Shown here: piece by piece, positions 1 to 40,607 of the stretch
Position numbering within the stretch: the first letter of the stretch is position 1
Layout of the letters: each line of letters opens with the position of its first letter
From: Wenjunlia tyrosinilytica
GTDB taxonomy: Bacteria; Actinomycetota; Actinomycetes; Streptomycetales; Streptomycetaceae
Reading direction: 5' to 3'
Assembly (NCBI RefSeq): GCF_014646055.1
Contig: NZ_BMMS01000043.1
Location: 1 to 40,607, forward strand
Length of the DNA stretch: 40,607 nt
Notes under the pieces: generated by a model
Told to the model about the DNA's origin: nothing
Database searches by the model: none
What the model saw: the letters and a program-made list of their open reading frames with translations, nothing else
Translations under genes and position numbers: made by a program

Positions 1-78
1 CGGCGCCCCGGCACGGCGCCCCGGCACGGCGCCCCGGCACGGCGCCCCGGCACGGCGCCCCGGCACGGCGCCCCGGCA
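1..78. repeat. 13-bp GC-rich tandem repeat, six perfect copies
   Basis: The unit CGGCGCCCCGGCA is repeated six times without a mismatch and runs off the left edge of the window, so the true copy number is unknown. A partial unit follows at 79-86. The array ends in a hairpin and precedes DNA with no credible gene. It may be a minisatellite or the end of a repetitive coding or terminator region left of the window. Confidence 0.9.
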
Positions 79-117
79 CGGCGGCACCCTCGGCTACGCC
101 TGGGCACCGCCGTGCCG
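74..117. terminator. Hairpin at the end of the tandem repeat
   Basis: CGGCACGGCGG (74-84) is the exact reverse complement of CCGCCGTGCCG (107-117), leaving a 22-nt loop. The left arm is the last tandem repeat unit. It could terminate a transcript entering from the left, but the long loop and absence of a T-run make this uncertain. The stretch 118-486 holds only shadow ORFs; I see no gene there. Confidence 0.4.
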
Positions 118-486
118 TTCACGCACACGCGGAATGAGCGTTCTTGGGCAGAGCCGTAGAGGACTGTCTGGAAGGCGGGTTGGTGAAAGGAAGAAGAGGC
201 AACGCAGCATGAGTGGACTGCGGCCGGAAGCGGGCAACTGCATGGGATGCGTGGGGTCGGGCGCCAGCTGTGGGGAGATCGGGACGCGTTGCTCCACCGA
301 TATTCAGTCGCCCTCGCCCGATGGTGGCTCGCAGTGGCCCTGGCCTGCGATACCGGCCCGGGCGGGGTGTCGTATCCAAGCGCGCACCCGGAAGCGGTGG
401 CGGATGCGACACCGGATACGACAGGGCAACCGCCATCGGGCCGCCACACCCAGCAACCAGGCGCGCGGTGTGGTTGAACTGCGGCC

Positions 487-3288
487 CTACCGCGTCTGAC
501 GGGCGTGGGTCCTGGGTCCGATCAGTGCCTGGGTGCCGGGCTCGGGTTCGAGGCCGAGGTCATTCAGGTGCCGCTTCAGTCGCATGTAGATGTGCCGGGC
601 AGCGTCGTTGCGCCCGGCGGCCTGGTAGAGACGGATGGTGTGCTGGGCGAGGCGTTCGTGGTCGGGGTGGACGGTGCTCAAGTGCTCCAGCATCGTCAGC
701 ACGGCTTCCCGGTCGCGTGGCACGGCGTCGGCGTTCTCGACCCGGCGGGCCACGAGGAGGGCGGCATCGGTGGCCTTCACAGCGAGGTGTTCGCGGATCG
801 TGTCGGCCCACAGGTAGTCGCCGCTCTGGGCGAAGGGCCCGCGGTAGTGGGCCAGGGCATCGCGCAGCGGGGACAGGGCATCCTCGAGTGCTCTTTCCGT
901 ATGGGGGGCGGAGAGGGTCTCCTTCAGGCTTTGGCTGAAGTCCGCGAGGTCGGTTTCCACGAGTTCTGGATGGAGTTTGTGGAGTTCTCCTTGGAGGAGG
1001 ATGAATTCCTGCGAGGTGATTCCGGTAGCGGCTCGCAGGGTGCGACGCACGGCGCGGCGCAGGTTCTTCAGTGCGTTCTGGTCGCTGCCTGGGGCGAGGT
1101 GGAGTTTGTCTGCGATGTCGGATGCGAGGAGTCCGGTGGGGTGGGCGGCGAGCAGGGCGAGGAATTCGTGGGCTTCGGGCCGCATGTTGGTGCCGATGGG
1201 GTCGGGGTTTCCGCGGGCGTGCAGGGTGACGGGTCCGAGGACATGGAGTCGTACTGGTCTGGTCTGTGCGGGCCGCGGCTCATCAGTCGCGCGCGGGCGA
1301 GGGGGGTCGTCGTCCGACGTGGGCTGGGTGGCGGTTTCGGCGGGCCGGCTGTCGGGGGTCGGCCTGGGGGTGGGGAGGATGCGCAGGCGGGGGCGTTGGC
1401 CGTGGGCGGTCAGCAGGACCTCGGTCACCTCGCGCCCGGCGTCGGCGGTGAGGTGGAACAGTCGGAGCGGATTGCGGTGTTGTGCGTCCACGCTGGGGCC
1501 GTCGGTGGTGCCGTCGCGGTCGATGTGCCATTGGACGGAGCCGGGGAGCGGGGCGCCCAGGGCGAGGACGATCAGGGTGCCGGGGCGGCTGCGGGCGGCC
1601 AGTGCCTGAAGCTGTCCGGTGTGGGCGGCGTCCGGGACTGCGAGCAGCACCAGGGTGCCGGGGCTCGACTGCTGAGCGGTGTTGGCCGGGTCCCATCCGG
1701 TGGTCGTGTGGACGGTGTCTTGATCTTCCTGTGTGTGGGCGTGGGTGAGGAGGTGCTGTTCGGCAGCCTGGATGGCCTGTGCGGTATCGGGGCTCTGGGT
1801 CAGTGCGGTGAACCTGGTGGGTAGTTGGGGCAGCAGGGTCTCGGCCACGTCTTCGGGGACGATCGCCGTGACGCGCGCAGGGCCGGGGCGTTGGCGTTCG
1901 GCGGCGGTGAGGATGCCGACCAGCAGCGCTCGTGCGGCGCCCTCGCAGCCGGGGCCGGTCCAGGTGCAGCCTCCGGGCACGGCCAGCTCGTCGAGGGGGA
2001 CCTCGGTGCTGTCTCGGACGCCGATGGTGACTGTGTCGGCGCTTCGGGGTTGCTGGGGTGGGGTGCGGCGGGTGACCAGGCATTCGGGGTCCTCCTGGGG
2101 GCGGGGCAGGGTGGCCGCGTGGGCAGCCTGTGCGGCCTTGGCCACCAGTGGGCTCAGGGCGGGCACCTCCGCCTCCGGGTCGGGTTCGCGCAGACGGCTT
2201 CGGTGCCAGTACCAGTAGCGGCGCGCGGCCAGCAGGCCTGCTGCCGTGGTGATGCCGATCAGGCTCGCCTCCCCAAGGCCGATCGAGGCGGGGCCCGGCT
2301 TGGGGTCCGTATACCGGGGCGCGCTCTCGTCGTGGCTGCCCGGCCCTGTGGGTGTGTGATCAGCGCTTGCCCGGTGGCCGGTGCCCGTGTCCTGGTCGGG
2401 AGTCGGCGGTGGGGGTGCGGTCTCGTTTGGCGGCGCGGGCGGGGTTGAGGGAGCGGTGTCCGGGGCGGGGTCAGGTACTGGGTGCGCGGTGGCGGCGTGG
2501 GTGACGGGAATGCTCAGTTGCCAGCCGGGCGTAATCAGGTCCGGATCACTGAGACGGGCTCCGTCGTTTTGGACGCGGTCCTTGTTCAGCGCGTAGATCC
2601 GCGGCCATTTGAGTGCGTCTCCCATGTGCTTGTGCGCGATGTCCCACAGGGTGTCGCCTTCGATAACCGTGTACAGGATGTGCCGGACTGCTTCGGTCTC
2701 GCCTGATGGGCCGCGACGCTGCGGACCGATCCTGTGCGTCGTATCCGGGGCCGCGGGTGCCGCCGCTACGGCCGGAGAGGTGGGCTGTCGTTCCAAGGCG
2801 GGGATGTGAGGTGCTGTCGCGGCGGTGTTCGGCCGTGCCTCGCCGGGTGATGTGAGCTGTTGGGCGGCCGCCGTCTGCGGGCGCAACAGGCCGATCAGTG
2901 CGACGACGAGGGTGCCGATGCACAGCGCGGCCAGCGAGCCCTTCACGGAAAGCCCCGCCACATGTTCAGCGTGCGCGTGCCGGTCGCGCAGCAGTTGCGG
3001 AAGGTGGGTCGCGTACCAGATGGTCTCGCGGACGGCCGTGCAGGCGAAGGCGGCCCAGCACACCCAGCCCACCACGGCCAGCAGGTCGACTGTCAAAGGG
3101 TCGCTGACCGGCTGCGTCAGCCGTTCGCCGACCTCGTTCCAGGAGGCGAGGTGTTCGGGCCAGGGCAGGCCGCCGGCCTGCCACAGTACGTAGGGCATGA
3201 CGGCCAGCAGGGTGAGCGTGGCAGCCAGGGTGCCGCCCGCCGTGGCGGCTGCGGTCAGACGCCGGCGCAGCTGGGGAGGGTGGGTCAT
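487..3288 (-). CDS. Membrane LysM-BTAD protein of the Tad pilus locus
   Basis: A 933-residue protein. Two or three hydrophobic helices lie near the N-terminus (about 13-36, 66-88 and 114-136). A LysM module follows at about 205-261 (YTVIEGDTLWDIAHKH, then LITPGWQLSIP). After a long Pro-rich linker comes another helix at about 339-357. The C-terminal 255 residues have an OmpR-like winged helix (from VRLHVLGPVTL, about 679) followed by a bacterial transcriptional activator domain (to about 925). LysM binds peptidoglycan; BTAD modules are known from SARP-type regulators. I infer a wall-associated protein that is last in the Tad operon. I chose the ATG at 3288 because residues from the longer upstream frame are Arg/His/Pro-rich shadow sequence, and the hydrophobic region starts right after this Met. 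Whether the BTAD part contacts DNA or only acts as a protein module is unknown. Confidence 0.85.
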   Translation of the reverse strand: MTHPPQLRRRLTAAATAGGTLAATLTLLAVMPYVLWQAGGLPWPEHLASWNEVGERLTQPVSDPLTVDLLAVVGWVCWAAFACTAVRETIWYATHLPQLLRDRHAHAEHVAGLSVKGSLAALCIGTLVVALIGLLRPQTAAAQQLTSPGEARPNTAATAPHIPALERQPTSPAVAAAPAAPDTTHRIGPQRRGPSGETEAVRHILYTVIEGDTLWDIAHKHMGDALKWPRIYALNKDRVQNDGARLSDPDLITPGWQLSIPVTHAATAHPVPDPAPDTAPSTPPAPPNETAPPPPTPDQDTGTGHRASADHTPTGPGSHDESAPRYTDPKPGPASIGLGEASLIGITTAAGLLAARRYWYWHRSRLREPDPEAEVPALSPLVAKAAQAAHAATLPRPQEDPECLVTRRTPPQQPRSADTVTIGVRDSTEVPLDELAVPGGCTWTGPGCEGAARALLVGILTAAERQRPGPARVTAIVPEDVAETLLPQLPTRFTALTQSPDTAQAIQAAEQHLLTHAHTQEDQDTVHTTTGWDPANTAQQSSPGTLVLLAVPDAAHTGQLQALAARSRPGTLIVLALGAPLPGSVQWHIDRDGTTDGPSVDAQHRNPLRLFHLTADAGREVTEVLLTAHGQRPRLRILPTPRPTPDSRPAETATQPTSDDDPPRPRATDEPRPAQTRPVRLHVLGPVTLHARGNPDPIGTNMRPEAHEFLALLAAHPTGLLASDIADKLHLAPGSDQNALKNLRRAVRRTLRAATGITSQEFILLQGELHKLHPELVETDLADFSQSLKETLSAPHTERALEDALSPLRDALAHYRGPFAQSGDYLWADTIREHLAVKATDAALLVARRVENADAVPRDREAVLTMLEHLSTVHPDHERLAQHTIRLYQAAGRNDAARHIYMRLKRHLNDLGLEPEPGTQALIGPRTHARQTR

Positions 3289-3332
3289 CGCCGCGTTCGC
3301 TCTCTTCGGCCGGAAGGGGTGGTGCGCGTGCT

Positions 3333-3785
3333 CTATGCAGTGGTGCGTTCGGCGTGCGCGGTGGCGGTCGCCTGCGCGGTGATGGTGCGCAGGCCCACCA
3401 GTTGCAGGATCTGGGTGCGCTGGTGGTGGGTGACCTGGACGGTTACGGCATCGCCTTTGGCCGATGCGGTGCCGCTGTCTGCGGTGGAGGCGACGTAGGC
3501 GCGGGCCGCCGCGGCGGCCCTGTCGCGCATGAGGCGGACATCGTCGCCGCGCCGCAGTCGGCCGACGTCCAGTTCCTGGGCGCCGGTGCGGGCGGCTTCC
3601 TGGGCCACGTCCAACGCCTGTGCCTTGCCGGCAAGGGCGAGCCCGCCGTCGACGACGATGCCTGCGAACAGCCACAAGGCGGCCAGGATGCCGACGACGA
3701 ACGCCGTCACCTGCCCCCGCTCGTCCCCGGCCGCCAGTTGCTGGATACGGGCGGGGACCAGGTGCGCCTGGATGCCTCGGTTCAC
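3333..3785 (-). CDS. TadG/TadE-like pilus assembly protein
   Basis: A 150-residue protein with one N-terminal membrane helix after a short basic and polar leader: DERGQVTAFVVGILAALWLF, then VVDGGLALAGKAQALDVAQEAARTGAQEL. This layout matches the N-terminal Tad domain of TadG-like proteins, in which a pseudopilin-like helix is followed by a helical exported region. The GTG at 3785 is chosen because it overlaps the stop of the upstream gene by 4 nt, giving translational coupling. It probably sits in the membrane and helps assemble the pilus. The long reverse-strand frame upstream of this start is a shadow. Confidence 0.8.
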   Translation of the reverse strand: MNRGIQAHLVPARIQQLAAGDERGQVTAFVVGILAALWLFAGIVVDGGLALAGKAQALDVAQEAARTGAQELDVGRLRRGDDVRLMRDRAAAAARAYVASTADSGTASAKGDAVTVQVTHHQRTQILQLVGLRTITAQATATAHAERTTA

Positions 3786-4216
3786 GGGTCGCTCCGGAAG
3801 GTGTCGATGACGGAGTAGGCGGTGTCGGCGAGTACCACATGGCCGGGCAGCCCGGTGCGGGTGAGCCCGCCCAGGCCGGCGGAGCAGGAGACCTGTGCCG
3901 TCACGGTGGCGCCTGGCCTCAGGCCGCCGGTGGTCAGACGCACGCTCGGGCGGGTGCAGGAGGCTCCCGCCTCGCGCAGGGCTGCGCTCGCGGCGCGTTC
4001 GGCCCGGGTACGGGCGTCCTTGTCGGTGCGGGCCAATGAGGCGGCGCGGGCGGCTTGGTGGGCGGCGTCGGCCACGACGAGGCGGGCGTCGGCGAGCCGC
4101 CCGAGTGCCACCACGACCAGGAGTACGAGGACGAGCAGCGGTGTTACCAGCACCACCTCCACCGCCGCCGAGCCCCGCTGCCCGTCGTTGTCCGAGCGGC
4201 GCACCCACCGGGTCAC
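3782..4216 (-). CDS. TadE-family pseudopilin
   Basis: A 144-residue protein. The segment RGSAAVEVVLVTPLLVLVLL carries the prepilin-type pattern: Gly, four residues, then Glu at +5 and a hydrophobic helix. This fits cleavage by a prepilin peptidase, although no peptidase gene is visible in the window. The C-terminal part contains two Cys (GASCTRP and QVSCSAG) that could form a disulfide outside the membrane. The start overlaps the previous stop by 4 nt and the end overlaps the next gene by 4 nt, so it is part of one operon with its neighbours. Confidence 0.85.
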   Translation of the reverse strand: MTRWVRRSDNDGQRGSAAVEVVLVTPLLVLVLLVVVALGRLADARLVVADAAHQAARAASLARTDKDARTRAERAASAALREAGASCTRPSVRLTTGGLRPGATVTAQVSCSAGLGGLTRTGLPGHVVLADTAYSVIDTFRSDP

Positions 4217-4626
4217 GGCCGGCCTGCGCTGGGGGTGGTGATCCTCTCGGTGGGGCCGGAGGCTGTGCCGCAGGCGTGCAGCGCCAGGCCGGGGACAGGG
4301 AACACGCGCATCACCGTGCCCTTAACTCGCACGGTGGTCTGGGCGGCGGTGCGCTCGGCGGTCACCGACGGGGTAGTGAGGATGCGGCCGCCCAGCGCGG
4401 CGAGGCTGCGCTGGGCCTGGGTGCGGCCGTCAGCTGCGGTGCCGTGCTGGGCGCGGGCGGCGGCCAGGGCCCGTTGGGCGGCGTACTGGGCGATGTGGCG
4501 CGCGTGCCAGACCAGGGCGAACTGCACCACCAGCAGTGCGATCAGCAGCAGCGCGGGGACGACGAGCACCAGCTGCGTGGTTGCCGTCCCGCGATCACTG
4601 CGCCGTGTGGGAGGCAGTGGGGTCAC
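4213..4626 (-). CDS. TadE-like pseudopilin
   Basis: A 137-residue protein with the pseudopilin-like segment RGTATTQLVLVVPALLLIAL near the N-terminus; Gln replaces the usual Glu at +5. The region after the helix (HARHIAQYAAQRALAAARA) is typical of TadE proteins. A TTG (4629) and a GTG (4626) stand side by side as possible starts; I prefer GTG. The upstream pilin stop is only 4 nt away, so translation is probably coupled. Three TadE/G-like genes in a row suggest a minor pilin complex. Confidence 0.8.
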   Translation of the reverse strand: MTPLPPTRRSDRGTATTQLVLVVPALLLIALLVVQFALVWHARHIAQYAAQRALAAARAQHGTAADGRTQAQRSLAALGGRILTTPSVTAERTAAQTTVRVKGTVMRVFPVPGLALHACGTASGPTERITTPSAGRP

Positions 4627-4630
4627 CAAG

Positions 4631-4828
4631 CTAGCCGCCCAGGTCGATGCCGTTGGCCTTGGCGGTGACCTTGGCGACGATGATGCCCACCACGGTCAGG
4701 CCCAGGATGGCCAGCAGGGCGGTGACGACGATGGTCTCGGTGGTGTAGCCCGCGTCGGAGCGGGCGTGCCGGCGCACTTCGGCCAGGTGGGCGCGTACCA
4801 GGTGAGTCAGGGCGGCGAGTGGGAGCAT
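4631..4828 (-). CDS. Flp-like major pilin candidate
   Basis: A 65-residue protein. A basic N-terminal part of about 25 residues is followed by DAGYTTETIVVTALLAILGL and a single membrane helix, ending in KANGIDLGG. Size, position between the TadC platform gene and the TadE-like genes, and the G-x-x-x-E-hydrophobic pattern all fit a Flp-type prepilin. The Glu stands at +4 after Gly rather than the usual +5, so the processing site may be shifted. I infer that it is the main fibre subunit. It is the smallest gene of the operon and could be the most highly translated. Confidence 0.75.
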   Translation of the reverse strand: MLPLAALTHLVRAHLAEVRRHARSDAGYTTETIVVTALLAILGLTVVGIIVAKVTAKANGIDLGG

Positions 4829-4879
4829 GACGGTGCTCTTTCCTTGGGGTCTGGTGCGGTTGATGGGTTGATGGGAGCG

Positions 4880-5779
4880 TCAGCTCATCGACATGACGTG
4901 GGAGAGGGCCGGGTAGCCGATCAGCAGCAGGAACGCGGCGAACAGTCCGACCACCGGCAGTGACATCTGCTCCGTGGCCGCCTGTGCGGCGCCGTCGGCC
5001 TCCGAGATCCTGCGCCGTCGCATCGCCCGTGCCTTCGCCGCGAGTGAGCCGCGGATCTTTGCGCCCTCACTGCCCGCCAGGCTGACGGTCGAGGCGAGTT
5101 CGGTCAGGTCGCTGACGGCCAGCTGCCGCCCAAGATCGCCCAGGTGGGGCCAGGGGCTGGTGCGGGTGAGCTGCGCGATGTGCAGCGCGTGTCGCAGTTT
5201 TGCCGCCGCCCATCCTTGCGGTGCGGCGACGGCCTGGGCGAGGGCCTGCTGGACTCCGGCGCCGCCCGCGAGCGCGATCACCGTCAGGTCCAGGACGAGG
5301 CTGAGGGTGTGGCGCATCTCGCGGCGCCGCTGTGCGGCCTGCTGGCGTACCGACAGGTCGGGAACGAAGAACAGCACCACGGCCAGGGCGAGTGAGCCGG
5401 CCAGTGGAACCCACCATCCCGCCGCGATACCGGCCCCCAGGCGCAGCAGCAGCGAGGCGGCCCATGGGCAGATGAGTCCGGTCGTGGCGCAGACCGCCTT
5501 GCCCGCCAGGTGCCGGTCCTCTTGCGTGCCGCACACGGCCAGGTCCGCGCGCAGCGAGGCGGTGGGGAATCCGAGTGCCCGCACCAGCGGTACAGCGCGT
5601 GTGCCCAGCCGGGTGGCCCACTGCGCGTCGTCTGCCGCGCGCGTACGTGCTTCGGCGGGTGGGGCCGGTGTGTTGAGGGCGGTGAGGATGTCGGCGAGGG
5701 CGGGGCGGGGCGGACGCAGCCCGTGGACGAGAGCGGTAGCCCCGGCGCCGAAGAGCGCGCCGAGCAGCAGGACGATCAC
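4880..5779 (-). CDS. tadC: Type II secretion F-family protein, TadC-like
   Basis: A 299-residue inner-membrane platform protein. A hydrophobic N-terminal helix precedes a soluble region, two helices around residues 110-150 (ICPWAASLLLRLGAG, LAGSLALAVVLFFVPDL), a cytoplasmic T2SF domain (LSLVLDLTVIALAGGAGVQQAL and the GSEGAKIRGSLAAKARAMRRRRISEADG segment) and a C-terminal helix (VGLFAAFLLLIGYPAL). In Tad systems TadB and TadC form the platform that couples the TadA motor to pilin extraction. The start overlaps the TadB stop by 4 nt. Confidence 0.9.
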   Translation of the reverse strand: MIVLLLGALFGAGATALVHGLRPPRPALADILTALNTPAPPAEARTRAADDAQWATRLGTRAVPLVRALGFPTASLRADLAVCGTQEDRHLAGKAVCATTGLICPWAASLLLRLGAGIAAGWWVPLAGSLALAVVLFFVPDLSVRQQAAQRRREMRHTLSLVLDLTVIALAGGAGVQQALAQAVAAPQGWAAAKLRHALHIAQLTRTSPWPHLGDLGRQLAVSDLTELASTVSLAGSEGAKIRGSLAAKARAMRRRRISEADGAAQAATEQMSLPVVGLFAAFLLLIGYPALSHVMSMS

Positions 5780-6690
5780 CGTGTGCCTCCCGGTTTGGTG
5801 CCCGCCGCAGCGTGGGAGGCGGCCGGGCTGATGAGGCGGACCGGTTCCTCGATGCGGCCGATCGCGGTCAGGTAGGTGAAGGCGGCGGCGAACAGCAGGC
5901 CCACCACCGCGAGGACCGCTTGCCCGGTGAGTGTGTTGAAGGGATCGAGATAGGGGCGGTTGAGGACCACGAGCCCCACCGCCATGCCCAGGGTGACGAT
6001 CACCGTGACGCGCACTGCGGTGCGCACGCTGGCCCGTCCGGCGTCGATGCGCCGGCGCATGGCCACCTGCTCGCGCACCGACTCCGCCAGCTCACCCAGC
6101 AGCGGCGCGAGTTGACTGGCCTGCTGCTCGGCCGCCATGACCAGAGCGGCCACCACCACATCGGCCAGCGGGTCATCGACGTCCTCGGCGAACGCCCTCA
6201 GTGCGGCAGGCAGCGGACGCCCCGACCTGACGGCGAGGGCCAGCTCCCGCATGTCCGGCTCGAGCGCGCCCGTGGCGATGTCCGCGGTCGCGAGCACCGC
6301 CTGCTCCAGTCCGGCCGCTGCGGACAGGGTGTCGCGCAGCATCTCCGTCCAGGTGGCCAGCGCCTCCATGCGTTCCGTGCGCCGTGCGGCCTGTCGGTCC
6401 GGGCCCAGCAGACCGGGAAGGGTGAGCATGGCGACGGTGGTCAGCACCGCCGCCACCGGCCACGTCGTCAGCGCCCCGGCGATCACCCCGGCCGTCACCG
6501 CGATCACCACGCGCCGCGTGGTCCACTCCCGGGGCAGGCGCGCCGACAGCGCACGCAACGGGCCGGGGCGCTCCTGCGGCGCCGTGCGCCGCACGGCTCC
6601 GTAGCCGATGGCCACCATGCCGAGACCGAACACCGTCCCGCACACCACCGCGGCCGCCGTCCACACGCCGTGGCCGAACAGGCCGCTCAC
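5776..6690 (-). CDS. tadB: Type II secretion F-family protein, TadB-like
   Basis: A 304-residue membrane protein with two N-terminal helices, a central cytoplasmic T2SF domain (LRDTLSAAAGLEQAVLATA, AALVMAAEQQASQLAPLLGEL, then EQVAMRRRIDAGRASVRTAV) and two C-terminal helices. It pairs with the TadC-like protein as the platform of the pilus machine. The GTG at 6690 overlaps the TadA stop by 4 nt (GTGA), so I prefer it to the GTG pair at 6708, which would extend 22 nt into TadA. Confidence 0.88.
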   Translation of the reverse strand: MSGLFGHGVWTAAAVVCGTVFGLGMVAIGYGAVRRTAPQERPGPLRALSARLPREWTTRRVVIAVTAGVIAGALTTWPVAAVLTTVAMLTLPGLLGPDRQAARRTERMEALATWTEMLRDTLSAAAGLEQAVLATADIATGALEPDMRELALAVRSGRPLPAALRAFAEDVDDPLADVVVAALVMAAEQQASQLAPLLGELAESVREQVAMRRRIDAGRASVRTAVRVTVIVTLGMAVGLVVLNRPYLDPFNTLTGQAVLAVVGLLFAAAFTYLTAIGRIEEPVRLISPAASHAAAGTKPGGTR

Positions 6691-8036
6691 TGCGCCGCCC
6701 CCCACCACTGGGAAACGGCGCCCTGGGCGTCGAGCCCCGCCGCCGCCAGGTCGTCGAGGGTCTCGCTGCGCAGCGGGGTGGCAGGCGTGGCGCGTCCGTC
6801 GGGGCCGGGCCGGTAGACCTCGTTGGAGACGATCTGCGGCCCGTCCGCGTCGATGACCTCGCGCACCGAGTCGATCACCCGGCGGCCTGCGGTGTCCCAG
6901 CCCAGGTGGACGACGAAGTGGACCGCGGAGGCCACCATCAGGTTCGTCGCCTCCAAAGTGAGCCGTTCCGGGGACTGCGCGGCATAGGAGGCGAGCTTGG
7001 TGAACACCCCGCGCGAGGTGGAGGCGTGGATGGTGGACAGCGAGCCGTCATTGCCCTGACTCATGGCGTTGCACATCGGGATGACCTCGGCCCCGCGGAT
7101 CTCTCCGACGATGACGCGGTCCGGAGACATACGAAGCCCCCAGCGCACCAGTTCCGCCTGGTCGATGCCGCCCTGGCCCTCGATGTTCGGCTCCCGTGCC
7201 TGCATGGCCACCACGTTCGGGTGCGCCACAGGGTCGGTGTCCAGGCCGAGTTCGAAGGTGTCCTCGATGGTCACCAGCCGCTCGGCCGGGGGGATCTCGT
7301 GGGCGAAGGCCCGCAGCACGGTGGTCTTGCCGACATTGGTGCCGCCGCCGATGACGATGTTCTTGCGCGCCCGCACCAGCGCTGTCAAAAACGCGGCGAG
7401 CTGCCCGTCGCACACGCCCAGCCGCACCAGCTCACTCATCGAGGCCGCTGGGAAACGGTGGCGGCGGATCGTCAGCGACACCCGGCCGGTCACCGCCATC
7501 ACCGCGAACAGACGCGAGCCGTCCGGCAGCTGCAGGTTCAAACGGGGCATGCCGCGGTCGAAGCGCCGCTCCTCCCCGCCCGCGTGAGCCGCCAGCGTGC
7601 GGACCAACTCGACCAGTTCCTCGTCCGAGGCGGCCACCGGGCCCTCCCGGCGCCATGCGCCGGCCGCGTCCTTGACCCACACCACGTCGCAGCCGTTGAC
7701 GCAGATGTTCTCCACCGCTGTGTCGGCCAGCAGCCGCTCCAGGCCGCCGGTGCCGAACAGCGCGTCCTCCACCGCCTGGGCGATCCGCTCCTCGGCCGCG
7801 GCATCAACGACCGCCCTGCCCTGGGCCAGCGCCAGCCGCCGCTGCTCCCCCAGCTCCTCGGCCACCAGCCGTCCCACGGTCATCCGCCGCGCCATCTCAT
7901 CCTCCGCGGCCAATCCGGCCGCCTCGCGCTCACCGGCGTACGACGCCAGCCGGGAGGCCACGCGCCGGCGCACCCACACCCCCAGCTCCCGCTCACCGCC
8001 GGGCACCGCATCCGGCAGCAACAGCCGCTCGCTCAT
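6687..8036 (-). CDS. tadA: TadA/CpaF-type secretion ATPase
   Basis: A 449-residue hexameric motor ATPase candidate for pilus assembly. Residues 1-200 form the N-terminal domains (ENICVNGCDVVWV near 110, then the RRFDRG-LNLQLPDGSRL segment). Walker A is GGGTNVGKTT at about 230-239. An Asp/Glu box (IEDTFELGLD), Walker B region (MSPDRVIVGEIRGAE) and His box (LSTIHASTSRG) follow in the expected order. All catalytic motifs look intact. The start overlaps the CpaE-like stop by 4 nt. It powers pilin polymerisation through the TadB/TadC platform. Confidence 0.95.
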   Translation of the reverse strand: MSERLLLPDAVPGGERELGVWVRRRVASRLASYAGEREAAGLAAEDEMARRMTVGRLVAEELGEQRRLALAQGRAVVDAAAEERIAQAVEDALFGTGGLERLLADTAVENICVNGCDVVWVKDAAGAWRREGPVAASDEELVELVRTLAAHAGGEERRFDRGMPRLNLQLPDGSRLFAVMAVTGRVSLTIRRHRFPAASMSELVRLGVCDGQLAAFLTALVRARKNIVIGGGTNVGKTTVLRAFAHEIPPAERLVTIEDTFELGLDTDPVAHPNVVAMQAREPNIEGQGGIDQAELVRWGLRMSPDRVIVGEIRGAEVIPMCNAMSQGNDGSLSTIHASTSRGVFTKLASYAAQSPERLTLEATNLMVASAVHFVVHLGWDTAGRRVIDSVREVIDADGPQIVSNEVYRPGPDGRATPATPLRSETLDDLAAAGLDAQGAVSQWWGAAQ

Positions 8037-8890
8037 GACCGGTATCCCTCATCTCCAGGCCCCTGAACGAGCCCCGCCCGCATGCGCCCGGCCATCTGCG
8101 TGGCACTCATGGGGGCCATTGCTTCACCGCCCGCTCCTTGTGTCCCGCTACCGCTCTCCCGGGCTTGTGTCAGCCGACGGGCCAGCGACCTCGCGGCGCC
8201 GATCAGGTGCGGCATCCGAAACCCGGTCGTGCGCAGACCACCGCGGTACGGACTGTTCATTACGGCCACGCTCTTGGAATCCCAAGGCAGAAAGACCACC
8301 CGCTCGATACGGAGCGTCTTCGCGATCTCCTGTGCCGGGTACGGGCACGGACCCACCACGGCGAGCGTCAGCCGCCCGGCACGCTCGACGGCTTTCAGGT
8401 CGTACGCGGACACGTGGGTCAGCGGTTCCGCTCCGCCCCGCGCCACCAGCACCACCTGCTCGGCCGCATCCAGCAGCGGCTCGACATCCTCGGTAAGACG
8501 CCCCACATCCAGCAGCACCGTTCCCCGGTCGTGGGAATCCCCCCTCAGCACGCGCCCTCCGGCCTCACCGGCCAGCAGCCGCACCGCCTCCCGGCACGGA
8601 CCACGCCCCGGCACAGCGACCACCGCCCGCACCCCGAAGGGCAGTTCGCTCGCCGCCCCGAGCAGGGAACCCGGATGCGGCCTGCCCGCCGCAGCCGCCA
8701 CATCCAGCAACGACGGTGCCGCCGGCAGACCGAAGCGGATCATCAGATCACCGCCGGAGGGGTCCGCCTCCACCACCACCGGCCGCACCCCGCCGTCCGC
8801 CTCCGCAGGCCACCCCGCAGCCAGCGCCAGCGCCGTCGTCGTCACCCCCGGCGCACCCGTGACCGACCCGAGAACGACCAGCCCCCTCAC
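8033..8890 (-). CDS. CpaE/TadZ-like P-loop (MinD/ParA-type) protein
   Basis: A 285-residue cytoplasmic protein starting LVVLGSVTGAPGVTTTALAL. This is a ParA/MinD-like P-loop in which the usual K-G-G-x-G-K-T is replaced by T-GAPGVTTT: there is no deviant-Walker lysine at the first position and Thr stands in place of the signature Lys. VVVEADPSGGDLMIRFGL matches the switch I / Walker A-prime region and VLLDVGRLTED the Walker B region. In Tad systems CpaE/TadZ marks the cell site where the pilus is built. The altered P-loop suggests weak or no ATPase activity. It is coupled by 4-nt overlaps on both sides. Confidence 0.8.
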   Translation of the reverse strand: MRGLVVLGSVTGAPGVTTTALALAAGWPAEADGGVRPVVVEADPSGGDLMIRFGLPAAPSLLDVAAAAGRPHPGSLLGAASELPFGVRAVVAVPGRGPCREAVRLLAGEAGGRVLRGDSHDRGTVLLDVGRLTEDVEPLLDAAEQVVLVARGGAEPLTHVSAYDLKAVERAGRLTLAVVGPCPYPAQEIAKTLRIERVVFLPWDSKSVAVMNSPYRGGLRTTGFRMPHLIGAARSLARRLTQARESGSGTQGAGGEAMAPMSATQMAGRMRAGLVQGPGDEGYRS

Positions 8891-9591
8891 GGAGCCTCAC
8901 GCCCCTCGGCCGCAAGCACCACAACACGCGGACGCTCCAACTGCGCCGCCCGACGCGACGCCCCGGTCTCCACCAGCACCGTCACCACCCGCGGCCCACC
9001 GGCCGACTCCCCCTCCCGTACTCCGGTCACCGTTCCCGCCACCGCCGAGGCCCCCTTCTCCTCCGCCTCGCCGCGCACGGCTCCGGCACCGGCCGGGCCG
9101 GGAAGAACCGCGACACGCTCACCGCGCGCGAGATCCGGTGGCGCACCCCCCGGCTCCACCGCCAACGCCACCTGCGAGAACCCCTTCGGCGGGAAGGCAG
9201 CACTCGTGCCCACCTGGCCCGGCGCCAGGAACGACCCGGCCACCAGCGGCACCCTCGCCCGCCGCCCCAGCACCGCGGCCCGATCCTCCAGCGCCACCAC
9301 ACCCGCGTCCGCCGCCACCTCCACCACCCGCAGATCACCCGGCTTCAGCACCCGACCCGCCGGCACATCACGAGCCAGCACCAGCACCGGATCCCTCTCC
9401 CCCACCGCCCGCGCGACCAGCGTGAAGCCCACCGCCGAGACCACCACCGCACCCACCCCGGCCCACACCCAACCCAGCCTGCGCCCCCGCCCGCCCGTCA
9501 CCGCCGGCCGCTGCTCCGGGCCCGAACGGCGCGCCCCCGGCACACCGAGCCCGCCGCCCTTCACGGCCGCAGAAGACATGGAGGTACCCAC
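8887..9591 (-). CDS. SAF-domain, CpaB/RcpC-like pilus protein
   Basis: A 234-residue protein: about 40 residues of cytoplasmic leader, one membrane helix (VWAGVGAVVVSAVGFTLVARA) and then a SAF domain (VLVLARDVPAGRVLKPGDLRVVEV). The region after it is typical of CpaB/RcpC proteins, which have been linked to the outer side of Tad secretion and to pilin modification or peptidoglycan contact. The GTG at 9591 has a GAGGTG motif six bases upstream; an internal ATG lies four codons later. It ends in a 4-nt overlap with the CpaE-like gene. Confidence 0.85.
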   Translation of the reverse strand: MGTSMSSAAVKGGGLGVPGARRSGPEQRPAVTGGRGRRLGWVWAGVGAVVVSAVGFTLVARAVGERDPVLVLARDVPAGRVLKPGDLRVVEVAADAGVVALEDRAAVLGRRARVPLVAGSFLAPGQVGTSAAFPPKGFSQVALAVEPGGAPPDLARGERVAVLPGPAGAGAVRGEAEEKGASAVAGTVTGVREGESAGGPRVVTVLVETGASRRAAQLERPRVVVLAAEGREAP

Positions 9592-9667
9592 GATTCACCT
9601 CGCGATCAAGAAGATTCCGACTTCCACCAGCCCGGCCCGCCCATCGGGCCGCGCATCCTTCGGGCCG

Positions 9668-10513
9668 TCAGCGCGTGACGACGGCCTGCACTTCGTCCAC
9701 CACCAGCCGCCGCCGGCCGCTCATCACCAGGCCCGGTACCACCCCGGACCGACCGCCGCCGCGCCACTCGACATCCCAGGTCACCTCCACCGACACCGTG
9801 TACGCCCCACCGGGCGCCGACAGCGACGCCCGGCGATAGGTGTAACCGCAATCCGGCGACGACGCCCTGGGGCTGAACGCGCCCGAAAACGGTGTCCCCG
9901 GGCCCCGGCACACCACCTCACCGCCCTCACCCATCAACCACACAGCCTTCCGCGGCCGGGCCGTCGCCGTCACCCGCACCCCCTCCACCGCAGCCGACAC
10001 CGACACCGGCTCCCACGTCTTGTCCTCCACCCACATCCATGTGGGCACATGGACCACCTGAACGAAGTCCTCATCCGGACTCGTACGGATCAACGGCTTC
10101 GGCAACTTCAACCGCTCGACCGCCCTCTGCACGACCACCTCCACGGCAACCTGCTCCCCGCCGCCTCCCGGCTCCGGCTTCATCGCCTCGTCACCATCGA
10201 AGCGCGGCAAAATCCCCACACCGCCACCCAGGTCGTACTCCCAACCACTCGACGAAACCGTCGGCGGCCCCTTCGGCCCTCCACCACCACTGCGGGCCTT
10301 CACCACCGACCCATGACGCACCGGCCTGCTCCGCCCTGAAACGCCTCGGTGCTGTTCCACCTTCCGAGCCTCGGCATCACACGCACCAGGTGCGCACGTC
10401 ACGCCGACGCCAGTGCTCAAGCCGTCGTCTGCCATAACGTCATATGACGCGAGCAGTAACGCGATGCACGCACCACCGATCGCCAATGGGAAGGCGAGCC
10501 CAGGCCTCAGCAC
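9668..10513 (-). CDS. Exported or membrane-anchored protein of unknown function
   Basis: A 281-residue protein with an N-terminal hydrophobic segment (LAFPLAIGGACIALLLASYD) and then an extracytoplasmic part with a Gly-rich low-complexity stretch. Near the centre are the Trp-rich motif PTWMWVEDKTWEPV and two Cys (VVCRGPG, PDCGYTY) that could pair. The late region (AYTVSVEVTWDVEWRG) looks like beta-strands. The GTG start at 10513 overlaps the lipoprotein stop by 7 nt, and the gene lies directly before the SAF-domain gene, so a role in the pilus envelope complex is likely. I do not recognise the family. Confidence 0.75.
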   Translation of the reverse strand: MLRPGLAFPLAIGGACIALLLASYDVMADDGLSTGVGVTCAPGACDAEARKVEQHRGVSGRSRPVRHGSVVKARSGGGGPKGPPTVSSSGWEYDLGGGVGILPRFDGDEAMKPEPGGGGEQVAVEVVVQRAVERLKLPKPLIRTSPDEDFVQVVHVPTWMWVEDKTWEPVSVSAAVEGVRVTATARPRKAVWLMGEGGEVVCRGPGTPFSGAFSPRASSPDCGYTYRRASLSAPGGAYTVSVEVTWDVEWRGGGRSGVVPGLVMSGRRRLVVDEVQAVVTR

Positions 10514-11052
10514 GTCCCCACCGGGCCGATGTGGAGTCGTTCAACCCTCCAGACCCCACCCTGCTGCCGGACCGTCGCATCGATGCGATGGTGGCCACCG
10601 GGCACATGATCCTCGAGCTTGCCCTCACTGGTGTAGTGCAGCCAGTCGGTGGCGTCGGCACAGTCTCGAAGCACCATCTTCGTGGCTTCGCTGTTCTCCA
10701 CGGCAGTGTCGAGGCGAAGGTGTCCCTTGGTGACAACGTCCTTCCTGCGGTCCCGCGCCATCATGTATCGCAGCAGCTCCAACGCCCTTCCGGAGGCGTG
10801 AGCCGTCAGTCGCGGATGCTTCGCATCCGATGTCACCGCAGCGGCAGCAAGGTCGTCCCACATGGCCCGGTAGGCGTCGAGTGCCTCCGGATGCTGCTCA
10901 TGCCGCCTGGGAGACGCCGCTGTCTCGAGGGTCCCCTCAGGTAAGGGGCGGGCGTCTGAGGAGGCACCCGTGCAACCCGCCAGTAGTAGCCCTGCGATCA
11001 CCGCGCTCACCCCTGCCAGGAGGGCATTGGCTCGCCGTTGCGTCTTCACCAC
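10507..11052 (-). CDS. Putative lipoprotein, first gene of the pilus operon
   Basis: A 181-residue protein with a lipoprotein signal: basic MVKTQRRANA, a hydrophobic stretch, then the lipobox LLLAGC with Cys at about 26. The mature part (EALDAYRAMWDDLAAAAV, then VTKGHLRLDTAVENSEATK and RIDATVRQQGGVWRVERL) resembles small alpha+beta NTF2-like folds seen in secreted actinobacterial proteins; this is a guess from pattern only. Tandem GTG codons at 11052 and 11049 lie after AGGTAGGAG. There is no gene immediately upstream on this strand, so the operon promoter should lie in 11053-11216; I see no clear -35/-10 pair there. Confidence 0.8.
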   Translation of the reverse strand: MVKTQRRANALLAGVSAVIAGLLLAGCTGASSDARPLPEGTLETAASPRRHEQHPEALDAYRAMWDDLAAAAVTSDAKHPRLTAHASGRALELLRYMMARDRRKDVVTKGHLRLDTAVENSEATKMVLRDCADATDWLHYTSEGKLEDHVPGGHHRIDATVRQQGGVWRVERLHIGPVGTC

Positions 11053-11216
11053 TCCTACCTTCTGTCACACTCTCCACCCGGATGGCAACTCTCAGTGTTC
11101 GGATGCGTCTGGAGATACCCGGCGTGGTGGCGGTCAATCACCACGGGAGGGTGACTTCCAATCGGCTTTCGTTCTGGTGCCCGACGATGCGCCTCTTTGG
11201 TGTCAATTCCCTGAGA

Positions 11217-11260
11217 GAAAGCGGGCCTTGTCGCTCGTTCGAGCGACAAGGCCCGCTTTC
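11217..11260. terminator. Bidirectional intrinsic terminator, 21-bp perfect stem
   Basis: GAAAGCGGGCCTTGTCGCTCG at 11217-11237 pairs perfectly with 11240-11260 around a two-base TT loop. A-rich and T-rich flanks sit at the stem ends on both strands. It lies between the HATPase gene (stop at 11329) and the start of the pilus operon, so it terminates the HATPase transcript and separates it from the pilus genes. Confidence 0.85.
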
Positions 11261-11328
11261 AAGGGCACCGTGCGAGCCTGATGAAGCGTCCCCGCCTCCC
11301 CCGTCGTCGGCGAAGAGGCAGAGTGCTA

Positions 11329-11817
11329 TCAGGGCCGGAATCGGCGAGGAACAGCGGGTAGGGCAAGCCAGGCCGTCTTGGTCCCCCGCCAGCTCCGGAA
11401 CCCCCATGTGCCTTTGGTCAGTTCATGCACGATATGCAGGCCGCGTCCGCGCTCGGACAGCAGTGCGCACAGCGCCTCCAAGCCACCCCCACGGTCCTCC
11501 CTCACCAGGGTGAACGGCGCATCCGCCGGGAACACGGGAATGGCCGGGATGTGCGGATCACGGTCCTCGACTTCACAGATGACCTCCGCGGCGGTTCGAA
11601 GTAGTCGCATCTCGTACGGCCCCACCGCATGTTCCATTGCATTGGCGACGAACTCGGAGACGGCCAGCACCACATCGCTGATCACTTCGCCTTCGTAGCC
11701 GAGCTGGTCCAAAGCGCAGCGCAGGGCAGCGCGGGCCTGCGCCAGCGCATTGGGGGTGCAACTCGTCCAGCGCCACACGACAAACGGAGGCGCGCAAGCC
11801 GTGTGGTGCGGTTTCAT
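11329..11817 (-). CDS. HATPase-family ATP-binding (anti-sigma-like) protein
   Basis: A 162-residue protein of the Streptomyces HATPase_c anti-sigma-factor-like family. The N-box is VVLAVSEFVANAMEHAVG (Glu, Asn). The G1-like region is EVEDRDPHIP, and the later lid and G2 region is ERGRGLHIVHELTKGTWGFR. This family is close to RsbW/SpoIIAB. Members are abundant in Streptomyces and often lie near HTH regulators, as here with the XRE-type gene at 12669-13064. The ATG at 11817 is used because WRWTSCTPNALAQARAALR just after it is the usual beginning of the domain. Confidence 0.88.
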   Translation of the reverse strand: MKPHHTACAPPFVVWRWTSCTPNALAQARAALRCALDQLGYEGEVISDVVLAVSEFVANAMEHAVGPYEMRLLRTAAEVICEVEDRDPHIPAIPVFPADAPFTLVREDRGGGLEALCALLSERGRGLHIVHELTKGTWGFRSWRGTKTAWLALPAVPRRFRP

Positions 11818-12227
11818 CGCCGCCCTCCGCGAGCCGCATCGCGGCGCCTTGGGACGCGGCGATGGCGGCCTCTCCCGGGACGTACACAGGCTCGCGCTTC
11901 GACGAGCGCGAAGGGGCCGACTGCCGCAGCAAAGGGCAGTAGAAATACAGCGGTGAAGACAGTCGGAGCCACGAGACGACCTCCTCGGCGATCACGGTCG
12001 GACGCAACCACCACACCGTGGACTCCGGAAGAGCGGAACCCCCCTCTCACCAGCACTTTCAGAGACTCTCACTCCGGTCCGCAAGGGATTCACACAGGGC
12101 TGGCCCGGCTGTCCCGGATCACGCTGTCGCTGATGCACAGCGCGGCTGAGAGATCGTTTACGGAGACCCTCAGGGAAGGCTCTGTTCCGAGAGTGCAGAA
12201 ACATGATGCGCACCAACACAGAGTCGC
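11818..12227. other. Stretch without a confident gene
   Basis: A minus-strand frame starting at 12016 (MWWLRPTVIAEEVVSWL, later YVPGEAAIAASQGAAMRLAE) reads like a small protein down to about 11810. It would then have to overlap the HATPase gene in another frame, so I cannot define it. The promoter for the HATPase gene probably lies here. Confidence 0.35.
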
Positions 12228-12503
12228 CTACGGCGTACCATCACCGCCTTCGGCATCCTTCGACCGTTCGACACCCTCGATGCGCTGCGCCAACCAGCGC
12301 ATCGACTCTTCCCGAAATTGCGCCGTGTCCCATTCGGACGGGGTCTTGATTCGAGCGGCATCAAGCAAGCGGTACAGGTCGCGCTGCGTGACATGGCGGC
12401 ACCACCACTCTTCGACCTCCCACATCACCGCCCGGAAGCGCTGGACAAGTGTGCGCCTCGGTGGCTCCAAGATCCGCCGAATATTGCGCTCACGGTTACT
12501 CAT
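12228..12503 (-). CDS. Small conserved-looking hypothetical protein
   Basis: A 91-residue, Arg/Trp-rich cytoplasmic protein (EVEEWWCRHVTQRDLYRLLD, then FREESMRWLAQRIEGVERS) with predicted helices and no signal or membrane segment. The ATG at 12503 is preferred to a start at 12590 because the extra N-terminal residues are low-complexity. It lies between an HATPase gene and an HTH gene on the same strand. I do not recognise a family. Confidence 0.5.
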   Translation of the reverse strand: MSNRERNIRRILEPPRRTLVQRFRAVMWEVEEWWCRHVTQRDLYRLLDAARIKTPSEWDTAQFREESMRWLAQRIEGVERSKDAEGGDGTP

Positions 12504-12668
12504 CCCGGTCTCCGCCCTGCCGAATCGACCGTGGCTGCCGGGCGTCGTTGGTGTCCTCTTCGACACTGAGGAATCTCCTGTCGTGATCAAACTCGTGCTC
12601 GTCCTATGCGCGTGGCCACGTCCCCGCGCGGGCTTTCCACCGATGCCCGGCGCGAGGTCCGGGTGGTG

Positions 12669-13064
12669 TTACCCGTCTGCTTGGCGGTCGGCCGGGGCAG
12701 CGCTGGCACCCTTCGCCAGATACCTGAGCAACGTCGCCGCCATCGGCCCCGACAACTCCTCCACAGACCCCTCAACGACGAAGACGTACACCGGCCTCGA
12801 CTCGGCTCTGCGCCGTTCCGCCTCCAGCATCGGCAGCGCCGCCGCCAAGAGCCCGCCCGCGTCCAGCACCTCCTCCAGCCGCAACGTGTACCCATCCGTG
12901 GGGGTACGGGTGGCGGCCTCCACCTGGCCGACCAATGCCCCCACGTAGCCCAACTTCTCTCCCAACTCCATCTGCGTGAGTTGTGAGCGTCTACGGAAGT
13001 GACGGGCCACCTGCCCGAAGTATCTGAGCGCTTCGGAGGGCTGCATCAAACCCTCAACGATCAC
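12669..13064 (-). CDS. XRE-type helix-turn-helix protein
   Basis: A 131-residue protein. Residues about 13-70 form an XRE helix-turn-helix (YFGQVARHFRRRSQLTQMEL, GEKLGYVGALVGQVEAATRTP). The rest (PVYVFVVEGSVEELSGPMAA) is a short unknown tail. Streptomyces proteins with this kind of HTH often carry a C-terminal DUF5753 domain and are about 280 residues long; here the protein ends early, so it may be a short form or a truncated copy. The GTG at 13064 follows AGGAGGAGGAATC, a strong ribosome binding site; an ATG seven codons later is the alternative. The IS21 element begins 136 bp upstream and may have separated it from its promoter. Confidence 0.75.
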   Translation of the reverse strand: MIVEGLMQPSEALRYFGQVARHFRRRSQLTQMELGEKLGYVGALVGQVEAATRTPTDGYTLRLEEVLDAGGLLAAALPMLEAERRRAESRPVYVFVVEGSVEELSGPMAATLLRYLAKGASAAPADRQADG

Positions 13065-13241
13065 GATTCCTCCTCCTGTGCTTGTGGTGCAGGGTCGTCG
13101 CCCGCTTATCGCCAGCTCTGACGGCGGAAATGCAAAGCTCCCTGTAGGCGGTCTGATCGGCTCCCCGCAGGCGGACACGAGATGTCCCCGCTGAGGGACG
13201 CGTGATCCCTCTTGGCTGTCTAGACCACACGACCTGTTCTC

Positions 13242-14756
13242 TTGGCCGGTGTGAAGAGCAAAGAGGAGATCATGGAGATACTTGAGGCGTACGACCTCAC
13301 GGGCAGTTACCGTGCGGCGGCCGAGCTGGCCGGGTGCGACCACCACACCGTGAAGCGGTATGTCGAGCTTCGCGACCAGGGTGGGGACGCGACGAAGCGC
13401 CTGCCGCGGCCGAAGATGATCGACGACTATCTGTCGAAGGTCGAGGAACTGATCGAACGCTCCGGCGGCCGAATCGGGGCTGACCGGGTGCACGACAAGA
13501 TAAAGGCGATGGGCTTCACCGGCACCGACCGGACCACGCGGCGGGCGGTCGCCGCGGCGAAGGCGTCCTATCGCGCCGGCCACCGCCGGGTATTTCGACC
13601 GTGGATTCCAGAACCTGGACTCTGGGTCCAATGGGATTGGGGCGACGGCCCGAAAATAGCAGGCCGGAAAACATGGCTGTGGTGTGCCTGGCTGGCCTGG
13701 TCGAGGTTCCGATTCGTGGTCCCCGTGCTCGACAAAACCCTGCCGACCATCGCGAGTTGTCTGGATGCAACGCTGCGGCAGATCGGAGGAGCCCCGACCT
13801 ATGCGCTGACCGACAACGAGCGGACGGTCACCAGCGACCATATCGCGCGAATACCGGTCCGTAATCCGCAGATCATCGAGATCGGCCATCACTACGGCCT
13901 GACGATCCGCACCTGCGTCCCCGCGGATCCGCAGTCCAAGGGCGGCTCCGAGGCGACGGTGCGGATCGCGAAACGTGACCTGGTGCCCACCGATATCAAC
14001 TTGCGGCCGGCCTATCGGGACTTCGCGGAACTCGAGGACGCCTGCCGCCAGTTCACCACGGACGTGAACAACAAGGTCCACCGAGCAACCCGACGCCGGC
14101 CGATCGAGGCGCTCGCGGAAGAGCAGCATCGCCTGCACCGGCTGCCGGAGAATCCGTTCACCGCGGCCCTGGGCACCACCCGCAAGGTCGCAGGCGACGC
14201 GACGATCTCGGTGGATTCGGTGCGGTATTCGGTCCCGCACCAGCTGGCTGGGCAGACCGTCTGGGCCCGCATCCACGGCGACGAACTCGTCGTCACCGCG
14301 GTCACCGAGGACGGCGCCGCCGAGGCCGCCCGCCACCGACGGTCCACCCCGGGCAACCCGTCGATCAAGGACGAGCACTATCCGCCACGGGAAGATAAGG
14401 CAGGTGAACGGACCCCGAAGGCTGCATCGGCCGAGGAAGCCGCGTTCTTGCAGCTCAGTTCCGGGGCGGCGTCCTGGCTGGTCGAGGCCGCGGCCTCAGG
14501 GGCCCGCAGGATGCGGCCGAAGATGGCCGAGGCCGTCCAGCTTGCCAAGCTCCACGGGGCCGGCGAGGTCGACCGGGCCCTGGGGACCGCGGCGATCGCC
14601 GGCCGATTCGCCGAGAACGACCTCATCTCGATCCTCGATCACCACATCGGACGTCAGGTTGCTGAGCCGACCCGCGCCTCCGAGGACCACAGCCTCCAGC
14701 CGGGCACGTCCGCCTGGTCCCGATTCGGCGTTGCCCCTGAAGGAGACGAAACCTGA
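13242..14756 (+). CDS. istA: IS21-family transposase IstA
   Basis: A 504-residue transposase. An N-terminal HTH (SYRAAAELAGCDHHTVKRYV) precedes the rve-type DDE catalytic domain: Asp in WVQWDWGDG (about 127), Asp in ALTDNERTV (about 188) and Glu in KGGSEATVRIAK (about 225). The C-terminal part has the usual beta-rich region (ISVDSVRYSVPHQLAG). No frameshift is seen and length is normal for IstA. The start codon lies just inside the left terminal repeat. The stop overlaps the istB start as TGATG, which suggests coupled translation. Confidence 0.93.
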   Translation: MAGVKSKEEIMEILEAYDLTGSYRAAAELAGCDHHTVKRYVELRDQGGDATKRLPRPKMIDDYLSKVEELIERSGGRIGADRVHDKIKAMGFTGTDRTTRRAVAAAKASYRAGHRRVFRPWIPEPGLWVQWDWGDGPKIAGRKTWLWCAWLAWSRFRFVVPVLDKTLPTIASCLDATLRQIGGAPTYALTDNERTVTSDHIARIPVRNPQIIEIGHHYGLTIRTCVPADPQSKGGSEATVRIAKRDLVPTDINLRPAYRDFAELEDACRQFTTDVNNKVHRATRRRPIEALAEEQHRLHRLPENPFTAALGTTRKVAGDATISVDSVRYSVPHQLAGQTVWARIHGDELVVTAVTEDGAAEAARHRRSTPGNPSIKDEHYPPREDKAGERTPKAASAEEAAFLQLSSGAASWLVEAAASGARRMRPKMAEAVQLAKLHGAGEVDRALGTAAIAGRFAENDLISILDHHIGRQVAEPTRASEDHSLQPGTSAWSRFGVAPEGDET

Positions 14757-15547
14757 TGGTCACCCCTCTTCGCAACATTTCAGGCTCGAACGGCGATCCG
14801 CTCGCCGAGGCGATTGAGCTGACCCGCAGGCTCAAACTCCCGCACATTCGCCGGTCGTTGACGGATCTCATTCCCACCGCGAAAGCCCAGCGCTGGGACC
14901 CGGCCGAGGTCGTCCGAGTGCTGCTGGCCGAGGAAGCCGCGGGTCGGGACGCGGCGAACCTCCGAACTCGTCGAAAGCGGGCCGGATTCCCCGCCGGGAA
15001 GACATTCGGCGACTGGGATGAAAGCGCCTCCTCCATCACCCGACAGGTCCAGGATTCGCTGAAGACGCTGGAGTGGATTTCCCGCAAGGAGAATCTCTGT
15101 GTCTGCGGCCCGTCCGGCACTGGAAAATCTCATTTCACAGAAGCGTTGGGACAGGCTGCGGTCGAGGCCGGCATGGCGGTCGCCTGGTTCGCGATCGAGG
15201 ACCTGGGCGCCCTCGTCCGCCGCCACCGCGTCGACGATTCTCTCGCCAGGGCGATGACCCGGCTGATCCGAAGTGACCTCATCATTGTCGACGACATCGG
15301 CCTGCTGCCCGTCTCCGCGGACGCCGCAGAGGGCTTCTTCCGGCTGGTGGATGCCGCCTATGAAAGACGCGCAATGGCCGTGAGTTCGAACCTTCATCCG
15401 TCCGGGTTCGACGAGATCATGCCCAAGACCCTCGCCACAGCGACCGTCGACCGGCTACTTCACCATGCTCATGTCGTAGTCACTCAGGGTGATTCTTTTC
15501 GGCTCACCGAGGCGACCTCGGGCAAGGGGGTGAGGACGTTGAACTGA
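14756..15547 (+). CDS. istB: IS21 helper ATPase IstB
   Basis: A 263-residue AAA+ ATPase of the DnaC/IstB type. Walker A is GPSGTGKSH at about residue 120 and Walker B LIIVDDIGLL at about 178. A sensor-like region (MAVSSNLHPSGFDEI) and an arginine-rich C-terminal part follow. IstB loads the IstA transposase onto target DNA and is needed for IS21 transposition. The gene is complete, and its one-base overlap with istA argues that the element is still active or only recently immobile. Confidence 0.95.
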   Translation: MVTPLRNISGSNGDPLAEAIELTRRLKLPHIRRSLTDLIPTAKAQRWDPAEVVRVLLAEEAAGRDAANLRTRRKRAGFPAGKTFGDWDESASSITRQVQDSLKTLEWISRKENLCVCGPSGTGKSHFTEALGQAAVEAGMAVAWFAIEDLGALVRRHRVDDSLARAMTRLIRSDLIIVDDIGLLPVSADAAEGFFRLVDAAYERRAMAVSSNLHPSGFDEIMPKTLATATVDRLLHHAHVVVTQGDSFRLTEATSGKGVRTLN

Positions 15548-15570
15548 GCCCGTTCCAGGAAGGATCACGC

Positions 15571-16065
15571 AGACCAGGCGGGGAGATCCGCTGTCCGCGG
15601 GGAGTCCGTGGGGAATTCTCGTGTCCGCCAGCGCATGGGTTCAGCCGTCCGTCACCGGGGGTGAACTCGTGGCCATTGACACAGCTCCGCAGACACGGCA
15701 ACCCAGAACTCGAGCAGAGATTCCAGTTACGAGTGATGCCTCACCGCCTGATCACCACGACGCCGGGCTCGTTCAGGCGCCCACGACGAGTAGGCAGCTT
15801 CGACCGGGCCGACTCCGTCGCGCTCCAGGTCACGGTGCTACGGCACAGGTGCCGCTGAGCGGAGTGGCGGTGACCTCCGCGCCCGTCTTCGCCGCGGCCA
15901 GCAAGCCGGACTTGAGGTCTCTCGGCATTCCGCCGGGGCCGAGACCGGACGCTTCTGTGGCCGTTTGGACCTGCTTCTTCTCTGGTCCGGATAGAGCGGC
16001 GTCGCATCCGGGGTGCGGGAAGCACGTCATGAGCGGCGATCGGTCTGCGTTCTTCGTCCCGTCTT
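15571..16065. other. Stretch without a confident gene right of the IS21 element
   Basis: No frame on either strand keeps coding-like composition with recognisable motifs. The minus-strand frame 15830-16156 is open but matches nothing I know and overlaps the methyltransferase-like remnant. I treat the stretch as decayed sequence, possibly the lost 3' part of that remnant. Confidence 0.4.
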
Positions 16066-16404
16066 TCATGAGGCGTGGCAGGATCTGCTTGGCTGCGGGT
16101 TGTTCGGTGTCTGCGGCGAGGTCGAGGTCACAAGGGCCAAGCGGGTGCGGAAACACCGTGAGGCTGGGCGCGGAATCCTGGACGAGATAGGGGTAGCACG
16201 GGGCACGAAAAGGAGGCGGGGAACGGCCCTCATCGCCTCTTCCACATGCGGCGCACGGATGCTCCTGCCCTCGACCAACTGGACCACGAATCGAGTGCGC
16301 AGGCGCTCCGGGGAAGCGTCGGCCGTGTCACTGTTCCCCTCGTTGACACTAGAGCTCCCGGCGCCCGCGCCAGCTTCGGACGCGGCGTTGTCACTCGTTC
16401 CCAT
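16066..16404 (-). pseudogene. Truncated PCMT-like methyltransferase, N-terminal part
   Basis: A 112-residue frame. After a low-complexity leader it reads LRTRFVVQLVEGRSIRAPHV followed by EEAMRAVPRLLFVPRA. This is the typical N-terminus of protein-L-isoaspartate O-methyltransferase-like proteins, including those annotated as FxLD-system methyltransferases in Streptomyces. Family members continue for a further 200 or more residues with a SAM-binding motif; here the similarity stops at about residue 65 and the tail is Ser/Pro/Thr-rich random-looking sequence. The ATG at 16404 has GAGGAAG just upstream. The truncation is probably linked to the rearrangement that includes the IS21 element. Confidence 0.6.
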
Positions 16405-16467
16405 GACTTCCTCTTTCGCCAATGTTGACAAGGTGCTTTGGTCCTTGCGTGGGCGGACCAGGCGTTT

Positions 16468-16596
16468 CAGCGGAAGATGACGTGCTGGGCGGCCAGCCCT
16501 CGCAGTCCCGGCTCCAGCCGGCTGCGGCGCTTCAGGTCCGCAGAGGGGGCGGTGTAGGGCGATGATTTGGCCGTCGAGCAGCAGTTCACCTGTGTC
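16468..16596 (-). pseudogene. Possible remnant of an ATP-dependent DNA ligase
   Basis: In two minus-strand frames this short stretch reads TGELLLDGQIIAL and then DLKRRSRLEPGLRGLAAQHVIFR before a stop. The order resembles the LDGEL...LQRR...LAA...F region of ATP-dependent ligase catalytic domains (LigD type). A frameshift separates the two parts and nothing else of a ligase is present. The call rests on a short pattern and could be chance. Confidence 0.3.
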
Positions 16597-17070
16597 CTAA
16601 AGAGAAGGACACCGTTGCCCAAGAGGGCCGCCCACCCCCTCTACTTGGTTCTTGGGTCTGCGTTCGACGGGCTCCGCAACGAAGGCGAACATGCCAGCGT
16701 CCTCATAGCCGTAGAACCGACCCAGGGCGGCATCGTCCCACCTCGGCGCGGTATCGCCCCACTCCACCATGTCGCACCTGTCGGGGTGAGAGCGCGAGAC
16801 CAGGCGCAGATGAGGGAATCCCGGTCGGCCTTCAAGAATTTCCCGTACGGCGACCGCGTAACGCGGATGGCTAACGGAGTAGGAGCCACCCCTGCGCCGG
16901 CCGCCGACGGGGACGGCGAGCAGCGGCGCCCTGAAGATGCGGATGGCGATGCTGTACTCGAGCAGCGAGCGATCGGTGAGTCTGTCCCGGTACCACTCGT
17001 AGTCGTACGCCTCTTGCGGTGGCAGTGTCGTCACGCACAGCGGAGGCGTCATTCTCCTACTCGTCGTCAT
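16597..17070 (-). CDS. DUF6302-like protein
   Basis: A 157-residue protein. Characteristic segments are DYEWYRDRLTDRSLLEYSIA, FRAPLLAVPVGGRRRGGSYS and MVEWGDTAPRWDD. I match these from memory to the Streptomyces family DUF6302, whose function is unknown. It has no membrane segment or signal peptide. The ATG at 17070 follows GAGG with seven-base spacing; a GTG two codons earlier is possible. It overlaps the DUF6415-like gene by 14 nt. Together with that gene and an HATPase protein it makes a small regulatory-looking operon often seen in Streptomyces accessory regions. Confidence 0.75.
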   Translation of the reverse strand: MTTSRRMTPPLCVTTLPPQEAYDYEWYRDRLTDRSLLEYSIAIRIFRAPLLAVPVGGRRRGGSYSVSHPRYAVAVREILEGRPGFPHLRLVSRSHPDRCDMVEWGDTAPRWDDAALGRFYGYEDAGMFAFVAEPVERRPKNQVEGVGGPLGQRCPSL

Positions 17071-17506
17071 GCGCACACCTCAGGAAGCCATTGGCTGTCA
17101 GGCCTTCGAGCAACTCGTTTGTGACCCACCCCAGCCGCCGCAAATGCCCCACTGCCTTTCGGTAGTCACCGGGCAGTTCCTCGGACCGCAGTTCGCGGGC
17201 TCGCGCCACAAGCACGTTCATGCGCTCGTCCCTCTCGATCGTGAGGCCGCCTACAGCGATCCGGACCAGCCGCACCAGGCTGCCACGCAGGCGCTCGGCG
17301 AGTTCACCCACCTCGTCCTCGCGCGGCGCTTGGTCGCCGAGGACGGCGCCAAGGTCGTCCAGGAGGGTTTCCCCGTCGAAGGGCTCCCAGTCCCGGATCT
17401 TGGTGAGAACGCGCTCGAGCGCATCTGCGTCCATCGGCGGCGCCCAGGGCTTGACCAGTTGCCGCCGCCTCGGGCTTGTGGGCATGGTGATCAGCAGGGT
17501 GTGCAT
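17057..17506 (-). CDS. DUF6415-like protein
   Basis: A 149-residue, mostly helical protein (LAERLRGSLVRLVRIAVGGL, ERMNVLVARARELRSEEL, HLRRLGWVTNELLEGL). It resembles the Streptomyces family DUF6415 (often labelled natural product biosynthesis protein), recalled from memory; the biochemical role is not known. The ATG at 17506 is supported by GGAGG five bases upstream and by a TGATG junction with the HATPase gene stop. It runs into the DUF6302-like gene downstream. Confidence 0.65.
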   Translation of the reverse strand: MHTLLITMPTSPRRRQLVKPWAPPMDADALERVLTKIRDWEPFDGETLLDDLGAVLGDQAPREDEVGELAERLRGSLVRLVRIAVGGLTIERDERMNVLVARARELRSEELPGDYRKAVGHLRRLGWVTNELLEGLTANGFLRCAHDDE

Positions 17507-17919
17507 CAGCGCCTCCGGGCAGGCAGGGCGCACCAGGCAGTGGTTCCGTCAGGGCTGGTGCCACAGAACCCGTGATGCTGCTCGGCGATCCACCGGACAA
17601 GGAGGAGACCACGGCCGTTCTCGGCGTCGTCGTCCGGACGCCGGATTCGCGGCCGCCGGGCGGTGCCATCGCGTACGGTGATCCGCAGGATGCTGCCGAG
17701 GAGCCGAAGCGTCATGGTGATCTGCGTACCGCGGCTGTGCTCGATGGCGTTGGTGACCAGTTCGGAGACGACGAGTTCCACATCGTCGGCCAGGGCAGCG
17801 AGGCCGCAGTACCGCATGCGGGCCTTGGCCAAGTGGCGCATCGCGCGGACGCGGCGGGCGTCCTGCTCCGGAATGTCGTCGTGATCACGGCGTAGGCTGA
17901 TCGGAAACCTCACGGTCAT
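17506..17919 (-). CDS. HATPase-family ATP-binding (anti-sigma-like) protein
   Basis: A 137-residue protein of the same HATPase_c class as the one at 11329-11817. The N-box is VELVVSELVTNAIEHSRG, the G1 part is ITVRDGTARRP and the G2/lid part is AENGRGLLLVRWIAEQHH. I use the ATG at 17919 because MTVRFPISLRRDHDD is the normal domain entry; a longer frame from a GTG at 18054 adds 45 low-conservation residues and overlaps a stop as GTGA, so it cannot be ruled out. It is the first gene of the operon with DUF6415- and DUF6302-like genes. Confidence 0.85.
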   Translation of the reverse strand: MTVRFPISLRRDHDDIPEQDARRVRAMRHLAKARMRYCGLAALADDVELVVSELVTNAIEHSRGTQITMTLRLLGSILRITVRDGTARRPRIRRPDDDAENGRGLLLVRWIAEQHHGFCGTSPDGTTAWCALPARRR

Positions 17920-18054
17920 GGCGTCGCACTCGGGTCGGCGCCGTCCGATCGGCTCGCCTTCGCCGCGCTCGTCGCACAGGAATGCCGTCCCAGTGAGGGG
18001 CTGATCCACTGGACGGGATTGCTTTGGGCTGTAGGGCGCCACTGGGAACGTCAC

Positions 18055-18778
18055 GTCGGGTCACCACCGGCCCGAAGCGCCTCGACCCGAAGCGAAAACC
18101 TGGGTTTGCGCTCCGACCGTAAGACGCCATGGGTGCGGGGCCGATCCAAGCTCCGCTCATTGTCGCGGCCGTGCACGCTCACCGCGGAGCCATCAACGGG
18201 TTCCGTGATGACGGCGAGGCCCGCGGTAGCCGCCAGGAAGCTGCGCCAGGCGGCACGGCATGCAGAGCCCAGCATCGAGCAGTGGCCGCGGAACACCTCC
18301 TGGAGAGGCCATTCCCACTCGTCGGCACGCGTGTTCGCCTGTGCACGCTTGTCTGTCGTCGCTGCTCCGCAAGCGCGGCGCTGCAGCGCACTCGTGCGGA
18401 GCTGCTGGTTCGCTGGAATCCAGGGTGGTTGGCCGGGCCGCCACTGCCATGAAGGTTCGTGCCTGCGAGGAGTGCTCTCCTGCAGGCCCCATGTGAAGGC
18501 CAGTCGACTCATCTTGTACTTCCCCTCGTCCGCGCACCGGTCGACATCAACGGAACGCGACGACACGACTCTGTTCCGCGATGTTGAGATGGGAGTCGCA
18601 GCTTGGAGGAGGAACGTCGTCTTAGCGAGTGCCTTAAGGATGTCGTGTGACGTCTTGCTTCGTCGTCCCGTTGTCATCTGGCCCGCTGGGCCCTTCCTCA
18701 GGGCGAGTGCACTGTCGCCGCGCCCTTCCGGTGTCTAGCGTGGAGATCAGGTGTAGACACGAGCCCAGGGAATCGGCT
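18055..18778. other. Intergenic region between divergent genes
   Basis: The HATPase operon reads left and the TPR regulator reads right. A minus-strand frame (18051-18677) and plus-strand frames are open but show no motif or convincing codon pattern. The region should hold the divergent promoters; no pair of -35/-10 boxes stands out. Confidence 0.4.
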
Positions 18779-20140
18779 ATGGAATCGGAACCGCCCCTCT
18801 TTCAGATCCTCGTCAACGACCGAGGCTGGCGCGAGTACGAGGTCTTCATTCAGCGGTTCGTCAAGGCCGCACGGCAGTTGGCGGAGCTCGAGGGCCCCGC
18901 CTCGATCGCAACGATCACCATCGAGCGTAGGCAGTTCTACCGGTGGATGCACGGAGAGCTAAGGTCTGCCCCAAGACGAGAAGCCAGCCGGGTCTTAACC
19001 TTCATGTTCCAGCTCCCCGTAGAGCGTCTGTTCGCTCCCGCCCCTACCAGCTCACGAAGCCTTCGAAATGAGCAGGTGGAAAGCAGCAGTGCAAGTGATT
19101 GGTACGAGCACGACGCTGAGGATCTGGTGACGGCAGCGGCGCAGGAGTCGGCGCGATTCGCCGTCAGGGCGGAGAGCAGCAACGTGGGCCCGCACACGAT
19201 GGAACAACTTGAGTCGGACATCCGGCGCATCGTCACCACCTACCCGAACCGCCCGGTGGGACCCGCCTTTCGGGAGGTCCGTGAACTCCGCAACCGGGCG
19301 TTCGAGCTACTGGAGGGTCGCCAACCTCCCCAGTACACCCGAGACCTGTACGTGGCTGCCGGCGTCCTGTGCGGAGTCCTGGCGAACGCGAGCTTCGATC
19401 TCGGACGCTATGAGGCGGCGGAGACCCAAGCACGAACCGCATTCATGTGCGGTGAGCTCGCCGGCCACAATGGGCTCCGTGCCTGGGTACGAGGCCTTCA
19501 GGCTCTGATCTCCTACTGGGAGGGGCGCCCCCGCGACGCCGTGCGCCTTTCCGAGTCCGGCAGCGCGTTCACTCCTGAGCACGGCACGGCGCATATCCGG
19601 CTGGCCAGCATCAGGGCCCGTGCGCACGGCCAGCTCCAGCAGGCCAACGACGCGCTCACTGCGCTGCACGGTGCCGATGCCTTGAGGGACCAGCTCACCA
19701 GCGAGGACGACCTGCCAGGCGGCATGATGGCCTTCCCGCAGGAGAAGCAGCTCTTCTACGCAAGCAGCACCCATCTTTGGCTCGGCGGAGGCCAGCATCT
19801 GGCCGACGCCGAGGTGCGCGCTGAGCAGGCAGTGAACATGTTCGAAGCCGCGCCTGCCGACCAACGCCGCCTGGGCGAGATGTCACTGGCCCGCATGGAC
19901 TTGGCGACCGCCCGTCTGAACCGCGGCGATCTCGACGGTGCTGCCGCCCAGATCCATGATGTACTCGCCGTCAGCGCGCGCCGGGGCACCGAGAGCGTCA
20001 GGAGGCGCTTGGGCCAGTTCGCCCGCACCCTCGCGCAGAGCCCGGCGGCCGGCTCGCCCGCCGCGATCGGCATGCACGAAGCCATTGCCGCTCACCACGA
20101 ACACAGCCGCGCCGAGCTCGCACCGGGAGGAACTCCATGA
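18779..20140 (+). CDS. HTH-TPR transcriptional regulator
   Basis: A 453-residue protein. The N-terminal part has a helix-turn-helix-like segment (ATITIERRQFYRWMHGELRS, then EASRVLTFMFQLPVERLF), as in the large Streptomyces group of XRE-like regulators with a helical repeat C-terminus. Residues about 200-430 are TPR-like helical pairs (VAAGVLCGVLANASFDLGRY, HNGLRAWVRGLQALISYW, LARMDLATARLNRGDLDGAA). The ATG at 18779 is preferred to a longer frame from 18647. It ends in an ATGA overlap with the NAD-binding oxidoreductase gene, so the two are translationally coupled. The TPR part could sense a small molecule or peptide; the ligand is unknown. Confidence 0.8.
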   Translation: MESEPPLFQILVNDRGWREYEVFIQRFVKAARQLAELEGPASIATITIERRQFYRWMHGELRSAPRREASRVLTFMFQLPVERLFAPAPTSSRSLRNEQVESSSASDWYEHDAEDLVTAAAQESARFAVRAESSNVGPHTMEQLESDIRRIVTTYPNRPVGPAFREVRELRNRAFELLEGRQPPQYTRDLYVAAGVLCGVLANASFDLGRYEAAETQARTAFMCGELAGHNGLRAWVRGLQALISYWEGRPRDAVRLSESGSAFTPEHGTAHIRLASIRARAHGQLQQANDALTALHGADALRDQLTSEDDLPGGMMAFPQEKQLFYASSTHLWLGGGQHLADAEVRAEQAVNMFEAAPADQRRLGEMSLARMDLATARLNRGDLDGAAAQIHDVLAVSARRGTESVRRRLGQFARTLAQSPAAGSPAAIGMHEAIAAHHEHSRAELAPGGTP

Positions 20141-21018
20141 CCACGCTGACCGTCCTGCACCCAGGCGCGATGGGCTCAGCCGTGGCCAATCAGGCCGTTG
20201 GCGTCGGCCACCAAGTTCTATGGGTGCCCGAACACCGTAGTAGAGCGACGCGCCAACGTGCTGGCAGCGCCGGGATGTCAGCATGCGCCGCCCTTGAGGA
20301 AGCGCTCGACGCAAGCGAAGCGGTCCTGTCCATCTGTCCCCCGCATGCGGCCGAAGATGTCGCGGTAGCCGTCGCCCGCTGCGGGTTCGACGGCCTCTAC
20401 CTCGACGCCAACGCCATCAGCCCACAGCGCATGGAGCGCATCGCCGAGGTAATCCGGCCCGCACCCGTTGTTCTCGACGGCGCGATCATAGGCCCCCCGC
20501 CCACCGCTGCGCGCACATGCCGCCTGTACCTCGCAGGCGACGACCAGGACATGGGACTTATCGACGCCCTGTTCAAGGACACATCCGTTCAGCCACGTAT
20601 CGCAGGTCACCGGATCGGCGCGGCATCAGCGCTCAAGATGTCCTTCGCAGGCTTCCAGAAGAGCGCTCGCACTCTCGCCGCTGTCGCGCACGCCCTTGCC
20701 GACGCCCACGGCGTGGCCGACCTCCTCACCGCGGAGGCCAAGACGATGACCTCCCAGATCCTCTCCGACCCCGACTACCTCCCCAGCGTCGCCGCCCGCG
20801 CCTGGCGCTGGGCACCCGAAATGACGGAGATCGCCGACACCCTGCACGCGGCCGGACTCCCCACCGAAACCGCAGAGGCCACGGCGGCAGTACTGGCCCG
20901 CTGGGAGCAGGACAAGGACCACTACGACCTACCTCTGGCCGACGTCCTCGACCACCTGCGGCAACAGCCGGGCTCCCCACCAAAGCAGCCGAAGAGCACG
21001 GACCACTCAGCCTCCTGA
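20137..21018 (+). CDS. NAD(P)-binding oxidoreductase, 6PGDH / beta-hydroxyacid dehydrogenase-like
   Basis: A 293-residue protein with an N-terminal Rossmann fold: VLHPGAMGSAVANQAVGVGHQVLW carries the G-x-x-G-x-x-x-A dinucleotide motif, followed by SICPPHAAEDVAV and YLDANAISPQRM. The helical C-terminal half (SALKMSFAGFQKSARTLAAV, from about 165) has the Lys typical of the 6-phosphogluconate dehydrogenase C-terminal / DUF1932-like family. It probably reduces or oxidises a small hydroxyacid or imine. The 4-nt overlap with the HTH-TPR regulator suggests that the regulator controls the same pathway or responds to its product. The substrate cannot be named. Confidence 0.82.
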   Translation: MTTLTVLHPGAMGSAVANQAVGVGHQVLWVPEHRSRATRQRAGSAGMSACAALEEALDASEAVLSICPPHAAEDVAVAVARCGFDGLYLDANAISPQRMERIAEVIRPAPVVLDGAIIGPPPTAARTCRLYLAGDDQDMGLIDALFKDTSVQPRIAGHRIGAASALKMSFAGFQKSARTLAAVAHALADAHGVADLLTAEAKTMTSQILSDPDYLPSVAARAWRWAPEMTEIADTLHAAGLPTETAEATAAVLARWEQDKDHYDLPLADVLDHLRQQPGSPPKQPKSTDHSAS

Positions 21019-21101
21019 GCAGGCCATCGCGGCACGGGGCGAGATCGGCGAGATGACCGGCTGGGCCTCACCGTGTGGAGCCCCATCCGCCACGGTTGAT
21101 T

Positions 21102-21192
21102 CCCCACACGGCGAATTCGACGGGGAGGACTGCCGTGCACGCCCTTGCGGATCCTCTCCATCGCGAAGCGCCCTCGCGTCGGCGGGGAGGAT
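21102..21192 (-). CRISPR. Degenerate two-repeat CRISPR remnant downstream of cas2
   Basis: Read on the minus strand, the repeat at 21164-21192 matches the main-array repeat at 24 of 29 bases. The repeat at 21102-21130 keeps only its 5' GTCCTCCCC and scattered bases (18 of 29). The spacer between (21131-21163) is 33 nt. The orientation follows the cas operon, so read-through from cas2 would transcribe it. The first hairpin has a C-A mismatch and the second has lost its hairpin, so it is probably a relic array. I found no convincing AAG-flanked target for its spacer in the window. Confidence 0.7.
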
Positions 21193-21208
21193 CTTCGTGA
21201 CCTGCACG

Positions 21209-21538
21209 TTAATCCGGGCTTTGCATTCCTTTTACTGTCGGCCGTAGGGGAGGAGCCCCCGTCATCCTCATCAGCGTCAGGCCGTCGAAGTCGGCTGGGA
21301 CCCGTCTGCGCGTTCCGGCTGTGCGGATCTGATAGCCCTGTTCTGTGGCTGCCGGGTGGACGAGGATGGCAGCACCGTCGCCCAAGACATCGGTGACGGC
21401 GGTCCAGAGTTCGTCGCGGACTCGGGCAGAGACGCTGCCGACGAAGATTCCGGCGACGACCTCGGTGGTCCAGCGGCTGAGGGCACCGCGCAGATGGGCG
21501 GGGACGGCGGTGGTGGCAATGACGAGCATGGAGGGCAT
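21209..21538 (-). CDS. cas2: Cas2 (type I-E)
   Basis: A 109-residue protein of the I-E Cas2 (CRISPR-associated endoribonuclease fold) family: MLVIATTAVPAHLRGALSRW, VVAGIFVGSVSARVRDELW and GYQIRTAGTRRRVPADFDGL. Cas2 dimers bridge two Cas1 dimers in spacer integration. The end (MTGAPPLRPTVKGMQSPD) extends about 15 residues beyond the usual I-E Cas2 end. The start lies 2 nt after the Cas1 stop. It is the last gene of the operon, followed closely by the degenerate repeat remnant. Confidence 0.92.
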   Translation of the reverse strand: MPSMLVIATTAVPAHLRGALSRWTTEVVAGIFVGSVSARVRDELWTAVTDVLGDGAAILVHPAATEQGYQIRTAGTRRRVPADFDGLTLMRMTGAPPLRPTVKGMQSPD

Positions 21539-21540
21539 GG

Positions 21541-22539
21541 TCAGTCTGCCTCTCGGGCGTAGTTGACCCCTGCGGGCAGGACCCCGGCCTCCGGATCCCA
21601 TAGGTGGACCATGCGGACATCTTGTCGTTCGGAGCGTTCCTCGTCTCCTTCGCCGTCCGCGGCATCGGGGGTGAGGAGGGCCTGGACGTCGCGGATGATG
21701 CGGGGCATGAGGCGTACGAGGCGAAGTTCCGCGCGAAAGGTGCGGCGGGCCTCCTGCTCGGGGTTGGCGGACTGGTGGAGGGAGAAGGCGAGCGGGAGCG
21801 TGATGTGCGCCTTGTACAGGTCGGCGACGTCGTACACGAAGGCGTGCTGGGTGCCGGCGTGGACGAAGCCGAGGGCGGGCGAGCAGCCCAGGGCGAGGAG
21901 GGCGGCGTGCACGACGCCGTACAGGCAGGTGTTGGCGGCGGACAGAGCGAGGTTGACCGGGTCCTGGGCGTGCCACTGGTCGGGGTGGTAGTTGCGTCGG
22001 AAGCGTTCGATGCCGTGCTGCTGGGCGAGGATGCGGTAGAGGGCCTTCATGCGCTGGCCTTCCATGCCGCGCAGTTGTGCGAGGGTCGTGCCGTCGGGTA
22101 GGTCGGCGTCGTCGAAGCGCTTGAGGTACATACGGGCGGCGACGTCGAGCCGCCGCTTGGGGTCGGCCCACGCGGTGACCTGCTGTTCGAGCCAGTGAGT
22201 GGTGAGGGAGTCGGGGAGGATGCCGGCGTAGGCGCGCACCGCCCCGGCCCCGGTGCACAGGACGCTGGTACCGTGGCGGGCCACAGTCGCCAGGGCACGG
22301 GTGGTGATGGAGACGCCGGGGCCGAGTAGGAGGCAGGAGATGGCGGCCGTGGGGATGTAAACGGTATCGGTGCGTTCCCCGTCGACCTCGATGCGGGCGC
22401 ATACGCCGGTGTCGTCCTGCACGATGCGGACCATGTCCAGGTAGAGGAAGGACAGCGAGTCGGCGACTCGGGGGAGCATGGCGAGTGTGGGGGCGGCGAG
22501 CCGTGCGCGGGCGTCGCCGCTCTTGCGGGGTGCGCTCAT
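21541..22539 (-). CDS. cas1: Cas1 integrase (type I-E)
   Basis: A 332-residue protein. Metal-binding residues are in place: Glu160 (RGMEGQRMK), His227 (GFVHAGT), Asp237 and Asp240 (YDVADLYK). Their spacing is identical to E. coli Cas1 (E141, H208, D218, D221), with a constant offset of 19. The extra length is a charged C-terminal tail (DGEGDEERSERQD onward). With Cas2 it inserts new spacers next to the leader. The start overlaps the cas6e stop by 4 nt. All residues for activity are present. Confidence 0.97.
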   Translation of the reverse strand: MSAPRKSGDARARLAAPTLAMLPRVADSLSFLYLDMVRIVQDDTGVCARIEVDGERTDTVYIPTAAISCLLLGPGVSITTRALATVARHGTSVLCTGAGAVRAYAGILPDSLTTHWLEQQVTAWADPKRRLDVAARMYLKRFDDADLPDGTTLAQLRGMEGQRMKALYRILAQQHGIERFRRNYHPDQWHAQDPVNLALSAANTCLYGVVHAALLALGCSPALGFVHAGTQHAFVYDVADLYKAHITLPLAFSLHQSANPEQEARRTFRAELRLVRLMPRIIRDVQALLTPDAADGEGDEERSERQDVRMVHLWDPEAGVLPAGVNYAREAD

Positions 22540-23192
22540 GCGGTGTGTGCGGGGGCGAGGCTGAGCAGCCCGGCGCCGTAGGCCTTGCCGCGTCCGATTC
22601 CCGACAGCAGGGCTTCGGTGAGTGCGGCGGGGTCGGTGACGGTGGCGGTACCGTCGAAGCGCAGGAGGCTGTGGCGCATGCCGGATGCGTCAGTCGTGCG
22701 CGAGAGCACCGCCGGGACGGCCGCCGGTGTGAGGGTGTGCAGTTCGAGCCCGGCGTCCGCCGCGCGCCGGATCCACCACTGGTCGGCGTCGGCCCCGGTC
22801 AGCGGGACGATGCGCCCGCGCTGATCCTTGCGCTCCAAGGGCAGGCGTTCCCGCTTCACCGGGTTGACGACGATGCGGTACCGGACTCCGAGGCCCTTGC
22901 GCAGGGCGGTGAACATCGGCGTCAGATCACGGGTCTGGGTCCGGCCGTACCGGTCGGGCAGCCGTGAGGTGTCCAGGACGTTGGATGCCTGGACCATGAG
23001 GATGGTGCCGTGCTCCACGGTGTCAAGGCGGTAGAGCATGCCGGTGATCCGGCGGGCCTGTGGGCCGAGGCCGTCGGGGACCATCCGCATGAGTGTCTTG
23101 TGCATCTGGTTGGCGTCCCGCAGGTCCCGCTGCACCGCACGGTCTTGCAGGTTGAGGTCGATGCGGGCCAGGAATGCCCGAGGCTGGTTCAT
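22536..23192 (-). CDS. cas6e: Cas6e (CasE) crRNA endoribonuclease
   Basis: A 218-residue RNase that cuts the repeat hairpin and stays bound to it in Cascade. The catalytic His is likely His31 (DANQMHKTLMRMVPDGLG). The C-terminal Gly-rich loop is SGIGRGKAYGAGLLSLAP, typical of Cas6e. It should recognise the CCCCGC-loop-GCGGGG stem of the repeats here. It overlaps cas5e and cas1 by 4 nt on either side. Confidence 0.95.
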   Translation of the reverse strand: MNQPRAFLARIDLNLQDRAVQRDLRDANQMHKTLMRMVPDGLGPQARRITGMLYRLDTVEHGTILMVQASNVLDTSRLPDRYGRTQTRDLTPMFTALRKGLGVRYRIVVNPVKRERLPLERKDQRGRIVPLTGADADQWWIRRAADAGLELHTLTPAAVPAVLSRTTDASGMRHSLLRFDGTATVTDPAALTEALLSGIGRGKAYGAGLLSLAPAHTA

Positions 23193-24043
23193 GCGGCCGT
23201 GTCCTCCGTGGCGTAGTCCATGAGCCGCTGGCGCAAGGTGCGAGGCTGGTCCTCGTGCGGGACGTCGGTGTTCTGCGTCCGCTGGCGGCCATTCTCCTGG
23301 GGAAGCAGGGTCGCGGACAGGTGCTCCACGGTGCGGTACAGGGTGCGCTTCCTGTGGCTGCGGTGGTGCTGGGCGAAGCTGACGGGGGTGTCGTTGGCGG
23401 AGAGGACGACGGTGTCCTCGGCTGCGGTGGTGGGCAGGCGCTCCCAGTAGAAAGTCACCGGGACCGTCCGGTCCGCGCCGGTGCGGTCAGGGCTGCGGCC
23501 GTGGTCGTCGCCAGGGCTGAGTGGTACGTGCTCGCGCAGTTCCGCGGCGGGGTCCTGGACGCAGGTGCGCAGCAGGAACGGCTCGTCCGGTGGGCACGAA
23601 CGGCGTCCGAGGTAGGGCGCCCAGTGCGGTTGGCGCAGTGCGGCGGCGATGCGGTCAAGGGTGTCGTCGGGGCCGGTGACGGCGACGACGAACACCGCGT
23701 CCGCGAGGTAGTGGCGCCGGGTGATGACGGCGTCGCCCTTGTGCTTGCCGCCGCTGGTGGCGGCTGTGAGCTGGTCGGGCAATCCGCCGCCGACGGTGTG
23801 GAAGTCGGAGAGCAAGGTGCCGGGCCGGTCCACGCGCACGGTGAACCCCAGGTCGGCATAGACCTCACGGCCTGCCTCGTCGGCTGCAAGCGCATGTAGC
23901 CGGCTGCGGCCCTCTGCGGCGGCGAACATTCCGATAAGGCCAGATCGGGTGGGAAACGCGGCGGTGTCCCGGACTGCGGTGAAGGCGGATCGCTCTCCCC
24001 AGGACTGGAGCGGTCCGGCAAGCCGGAGCAGCAGTGCGCTCAC
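23189..24043 (-). CDS. cas5e: Cas5e (CasD) Cascade subunit
   Basis: A 284-residue RAMP protein beginning SALLLRLAGPLQSWGERSAF, the characteristic Cas5e N-terminus, then TRSGLIGMFAAAEGR. It binds the 5' handle of the crRNA and the base of the Cas7 backbone. The C-terminal part has an acidic/Arg-rich extension (NTDVPHEDQPRTLRQRL). Both ends overlap the neighbouring genes by 4 nt, which indicates a polycistronic, coupled operon. Confidence 0.94.
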   Translation of the reverse strand: MSALLLRLAGPLQSWGERSAFTAVRDTAAFPTRSGLIGMFAAAEGRSRLHALAADEAGREVYADLGFTVRVDRPGTLLSDFHTVGGGLPDQLTAATSGGKHKGDAVITRRHYLADAVFVVAVTGPDDTLDRIAAALRQPHWAPYLGRRSCPPDEPFLLRTCVQDPAAELREHVPLSPGDDHGRSPDRTGADRTVPVTFYWERLPTTAAEDTVVLSANDTPVSFAQHHRSHRKRTLYRTVEHLSATLLPQENGRQRTQNTDVPHEDQPRTLRQRLMDYATEDTAA

Positions 24044-25167
24044 TGCGCGTTCCCCGGCGTCGGGAGGGCGGCATCGACGGCCGCGTCGATCAGTTCGCAG
24101 AAGGAGTCGTTAGGGTCTCCGAGTGACCCGAAGGTGTCGGTGCCGACGGTGGCGTGGCCGTGGAAGGGACGGTTACGGTTGCCGGTGAGGCGGTTGATGT
24201 CGCGGGCGTAGGCGGCCAGCGCCTCGCGGGAGGGACCGGAAAATCCACCGGCGCGGTCGGCGGAGACAGGTGTTTCGAAGGCGGCGGCCATCGACACGGG
24301 CCTCTGGTGCCGCACAGCCAGATAGGCGAGATCGGGGACGGTGTGCGGCGCGGTGCTGTTCCGCTTGGCCTGGGGGAGCGACATCAAGAACTGGTCCGCG
24401 AAGGAGGCGAGCACGGTGCGGGCGGCCTTGTGGTCGCCATCGAGGTTCTTCAGCAGGTCGGTAACGTTGACGGACGCGAAGCGGTAGAAGACCCCGGCGC
24501 CGAACTCGGCGGTGTTGAGATGGCCGCTACCGGTCTCCTCGGCTGGCAGCCAGTCGTCCACTGCGGTGAAATAGTCCCGCTGCGGCTCGGCAGCGTGAGT
24601 GGTGAAGGCATGCGCCACCTGGGCAGCGCCGTCCACGTTGCCGCCGGGGAGCTCCGCGAGCATCCGGCCCAGAAGACTGATGGAAGCGGTACGCCGCTTG
24701 AGGATCTGCTCGATGCGGTCGGCGGGCAGCAGCGCACCTGGGTTCTTCTTCCCCAGGCCTTTCTCCAATGCGTCCCGGTGCTCCAGGCACACAGCGCTGA
24801 GGTCGTCGATGCCGCCTTCGGGCAGGAACAGCAGGACGGATGTGTGTCCCCCATTTTCCGTTTTGAGGGCCTTCTTCACGCTCGCGCTCGCAGCGACCTG
24901 AGCACCGGCGAACTCGGCCAGCTCCACCGGCCAGCCCTCCCGCTCCAGGGCGTGCCGGACCTTGACGGGCACCAAGCGAGTACGGGCGGCCCTCTCCCCC
25001 AGGTCCGCCTCGACGCCATGCCGGATGACCCGCTTCCACGACTGACTAGAGACCCGCAACCGCAAGGCGTTCCCGTACTTGACGATCTTGGGCGAGCCCA
25101 GGTCGTCCCGGTTCAGATTCGCCACAGGGACGGACTGGATCGCGTTGAAATCGGCAAAGACGGACAT
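24040..25167 (-). CDS. cas7e: Cas7e (CasC/Cse4) Cascade backbone subunit
   Basis: A 375-residue protein with the family pattern DFNAIQSVPVANLNRDDLGS and VSSQSWKRVIRHGVEADLGE near the N-terminus, and FYRFASVNVTDLL and NRNRPFHGHATVGTDTFGSL later. Six copies normally coat the crRNA spacer; every sixth base of the guide is flipped out by the Cas7 thumbs. That matters for the mini-array target described at 27819-27854. The start shares one base with the cse2 stop (TGATG). Confidence 0.96.
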   Translation of the reverse strand: MSVFADFNAIQSVPVANLNRDDLGSPKIVKYGNALRLRVSSQSWKRVIRHGVEADLGERAARTRLVPVKVRHALEREGWPVELAEFAGAQVAASASVKKALKTENGGHTSVLLFLPEGGIDDLSAVCLEHRDALEKGLGKKNPGALLPADRIEQILKRRTASISLLGRMLAELPGGNVDGAAQVAHAFTTHAAEPQRDYFTAVDDWLPAEETGSGHLNTAEFGAGVFYRFASVNVTDLLKNLDGDHKAARTVLASFADQFLMSLPQAKRNSTAPHTVPDLAYLAVRHQRPVSMAAAFETPVSADRAGGFSGPSREALAAYARDINRLTGNRNRPFHGHATVGTDTFGSLGDPNDSFCELIDAAVDAALPTPGNAQ

Positions 25168-25811
25168 CAGTTGGTCTCCTCGGGGGCGTCGGTGTCGATG
25201 CTGGGGGTGTCGGCACGATCATCAAAGGTGCGGACACGGAAGTAGCTCTCCAGCCAGCGGGTTGCGATCCGGTCCCGGTCGTAGTTCCACCAGGTCAGGT
25301 CCTCCAGCAGCACCGCCCAGTCGACTGCGACGCCGTGCCCTTGGAGGTACCTGGCCATAGAGGGCAGGCGGGGGTGGATGGCCTCGGTATTCTGACGTGC
25401 CATCAGGTGCAAGTCCGACTCTGCAGTGCTGGGTTTGAACAGCTTCTTGTTCACGCCGGTGGCCAGTGAGGCACCCAAGTTGGGGCGCTTCCACCAATCC
25501 AGTGCAGGCACCGCGACGGCATCGGCCGAACGCGCAGCATCAGCGTCGCGCGCGGCGCGCGGCCTGTCGGCGATCAGAGCCGCTACGGCGTAATGAGCAC
25601 GCTTCGCATCCGGGTGCAGGTCCTCGGACAGGCGGGGAACGAGGTACCGGTGGAGCCGATTGCAGCGCTCCACCGGCAACCCGCGCCCGCTGCGCAGATC
25701 CGCCCGAACCCCCTTGTCCCGCTCGCACAGACCGAGGACGTAGCGCACGAACGCCTCGGAATGCCTCTCCTCGGCTGGGGTCTGCGCGGAGGGCGTGGGT
25801 GACGTAGTCAT
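25167..25811 (-). CDS. cse2: Cse2 (CasB) Cascade small subunit
   Basis: A 214-residue, helical, Arg-rich protein (SEAFVRYVLGLCERDKGVRA, GLPVERCNRLHRYLVPRLSE, LLEDLTWWNYDRDRIATRWL). It forms the inner belly of Cascade and stabilises the R-loop. The ATG at 25811 has GGGAG five bases upstream; a longer frame from 25835 runs through a tandem repeat and is not used. Unlike the other Cascade genes it is separated from its upstream neighbour (cse1) by 71 bp holding short tandem repeats. Confidence 0.93.
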   Translation of the reverse strand: MTTSPTPSAQTPAEERHSEAFVRYVLGLCERDKGVRADLRSGRGLPVERCNRLHRYLVPRLSEDLHPDAKRAHYAVAALIADRPRAARDADAARSADAVAVPALDWWKRPNLGASLATGVNKKLFKPSTAESDLHLMARQNTEAIHPRLPSMARYLQGHGVAVDWAVLLEDLTWWNYDRDRIATRWLESYFRVRTFDDRADTPSIDTDAPEETN

Positions 25812-25820
25812 GAAAACTCC

Positions 25821-25855
25821 CTGGGGCACTGGCACTGGGCACTGGGCACTGGCAC
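25821..25855. repeat. Short CACTGG(G) tandem repeat between cse1 and cse2
   Basis: Four copies of a GGCACTGG/GGGCACTG unit of 6-7 bp lie immediately upstream of the cse2 ribosome binding site. Slipped-strand mispairing here would change the distance between cse1 and cse2 and possibly coupling, but would not change any reading frame. Confidence 0.8.
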
Positions 25856-25882
25856 GGAGCGAACAGGAGGAGGGGCCGTTGG

Positions 25883-27463
25883 TCAGCGGCCGGCCGAGCG
25901 GGGTATGGCCGCGCGGATGCAGCGGCGGGCGCGGCTGCGGGCGCGGGCCGTGCGCACATCCGCCCGCACTGCGCCGATCGCCGAGTCCAACGCATCAAGG
26001 GCGGCATCGACGAAGGGCTGATGGGGCGGGGTGTCGCACCGTTCAGGAGTGACAAGCCCCCAGAAGACCAACCCGGCCACCGGCCAGTACTGGGCAAGAG
26101 CGCGGTCCCGCCAGGGCCCGGGCCTCTTGGCGTCCAGCCGCACCTTCTCCGCGTCTTCCTGCCCGGGGTCGGTGGCAAGCTTCCAGGCCAACCGGGCGGC
26201 GTACTCAAGCATGCCGCCGACCTCGTCGGCGGCCTGACGGCACTGCCCCACATACAGAGCCATCCGCTCGTCCACCTCCTGCTGCCAGCGCAGGACCGGC
26301 GGGGTGCTCGCCTCGAACCAGCCGCTGTCGCGCTGCTGCCCGTCCTGATCGAACCCGTAGGCCCGCACCCTGAGCACGGGCAGCAGCGCACGCGGCAGGT
26401 TCTCCAGGGCGTAGGGCCGCTTGGACTGGCCGTCGTGGTCCTTCAAGAGCAGTGCATCCAGGTCACGCCACAAAGCGCGTCGACCGTCGGCCGGGCGTGG
26501 GAATCGGGTGCCGTCACCGGACTTGGGCGGGTCGAGGATCACGTACGGGTCGGAGGCAGCCTGGGCAGGGGCGTGGGTTGACCAGGTCACAAACGCGTCG
26601 GTGACGGTGGCGTGGTCGGCGGAGGGTGCAAGCAGAACGGCATGGCGGGCGCGGCCGGTCAGCAGCCGCCCAGGCCAGGTGACCTTCGGCAGCGGACCGA
26701 GCGGGTTGAGCAGCTCCTCCATCTCCCAGGGGCACCGGTCCTCCTCGTCGGGCTCCGCGCCGCTCCCGCCGGGGACCGGCACCGACAGCACAAGCGTGGT
26801 GAACAGATCCGGCGCCCAGGGGTGGAAGGAGACGGTCTTGCGCAGGGGGCCCGCATCTCCGCTGCCCGGCCGCACGGAGGTGATCCGGCGCGGGGTGCAC
26901 TGCCCGGACGGGCCGTAGTACAGCTGGGCGATCAGATGCCAGGCAGCCTCCGCAGGAGAGACCGGCACCGGGTCGGTATCCATGAAGTGGCCGAATAAGA
27001 CGGCGCCATTGACGCCTGTGGGCCGTCCGAAAACCAGCTTGTTCACACCCGAGGAGTTCGGTTTCCCCTTGGCGTCCAGGCACTCCTTGTCCAGTCGCGG
27101 GTCCTGCAGGAAGGGGCGGTCGCCGAACAGATCGAAGCGGCCCTCGGGCACCTCACGGTCGAGGTAGGCGTCCACGGCCGAGGCATCGAAGCACCGCCGC
27201 GCCAAGACCCTGTCACGCGCATGGCGCCACTTCCTGACGTTCTCGGCCAGGTCCATGTCGTCCAGGCGCTCTTCGTCGTTACGGGCGACGCGCGCGGTAA
27301 TGGCCGCAAGGATCCGTAGCAGCCCGGACGCCGCCGGCGGCACCGGCAACTCCAGATCCTCGATTTCGTGCGCTCGATGTAAAAGCTCCCGGAGCCCCAC
27401 CCGCATAGACCGGCCCCCCAGGCGTACGGGAATCCACGACTCATCCCGCAGGTCAAACCCCAA
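25883..27463 (-). CDS. cse1: Cse1 (CasA/Cas8e) Cascade large subunit
   Basis: A 526-residue protein that recognises the PAM and recruits Cas3. Its beginning GFDLRDESWIPVRLGGRSMR is the standard Cse1 entry. Later segments are LFGDRPFLQDPRL, KLVFGRPTGVNGAVLFGHFM (near the L1/PAM-reading region) and the helical bundle at the end (MALYVGQCRQAADEVGGMLE). The start is the TTG at 27463, preceded by CAGGAGGGGAATC; no ATG or GTG fits the family N-terminus. A longer frame to 27577 contains Arg-rich shadow sequence. The gene starts the Cascade operon; the mini-array and cas3 lie farther upstream. Confidence 0.94.
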   Translation of the reverse strand: MGFDLRDESWIPVRLGGRSMRVGLRELLHRAHEIEDLELPVPPAASGLLRILAAITARVARNDEERLDDMDLAENVRKWRHARDRVLARRCFDASAVDAYLDREVPEGRFDLFGDRPFLQDPRLDKECLDAKGKPNSSGVNKLVFGRPTGVNGAVLFGHFMDTDPVPVSPAEAAWHLIAQLYYGPSGQCTPRRITSVRPGSGDAGPLRKTVSFHPWAPDLFTTLVLSVPVPGGSGAEPDEEDRCPWEMEELLNPLGPLPKVTWPGRLLTGRARHAVLLAPSADHATVTDAFVTWSTHAPAQAASDPYVILDPPKSGDGTRFPRPADGRRALWRDLDALLLKDHDGQSKRPYALENLPRALLPVLRVRAYGFDQDGQQRDSGWFEASTPPVLRWQQEVDERMALYVGQCRQAADEVGGMLEYAARLAWKLATDPGQEDAEKVRLDAKRPGPWRDRALAQYWPVAGLVFWGLVTPERCDTPPHQPFVDAALDALDSAIGAVRADVRTARARSRARRCIRAAIPRSAGR

Positions 27464-27818
27464 GATTCCCCTCCTGAACCGGTCCCGAAGCGCCGTGCGA
27501 TGGCAGCCTCCAGCACCCCCACGGTCTCCCTGCGGGGAGTGGCGATGGTCACACAGTGAAGCAGGGCCCACTGACAACGCACATGCATTTCAGCCACGCC
27601 ACAAGGCTCACAGCCGCGGCGCACCTGGTTCTCAGAGCGCTGCACCGACTCCGCCCACGCCCTCTTCGAGTGGAACACCCCCGCACCCCACGAGAACCAA
27701 AAACGCCGTCCATGACGCGAGCAGCGTCTCACAAGCGACGGGGACAGTGGTGACCAACGGCGTGCCCCCTCGAGAAGAAGCCCTGGAAGCCTCGTGTCGG
27801 CCGTTTCCCACGAGACCG
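27464..27818. other. Region upstream of cse1 without a gene
   Basis: Only shadow ORFs are present on either strand. It must carry the promoter of the cse1-cas2 operon. I see no unambiguous -35/-10 pair on the minus strand. Confidence 0.4.
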
Positions 27819-27854
27819 AAGATGTGTGGGGGACTCGGTGCCCTTGCCAACCCA
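27819..27854 (+). promoter_or_regulatory. Protospacer-like target of the mini-array guide, with AAG PAM
   Basis: AAG at 27819-27821 is followed by 27822-27854, which pairs partially with the mini-array spacer at 28223-28255. The first 17 positions read ATGTGTGGGGGACTCGG here and ATGTGCGGAGGTCTCGG in the spacer. Over positions 1-26, 19 match; mismatches are at 6, 9, 12, 18, 19, 21 and 24, and matching breaks down after 26. Positions 6, 12, 18 and 24 are not base-paired in type I-E Cascade. The site covers the -35 element of the putative plus-strand promoter, so bound Cascade would block transcription there without enough pairing for cleavage. Confidence 0.7.
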
Positions 27855-27873
27855 TTGTCGGCTGGGGTACAAA
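27844..27873 (+). promoter_or_regulatory. Putative promoter of the small plus-strand ORF
   Basis: TTGCCA at 27844-27849 and TACAAA at 27868-27873 are 18 bp apart and resemble a sigma-70/HrdB promoter. They lie 75 bp upstream of the ATG at 27948. The -35 box is inside the protospacer-like site. No experiment supports the start point. Confidence 0.5.
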
Positions 27874-27947
27874 CGTGACGCCCCTTCAGAGGCTCGTCTT
27901 CCAGCTCATCGCTGCGTCCACAAGGCCGAATCAACCGTGGAGTCACC

Positions 27948-28130
27948 ATGCGCGCCCTGCCTGCGCTTCCGGCACATCCCGCATTAGCCGGGGGCACCGA
28001 CCGTACGTTGCCCTGGCTCGTGATCCTCGTCGTTGTTGTGCTGGTGCTCCGACCCGATGCCAACGTCGCCACCACATGTGCAACCATGCTGATCGCAGTG
28101 GTCGAGGCGGTGCGCCGAATGACGAGGTAG
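27948..28130 (+). CDS. Small two-helix membrane peptide, candidate CreT-like toxin
   Basis: A 60-residue ORF with ATG preceded by GGAG at five-base spacing. After a Pro/Ala-rich N-terminus it has two hydrophobic segments (LPWLVILVVVVLVL at about 22-35 and ATTCATMLIAVVEAV at about 41-55), then a basic end RRMTR. Codon 13 is TTA, the rare leucine codon that in Streptomyces depends on the bldA tRNA. The ORF lies antisense to the cas genes, between a guide-matching promoter and the mini-array that encodes the guide. In CreTA modules a small toxin is repressed by a crRNA-like RNA through Cascade; this gene occupies that place. Toxicity is inference. It could instead be an ordinary small membrane protein of unknown role, as similar-looking ones occur in actinobacteria. 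Confidence 0.55.
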   Translation: MRALPALPAHPALAGGTDRTLPWLVILVVVVLVLRPDANVATTCATMLIAVVEAVRRMTR

Positions 28131-28193
28131 TTTCCGGTTCCAGAACTGAGAGGTCGGAGTCACCGTAGCTCCACCCCCCGATGGTCCGCCCTT

Positions 28194-28284
28194 CCTGTCC
28201 CCACCGCTGTGGGGGTGTTCCAATGTGCGGAGGTCTCGGACCGCTCGCGCAAATCGTCTTCCCCGCCGAAGCGGGGGTGCCACT
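28194..28284 (+). CRISPR. Two-repeat degenerate mini-array between cse1 and cas3 (CreA-like RNA candidate)
   Basis: Repeat 1 (28194-28222) differs from the main repeat mainly in its 5' half but keeps the handle GTGTTCCA. Its stem changed from CCCCGC/GCGGGG to CCCCAC/GTGGGG, a compensatory pair that preserves pairing around a CGCT loop. Repeat 2 (28256-28284) keeps its 5' part and a perfect CCCCGC-CGAA-GCGGGG hairpin but its last bases are lost. These are the parts needed to make one mature crRNA by Cas6e: 8-nt handle, 33-nt spacer (28223-28255), 3' hairpin. So the array looks selected for one guide, not simply decayed. A promoter in 28131-28193 or read-through from 27844 could transcribe it. 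Confidence 0.8.
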
Positions 28285-28306
28285 CACGTAGTGCGGGGCC
28301 AGATCA

Positions 28307-31192
28307 TTATCGGCGCACCAACCCCAACTCCGCGTCCAGCCACATCCGCTTGCCTTTCACCTCCACCGCCTGCACTTCGCCGCCGCGTACCGGCTGCCGC
28401 AGCAGCGCCAGGTCGCCGAGCATCGGGTGATCGCTCCAACCGTCCGGGATATTGAAGGTCGCCTCGGCGTCCTTGAACCAGTCGGCCCGCACCGGAATGG
28501 TCCGCCTCATCACCGCGCGGACATCGTTCACGGCGATCCGGCCGTCACTATCCGGGGTGGGCAAGGCGTAGTTTCCTTCCTCGTCCAGGGTCTCACTCCC
28601 GTCCTCCTGCATGTAGACGCACAGTAGCCGGACCGCGTCAGCGCCGAGGCGGGTGGCGATCTGCCACTCGCCCTCAACTCCCAGGGAATGCAGGCTGTGC
28701 AGCTCGTCGACAGAGCCGACACGCGGGACGGCAATTGACTCGCCCATGCCCCGTTGCGCGAGGTTCTCGCCCTCGAACTCCACCCACGCCTTCTCCCTGC
28801 GAGGGCTGTCCCAGTCGAAGCGGTCGGAGCGGTCGCCGTGCACCTTCTCCACCAGCGCCTGGACATCGTCCGGGATGTTGATCGGACCCGGCCCCAGGCC
28901 CGCTAGCACCTCGGAGGTCTCCAGCAGGAGGTGTTCGGCATAGACAGAGCCCCAGTGTTTCGGTACCTGCCCACCCCCGGCCAGAAGCGGATCAAGGACG
29001 ACCAGCCTCGGCCCGGTGCAGGCCGCCCACGCCGGACGCGGCTTGCCGCCGGGCCGTCCGTGCTGCGCCCACCACACCTCGTGGCGCCAGCACCGCCCGG
29101 CCCGCTGAAGCAGCAGCGCCAGCGGGGCAAGATCGCTGACCACAAGATCGGCATCGAGGTCAAGGGACTGCTCGACCACCTGGGTCGCCACGACCACCAT
29201 GCGTCCGAGGCGCCGACCGGGACGTCCCATGCCCTGCGAGACCAGCCGGGTCCGCCCCTCCCGCACATCGCCGGGAAACCGCGCGTGCAGCAGCACCAAT
29301 TCCACCTCGCCCAACCCTCGGGCCGCACAGCGGTCCCTCAGCCAGGTGTAGGTGTCCTGCGCCTCGCCCACCGTGTTGCAGACCACCAGCGCGTACCCGC
29401 CCACCTCGCCACCACATTCCAAGAGCAGCGGTTCCAGGACGCACTCGATCACCGCGAGCCTGGCCCGCTCCCCGCCCTTTCCCAAAGGTGTGTGCACAAC
29501 CGACTCCACCTGGACCGCCAGCTCCATGCGCCGCTGCGCGGCCTGATCCTGCCGATCCGGCTCACCGATCCGCTCGCATCTCGCGGTGGCCGCGTCCACG
29601 TAGAGCCATCCCGGGTACGGAACCTCGAACGAACGCCGCTTCAGCTCACGGACAGAATGCTTCCCGACACCTCTGAGGTACTCCTTGACCAGCCGGTCGC
29701 TCACCGAGACCGGAAGTGTCGCGGACAACAGGACCACCGGCACCCCATACGCTCCCAGCCAGTTCAGCAGCCGTCCCAACAGGACCTGCATGTACGGGTC
29801 GTAGGCATGCGCCTCATCGACGATGCACGTCTTGCCGGACAGTGCCAGAAGCCTCAACGCGTTGTGCCGAATCGGCAGCACGGCCATCAGCGCCTGATCG
29901 ATCGTTCCCACAGTCCACTGCGCCAGCAGCGGCCGCTTCCCGCCCCGCAGCCACTGCCGGGGCCGCATCGCAGCCTGATGACGCGCCGCCGTGTCCCCCT
30001 CCTCCTCGCCATCACACACCAGCACCGCTGGCCCCCCGCTCAACTCGCCGTCCGAGTAGGCACTGTTCAACCAGGCCATGCTGTGCGTCAGCGTCAGCCC
30101 CGCGCCCGCCGCCCCCTGACGGTCCAAAACACCCGCGACGCGGGCGTGCATCGGGTCGCTCGTGGCCATCGTCGGCAGCAGGAACGCAAACCCCCGCGTA
30201 CCACACACCTGCGACAGCAACCGCTCGGCCTCCAATGCCGTCTCGCTCTTGCCGTCCCCAGGCGCGGCAGTGACCACCAGGATGCCAGCCTTCCCTGCCT
30301 CCGGGACTGCCAACGCCTCGGCCAGCCCTCGCGCGACCGACCGCTGCAGCGGATTCGGCTCACCCTTAATGTCGTACGCCTCCGCGAAATCCTTGCGTGC
30401 CAGCTCCACCGGCACCAGACCCGCCTCCCGCACCAGCTCTACAGCGTCTCGGCATGACTTCTCAAAGTGTTCCTGCAGCGAGGGCCGAAGGGCGTGCTGG
30501 CGCCGTTCGAGATAAGACTCCTGGCTCACCAGCCAGTCCGCAAGGATCACCAAGCCCGTCACCAGCACCGCCGCCGACGCTTCGAAACGCTCGGGCAACG
30601 GCGGCACACCCAGCAGATCGTGCACCGCGGCCGCGTGCACTGCCCTTTGATCAGCCCACTTCAGGCCGCCGAACAACTCCTGATAGCCAGCAAGATCGGT
30701 CATGCCCCGGTTGAGCCGGGAAAAGACACCGTGGTGCCCCCCGATGATCTCCGCAACCCGGTCAACCCCCTCGTCCTCCGCCATGCCGGTGTCCCCAAGC
30801 CCGAGCGCAGCAAGCACCGCGGGAGCCGCCTGCATCCCCGCGACGGCATGCCCGATACGTGTCGTCCCGAGCCTTTCCCCCTGGTCCCGGACGAACTCCC
30901 GGCTCAGCCCCTCCTTTCCCCGGGCATCGCACAATTGGAACCCCGACAGCTTCCCGATGTCATGAAGCCCGGCACACAGGGCAACCAGCACACGTGCCTG
31001 CGCAGGATCTGCCTCAGCCCCGAGCCCCACTGCGATGCTCCTACGCTGGTTCCCGGAGAGGTAGTGATCCCACAGATACAGGGCCATAGCCGCCGCATCC
31101 AGCAGATGCCGCACCAGCGGATACGGCCGATCAAGCCCTCGGGACTTCCCCCACGCCGACTCGTCCACCGCCCGCCCCGGCCTACGCATCAC
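28307..31192 (-). CDS. cas3: Cas3 nuclease-helicase
   Basis: A 961-residue effector nuclease. The HD domain has His29, the LHDIGK motif (His77-Asp78), GGHHG at about 151-155 and ILADW near 216. The SF2 helicase has Walker A APGDGKSE (about 310-317), the DEAH box (VDEAHAYDPYM, 459-462) and motif III LLSATLP; helicase domain 2 includes VVVATQVVEQSLDLDADLVV and QRAGRCWRH. All catalytic motifs are present. A GTG (31192) and ATG (31189) are adjacent; AGGAGGGG lies 7-10 bases upstream. It is transcribed away from the main array and is separated from cse1 by about 840 bp holding the plus-strand module. Confidence 0.97.
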   Translation of the reverse strand: MMRRPGRAVDESAWGKSRGLDRPYPLVRHLLDAAAMALYLWDHYLSGNQRRSIAVGLGAEADPAQARVLVALCAGLHDIGKLSGFQLCDARGKEGLSREFVRDQGERLGTTRIGHAVAGMQAAPAVLAALGLGDTGMAEDEGVDRVAEIIGGHHGVFSRLNRGMTDLAGYQELFGGLKWADQRAVHAAAVHDLLGVPPLPERFEASAAVLVTGLVILADWLVSQESYLERRQHALRPSLQEHFEKSCRDAVELVREAGLVPVELARKDFAEAYDIKGEPNPLQRSVARGLAEALAVPEAGKAGILVVTAAPGDGKSETALEAERLLSQVCGTRGFAFLLPTMATSDPMHARVAGVLDRQGAAGAGLTLTHSMAWLNSAYSDGELSGGPAVLVCDGEEEGDTAARHQAAMRPRQWLRGGKRPLLAQWTVGTIDQALMAVLPIRHNALRLLALSGKTCIVDEAHAYDPYMQVLLGRLLNWLGAYGVPVVLLSATLPVSVSDRLVKEYLRGVGKHSVRELKRRSFEVPYPGWLYVDAATARCERIGEPDRQDQAAQRRMELAVQVESVVHTPLGKGGERARLAVIECVLEPLLLECGGEVGGYALVVCNTVGEAQDTYTWLRDRCAARGLGEVELVLLHARFPGDVREGRTRLVSQGMGRPGRRLGRMVVVATQVVEQSLDLDADLVVSDLAPLALLLQRAGRCWRHEVWWAQHGRPGGKPRPAWAACTGPRLVVLDPLLAGGGQVPKHWGSVYAEHLLLETSEVLAGLGPGPINIPDDVQALVEKVHGDRSDRFDWDSPRREKAWVEFEGENLAQRGMGESIAVPRVGSVDELHSLHSLGVEGEWQIATRLGADAVRLLCVYMQEDGSETLDEEGNYALPTPDSDGRIAVNDVRAVMRRTIPVRADWFKDAEATFNIPDGWSDHPMLGDLALLRQPVRGGEVQAVEVKGKRMWLDAELGLVRR

Positions 31193-31360
31193 CGCGTACC
31201 CCTCCTACTTGAACTCCGTTGCCCATCGGCCGCATCCAACCATTAAGCACCGACAAGGCCGTCGGAACAGCATGTAATCTGCGCACGTGACCCAGAGGAT
31301 GCTCTCCGAGAACAGAGTAAAGACACGGCAAAGCCCCTGCTAAGCCACAGCTCAGAAAGG
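31193..31360 (+). promoter_or_regulatory. CRISPR leader between cas3 and the main array
   Basis: 168 bp between the divergent cas3 start and the first repeat, with lower GC than its surroundings. Perfect repeats are next to it and degenerate repeats at the far end, so this side is the leader and new spacers should enter at 31361. It must also contain the cas3 promoter on the minus strand. No promoter boxes are clear enough to place. Confidence 0.75.
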
Positions 31361-32731
31361 GTCCTCCCCGCCGACGCGGGGGTGTTCCGGCATCCCCCGG
31401 AGACGTCGCCCATGCCATGGGGTCCTCCCCGCCGACGCGGGGGTGTTCCGTACCGGGCGAGGCCGGGCAGGGAGTCGGGTCCGTCCTCCCCGCCGACGCG
31501 GGGGTGTTCCGAACAGCGCCAGCACGGCGACCGGGGTCTGAGTGTCCTCCCCGCCGACGCGGGGGTGTTCCGCCCCACGTGAGCGGCACCTCCAATATCG
31601 AGTGGTCCTCCCCGCCGACGCGGGGGTGTTCCGCCGTAACCCCACCATCAGGAGCCCGCGCCATGGTCCTCCCCGCCGACGCGGGGGTGTTCCGTCCGCG
31701 GCAGAGCTGGTCCGTACCCAGTTGGCGTCCTCCCCGCCGACGCGGGGGTGTTCCGGTCGAGAACGAATGCGACGGCAGAGCCTGGCAGTCCTCCCCGCCG
31801 ACGCGGGGGTGTTCCGTCGCCGTAGGCGACTTAATGGCCACGCTGCCCGTCCTCCCCGCCGACGCGGGGGTGTTCCGCGTGACGGTTCGAAAAGCTGAGG
31901 GTAGGGAAAGTCCTCCCCGCCGACGCGGGGGTGTTCCGTACGCCGATGCCGGGCACGTCCACCCGGGGCCGTCCTCCCCGCCGACGCGGGGGTGTTCCGT
32001 CCCGGATGCGGACCCGCTCCGGCAACGCCGGGTCCTCCCCGCCGACGCGGGGGTGTTCCGCGAGACCAGCTCATACGCAACCTGTGCACGCCGTCCTCCC
32101 CGCCGACGCGGGGGTGTTCCGGCCCACGGCATCACCATCGTCCCGGTCTACGCGTCCTCCCCGCCGACGCGGGGGTGTTCCGTGATCGAGTTCGGTGCCG
32201 GGACGGCGCAGGACGTCCTCCCCGCCGACGCGGGGGTGTTCCGCCCTCACCGTCGTCCTCGCCGCGCTGATCGACGTCCTCCCCGCCGACGCGGGGGTGT
32301 TCCGACCGACCAGGCCGCCAGGGGCGCCAAGTCCACGTCCTCCCCGCCGACGCGGGGGTGTTCCGTTGTACAGGTAGATCTCCAGGCCGGGCACCCGGTC
32401 CTCCCCGCCGACGCGGGGGTGTTCCGTCACGGGCGGACTCCGATCCACGTGGTGAGCAGTCCTCCCCGCCGATGCGGGGGTGTTCCGCCCTGGTCCCCAA
32501 GGCCGCCCTGGCGGGCAAGGTCCTCCCCGCCGACGCGGGGGTGTTCCGCTACGGCGCGACATCGACGACGCCGCATCGGCGTCCTCCCCGCCGACGCTGG
32601 GGTGTTCCGCGGTCCCCCGACCCGGCGGCCTATGATCACGCGTCCTCCCCGCCGACGCGAGGGTGTTCCGAACCGGCCCGTCCTGCGCGTCACGGACCCC
32701 GGGTCCTCCCCGCCGACGCGGGGGTGTCCCG
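31361..32731 (+). CRISPR. Type I-E CRISPR array, 23 repeats and 22 spacers
   Basis: 29-bp repeats start every 61 bp from 31361 to 32703, so every spacer is 32 nt. The repeat begins GTCCTCCCC, forms the hairpin CCCCGC-CGAC-GCGGGG and ends GTGTTCCG. Variants lie at the right end: C to T in the hairpin loop at repeat 19 (32459), G to T at repeat 21 (32581), G to A at repeat 22 (32642) and T to C at repeat 23 (32703). This marks the right as the old, leader-distal end. Many spacers are open in one or more frames, as expected for phage or plasmid genes. I found no spacer repeated within the array. Confidence 0.98.
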
Positions 32732-33758
32732 AGTGTGTGCGATCCGCCTTCGCGGCCTTTGAGGGTCGGTTGCCCCGGAGGGAGACCGCCGCCGCGTTCA
32801 CGGGTCATTCGAGTGCGGCCCCCGCGTCGCATCCCTCGCACGAGCCAGTCACCACGAACGACGGTCCGACCAGGCTACGGGCGCCGAGCCGGCGCTGTGC
32901 AAGCAGCTCAGAGAACCTCGATCGCCGCATCAGCCGACACGCGCCTTTGGTAGATGCGCCGACATCGTCACGACGAGGAAATCTCCGCAGGCCACGGCTG
33001 GTGCGCTACGACCAGCCCTCGTTCGCGGCTCCTGCCGAAGGCTCGAACCTGCGGCTTGCAGACTCGTTGACCATCCCAGGTCGACGCATTCGCGAACGGT
33101 GCTGCTCCCGCTTGTCCCAGATTCCGGGGCTCGCGCGGCGGGCCCGCTCGTCGGACCGATCGACACCATGCGACATCACAGCACGCGGCGCATGCACCAA
33201 GTCCCTGGTGCACGACGGTCATCAGCCCGCCCCGCCCATCAGACTGGCCCCTTGCCCGTCCCGTCACTCCCCCAAACTGCTAGTGACGCCCCGTCCACAT
33301 CGGTGCCCCGGCGTGGATCAAGCCTCCGGGCAATCCGTCCAGTTGACCATCCGGCGGCCCCGCGGCGAGGTCGTTACCGCGTCGTACGGCTGGGTATGGC
33401 GCTCTCGGATTGGGAGTGACCCGTCTGCGGGGGAACGCCAAGGGGCTTTGCCTCCTCTTGGCGCGGCGCGCGTTCAGTGGGGCTGGCGCCGGGAGGGCGG
33501 CCACCTGCGCACACCAGTTGGCCGAGGGTGCCAGGCGAAGACCTCTCCCCCCGTCGCATGGGGAGCGCGACGGCGTGCTCCCACTCCGGAAGGGGGTCGG
33601 GAGTCGTCAAGGGGTTCTTATGCCTCTCGATGGGCGGTGCATCCATACCGCTGGGGTGACAGTGGCACGTTGCGGCTGACGGCTGCGCCCAGCGTCTCCG
33701 TACCGCGTCCCATGTCGACCGGATCGGGGGATGGACGAATCGGGCATGATTGACACCT
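32732..33758. other. About 1 kb without a recognisable gene
   Basis: Open frames exist on both strands but they are continuations of frames across the CRISPR array or shadows. A piece near 33000-33080 (complement reading TCTGCAAGCCGCAGGTTCGAGCC) resembles part of a tRNA but does not fold as one. I see no gene. Confidence 0.5.
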
Positions 33759-33759
33759 G

Positions 33760-33806
33760 GGGAGCATGGGAGCACGAGGGCTCCCAGCTCGCTCCCACGT
33801 GGGAGC
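33760..33806. repeat. Cluster of TGGGAGC motifs in both orientations
   Basis: TGGGAGC occurs at 33767-33773 and 33800-33806, its complement GCTCCCA at 33780-33786 and 33791-33797, and a near copy (GGGAGC) at 33760-33765. The last two copies form the 16-bp palindrome 33791-33806. Clustered short repeats next to a tRNA attachment-like site are typical of integrase arm-type or excisionase sites; they could also be an operator. Confidence 0.6.
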
Positions 33807-33820
33807 AAACGCATGTACGA

Positions 33821-33855
33821 CAAAGGCCGTCCCCGCTGTGCGGGGACGGCCTTTG
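33821..33855. terminator. Intrinsic terminator downstream of the tRNA-Pro fragment
   Basis: CAAAGGCCGTCCCCGC (33821-33836) pairs perfectly with 33840-33855 around a TGT loop. On the minus strand it follows the 3' end of the tRNA-Pro fragment by 17 bases, as expected for the native terminator of a tRNA gene. Confidence 0.85.
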
Positions 33856-33872
33856 ACCTGCTCGTTCTCTGT

Positions 33873-33913
33873 CGGGACGGCGGGATTTGAACCCACGCCC
33901 CCTTGACCCCCAG
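33873..33913 (-). tRNA. 3' half of tRNA-Pro(GGG), attachment-site-like fragment
   Basis: On the minus strand 41 nt read as anticodon loop CTGGGGG (33907-33913), the 3' anticodon stem TCAAG (33902-33906), a variable loop, the T-arm GTGGG-TTCAAAT-CCCGC (33880-33896) and the 3' acceptor strand CGTCCCG (33873-33879). The expected 5' anticodon stem CTTGA is absent beyond 33913, and no D-arm or 5' acceptor strand follows. A tRNA cut exactly at the anticodon loop is the classic attR/attL product of a tyrosine integrase. The partner with the full tRNA and the integrase gene would be outside the window. Confidence 0.75.
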
Positions 33914-34131
33914 CGGCACGGCTCTCCTCCTCAAGTGCTCCATTTCGAGACCTTCGCAGGCCTGCCGCGCCGTCAAGCTCCGTACGACGCCGAAACAGCG
34001 CAGTCAGCAAGTGGCCAAAACCACTGCCCAAGTGGACGATGCCTCCAGCTGCAGTAGCAGTCACCAATGCGGGTTTCACTCTCCGCCAATCCCCCGCCCA
34101 GCTTGCGGTCTACGCCTCCTACCATTACTCC

Positions 34132-34660
34132 ATGGAGCACACGTGGGATCAGCCTGCCCACCCGTCGGCTGCCGACTACTCGGACCCCAGCCCCCTGGAA
34201 GACCACCAACTGCCCGAGGTCGCGGCCCTTCGCGAGCAGGGCTGGGAGTTGGCGACCGAAGAGCGGCTGTTCGGCTTCCTGCCCCATGTCTGGGCCGAGG
34301 CAGCACCGCACATGGGTCCCCGACCGGTCCACCCACTACATCCGCGAGTACCGGACCCGGCGAGCCGGAGAACCCGTGGATGAGGAAGTCATCCGCCCCG
34401 CAACGGCCGCAGAGCTGCAGTACGAGGAGGACGACGTCAACGCCGACCTGGACCTGAACGGGGTTCCCCCACGCCCCGACGGCCGGCTGTGGCTCCTCAG
34501 GCCCTTCGGAGGGTTCGCCACCGTCGAGGACATCAAGACCCACCTGCTCCACCTCTACGAGGCGCGGCGGATCGACGACCAGTACCACCCCGAGCAGGCC
34601 CGCCGCATCAAGGCTCAGCTGGCCGCCGACGAGCTCTCCCGACTGCCCGGACAGACCTGA
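34132..34660 (+). pseudogene. Frameshifted hypothetical gene
   Basis: An ATG at 34132 opens a frame (SPLEDHQLPEVAALREQGWE, ATEERLFGFLPHVWAEAAPH) that breaks at about 34310. The coding pattern then continues in another frame (WVPDRSTHYIREYRTRRAGE to AARRIDDQYHPEQARRIKAQ) to a stop at 34658-34660. Together they would make a protein of about 175 residues. The acidic, helical C-terminus is soluble. The family is not recognised. No ribosome binding site is evident. A sequencing error would also explain the break. Confidence 0.55.
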
Positions 34661-34664
34661 TGGA

Positions 34665-35470
34665 TCACGCCTTCCACGGGACCTGGTAGTACTTGCAGTG
34701 GCCGGTGTTGCACTTGCTCCACCGGCCCGTGTGGATCGCCCCGCGGATCTTGAACTCGGCGTCGTGGCCATGAGCCCAGAACATGCCGGTCATGTCGTCG
34801 TGGTGCTTGCGGCCGTCGCGCAACCTGGCCTCGTTGTACATGTACCTGCTCGACGAGGGGTTCCACGACCGCGTGAACCCTCGGTCGATGGAAGCGAACA
34901 CCGGTTCGTTCTTCCCGCAGTAGTCGTCCGGGCCGTGACTGATGTTGATCCGGCAGTTCAAGGGGAACCTGTCGGGCTGGACCTGCGGGCCGTAGTCCCA
35001 GTCGATCAGACTCCGCCAGCGAGGGAACTCTCCGTCGAAAGCCTGCCTGTTCACCAGGTCGAAAGAGCCGATGAACCCGTTCTGGTTGCCGTAGACAACA
35101 TTGCCCTTGACCTCGGCGATCGTGTGGTTGTGGTCTATCAGCCGTCCGCACACGTCATGCTTCTCGCACCAGGAGTCGTAGTCGTCGGCGCGCTGTGCGC
35201 CTCGGCGCGGCGGCGGCGAGGCCCGGTAGTCGGTCGCTGCGGCAGCAACCATCCGGTCCACGGGCTTGCCCCAGAGTCGGAGGTGATCGTGAGCACCCCT
35301 CCCAGGCACGTCCACGCTTGGGGGCGCTCGTGCCGGGCCCGCTCCACACACGCACTCGTCCCGGAACCACCTCCACTCGTGGCGTCCAGCGGATGCCAGG
35401 GCTGCTCGGCCGAAGCCACAGCAGTAAGCGCAGCCACCGCCACCACCGCAGCCATCATCTTGCCGTTCAA
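34665..35470 (-). pseudogene. Frameshifted gene for a secreted Cys-containing protein
   Basis: The N-terminal part (MMAAVVAVAALTAVASA signal peptide, then EQPWHPLDATSGGGSG, CVERARHERPQAWTCLGG) is in one frame and the rest (DYDSWCEKHDVCGRLIDHNH, GFIGSFDLVNRQAFDGEF, DRFPLNCRINISHGPDDYCG, HTGRWSKCNTGHCKYYQV) in another. The switch is at about 35260-35280. Joined, the product is about 265 residues with at least seven Cys and a C-terminal His/Asp-rich region (RKHHDDMTGMFWAHGHDAEF). It would be exported. It is not a family I know. A TTG at 35470 with GGGGAG upstream is a likely start. Confidence 0.6.
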
Positions 35471-35521
35471 CGTGCTCCCCTTCCGTCGCGCGCAGGCATG
35501 ACAGAACATGTCTACGAACAC

Positions 35522-35736
35522 GGCGGTCGCCGTGCGGCATCAAGAGCTGCGAATGGCCGATACGAATAGAACGTTTAGCCGATTTTGTTGCTCTGACTGG
35601 ACATGCAATTCTGCGGGACTGCGTTGTTGATCGTCGCCGGTCAGTCACGGCAGCTGTAGTTCCGGCGCCTGTGCTGCTCAGCGGCTTGCGGGGTCCGGTG
35701 TGGGCATCGGTACGGCCACCGTGATCATGAACGTTT
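35522..35736. other. AT-richer stretch left of the transposase
   Basis: About 215 bp with lower GC than its surroundings. It holds no gene and probably contains the left end of the transposase element; I cannot identify its inverted repeat. Confidence 0.4.
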
Positions 35737-37061
35737 GTGACGACGTATCAAAACCAGGTGGCCGTAGAGGCCACGATAGCCCGGGTCGCGTGGGGCAGGC
35801 TGTTCGGGGCGGCGATGGATGCGATCGCGGGCTGCTTCGCCCGGCGTGAGACCCGTGCCACGGCGGCGGAGGTGGACACGCGCAACTGCTGGACGCTGGC
35901 CGAGGCCCTCGGGCATCCAGGCCCGCACCGGCTCCAGCACCTGCTGTCACGGGCGAGGTTCGACCATGACCGGGCCCGGGAGGGGATCACCCGCCTGATC
36001 GTGCGTGAACTCGCAGGTCAGGACGTGGTGCTGGTCGCGGACGGGACCGGGGACGCGAAATCCTCGATCGACTGCGTCGGCGCCGACCGCCAGTATTGCG
36101 GCGCGATCAAAGGCGTCGGGCTGTGTCAGGTCGCCGTGCACCTGGCCGCCGGCACCGCGTCGGCGCGGGTGGTGATCGACCGGACCTTGTACCTCCCGAG
36201 GGACTGGGCTGCGGACGAGGAGCGTCGCAAAGCGGCCGGCGTTCCGGAAGGGATCATGTTCGCGACGAAGCCGCGGCAGACGGCCGCCATGGTCGAAAAC
36301 GCGCTTGAGCTGGGTGTCCAGGCGCGCTGGTTCGCCGACGACGAGGTGTGCTCATGCCGCGAACTGCGCAGGAACCTGCGGGAGCTCGGTCTCGGCTGCG
36401 CGGGTCGGCGCGTCCCACACATACACGGTCACAGATGGAGCGGGCCGCAGGTGGAAGGCCCGACAGATGATCAACAAGGTGCTGTCGCACCAGTGGATGC
36501 GCATGCAGACCGGACACGGAACGAAGGGCACCCGCGAGTACGACCGGACCTGGCTCGATGTCCGTGCGGACGACAACCCCGACGGACACGGAGACGACGG
36601 TGACGGCACCAGCGTCCTGGTCCCTCGCCGGCACCGGTACACCGGCGAAATCTCCTTCTTCCGCTGCTGGACACCCCAAGACGTCACCCTCGCCCAGCTG
36701 GTGGAGGTGATCTGCCGACGGTGGCGGATCGAGGAGACTTTCCAACTCGGCAAGACCTTCAGCGGCCTTGACGAAGGGCAGGTGACCTGCTGGAACTCGT
36801 GGATGCGCTGGTCGCTGTTCTCTCTTGTCGCATCCGCCGTCCTCACCCTGACCACCGCCGCCACGACCACGACCGGCCCTGCCGGACCGGCCCGTCTCGT
36901 TGACCTGCCCCGAACTCGTCCGACTCCTTTGGGCGTTCGTCCACACACCACCAGTCCGGGACGCGGAACACACCCTGCACTGGATGGCCTGGCGCGGCCA
37001 CCATCAAGCCATCGCAGGAGCCTGCCACCAGCACCGACACGCGCTCCAGGACCAGCCATGA
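35737..37061 (+). pseudogene. IS701-like transposase, broken by two frameshifts
   Basis: Three successive frames together give a full transposase of about 440 residues. Frame 1 (35737 on, GTG start) has DVVLVADGTGDAKSSIDCVG with the first catalytic Asp, then LYLPRDWAADEERRKAAGVP and ARWFADDEV with the second. Near 36400 the frame shifts, likely through an extra G in GCGGGTCGG, to VGASHTYTVTDGAGRRWKAR and CRRWRIEETFQLGKTFSGLD, which carries the Glu. Near 36850-36890 it shifts again to LTCPELVRLLWAFVHTPPVR and ends at a TGA at 37059-37061. The motifs and order fit the IS701 group of IS4-like DDE transposases. It is inactive unless programmed shifting occurs, which is unlikely twice. Confidence 0.75.
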
Positions 37062-37696
37062 CCAGAACCACAGCTGCCGTGACAGTGCACGCCGAACTCG
37101 ACACCAACCCGTACCCCACCGGCATCCAGGTCAGCGACGAGGAGATCGCTGCCCTGCCGATCACCCGGCACCGCTTCCATGGCGACTGGAACTACACCCT
37201 TGCCCCCCAGCATCCGCTGGACGCGGCAGCGACCAACAGCACGTCAGACCAGTTGCCGGTGAACAGGCCGCATCGCCTCACTCAGCGTTCGCTGCAAGGA
37301 CCCGGAACTGACCGGTATGACCCGCCAACAGCTCAGCGAGCTCATCGACGCACTGACTCCTGCGCTGGAGGTTCAATGCGAGCGAGTGCTCAGCAAGCGT
37401 CGCGGTCCCGAGCACCTGGTCGCCCCCGGTACCGGCGCCAAGCCAAGCTCACCCCAGGTGACCGGATCCTGGCAACCGCGCTCCACCTGCGCAAACTCGC
37501 CACCATGGACCTCCTCGGCCAACTCTTCGGCGTCACCGCGATGACCATCAGCCGTGCGAAACAGGAAGTCCACCCACTCCTGGAAGCACACGGCCACCAC
37601 ATCAACACCTCGACCGCCCGCCTCCGTACACCAGCCGACGTCGCGACGTTCCTCGCATCCGGCCCCACCCAAACCAAGGCCAAAACGACGAGTTAA
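37062..37696 (+). pseudogene. ISAzo13-like transposase remnant, C-terminal part
   Basis: The first part reads AVTVHAELDTNPYPTGIQVS and ALPITRHRFHGDWNYTLAP, the conserved end of ISAzo13-family transposases. A shifted frame from about 37317 (MTRQQLSELIDALTPALEVQ) and a return to the first frame (KLTPGDRILATALHLRKLAT, FGVTAMTISRAKQEVHPLLE) give the helix-turn-helix extension that I recall in Streptomyces versions. The N-terminal catalytic half is missing. The remnant begins immediately after the stop of the IS701-like gene, so that element may have inserted into it. Its final bases overlap the end of the flavoprotein gene on the other strand. Confidence 0.65.
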
Positions 37697-39375
37697 AGAT
37701 CTCCACGCCCTAAGTGTCCCGCCACGCCGGCGTACATCGCCCTCAATGTCTGCCGATCGTCCGCGTCTGGGTTGAACACCGCCTTGAAGCTCGTCTCGCT
37801 CCAGACCTCGCCCGAGATCTCTACCAGACGGCGGACGAGTGTCCGGCAGAAGATCCCGTACGTTCGTTCGTCCGCCGAGACCTCACGCATCCAATTCCGC
37901 CTGTCGTGCACCTTCGCCATCAGGACCGTGTCCTCGTCGAACAGGCGCGAGTCGAGGAACATTCCCTCGTTGCCGACGTAGAACTTCTCATTCTGATCAA
38001 GTAGGTCGACGAACTCATCGGTCAACTGGTCCGCCCACGCCAGCATCCGCGCTAGCTTCCCGTTCATCACCGCCTCGTCGCACCGGCAGTCGACACCGTG
38101 CGCCCGGCCGAACCACAGGAGGATTCGGTGGTCCTCAAAAGCATCCGGCACGATGCGGTTGTAGTACACGCGATTGCGCAGCGCCAGCCACGCACTCCAG
38201 GCGTCGAACGAGCCTCGTGAGACATAGTGGCCGACGCTGTTCAGCAGCTTCTCGTACCGGCTCCGCATCCGGATGTGGTAGTGGTGCACAAGCCCAGGGA
38301 GCTCGTGCGACCTTCCGGCGCGGTCGGACGTAATAAATTCAACGATGAGTTTGTTGCTCTCCGTGAGAATCCACGAGGAGGTGGCGAACATGGGATCGAG
38401 GACCGTGCCCGCACCACCCGTCAGGAACCACCGATCTTCCGAGAACTGCTCCTTGGCGAAGCGAGCGAAGTTCTCACGCACACCGAAGTCACTGAGCACC
38501 GGATCAGGCCCGAGGAGGGCGCGAACGGCCCTATGCTCCTGAAGGAATGTCACAAAGACGTCCGCGGTGCCGATGTCCAGCTTCACGTGCCGCCGGTCGA
38601 ACGCAACGCCGATGCTGTGCCGCGACTCAGAAATCGGCATCACCCAGATGCAGTACCCGCGGTACATCAGGTACACCATCGAAGACGCCCGACCCCAGTG
38701 CGGCGCGCGTCTACGCCACGACGCGTCGCCGAGGTCATCGAGCGCGACGCAGCCTTCGAAGCGACCCCAGACCGCCGCTATGGGGTTGCGGTCGTCCTCG
38801 GACACCAGCTCGAACATGCGAGACAACGGTGACGCTTCTCCGGCCGCGTCCACGAGCCACCTGCACCGGATGACGCCCGCGGTGGTCCGCACGCGATGGC
38901 CGTTACGACCATCGATCGTGATTGCCTCGGCCGGCGACTCACCCGGTCCGCAGTTCAACACCTCAGTCCCAAGTAGAACGCGAACCCCGCTCCTCCGATT
39001 CATGTCGCAGAGCTCGCGCTCCAGCATGGGACGGTCGATCAGGTAGGTCGGGATCGAGTGGGGAGTCCGGCCCCCGATCTCAGACATGCGCTCAATTGGC
39101 AGATCCCGGTCCGCGGAGTCGAAGAAGTAGCGCATCCCGGAGCTGACGATGTGGTGCTTCCGCAAGTACGGTCCGATTCGAAGCACGCGGTTCGCGTAGT
39201 CGGAGAACTCCTCGCCCGACGACTCGTCCAGGCCTGGGGAGAAGTCGGTGGCCTTGTCCACCACCACAACCGTGAGATCCGGCTGCTCAAGCGTCAACTG
39301 GCGTGCCAACGTCCCCCCGGCGAGACCGGAGCCGATGATCAGGACGTCACATTCGATATCCGTATCGCTACCCAC
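37693..39375 (-). CDS. FAD-dependent halogenase-like flavoprotein
   Basis: A 560-residue protein. The FAD-binding start is CDVLIIGSGLAGGTLARQL (GxGxxG) and the ribose-binding part is WLVDAAGEASPLSRM. The late flavin-contact region reads EDRWFLTGGAGTVLDPMFAT, as in flavin-dependent halogenases and related monooxygenases of polyketide and nonribosomal clusters. The diagnostic WxWxIP halogenase motif is replaced by CIWVMPI, so halogenation is uncertain and another oxidation is possible. The GTG at 39375 follows AAGGAGGA with five-base spacing. It lies 29 bp downstream of the PKS gene on the same strand and probably acts on the polyketide product. The C-terminal 200 residues are family-specific. 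Confidence 0.75.
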   Translation of the reverse strand: MGSDTDIECDVLIIGSGLAGGTLARQLTLEQPDLTVVVVDKATDFSPGLDESSGEEFSDYANRVLRIGPYLRKHHIVSSGMRYFFDSADRDLPIERMSEIGGRTPHSIPTYLIDRPMLERELCDMNRRSGVRVLLGTEVLNCGPGESPAEAITIDGRNGHRVRTTAGVIRCRWLVDAAGEASPLSRMFELVSEDDRNPIAAVWGRFEGCVALDDLGDASWRRRAPHWGRASSMVYLMYRGYCIWVMPISESRHSIGVAFDRRHVKLDIGTADVFVTFLQEHRAVRALLGPDPVLSDFGVRENFARFAKEQFSEDRWFLTGGAGTVLDPMFATSSWILTESNKLIVEFITSDRAGRSHELPGLVHHYHIRMRSRYEKLLNSVGHYVSRGSFDAWSAWLALRNRVYYNRIVPDAFEDHRILLWFGRAHGVDCRCDEAVMNGKLARMLAWADQLTDEFVDLLDQNEKFYVGNEGMFLDSRLFDEDTVLMAKVHDRRNWMREVSADERTYGIFCRTLVRRLVEISGEVWSETSFKAVFNPDADDRQTLRAMYAGVAGHLGRGDL

Positions 39376-39404
39376 GACATTCCTCCTTCTCATCAGGCTG
39401 CGAT

Positions 39405-40607
39405 TCATACGGCAGAGTGGTCCGCACTACTCCACGGCTCGAGCTCGCGCGTGACGATCCGCGCGATCGCCTGAACATTCGCGGTTCCGAACATCGCCCC
39501 GTAGTCACCGGGCAGGCGGTGGGTGGTGATCCCCCCGCCGACGAGGGCGGCCCACGCCGAGTCCGGGCGCTCCGGGTCGAGGCCCGGCCGCCGGTCCTCG
39601 GCGAGGAAGTACAGGACGCGACCGGCATAGGCGACGGGACGGTAGGCGTGCAGCGCATCCACGTTGGCAAGATAGACGTCAAGGACCTGGCGGGCCTGTG
39701 CATCCGGTTCGTCCGACGATGGGAGGTCCCGATCCGCCAGACGTTCGACGAGGAGCGCGTCCGCGGCTTCCGCTGAGAGGCTCCCGTGCACGTTGGCGGG
39801 CATCTCTCCGGGGCCGGGGGTGTCGAACAGGACCAGCAGGTGCACCGCCTCGCCCGCGGCACGCAACCGCTGAGCCATTTCGAGAGCGACCAGGCCGCCG
39901 AACCCGGCGCCGCCGAGCACGTACGGACCTGTCAGCTGGACGGTGCGGAGCTCATCGAGGTAGCTCGCTGCCATCTCCTCGACGCTCCGCCGGATAAAGG
40001 CAACTGCGTCGCCCCCTGCCGACTGAAAGCCATACACCGTTTGCTGGTCTGGGAGTTGGCGTGCGAGGTCTCGATAGAGGAAGACGCTTCCCCCGACGGG
40101 GTGGACGAGAAAGAGCGGGGCTTGCCCCTGGTCGCCCTGCTTGAGCAGCACCAAGGACGAGCTGGCCGACTTCCGCACCTCCTCCACCGCGGCCGCCAGC
40201 TGCGCAACCGTCGGAGACTCCAACAATGCATGATGCGGAAGCTCCACCCCAAACGCCTCCGACGCCCGCGACACCACCTGCAACGCCGACAACGAATCCC
40301 CACCGAGCTCGAAGAAATCATCCTCGACACCCACCGGACTCACCCCCAGCACGTGCTCAAAGTACCCCACGACAACCGACTCCACCTCCGACCGAGGCCC
40401 CACAAACACCGACCCCAACGAAACCGGCCGCTCGAACGTCCTGGACGTCAGCTCGGCGGGGGCCGCCCTGGCCGGTACGGGCGCGATCGGAGACGCGGTG
40501 ACGGCGGGGAGTCCAGGGGCGTCAATCCAGTAGCGCTTGGTGTCGAATGCGTACGTCGGCATCGGAACCCGACGCGGTGTCCGGCCCTCATGCAGCGCCG
40601 CCCAGTC
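39405..40607 (-). CDS. Type I PKS C-terminus: post-AT linker, ACP and thioesterase-like domain (partial)
   Basis: The gene continues past the right edge; 400 residues are visible. It begins in the post-acyltransferase linker (DWAALHEGRTPRRVPMPTYA, then FDTKRYW). The carrier protein follows at about 75-145, with phosphopantetheine Ser105 in FFELGGDSLSALQ, a form closer to peptidyl carrier proteins. A type I thioesterase fold (about 160-395) starts PLFLVHPVGGSVFLYRDLAR. The nucleophile elbow GxSxG reads GAGFGG, with Gly235 in place of Ser. The catalytic His of GDH is Tyr369 (LPGDYGAMF), while Asp262 (LFDTPGP), 27 residues after the elbow, is kept. The domain is probably not a hydrolase or cyclase; another release route or a docking role is possible. 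The halogenase-like gene follows 29 bp later. Confidence 0.9.
   Translation of the reverse strand, partial: DWAALHEGRTPRRVPMPTYAFDTKRYWIDAPGLPAVTASPIAPVPARAAPAELTSRTFERPVSLGSVFVGPRSEVESVVVGYFEHVLGVSPVGVEDDFFELGGDSLSALQVVSRASEAFGVELPHHALLESPTVAQLAAAVEEVRKSASSSLVLLKQGDQGQAPLFLVHPVGGSVFLYRDLARQLPDQQTVYGFQSAGGDAVAFIRRSVEEMAASYLDELRTVQLTGPYVLGGAGFGGLVALEMAQRLRAAGEAVHLLVLFDTPGPGEMPANVHGSLSAEAADALLVERLADRDLPSSDEPDAQARQVLDVYLANVDALHAYRPVAYAGRVLYFLAEDRRPGLDPERPDSAWAALVGGGITTHRLPGDYGAMFGTANVQAIARIVTRELEPWSSADHSAV

What the first reader, a model, noticed from the sequence alone, without database searches (positions are those of the whole stretch)
28194..28284. Mini-array repeats diverge only where a single crRNA does not need them
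Repeat 1 keeps its hairpin and 3' handle while its first bases have changed; repeat 2 keeps its 5' part and hairpin while its 3' end is lost. The repeat 1 stem has a paired change (CCCCGC/GCGGGG to CCCCAC/GTGGGG). A neutral relic would not be expected to hold a compensatory change, so the array looks selected to produce one processed guide. The remnant near cas2 lacks this pattern.
Basis: seen in the sequence. Interest (0 to 1): 0.7.

Follow-up and report, generated by a model that had tools for sequence, protein, structure and literature searches.

The report
CRISPR mini-array guarding a membrane-protein gene
The tiny two-repeat CRISPR array looks like a working regulatory gene whose single guide RNA sends the bacterium's own CRISPR complex to the promoter of a small, probably membrane-bound, protein gene next door, an arrangement resembling a CRISPR-controlled toxin-antitoxin switch.

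Summary
The spacer (28223-28255) matches an AAG-flanked site 400 nt away in the same cas3-cas8e gap (27822-27854) at 14 of 15 informative bases; mismatches fall at 6 and 12, which type I Cascade does not read, and at 9. In relatives the guide changes but still matches its own gap: 25 of 30 mini-arrays have an AAG site with 9-10 of 10 seed bases, while position 6 matches at background. In 20 relatives the target lies cas3-side of the array, in 16 beside a -10-like box of the cas operon: CreR-like. The window's clade differs: target, promoter, small gene (54-64 aa, predicted membrane protein) and mini-array follow in one direction, antisense to cas. The gene is under purifying selection, matches no known family, and its three strong hits in 394 family genomes all sit in this gap. 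Best reading: a CreTA/CrePA-like module in which Cascade with the mini-array RNA represses a small membrane protein, probably a toxin. The kind is known; I found no report of this version. Transcription, repression and toxicity are untested.

The parts
28194..28222 (+). degenerate repeat R1 (hairpin and 5' handle donor of the guide)
   Evidence: 20 of 29 to array consensus; stem covaries in relatives
28223..28255 (+). guide (spacer) of the mini-array
   Evidence: seed matches the AAG-flanked site at 27822
28256..28284 (+). degenerate repeat R2 (3' hairpin donor; own handle lost)
   Evidence: 23 of 29 to consensus
27819..27821 (+). AAG, PAM of the target
   Evidence: AAG beside the target in 25 of 30 mini-array loci, the window included
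27822..27854 (+). target site (protospacer) of the guide
   Evidence: 14 of 15 matches at positions 1-5, 7-11, 13-17; expected 1.3e-6 such AAG sites in 729 bp
27844..27873 (+). putative promoter of the small gene: TTGCCA (27844-27849), 18 nt, TACAAA (27868-27873); the -35 lies inside the target
   Evidence: same form toward the small ORF in 8 of 10 loci, shuffled mean 1.84, 0 of 200 shuffles reach 8; rule made after seeing the sites
27948..28130 (+). small ORF, 60 aa, ATG with GGAG, hydrophobic; candidate toxin
   Evidence: homologs in the same place in 10 further contig loci; dN/dS below 1 in all 32 defined pairs
27555..27577 (-). putative cas8e-operon promoter, TTGTCAGTG-N8-TTCACT, about 240 nt from the target
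   Evidence: TTGTCAG 66-127 nt upstream of cas8e in 11 of 23 clade loci; not seen in 5 of the 10 ORF loci
25883..27463 (-). cas8e (cse1); likely start near 27463 (TTG)
   Evidence: PF09481 E 1.5e-56; start judged
28307..31192 (-). cas3
   Evidence: PF18019, PF22590
22536..25835 (-). cse2, cas7, cas5, cas6e: the rest of Cascade
   Evidence: near-full-length Pfam matches
31361..32731 (+). main CRISPR array, 23 repeats of 29 nt, period 61
21164..21192 (-). single degenerate repeat near cas2; not part of the module
   Evidence: 24 of 29, one broken stem pair, no seed target above 7 of 10

Best explanation
The mini-array is a regulatory guide gene of the CreA/CreR kind. Cas6e cuts the R1 and R2 hairpins to release one crRNA-like RNA (inferred). 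It loads Cascade and takes it to the AAG site at 27822-27854, where 14 of the first 15 informative bases pair but little beyond position 17, so binding without destruction is expected (inferred from known CreA cases). That site overlaps the -35 of a putative promoter that reads into the 60-aa gene and probably on into the mini-array 63 nt behind it. Cascade therefore represses the small gene and tunes its own guide. If Cascade is lost or blocked, for instance by an anti-CRISPR, the protein is made and harms or arrests the cell: a CRISPR-regulated toxin-antitoxin with a hydrophobic protein as toxin. Shown: guide, target, PAM, their conservation, and a protein-coding small gene found only at this place in the genomes searched. 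Inferred: processing, binding, repression, promoter, co-transcription, membrane location, toxicity.
For: Seed match with AAG in the window, expected 1.3e-6 in the gap. 30 mini-arrays: 25 have an own-gap AAG site with 9-10 of 10 seed bases, all on one strand; 14 of 870 swapped pairings reach 9, all between loci with similar guides; 1500 shuffled spacers never exceed 8; positions 1-5 and 7-11 match in 23-25 of 25, position 6 in 6, position 12 in 8. Window clade: 16 loci, chosen because a pair was found, carry 12 distinct seeds, and 221 of 240 swapped pairings stay below 9; the 19 others join loci with similar guides. Small gene: RBS, conserved core, dN/dS below 1; 3 strong hits in 394 family genomes, all 3 in this gap; 3 of 3 opened plasmid records have it in the casA-cas3 gap; in the loci scanned by profile no strong hit lacks a mini-array. 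Promoter toward the small gene behind the target in 8 of 10. Distance target to ORF start 122 +/- 14 nt against 201 +/- 61 to cas8e (10 loci). Two plasmid copies seem frameshifted in the small gene but keep guide and target. Same seed rule and promoter-toxin-guide order as H. hubeiense creTA (PMC8501985).
Against: No transcript, processing or toxicity data. The window guide has a mismatch at seed position 9, and in H. hubeiense changing any one of the ten seed bases cost about 10^4-fold; 7 of 11 contig loci with the ORF have 8 or 9 of 10, though many pair further at 13-17. Three clade loci (L113, L121, L127) have guide and target but neither the ORF nor a cas -10 box beside the target, so the guide has a use without this protein. 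L112 and L117 show no promoter of the scanned form. The cas promoter motif is not seen in 5 of the 10 ORF loci, so there the distance from target to cas promoter is unknown. The protein model is of low confidence (pLDDT 64); dS is saturated in many pairs and undefined in 4 of 36.
Confidence: 0.55

Rival explanations
1. CreR: the guide sends Cascade to the cas operon promoter, so the system limits its own expression; the small gene is a bystander or a co-regulated helper. (The rivals are not mutually exclusive.)
For: CreRs are reported for type I-B, I-E and V-A (one passage of PMC13131331). In 20 relatives with the target between mini-array and cas3, 16 have a TANNNT box 4-6 nt behind the PAM in the cas direction, against 0.9 at random places in the same gaps, maximum 5 in 1000 draws; ORF-less L125 in the window clade has one too.
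Against: Five further loci of that layout found (L053, L081, L095, L143, L146) lack the box, and the box was noticed before it was counted. In 13 of 13 scanned loci with the small gene no such box lies beside the target. In the window the target is about 240 nt upstream of the likely cas promoter; the relaxed promoter scan finds none in the cas direction in 10 of 10 ORF loci, but that scan also misses the cas motif itself.
Confidence: 0.2
2. Dual switch: one bound Cascade between two diverging promoters represses both the small gene and the cas operon.
For: The target lies between cas8e and the small gene, which point apart; in L112 and L042 it begins 34 and 60 nt from the cas promoter motif.
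Against: About 240 nt in the window; the spacing to cas8e is not kept.
Confidence: 0.12
3. The small gene codes a non-toxic CRISPR helper (for example a membrane anchor or regulator) that is kept low by Cascade.
For: No known family; found only at this place; purifying selection.
Against: Apparent loss of the gene with guide and target kept (L163, L164) and the order target, gene, guide fit a toxin-antitoxin better, but prove nothing.
Confidence: 0.2
4. RNA toxin as in CreT: the transcript, not the protein, is toxic by trapping a rare tRNA.
For: CreT toxins are described as RNAs in the passages and abstracts seen.
Against: The ORF has 54-64 codons and is conserved as protein with dN/dS below 1; no shared rare-codon run: AGA 2, ATA 1, TTA 4 in 10 ORFs, though L118 opens ATG AGG AGA.
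Confidence: 0.07
5. Neutral relic of an old array.
For: Two degenerate repeats and one spacer only.
Against: Guide-target covariation over many species and stem covariation.
Confidence: 0.01

Closest known systems
creTA of 'H. hubeiense' (archaeon, type I-B), PMC8501985 (passages, section 15)
   Same: Two divergently degenerate repeats round one spacer; seed pairing at 1-5 and 7-11 next to a PAM at the promoter; toxin and guide behind one promoter that mature CreA and Cascade repress
   Different: There the toxin is an RNA that traps a tRNA; here a conserved 54-64 aa, probably membrane, protein in a type I-E system of streptomycetes
CrePA (protein toxin CreP repressed by CreA and Cascade), known here only from the review PMC12737573, section 10
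   Same: Protein-coding gene repressed by Cascade with a CreA-like guide
   Different: CreP is described as typically carrying a KilA-N domain that acts on FtsZ; this protein is short and hydrophobic with no NCBIfam or PADLOC match and no credible Pfam match
CreR (cas-regulating RNA; PMC13131331 one passage; PMC12737573 section 9)
   Same: Mini-CRISPR in the cas locus with partial promoter match; fits the relatives with the other layout
   Different: In the window clade the target sits at the small gene's putative promoter, not beside a cas -10 box
Type I toxin-antitoxin hydrophobic peptides (TisB, Hok, Fst; recalled)
   Same: Small hydrophobic protein kept silent by an RNA
   Different: Control would be by a CRISPR effector on DNA, not by antisense pairing to the mRNA

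Membership tests
creA-type guide gene | two divergent, degenerate repeats that keep hairpin and 5' handle (R1) and hairpin (R2) | tested here: met
creA-type guide gene | seed match at 1-5 and 7-11 to a PAM-flanked site in the same locus | tested here: met
   9 of 10 in the window (mismatch at 9); 9-10 of 10 in 25 of 30 loci
creA-type guide gene | mature guide made by Cas6 | not testable with these tools
   needs RNA
CreTA / CrePA | target lies at the promoter of a neighbouring toxin gene | tested here: inconclusive
   promoter-like site toward the small gene behind the target in 8 of 10 loci; no transcript mapped
CreTA / CrePA | the repressed gene is toxic without Cascade | not testable with these tools
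   only indirect: two apparently frameshifted copies with guide and target kept
CreTA (RNA toxin) | toxin is an RNA with a tiny rare-codon ORF | tested here: not met
   conserved protein of 54-64 aa, dN/dS below 1, no shared rare-codon run
CrePA | CreP with KilA-N domain | tested here: not met
   no KilA-N match among 10 members; best weak hits DUF3309 and DUF3188, one member each, E 0.021 and 0.038
CreR | target overlaps the cas promoter | tested here: inconclusive
   window target about 240 nt from the likely cas promoter, no -10 box beside the PAM in 13 of 13 ORF loci, but the cas promoter is inferred and its motif is missing in 5 of 10 ORF loci; among relatives of the other layout the box is present in 16 of 20 and 0 of 5 more
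type I-E CRISPR-Cas | cas3, cse1, cse2, cas7, cas5, cas6e, cas1, cas2 | tested here: met
   Pfam match for all eight; the cas1 match is partial

The most novel reading that the evidence does not exclude
A third sort of CRISPR-regulated toxin-antitoxin: in type I-E systems of streptomycetes, also on linear plasmids, Cascade with a mini-array guide holds down a small membrane-protein toxin and the guide's own operon, while sister lineages use the same mini-array to hold down the cas operon instead, so one element has switched between immune thermostat and addiction module.
Probability: 0.42. Interest if true: 0.82.

Novelty: new variant of a known kind. Interest (0 to 1): 0.7.

Why it matters
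If true, loss or inhibition of Cascade in these streptomycetes would release a membrane toxin, which would explain how the costly system (also on plasmids) is kept and give it an answer to anti-CRISPR proteins. Natural CRISPR-guided gene control in Actinobacteria becomes directly testable, because nature already offers 12 different guide-target seeds in one clade. It would also give a function to a small protein family without a model in NCBIfam, PADLOC or (credibly) Pfam.

Tried and rejected
Chance match: rejected by swapped and shuffled controls. Neutral relic: rejected by covariation. Remnant near cas2 as a second guide: no seed target above 7 of 10 in the window. tRNA-trapping RNA toxin: disfavoured by codon content and dN/dS. 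A scan free of repeat sequence found pairs in 46 of 109 gaps with AAG, but its loose rule also fires in 23 of 545 shuffles and in 7-21 of 109 with six wrong PAMs, so I rest. The stock sigma-70 scan found no promoter in 27500-28400; the relaxed TTGNNN/TANNNN scan and the -10 box count were devised after seeing the sites, so they are suggestive, not independent. Rfam: no match in 27400-28400. First genome-contig scan: no relative; second: 23 loci. Window small protein in phages: no match; the plasmid search used the L128 homolog.

Rows dropped: three loci with longer repeat runs (L105, L108, L110) by hand. From the 46, 35 R1s were listed: seven dropped for a 5-bp stem or the other strand, two as repeats of a genome (L044, L045), two as spurious (L047, L130; L130 proved real). 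One search used 28 of these 35; seven had other loop sizes. One search dropped loci without a repeat consensus, and L106. L118 fell out of the dN/dS set because a text pattern missed it. L164, whose guide and target equal those of L162, was left out of the swaps. The 16 clade loci were chosen for having a pair, so their own scores are no rate. Clade loci fetched without a pair: L043, L046 (= L129), L114, L119, L120, L124, L131, L133, L134; the profile of the small protein finds nothing in them.

Full report
What is there. The window holds a type I-E CRISPR-Cas locus: cas3, cse1, cse2, cas7, cas5, cas6e, cas1 and cas2 on the minus strand, each with a Pfam match (partial for cas1), and a 23-repeat array on the plus strand at 31361-32731.

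The target. I scanned the window for matches to the spacer, ignoring every sixth base, which type I Cascade does not read. The best site outside the spacer itself is 27822-27854, 400 nt away in the same gap: 14 of 15 informative bases of the first 17 match, the mismatches of the first 18 fall at 6, 9, 12 and 18, and the three bases before it are AAG. About 1.3e-6 such AAG sites are expected in 729 bp and 0.015 in the whole genome. A pattern built from the site finds no second perfect match in the 8.49-Mb genome (this shows only that it is unique).

Relatives. Cas8e was sought in 394 genomes of the family; 66, own genome included, had it at E 1e-20 or better, and 70 loci were fetched. Of these 70 and the window, 30 gave two degenerate repeats in the gap (three loci with longer repeat runs left out by hand) and 41 did not. 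In 25 of 30 the spacer has an AAG site in its own gap with 9 or 10 of 10 seed bases (21 with 10), always on the same strand. The five failures are L061 (14 of 15 but AAT), L074 (14 of 15, missed because the repeat was called one base off), and L077, L079 and L092 (no site). Swapping guides and gaps gave 9 or more in 14 of 870, all between loci with similar guides; 1500 shuffled spacers gave at most 8. In the 25, positions 1-5 match in 25, 24, 25, 25, 25, position 6 in 6, positions 7-11 in 25, 25, 23, 24, 25, position 12 in 8, and from 17 on the match is mostly near background. This is the seed rule found by mutation in H. hubeiense CreA (section 15 of PMC8501985 read).

Stem. The set was chosen partly for a full stem, so only the double changes count. 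R1 loses its 5' flank and keeps its handle, R2 loses its handle; the abstract and passages of PMC8501985 describe just this divergent degeneration for creA genes.

Two layouts. In 20 of the 25 the target lies on the cas3 side of the mini-array, and in 16 of those 20 a TANNNT box starts 4-6 nt behind the PAM in the cas direction (random places: mean 0.9, maximum 5 of 20 in 1000 draws). Five more loci of this layout, found by the looser scan, lack it (L053, L081, L095, L143, L146). The box is what CreR autorepression of cas would need; one review passage says that CreRs act in I-B, I-E and V-A and a review section describes the principle. I could not read the primary CreR paper.

The window's clade is different. 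Twenty-three named loci came from a second scan. In the window and nine more contig loci (L042, L112, L115, L117, L118, L122, L123, L126, L128) a small ORF lies between target and mini-array, in the direction of the mini-array; an eleventh is L130. The proteins have 54-64 residues by the starts chosen, and share a hydrophobic stretch, a proline motif and a C-terminal helix; the model has low confidence (pLDDT 64) and shows two helices. dN/dS is 0.07-0.75 in the 32 pairs with a defined value, of 36 (nine loci); dS is saturated in many. A profile of ten found three strong hits in 394 family genomes, all three in this gap; nine other genomes have weak, partial hits (E 6.8e-4 or more). A plasmid search with the L128 homolog gave 4 records, of which I opened 3; in all 3 the match lies between casA and cas3, with no gene listed there, though that gene table is incomplete. 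The window protein has no phage hit. The ten proteins match nothing in NCBIfam or PADLOC and in Pfam only two chance-level DUF models.

In 8 of the first 10 loci a TTGNNN-N17/18-TANNNN site toward the ORF begins 22-56 nt after the start of the target (shuffled mean 1.84, none of 200 reaches 8), and L130 has one too; the rule was made after looking. In the window its -35 (27844-27849) lies inside the target. The target keeps its distance to the ORF start (122 +/- 14 nt) more than to cas8e (201 +/- 61). No site of that form lies between ORF and R1 in 10 of 10, and the ORF ends 33-67 nt before R1, so one transcript is likely. A TTGTCAG motif 66-127 nt upstream of cas8e, in the window and 10 of 22 other clade loci, may mark the cas promoter; it is not seen in L118, L122, L123, L126 and L128. 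In the window it is about 240 nt from the target. None of 13 ORF loci has the cas-direction -10 box beside the target; ORF-less L125 does.

Guides and targets change together in this clade: 16 loci, chosen for having a pair, carry 12 distinct seeds, and 221 of 240 swapped pairings stay below 9 of 10, the other 19 joining loci with similar guides. L130 has 8 of 10. In two plasmid copies (L163, L164) the ORF seems frameshifted while guide and target are kept, the expected order of loss for a toxin and its antitoxin; sequencing error is not excluded. Four clade loci (L113, L121, L125, L127) have guide and target without the ORF, and nine have neither. No strong profile hit among the loci scanned lacks a mini-array.

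Judgement. That the mini-array is a selected guide gene is close to settled (about 0.93, my estimate). That it acts on the small gene's promoter is likely (about 0.7). That the protein is a toxin is a reasoned guess (about 0.5). The seed mismatch at position 9 in the window is the main worry. Searches for earlier reports of a hydrophobic or actinobacterial version (listings of an open-access library) showed none.

Noticed in passing
window 27555-27577 (minus strand) and relatives: The likely cas8e promoter reads TTGTCAGTG-N8-TTCACT, which resembles the RecA-NDp (PafBC) DNA-damage promoter; the motif's letters are recalled, the passages seen only name it. cas expression may be tied to DNA damage.
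   Followed up: partly
L163, L164: The small gene seems frameshifted on two Streptomyces linear plasmids while mini-array and target are kept.
   Followed up: partly
window 27948-28130; L042, L112, L117: The small gene holds one TTA codon in 4 of 10 loci, which in streptomycetes may make it dependent on bldA (recalled).
   Followed up: no
L143, L146: Guide-target pairs in the cas3-cas8e gap also turn up in two genomes of another family of the class (loose rule), so the element may be older than the family.
   Followed up: no
L113, L121, L127: Mini-array with matching AAG target but neither the small gene nor a cas -10 box at the target; what they control is open.
   Followed up: no
window 13242-14756 (+) and 487-8036 (-): A Mu-type transposase C-terminal domain and T2SSE/T2SSF secretion-type proteins with a BTAD/LysM protein lie on the far side of the cas genes.
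   Followed up: no
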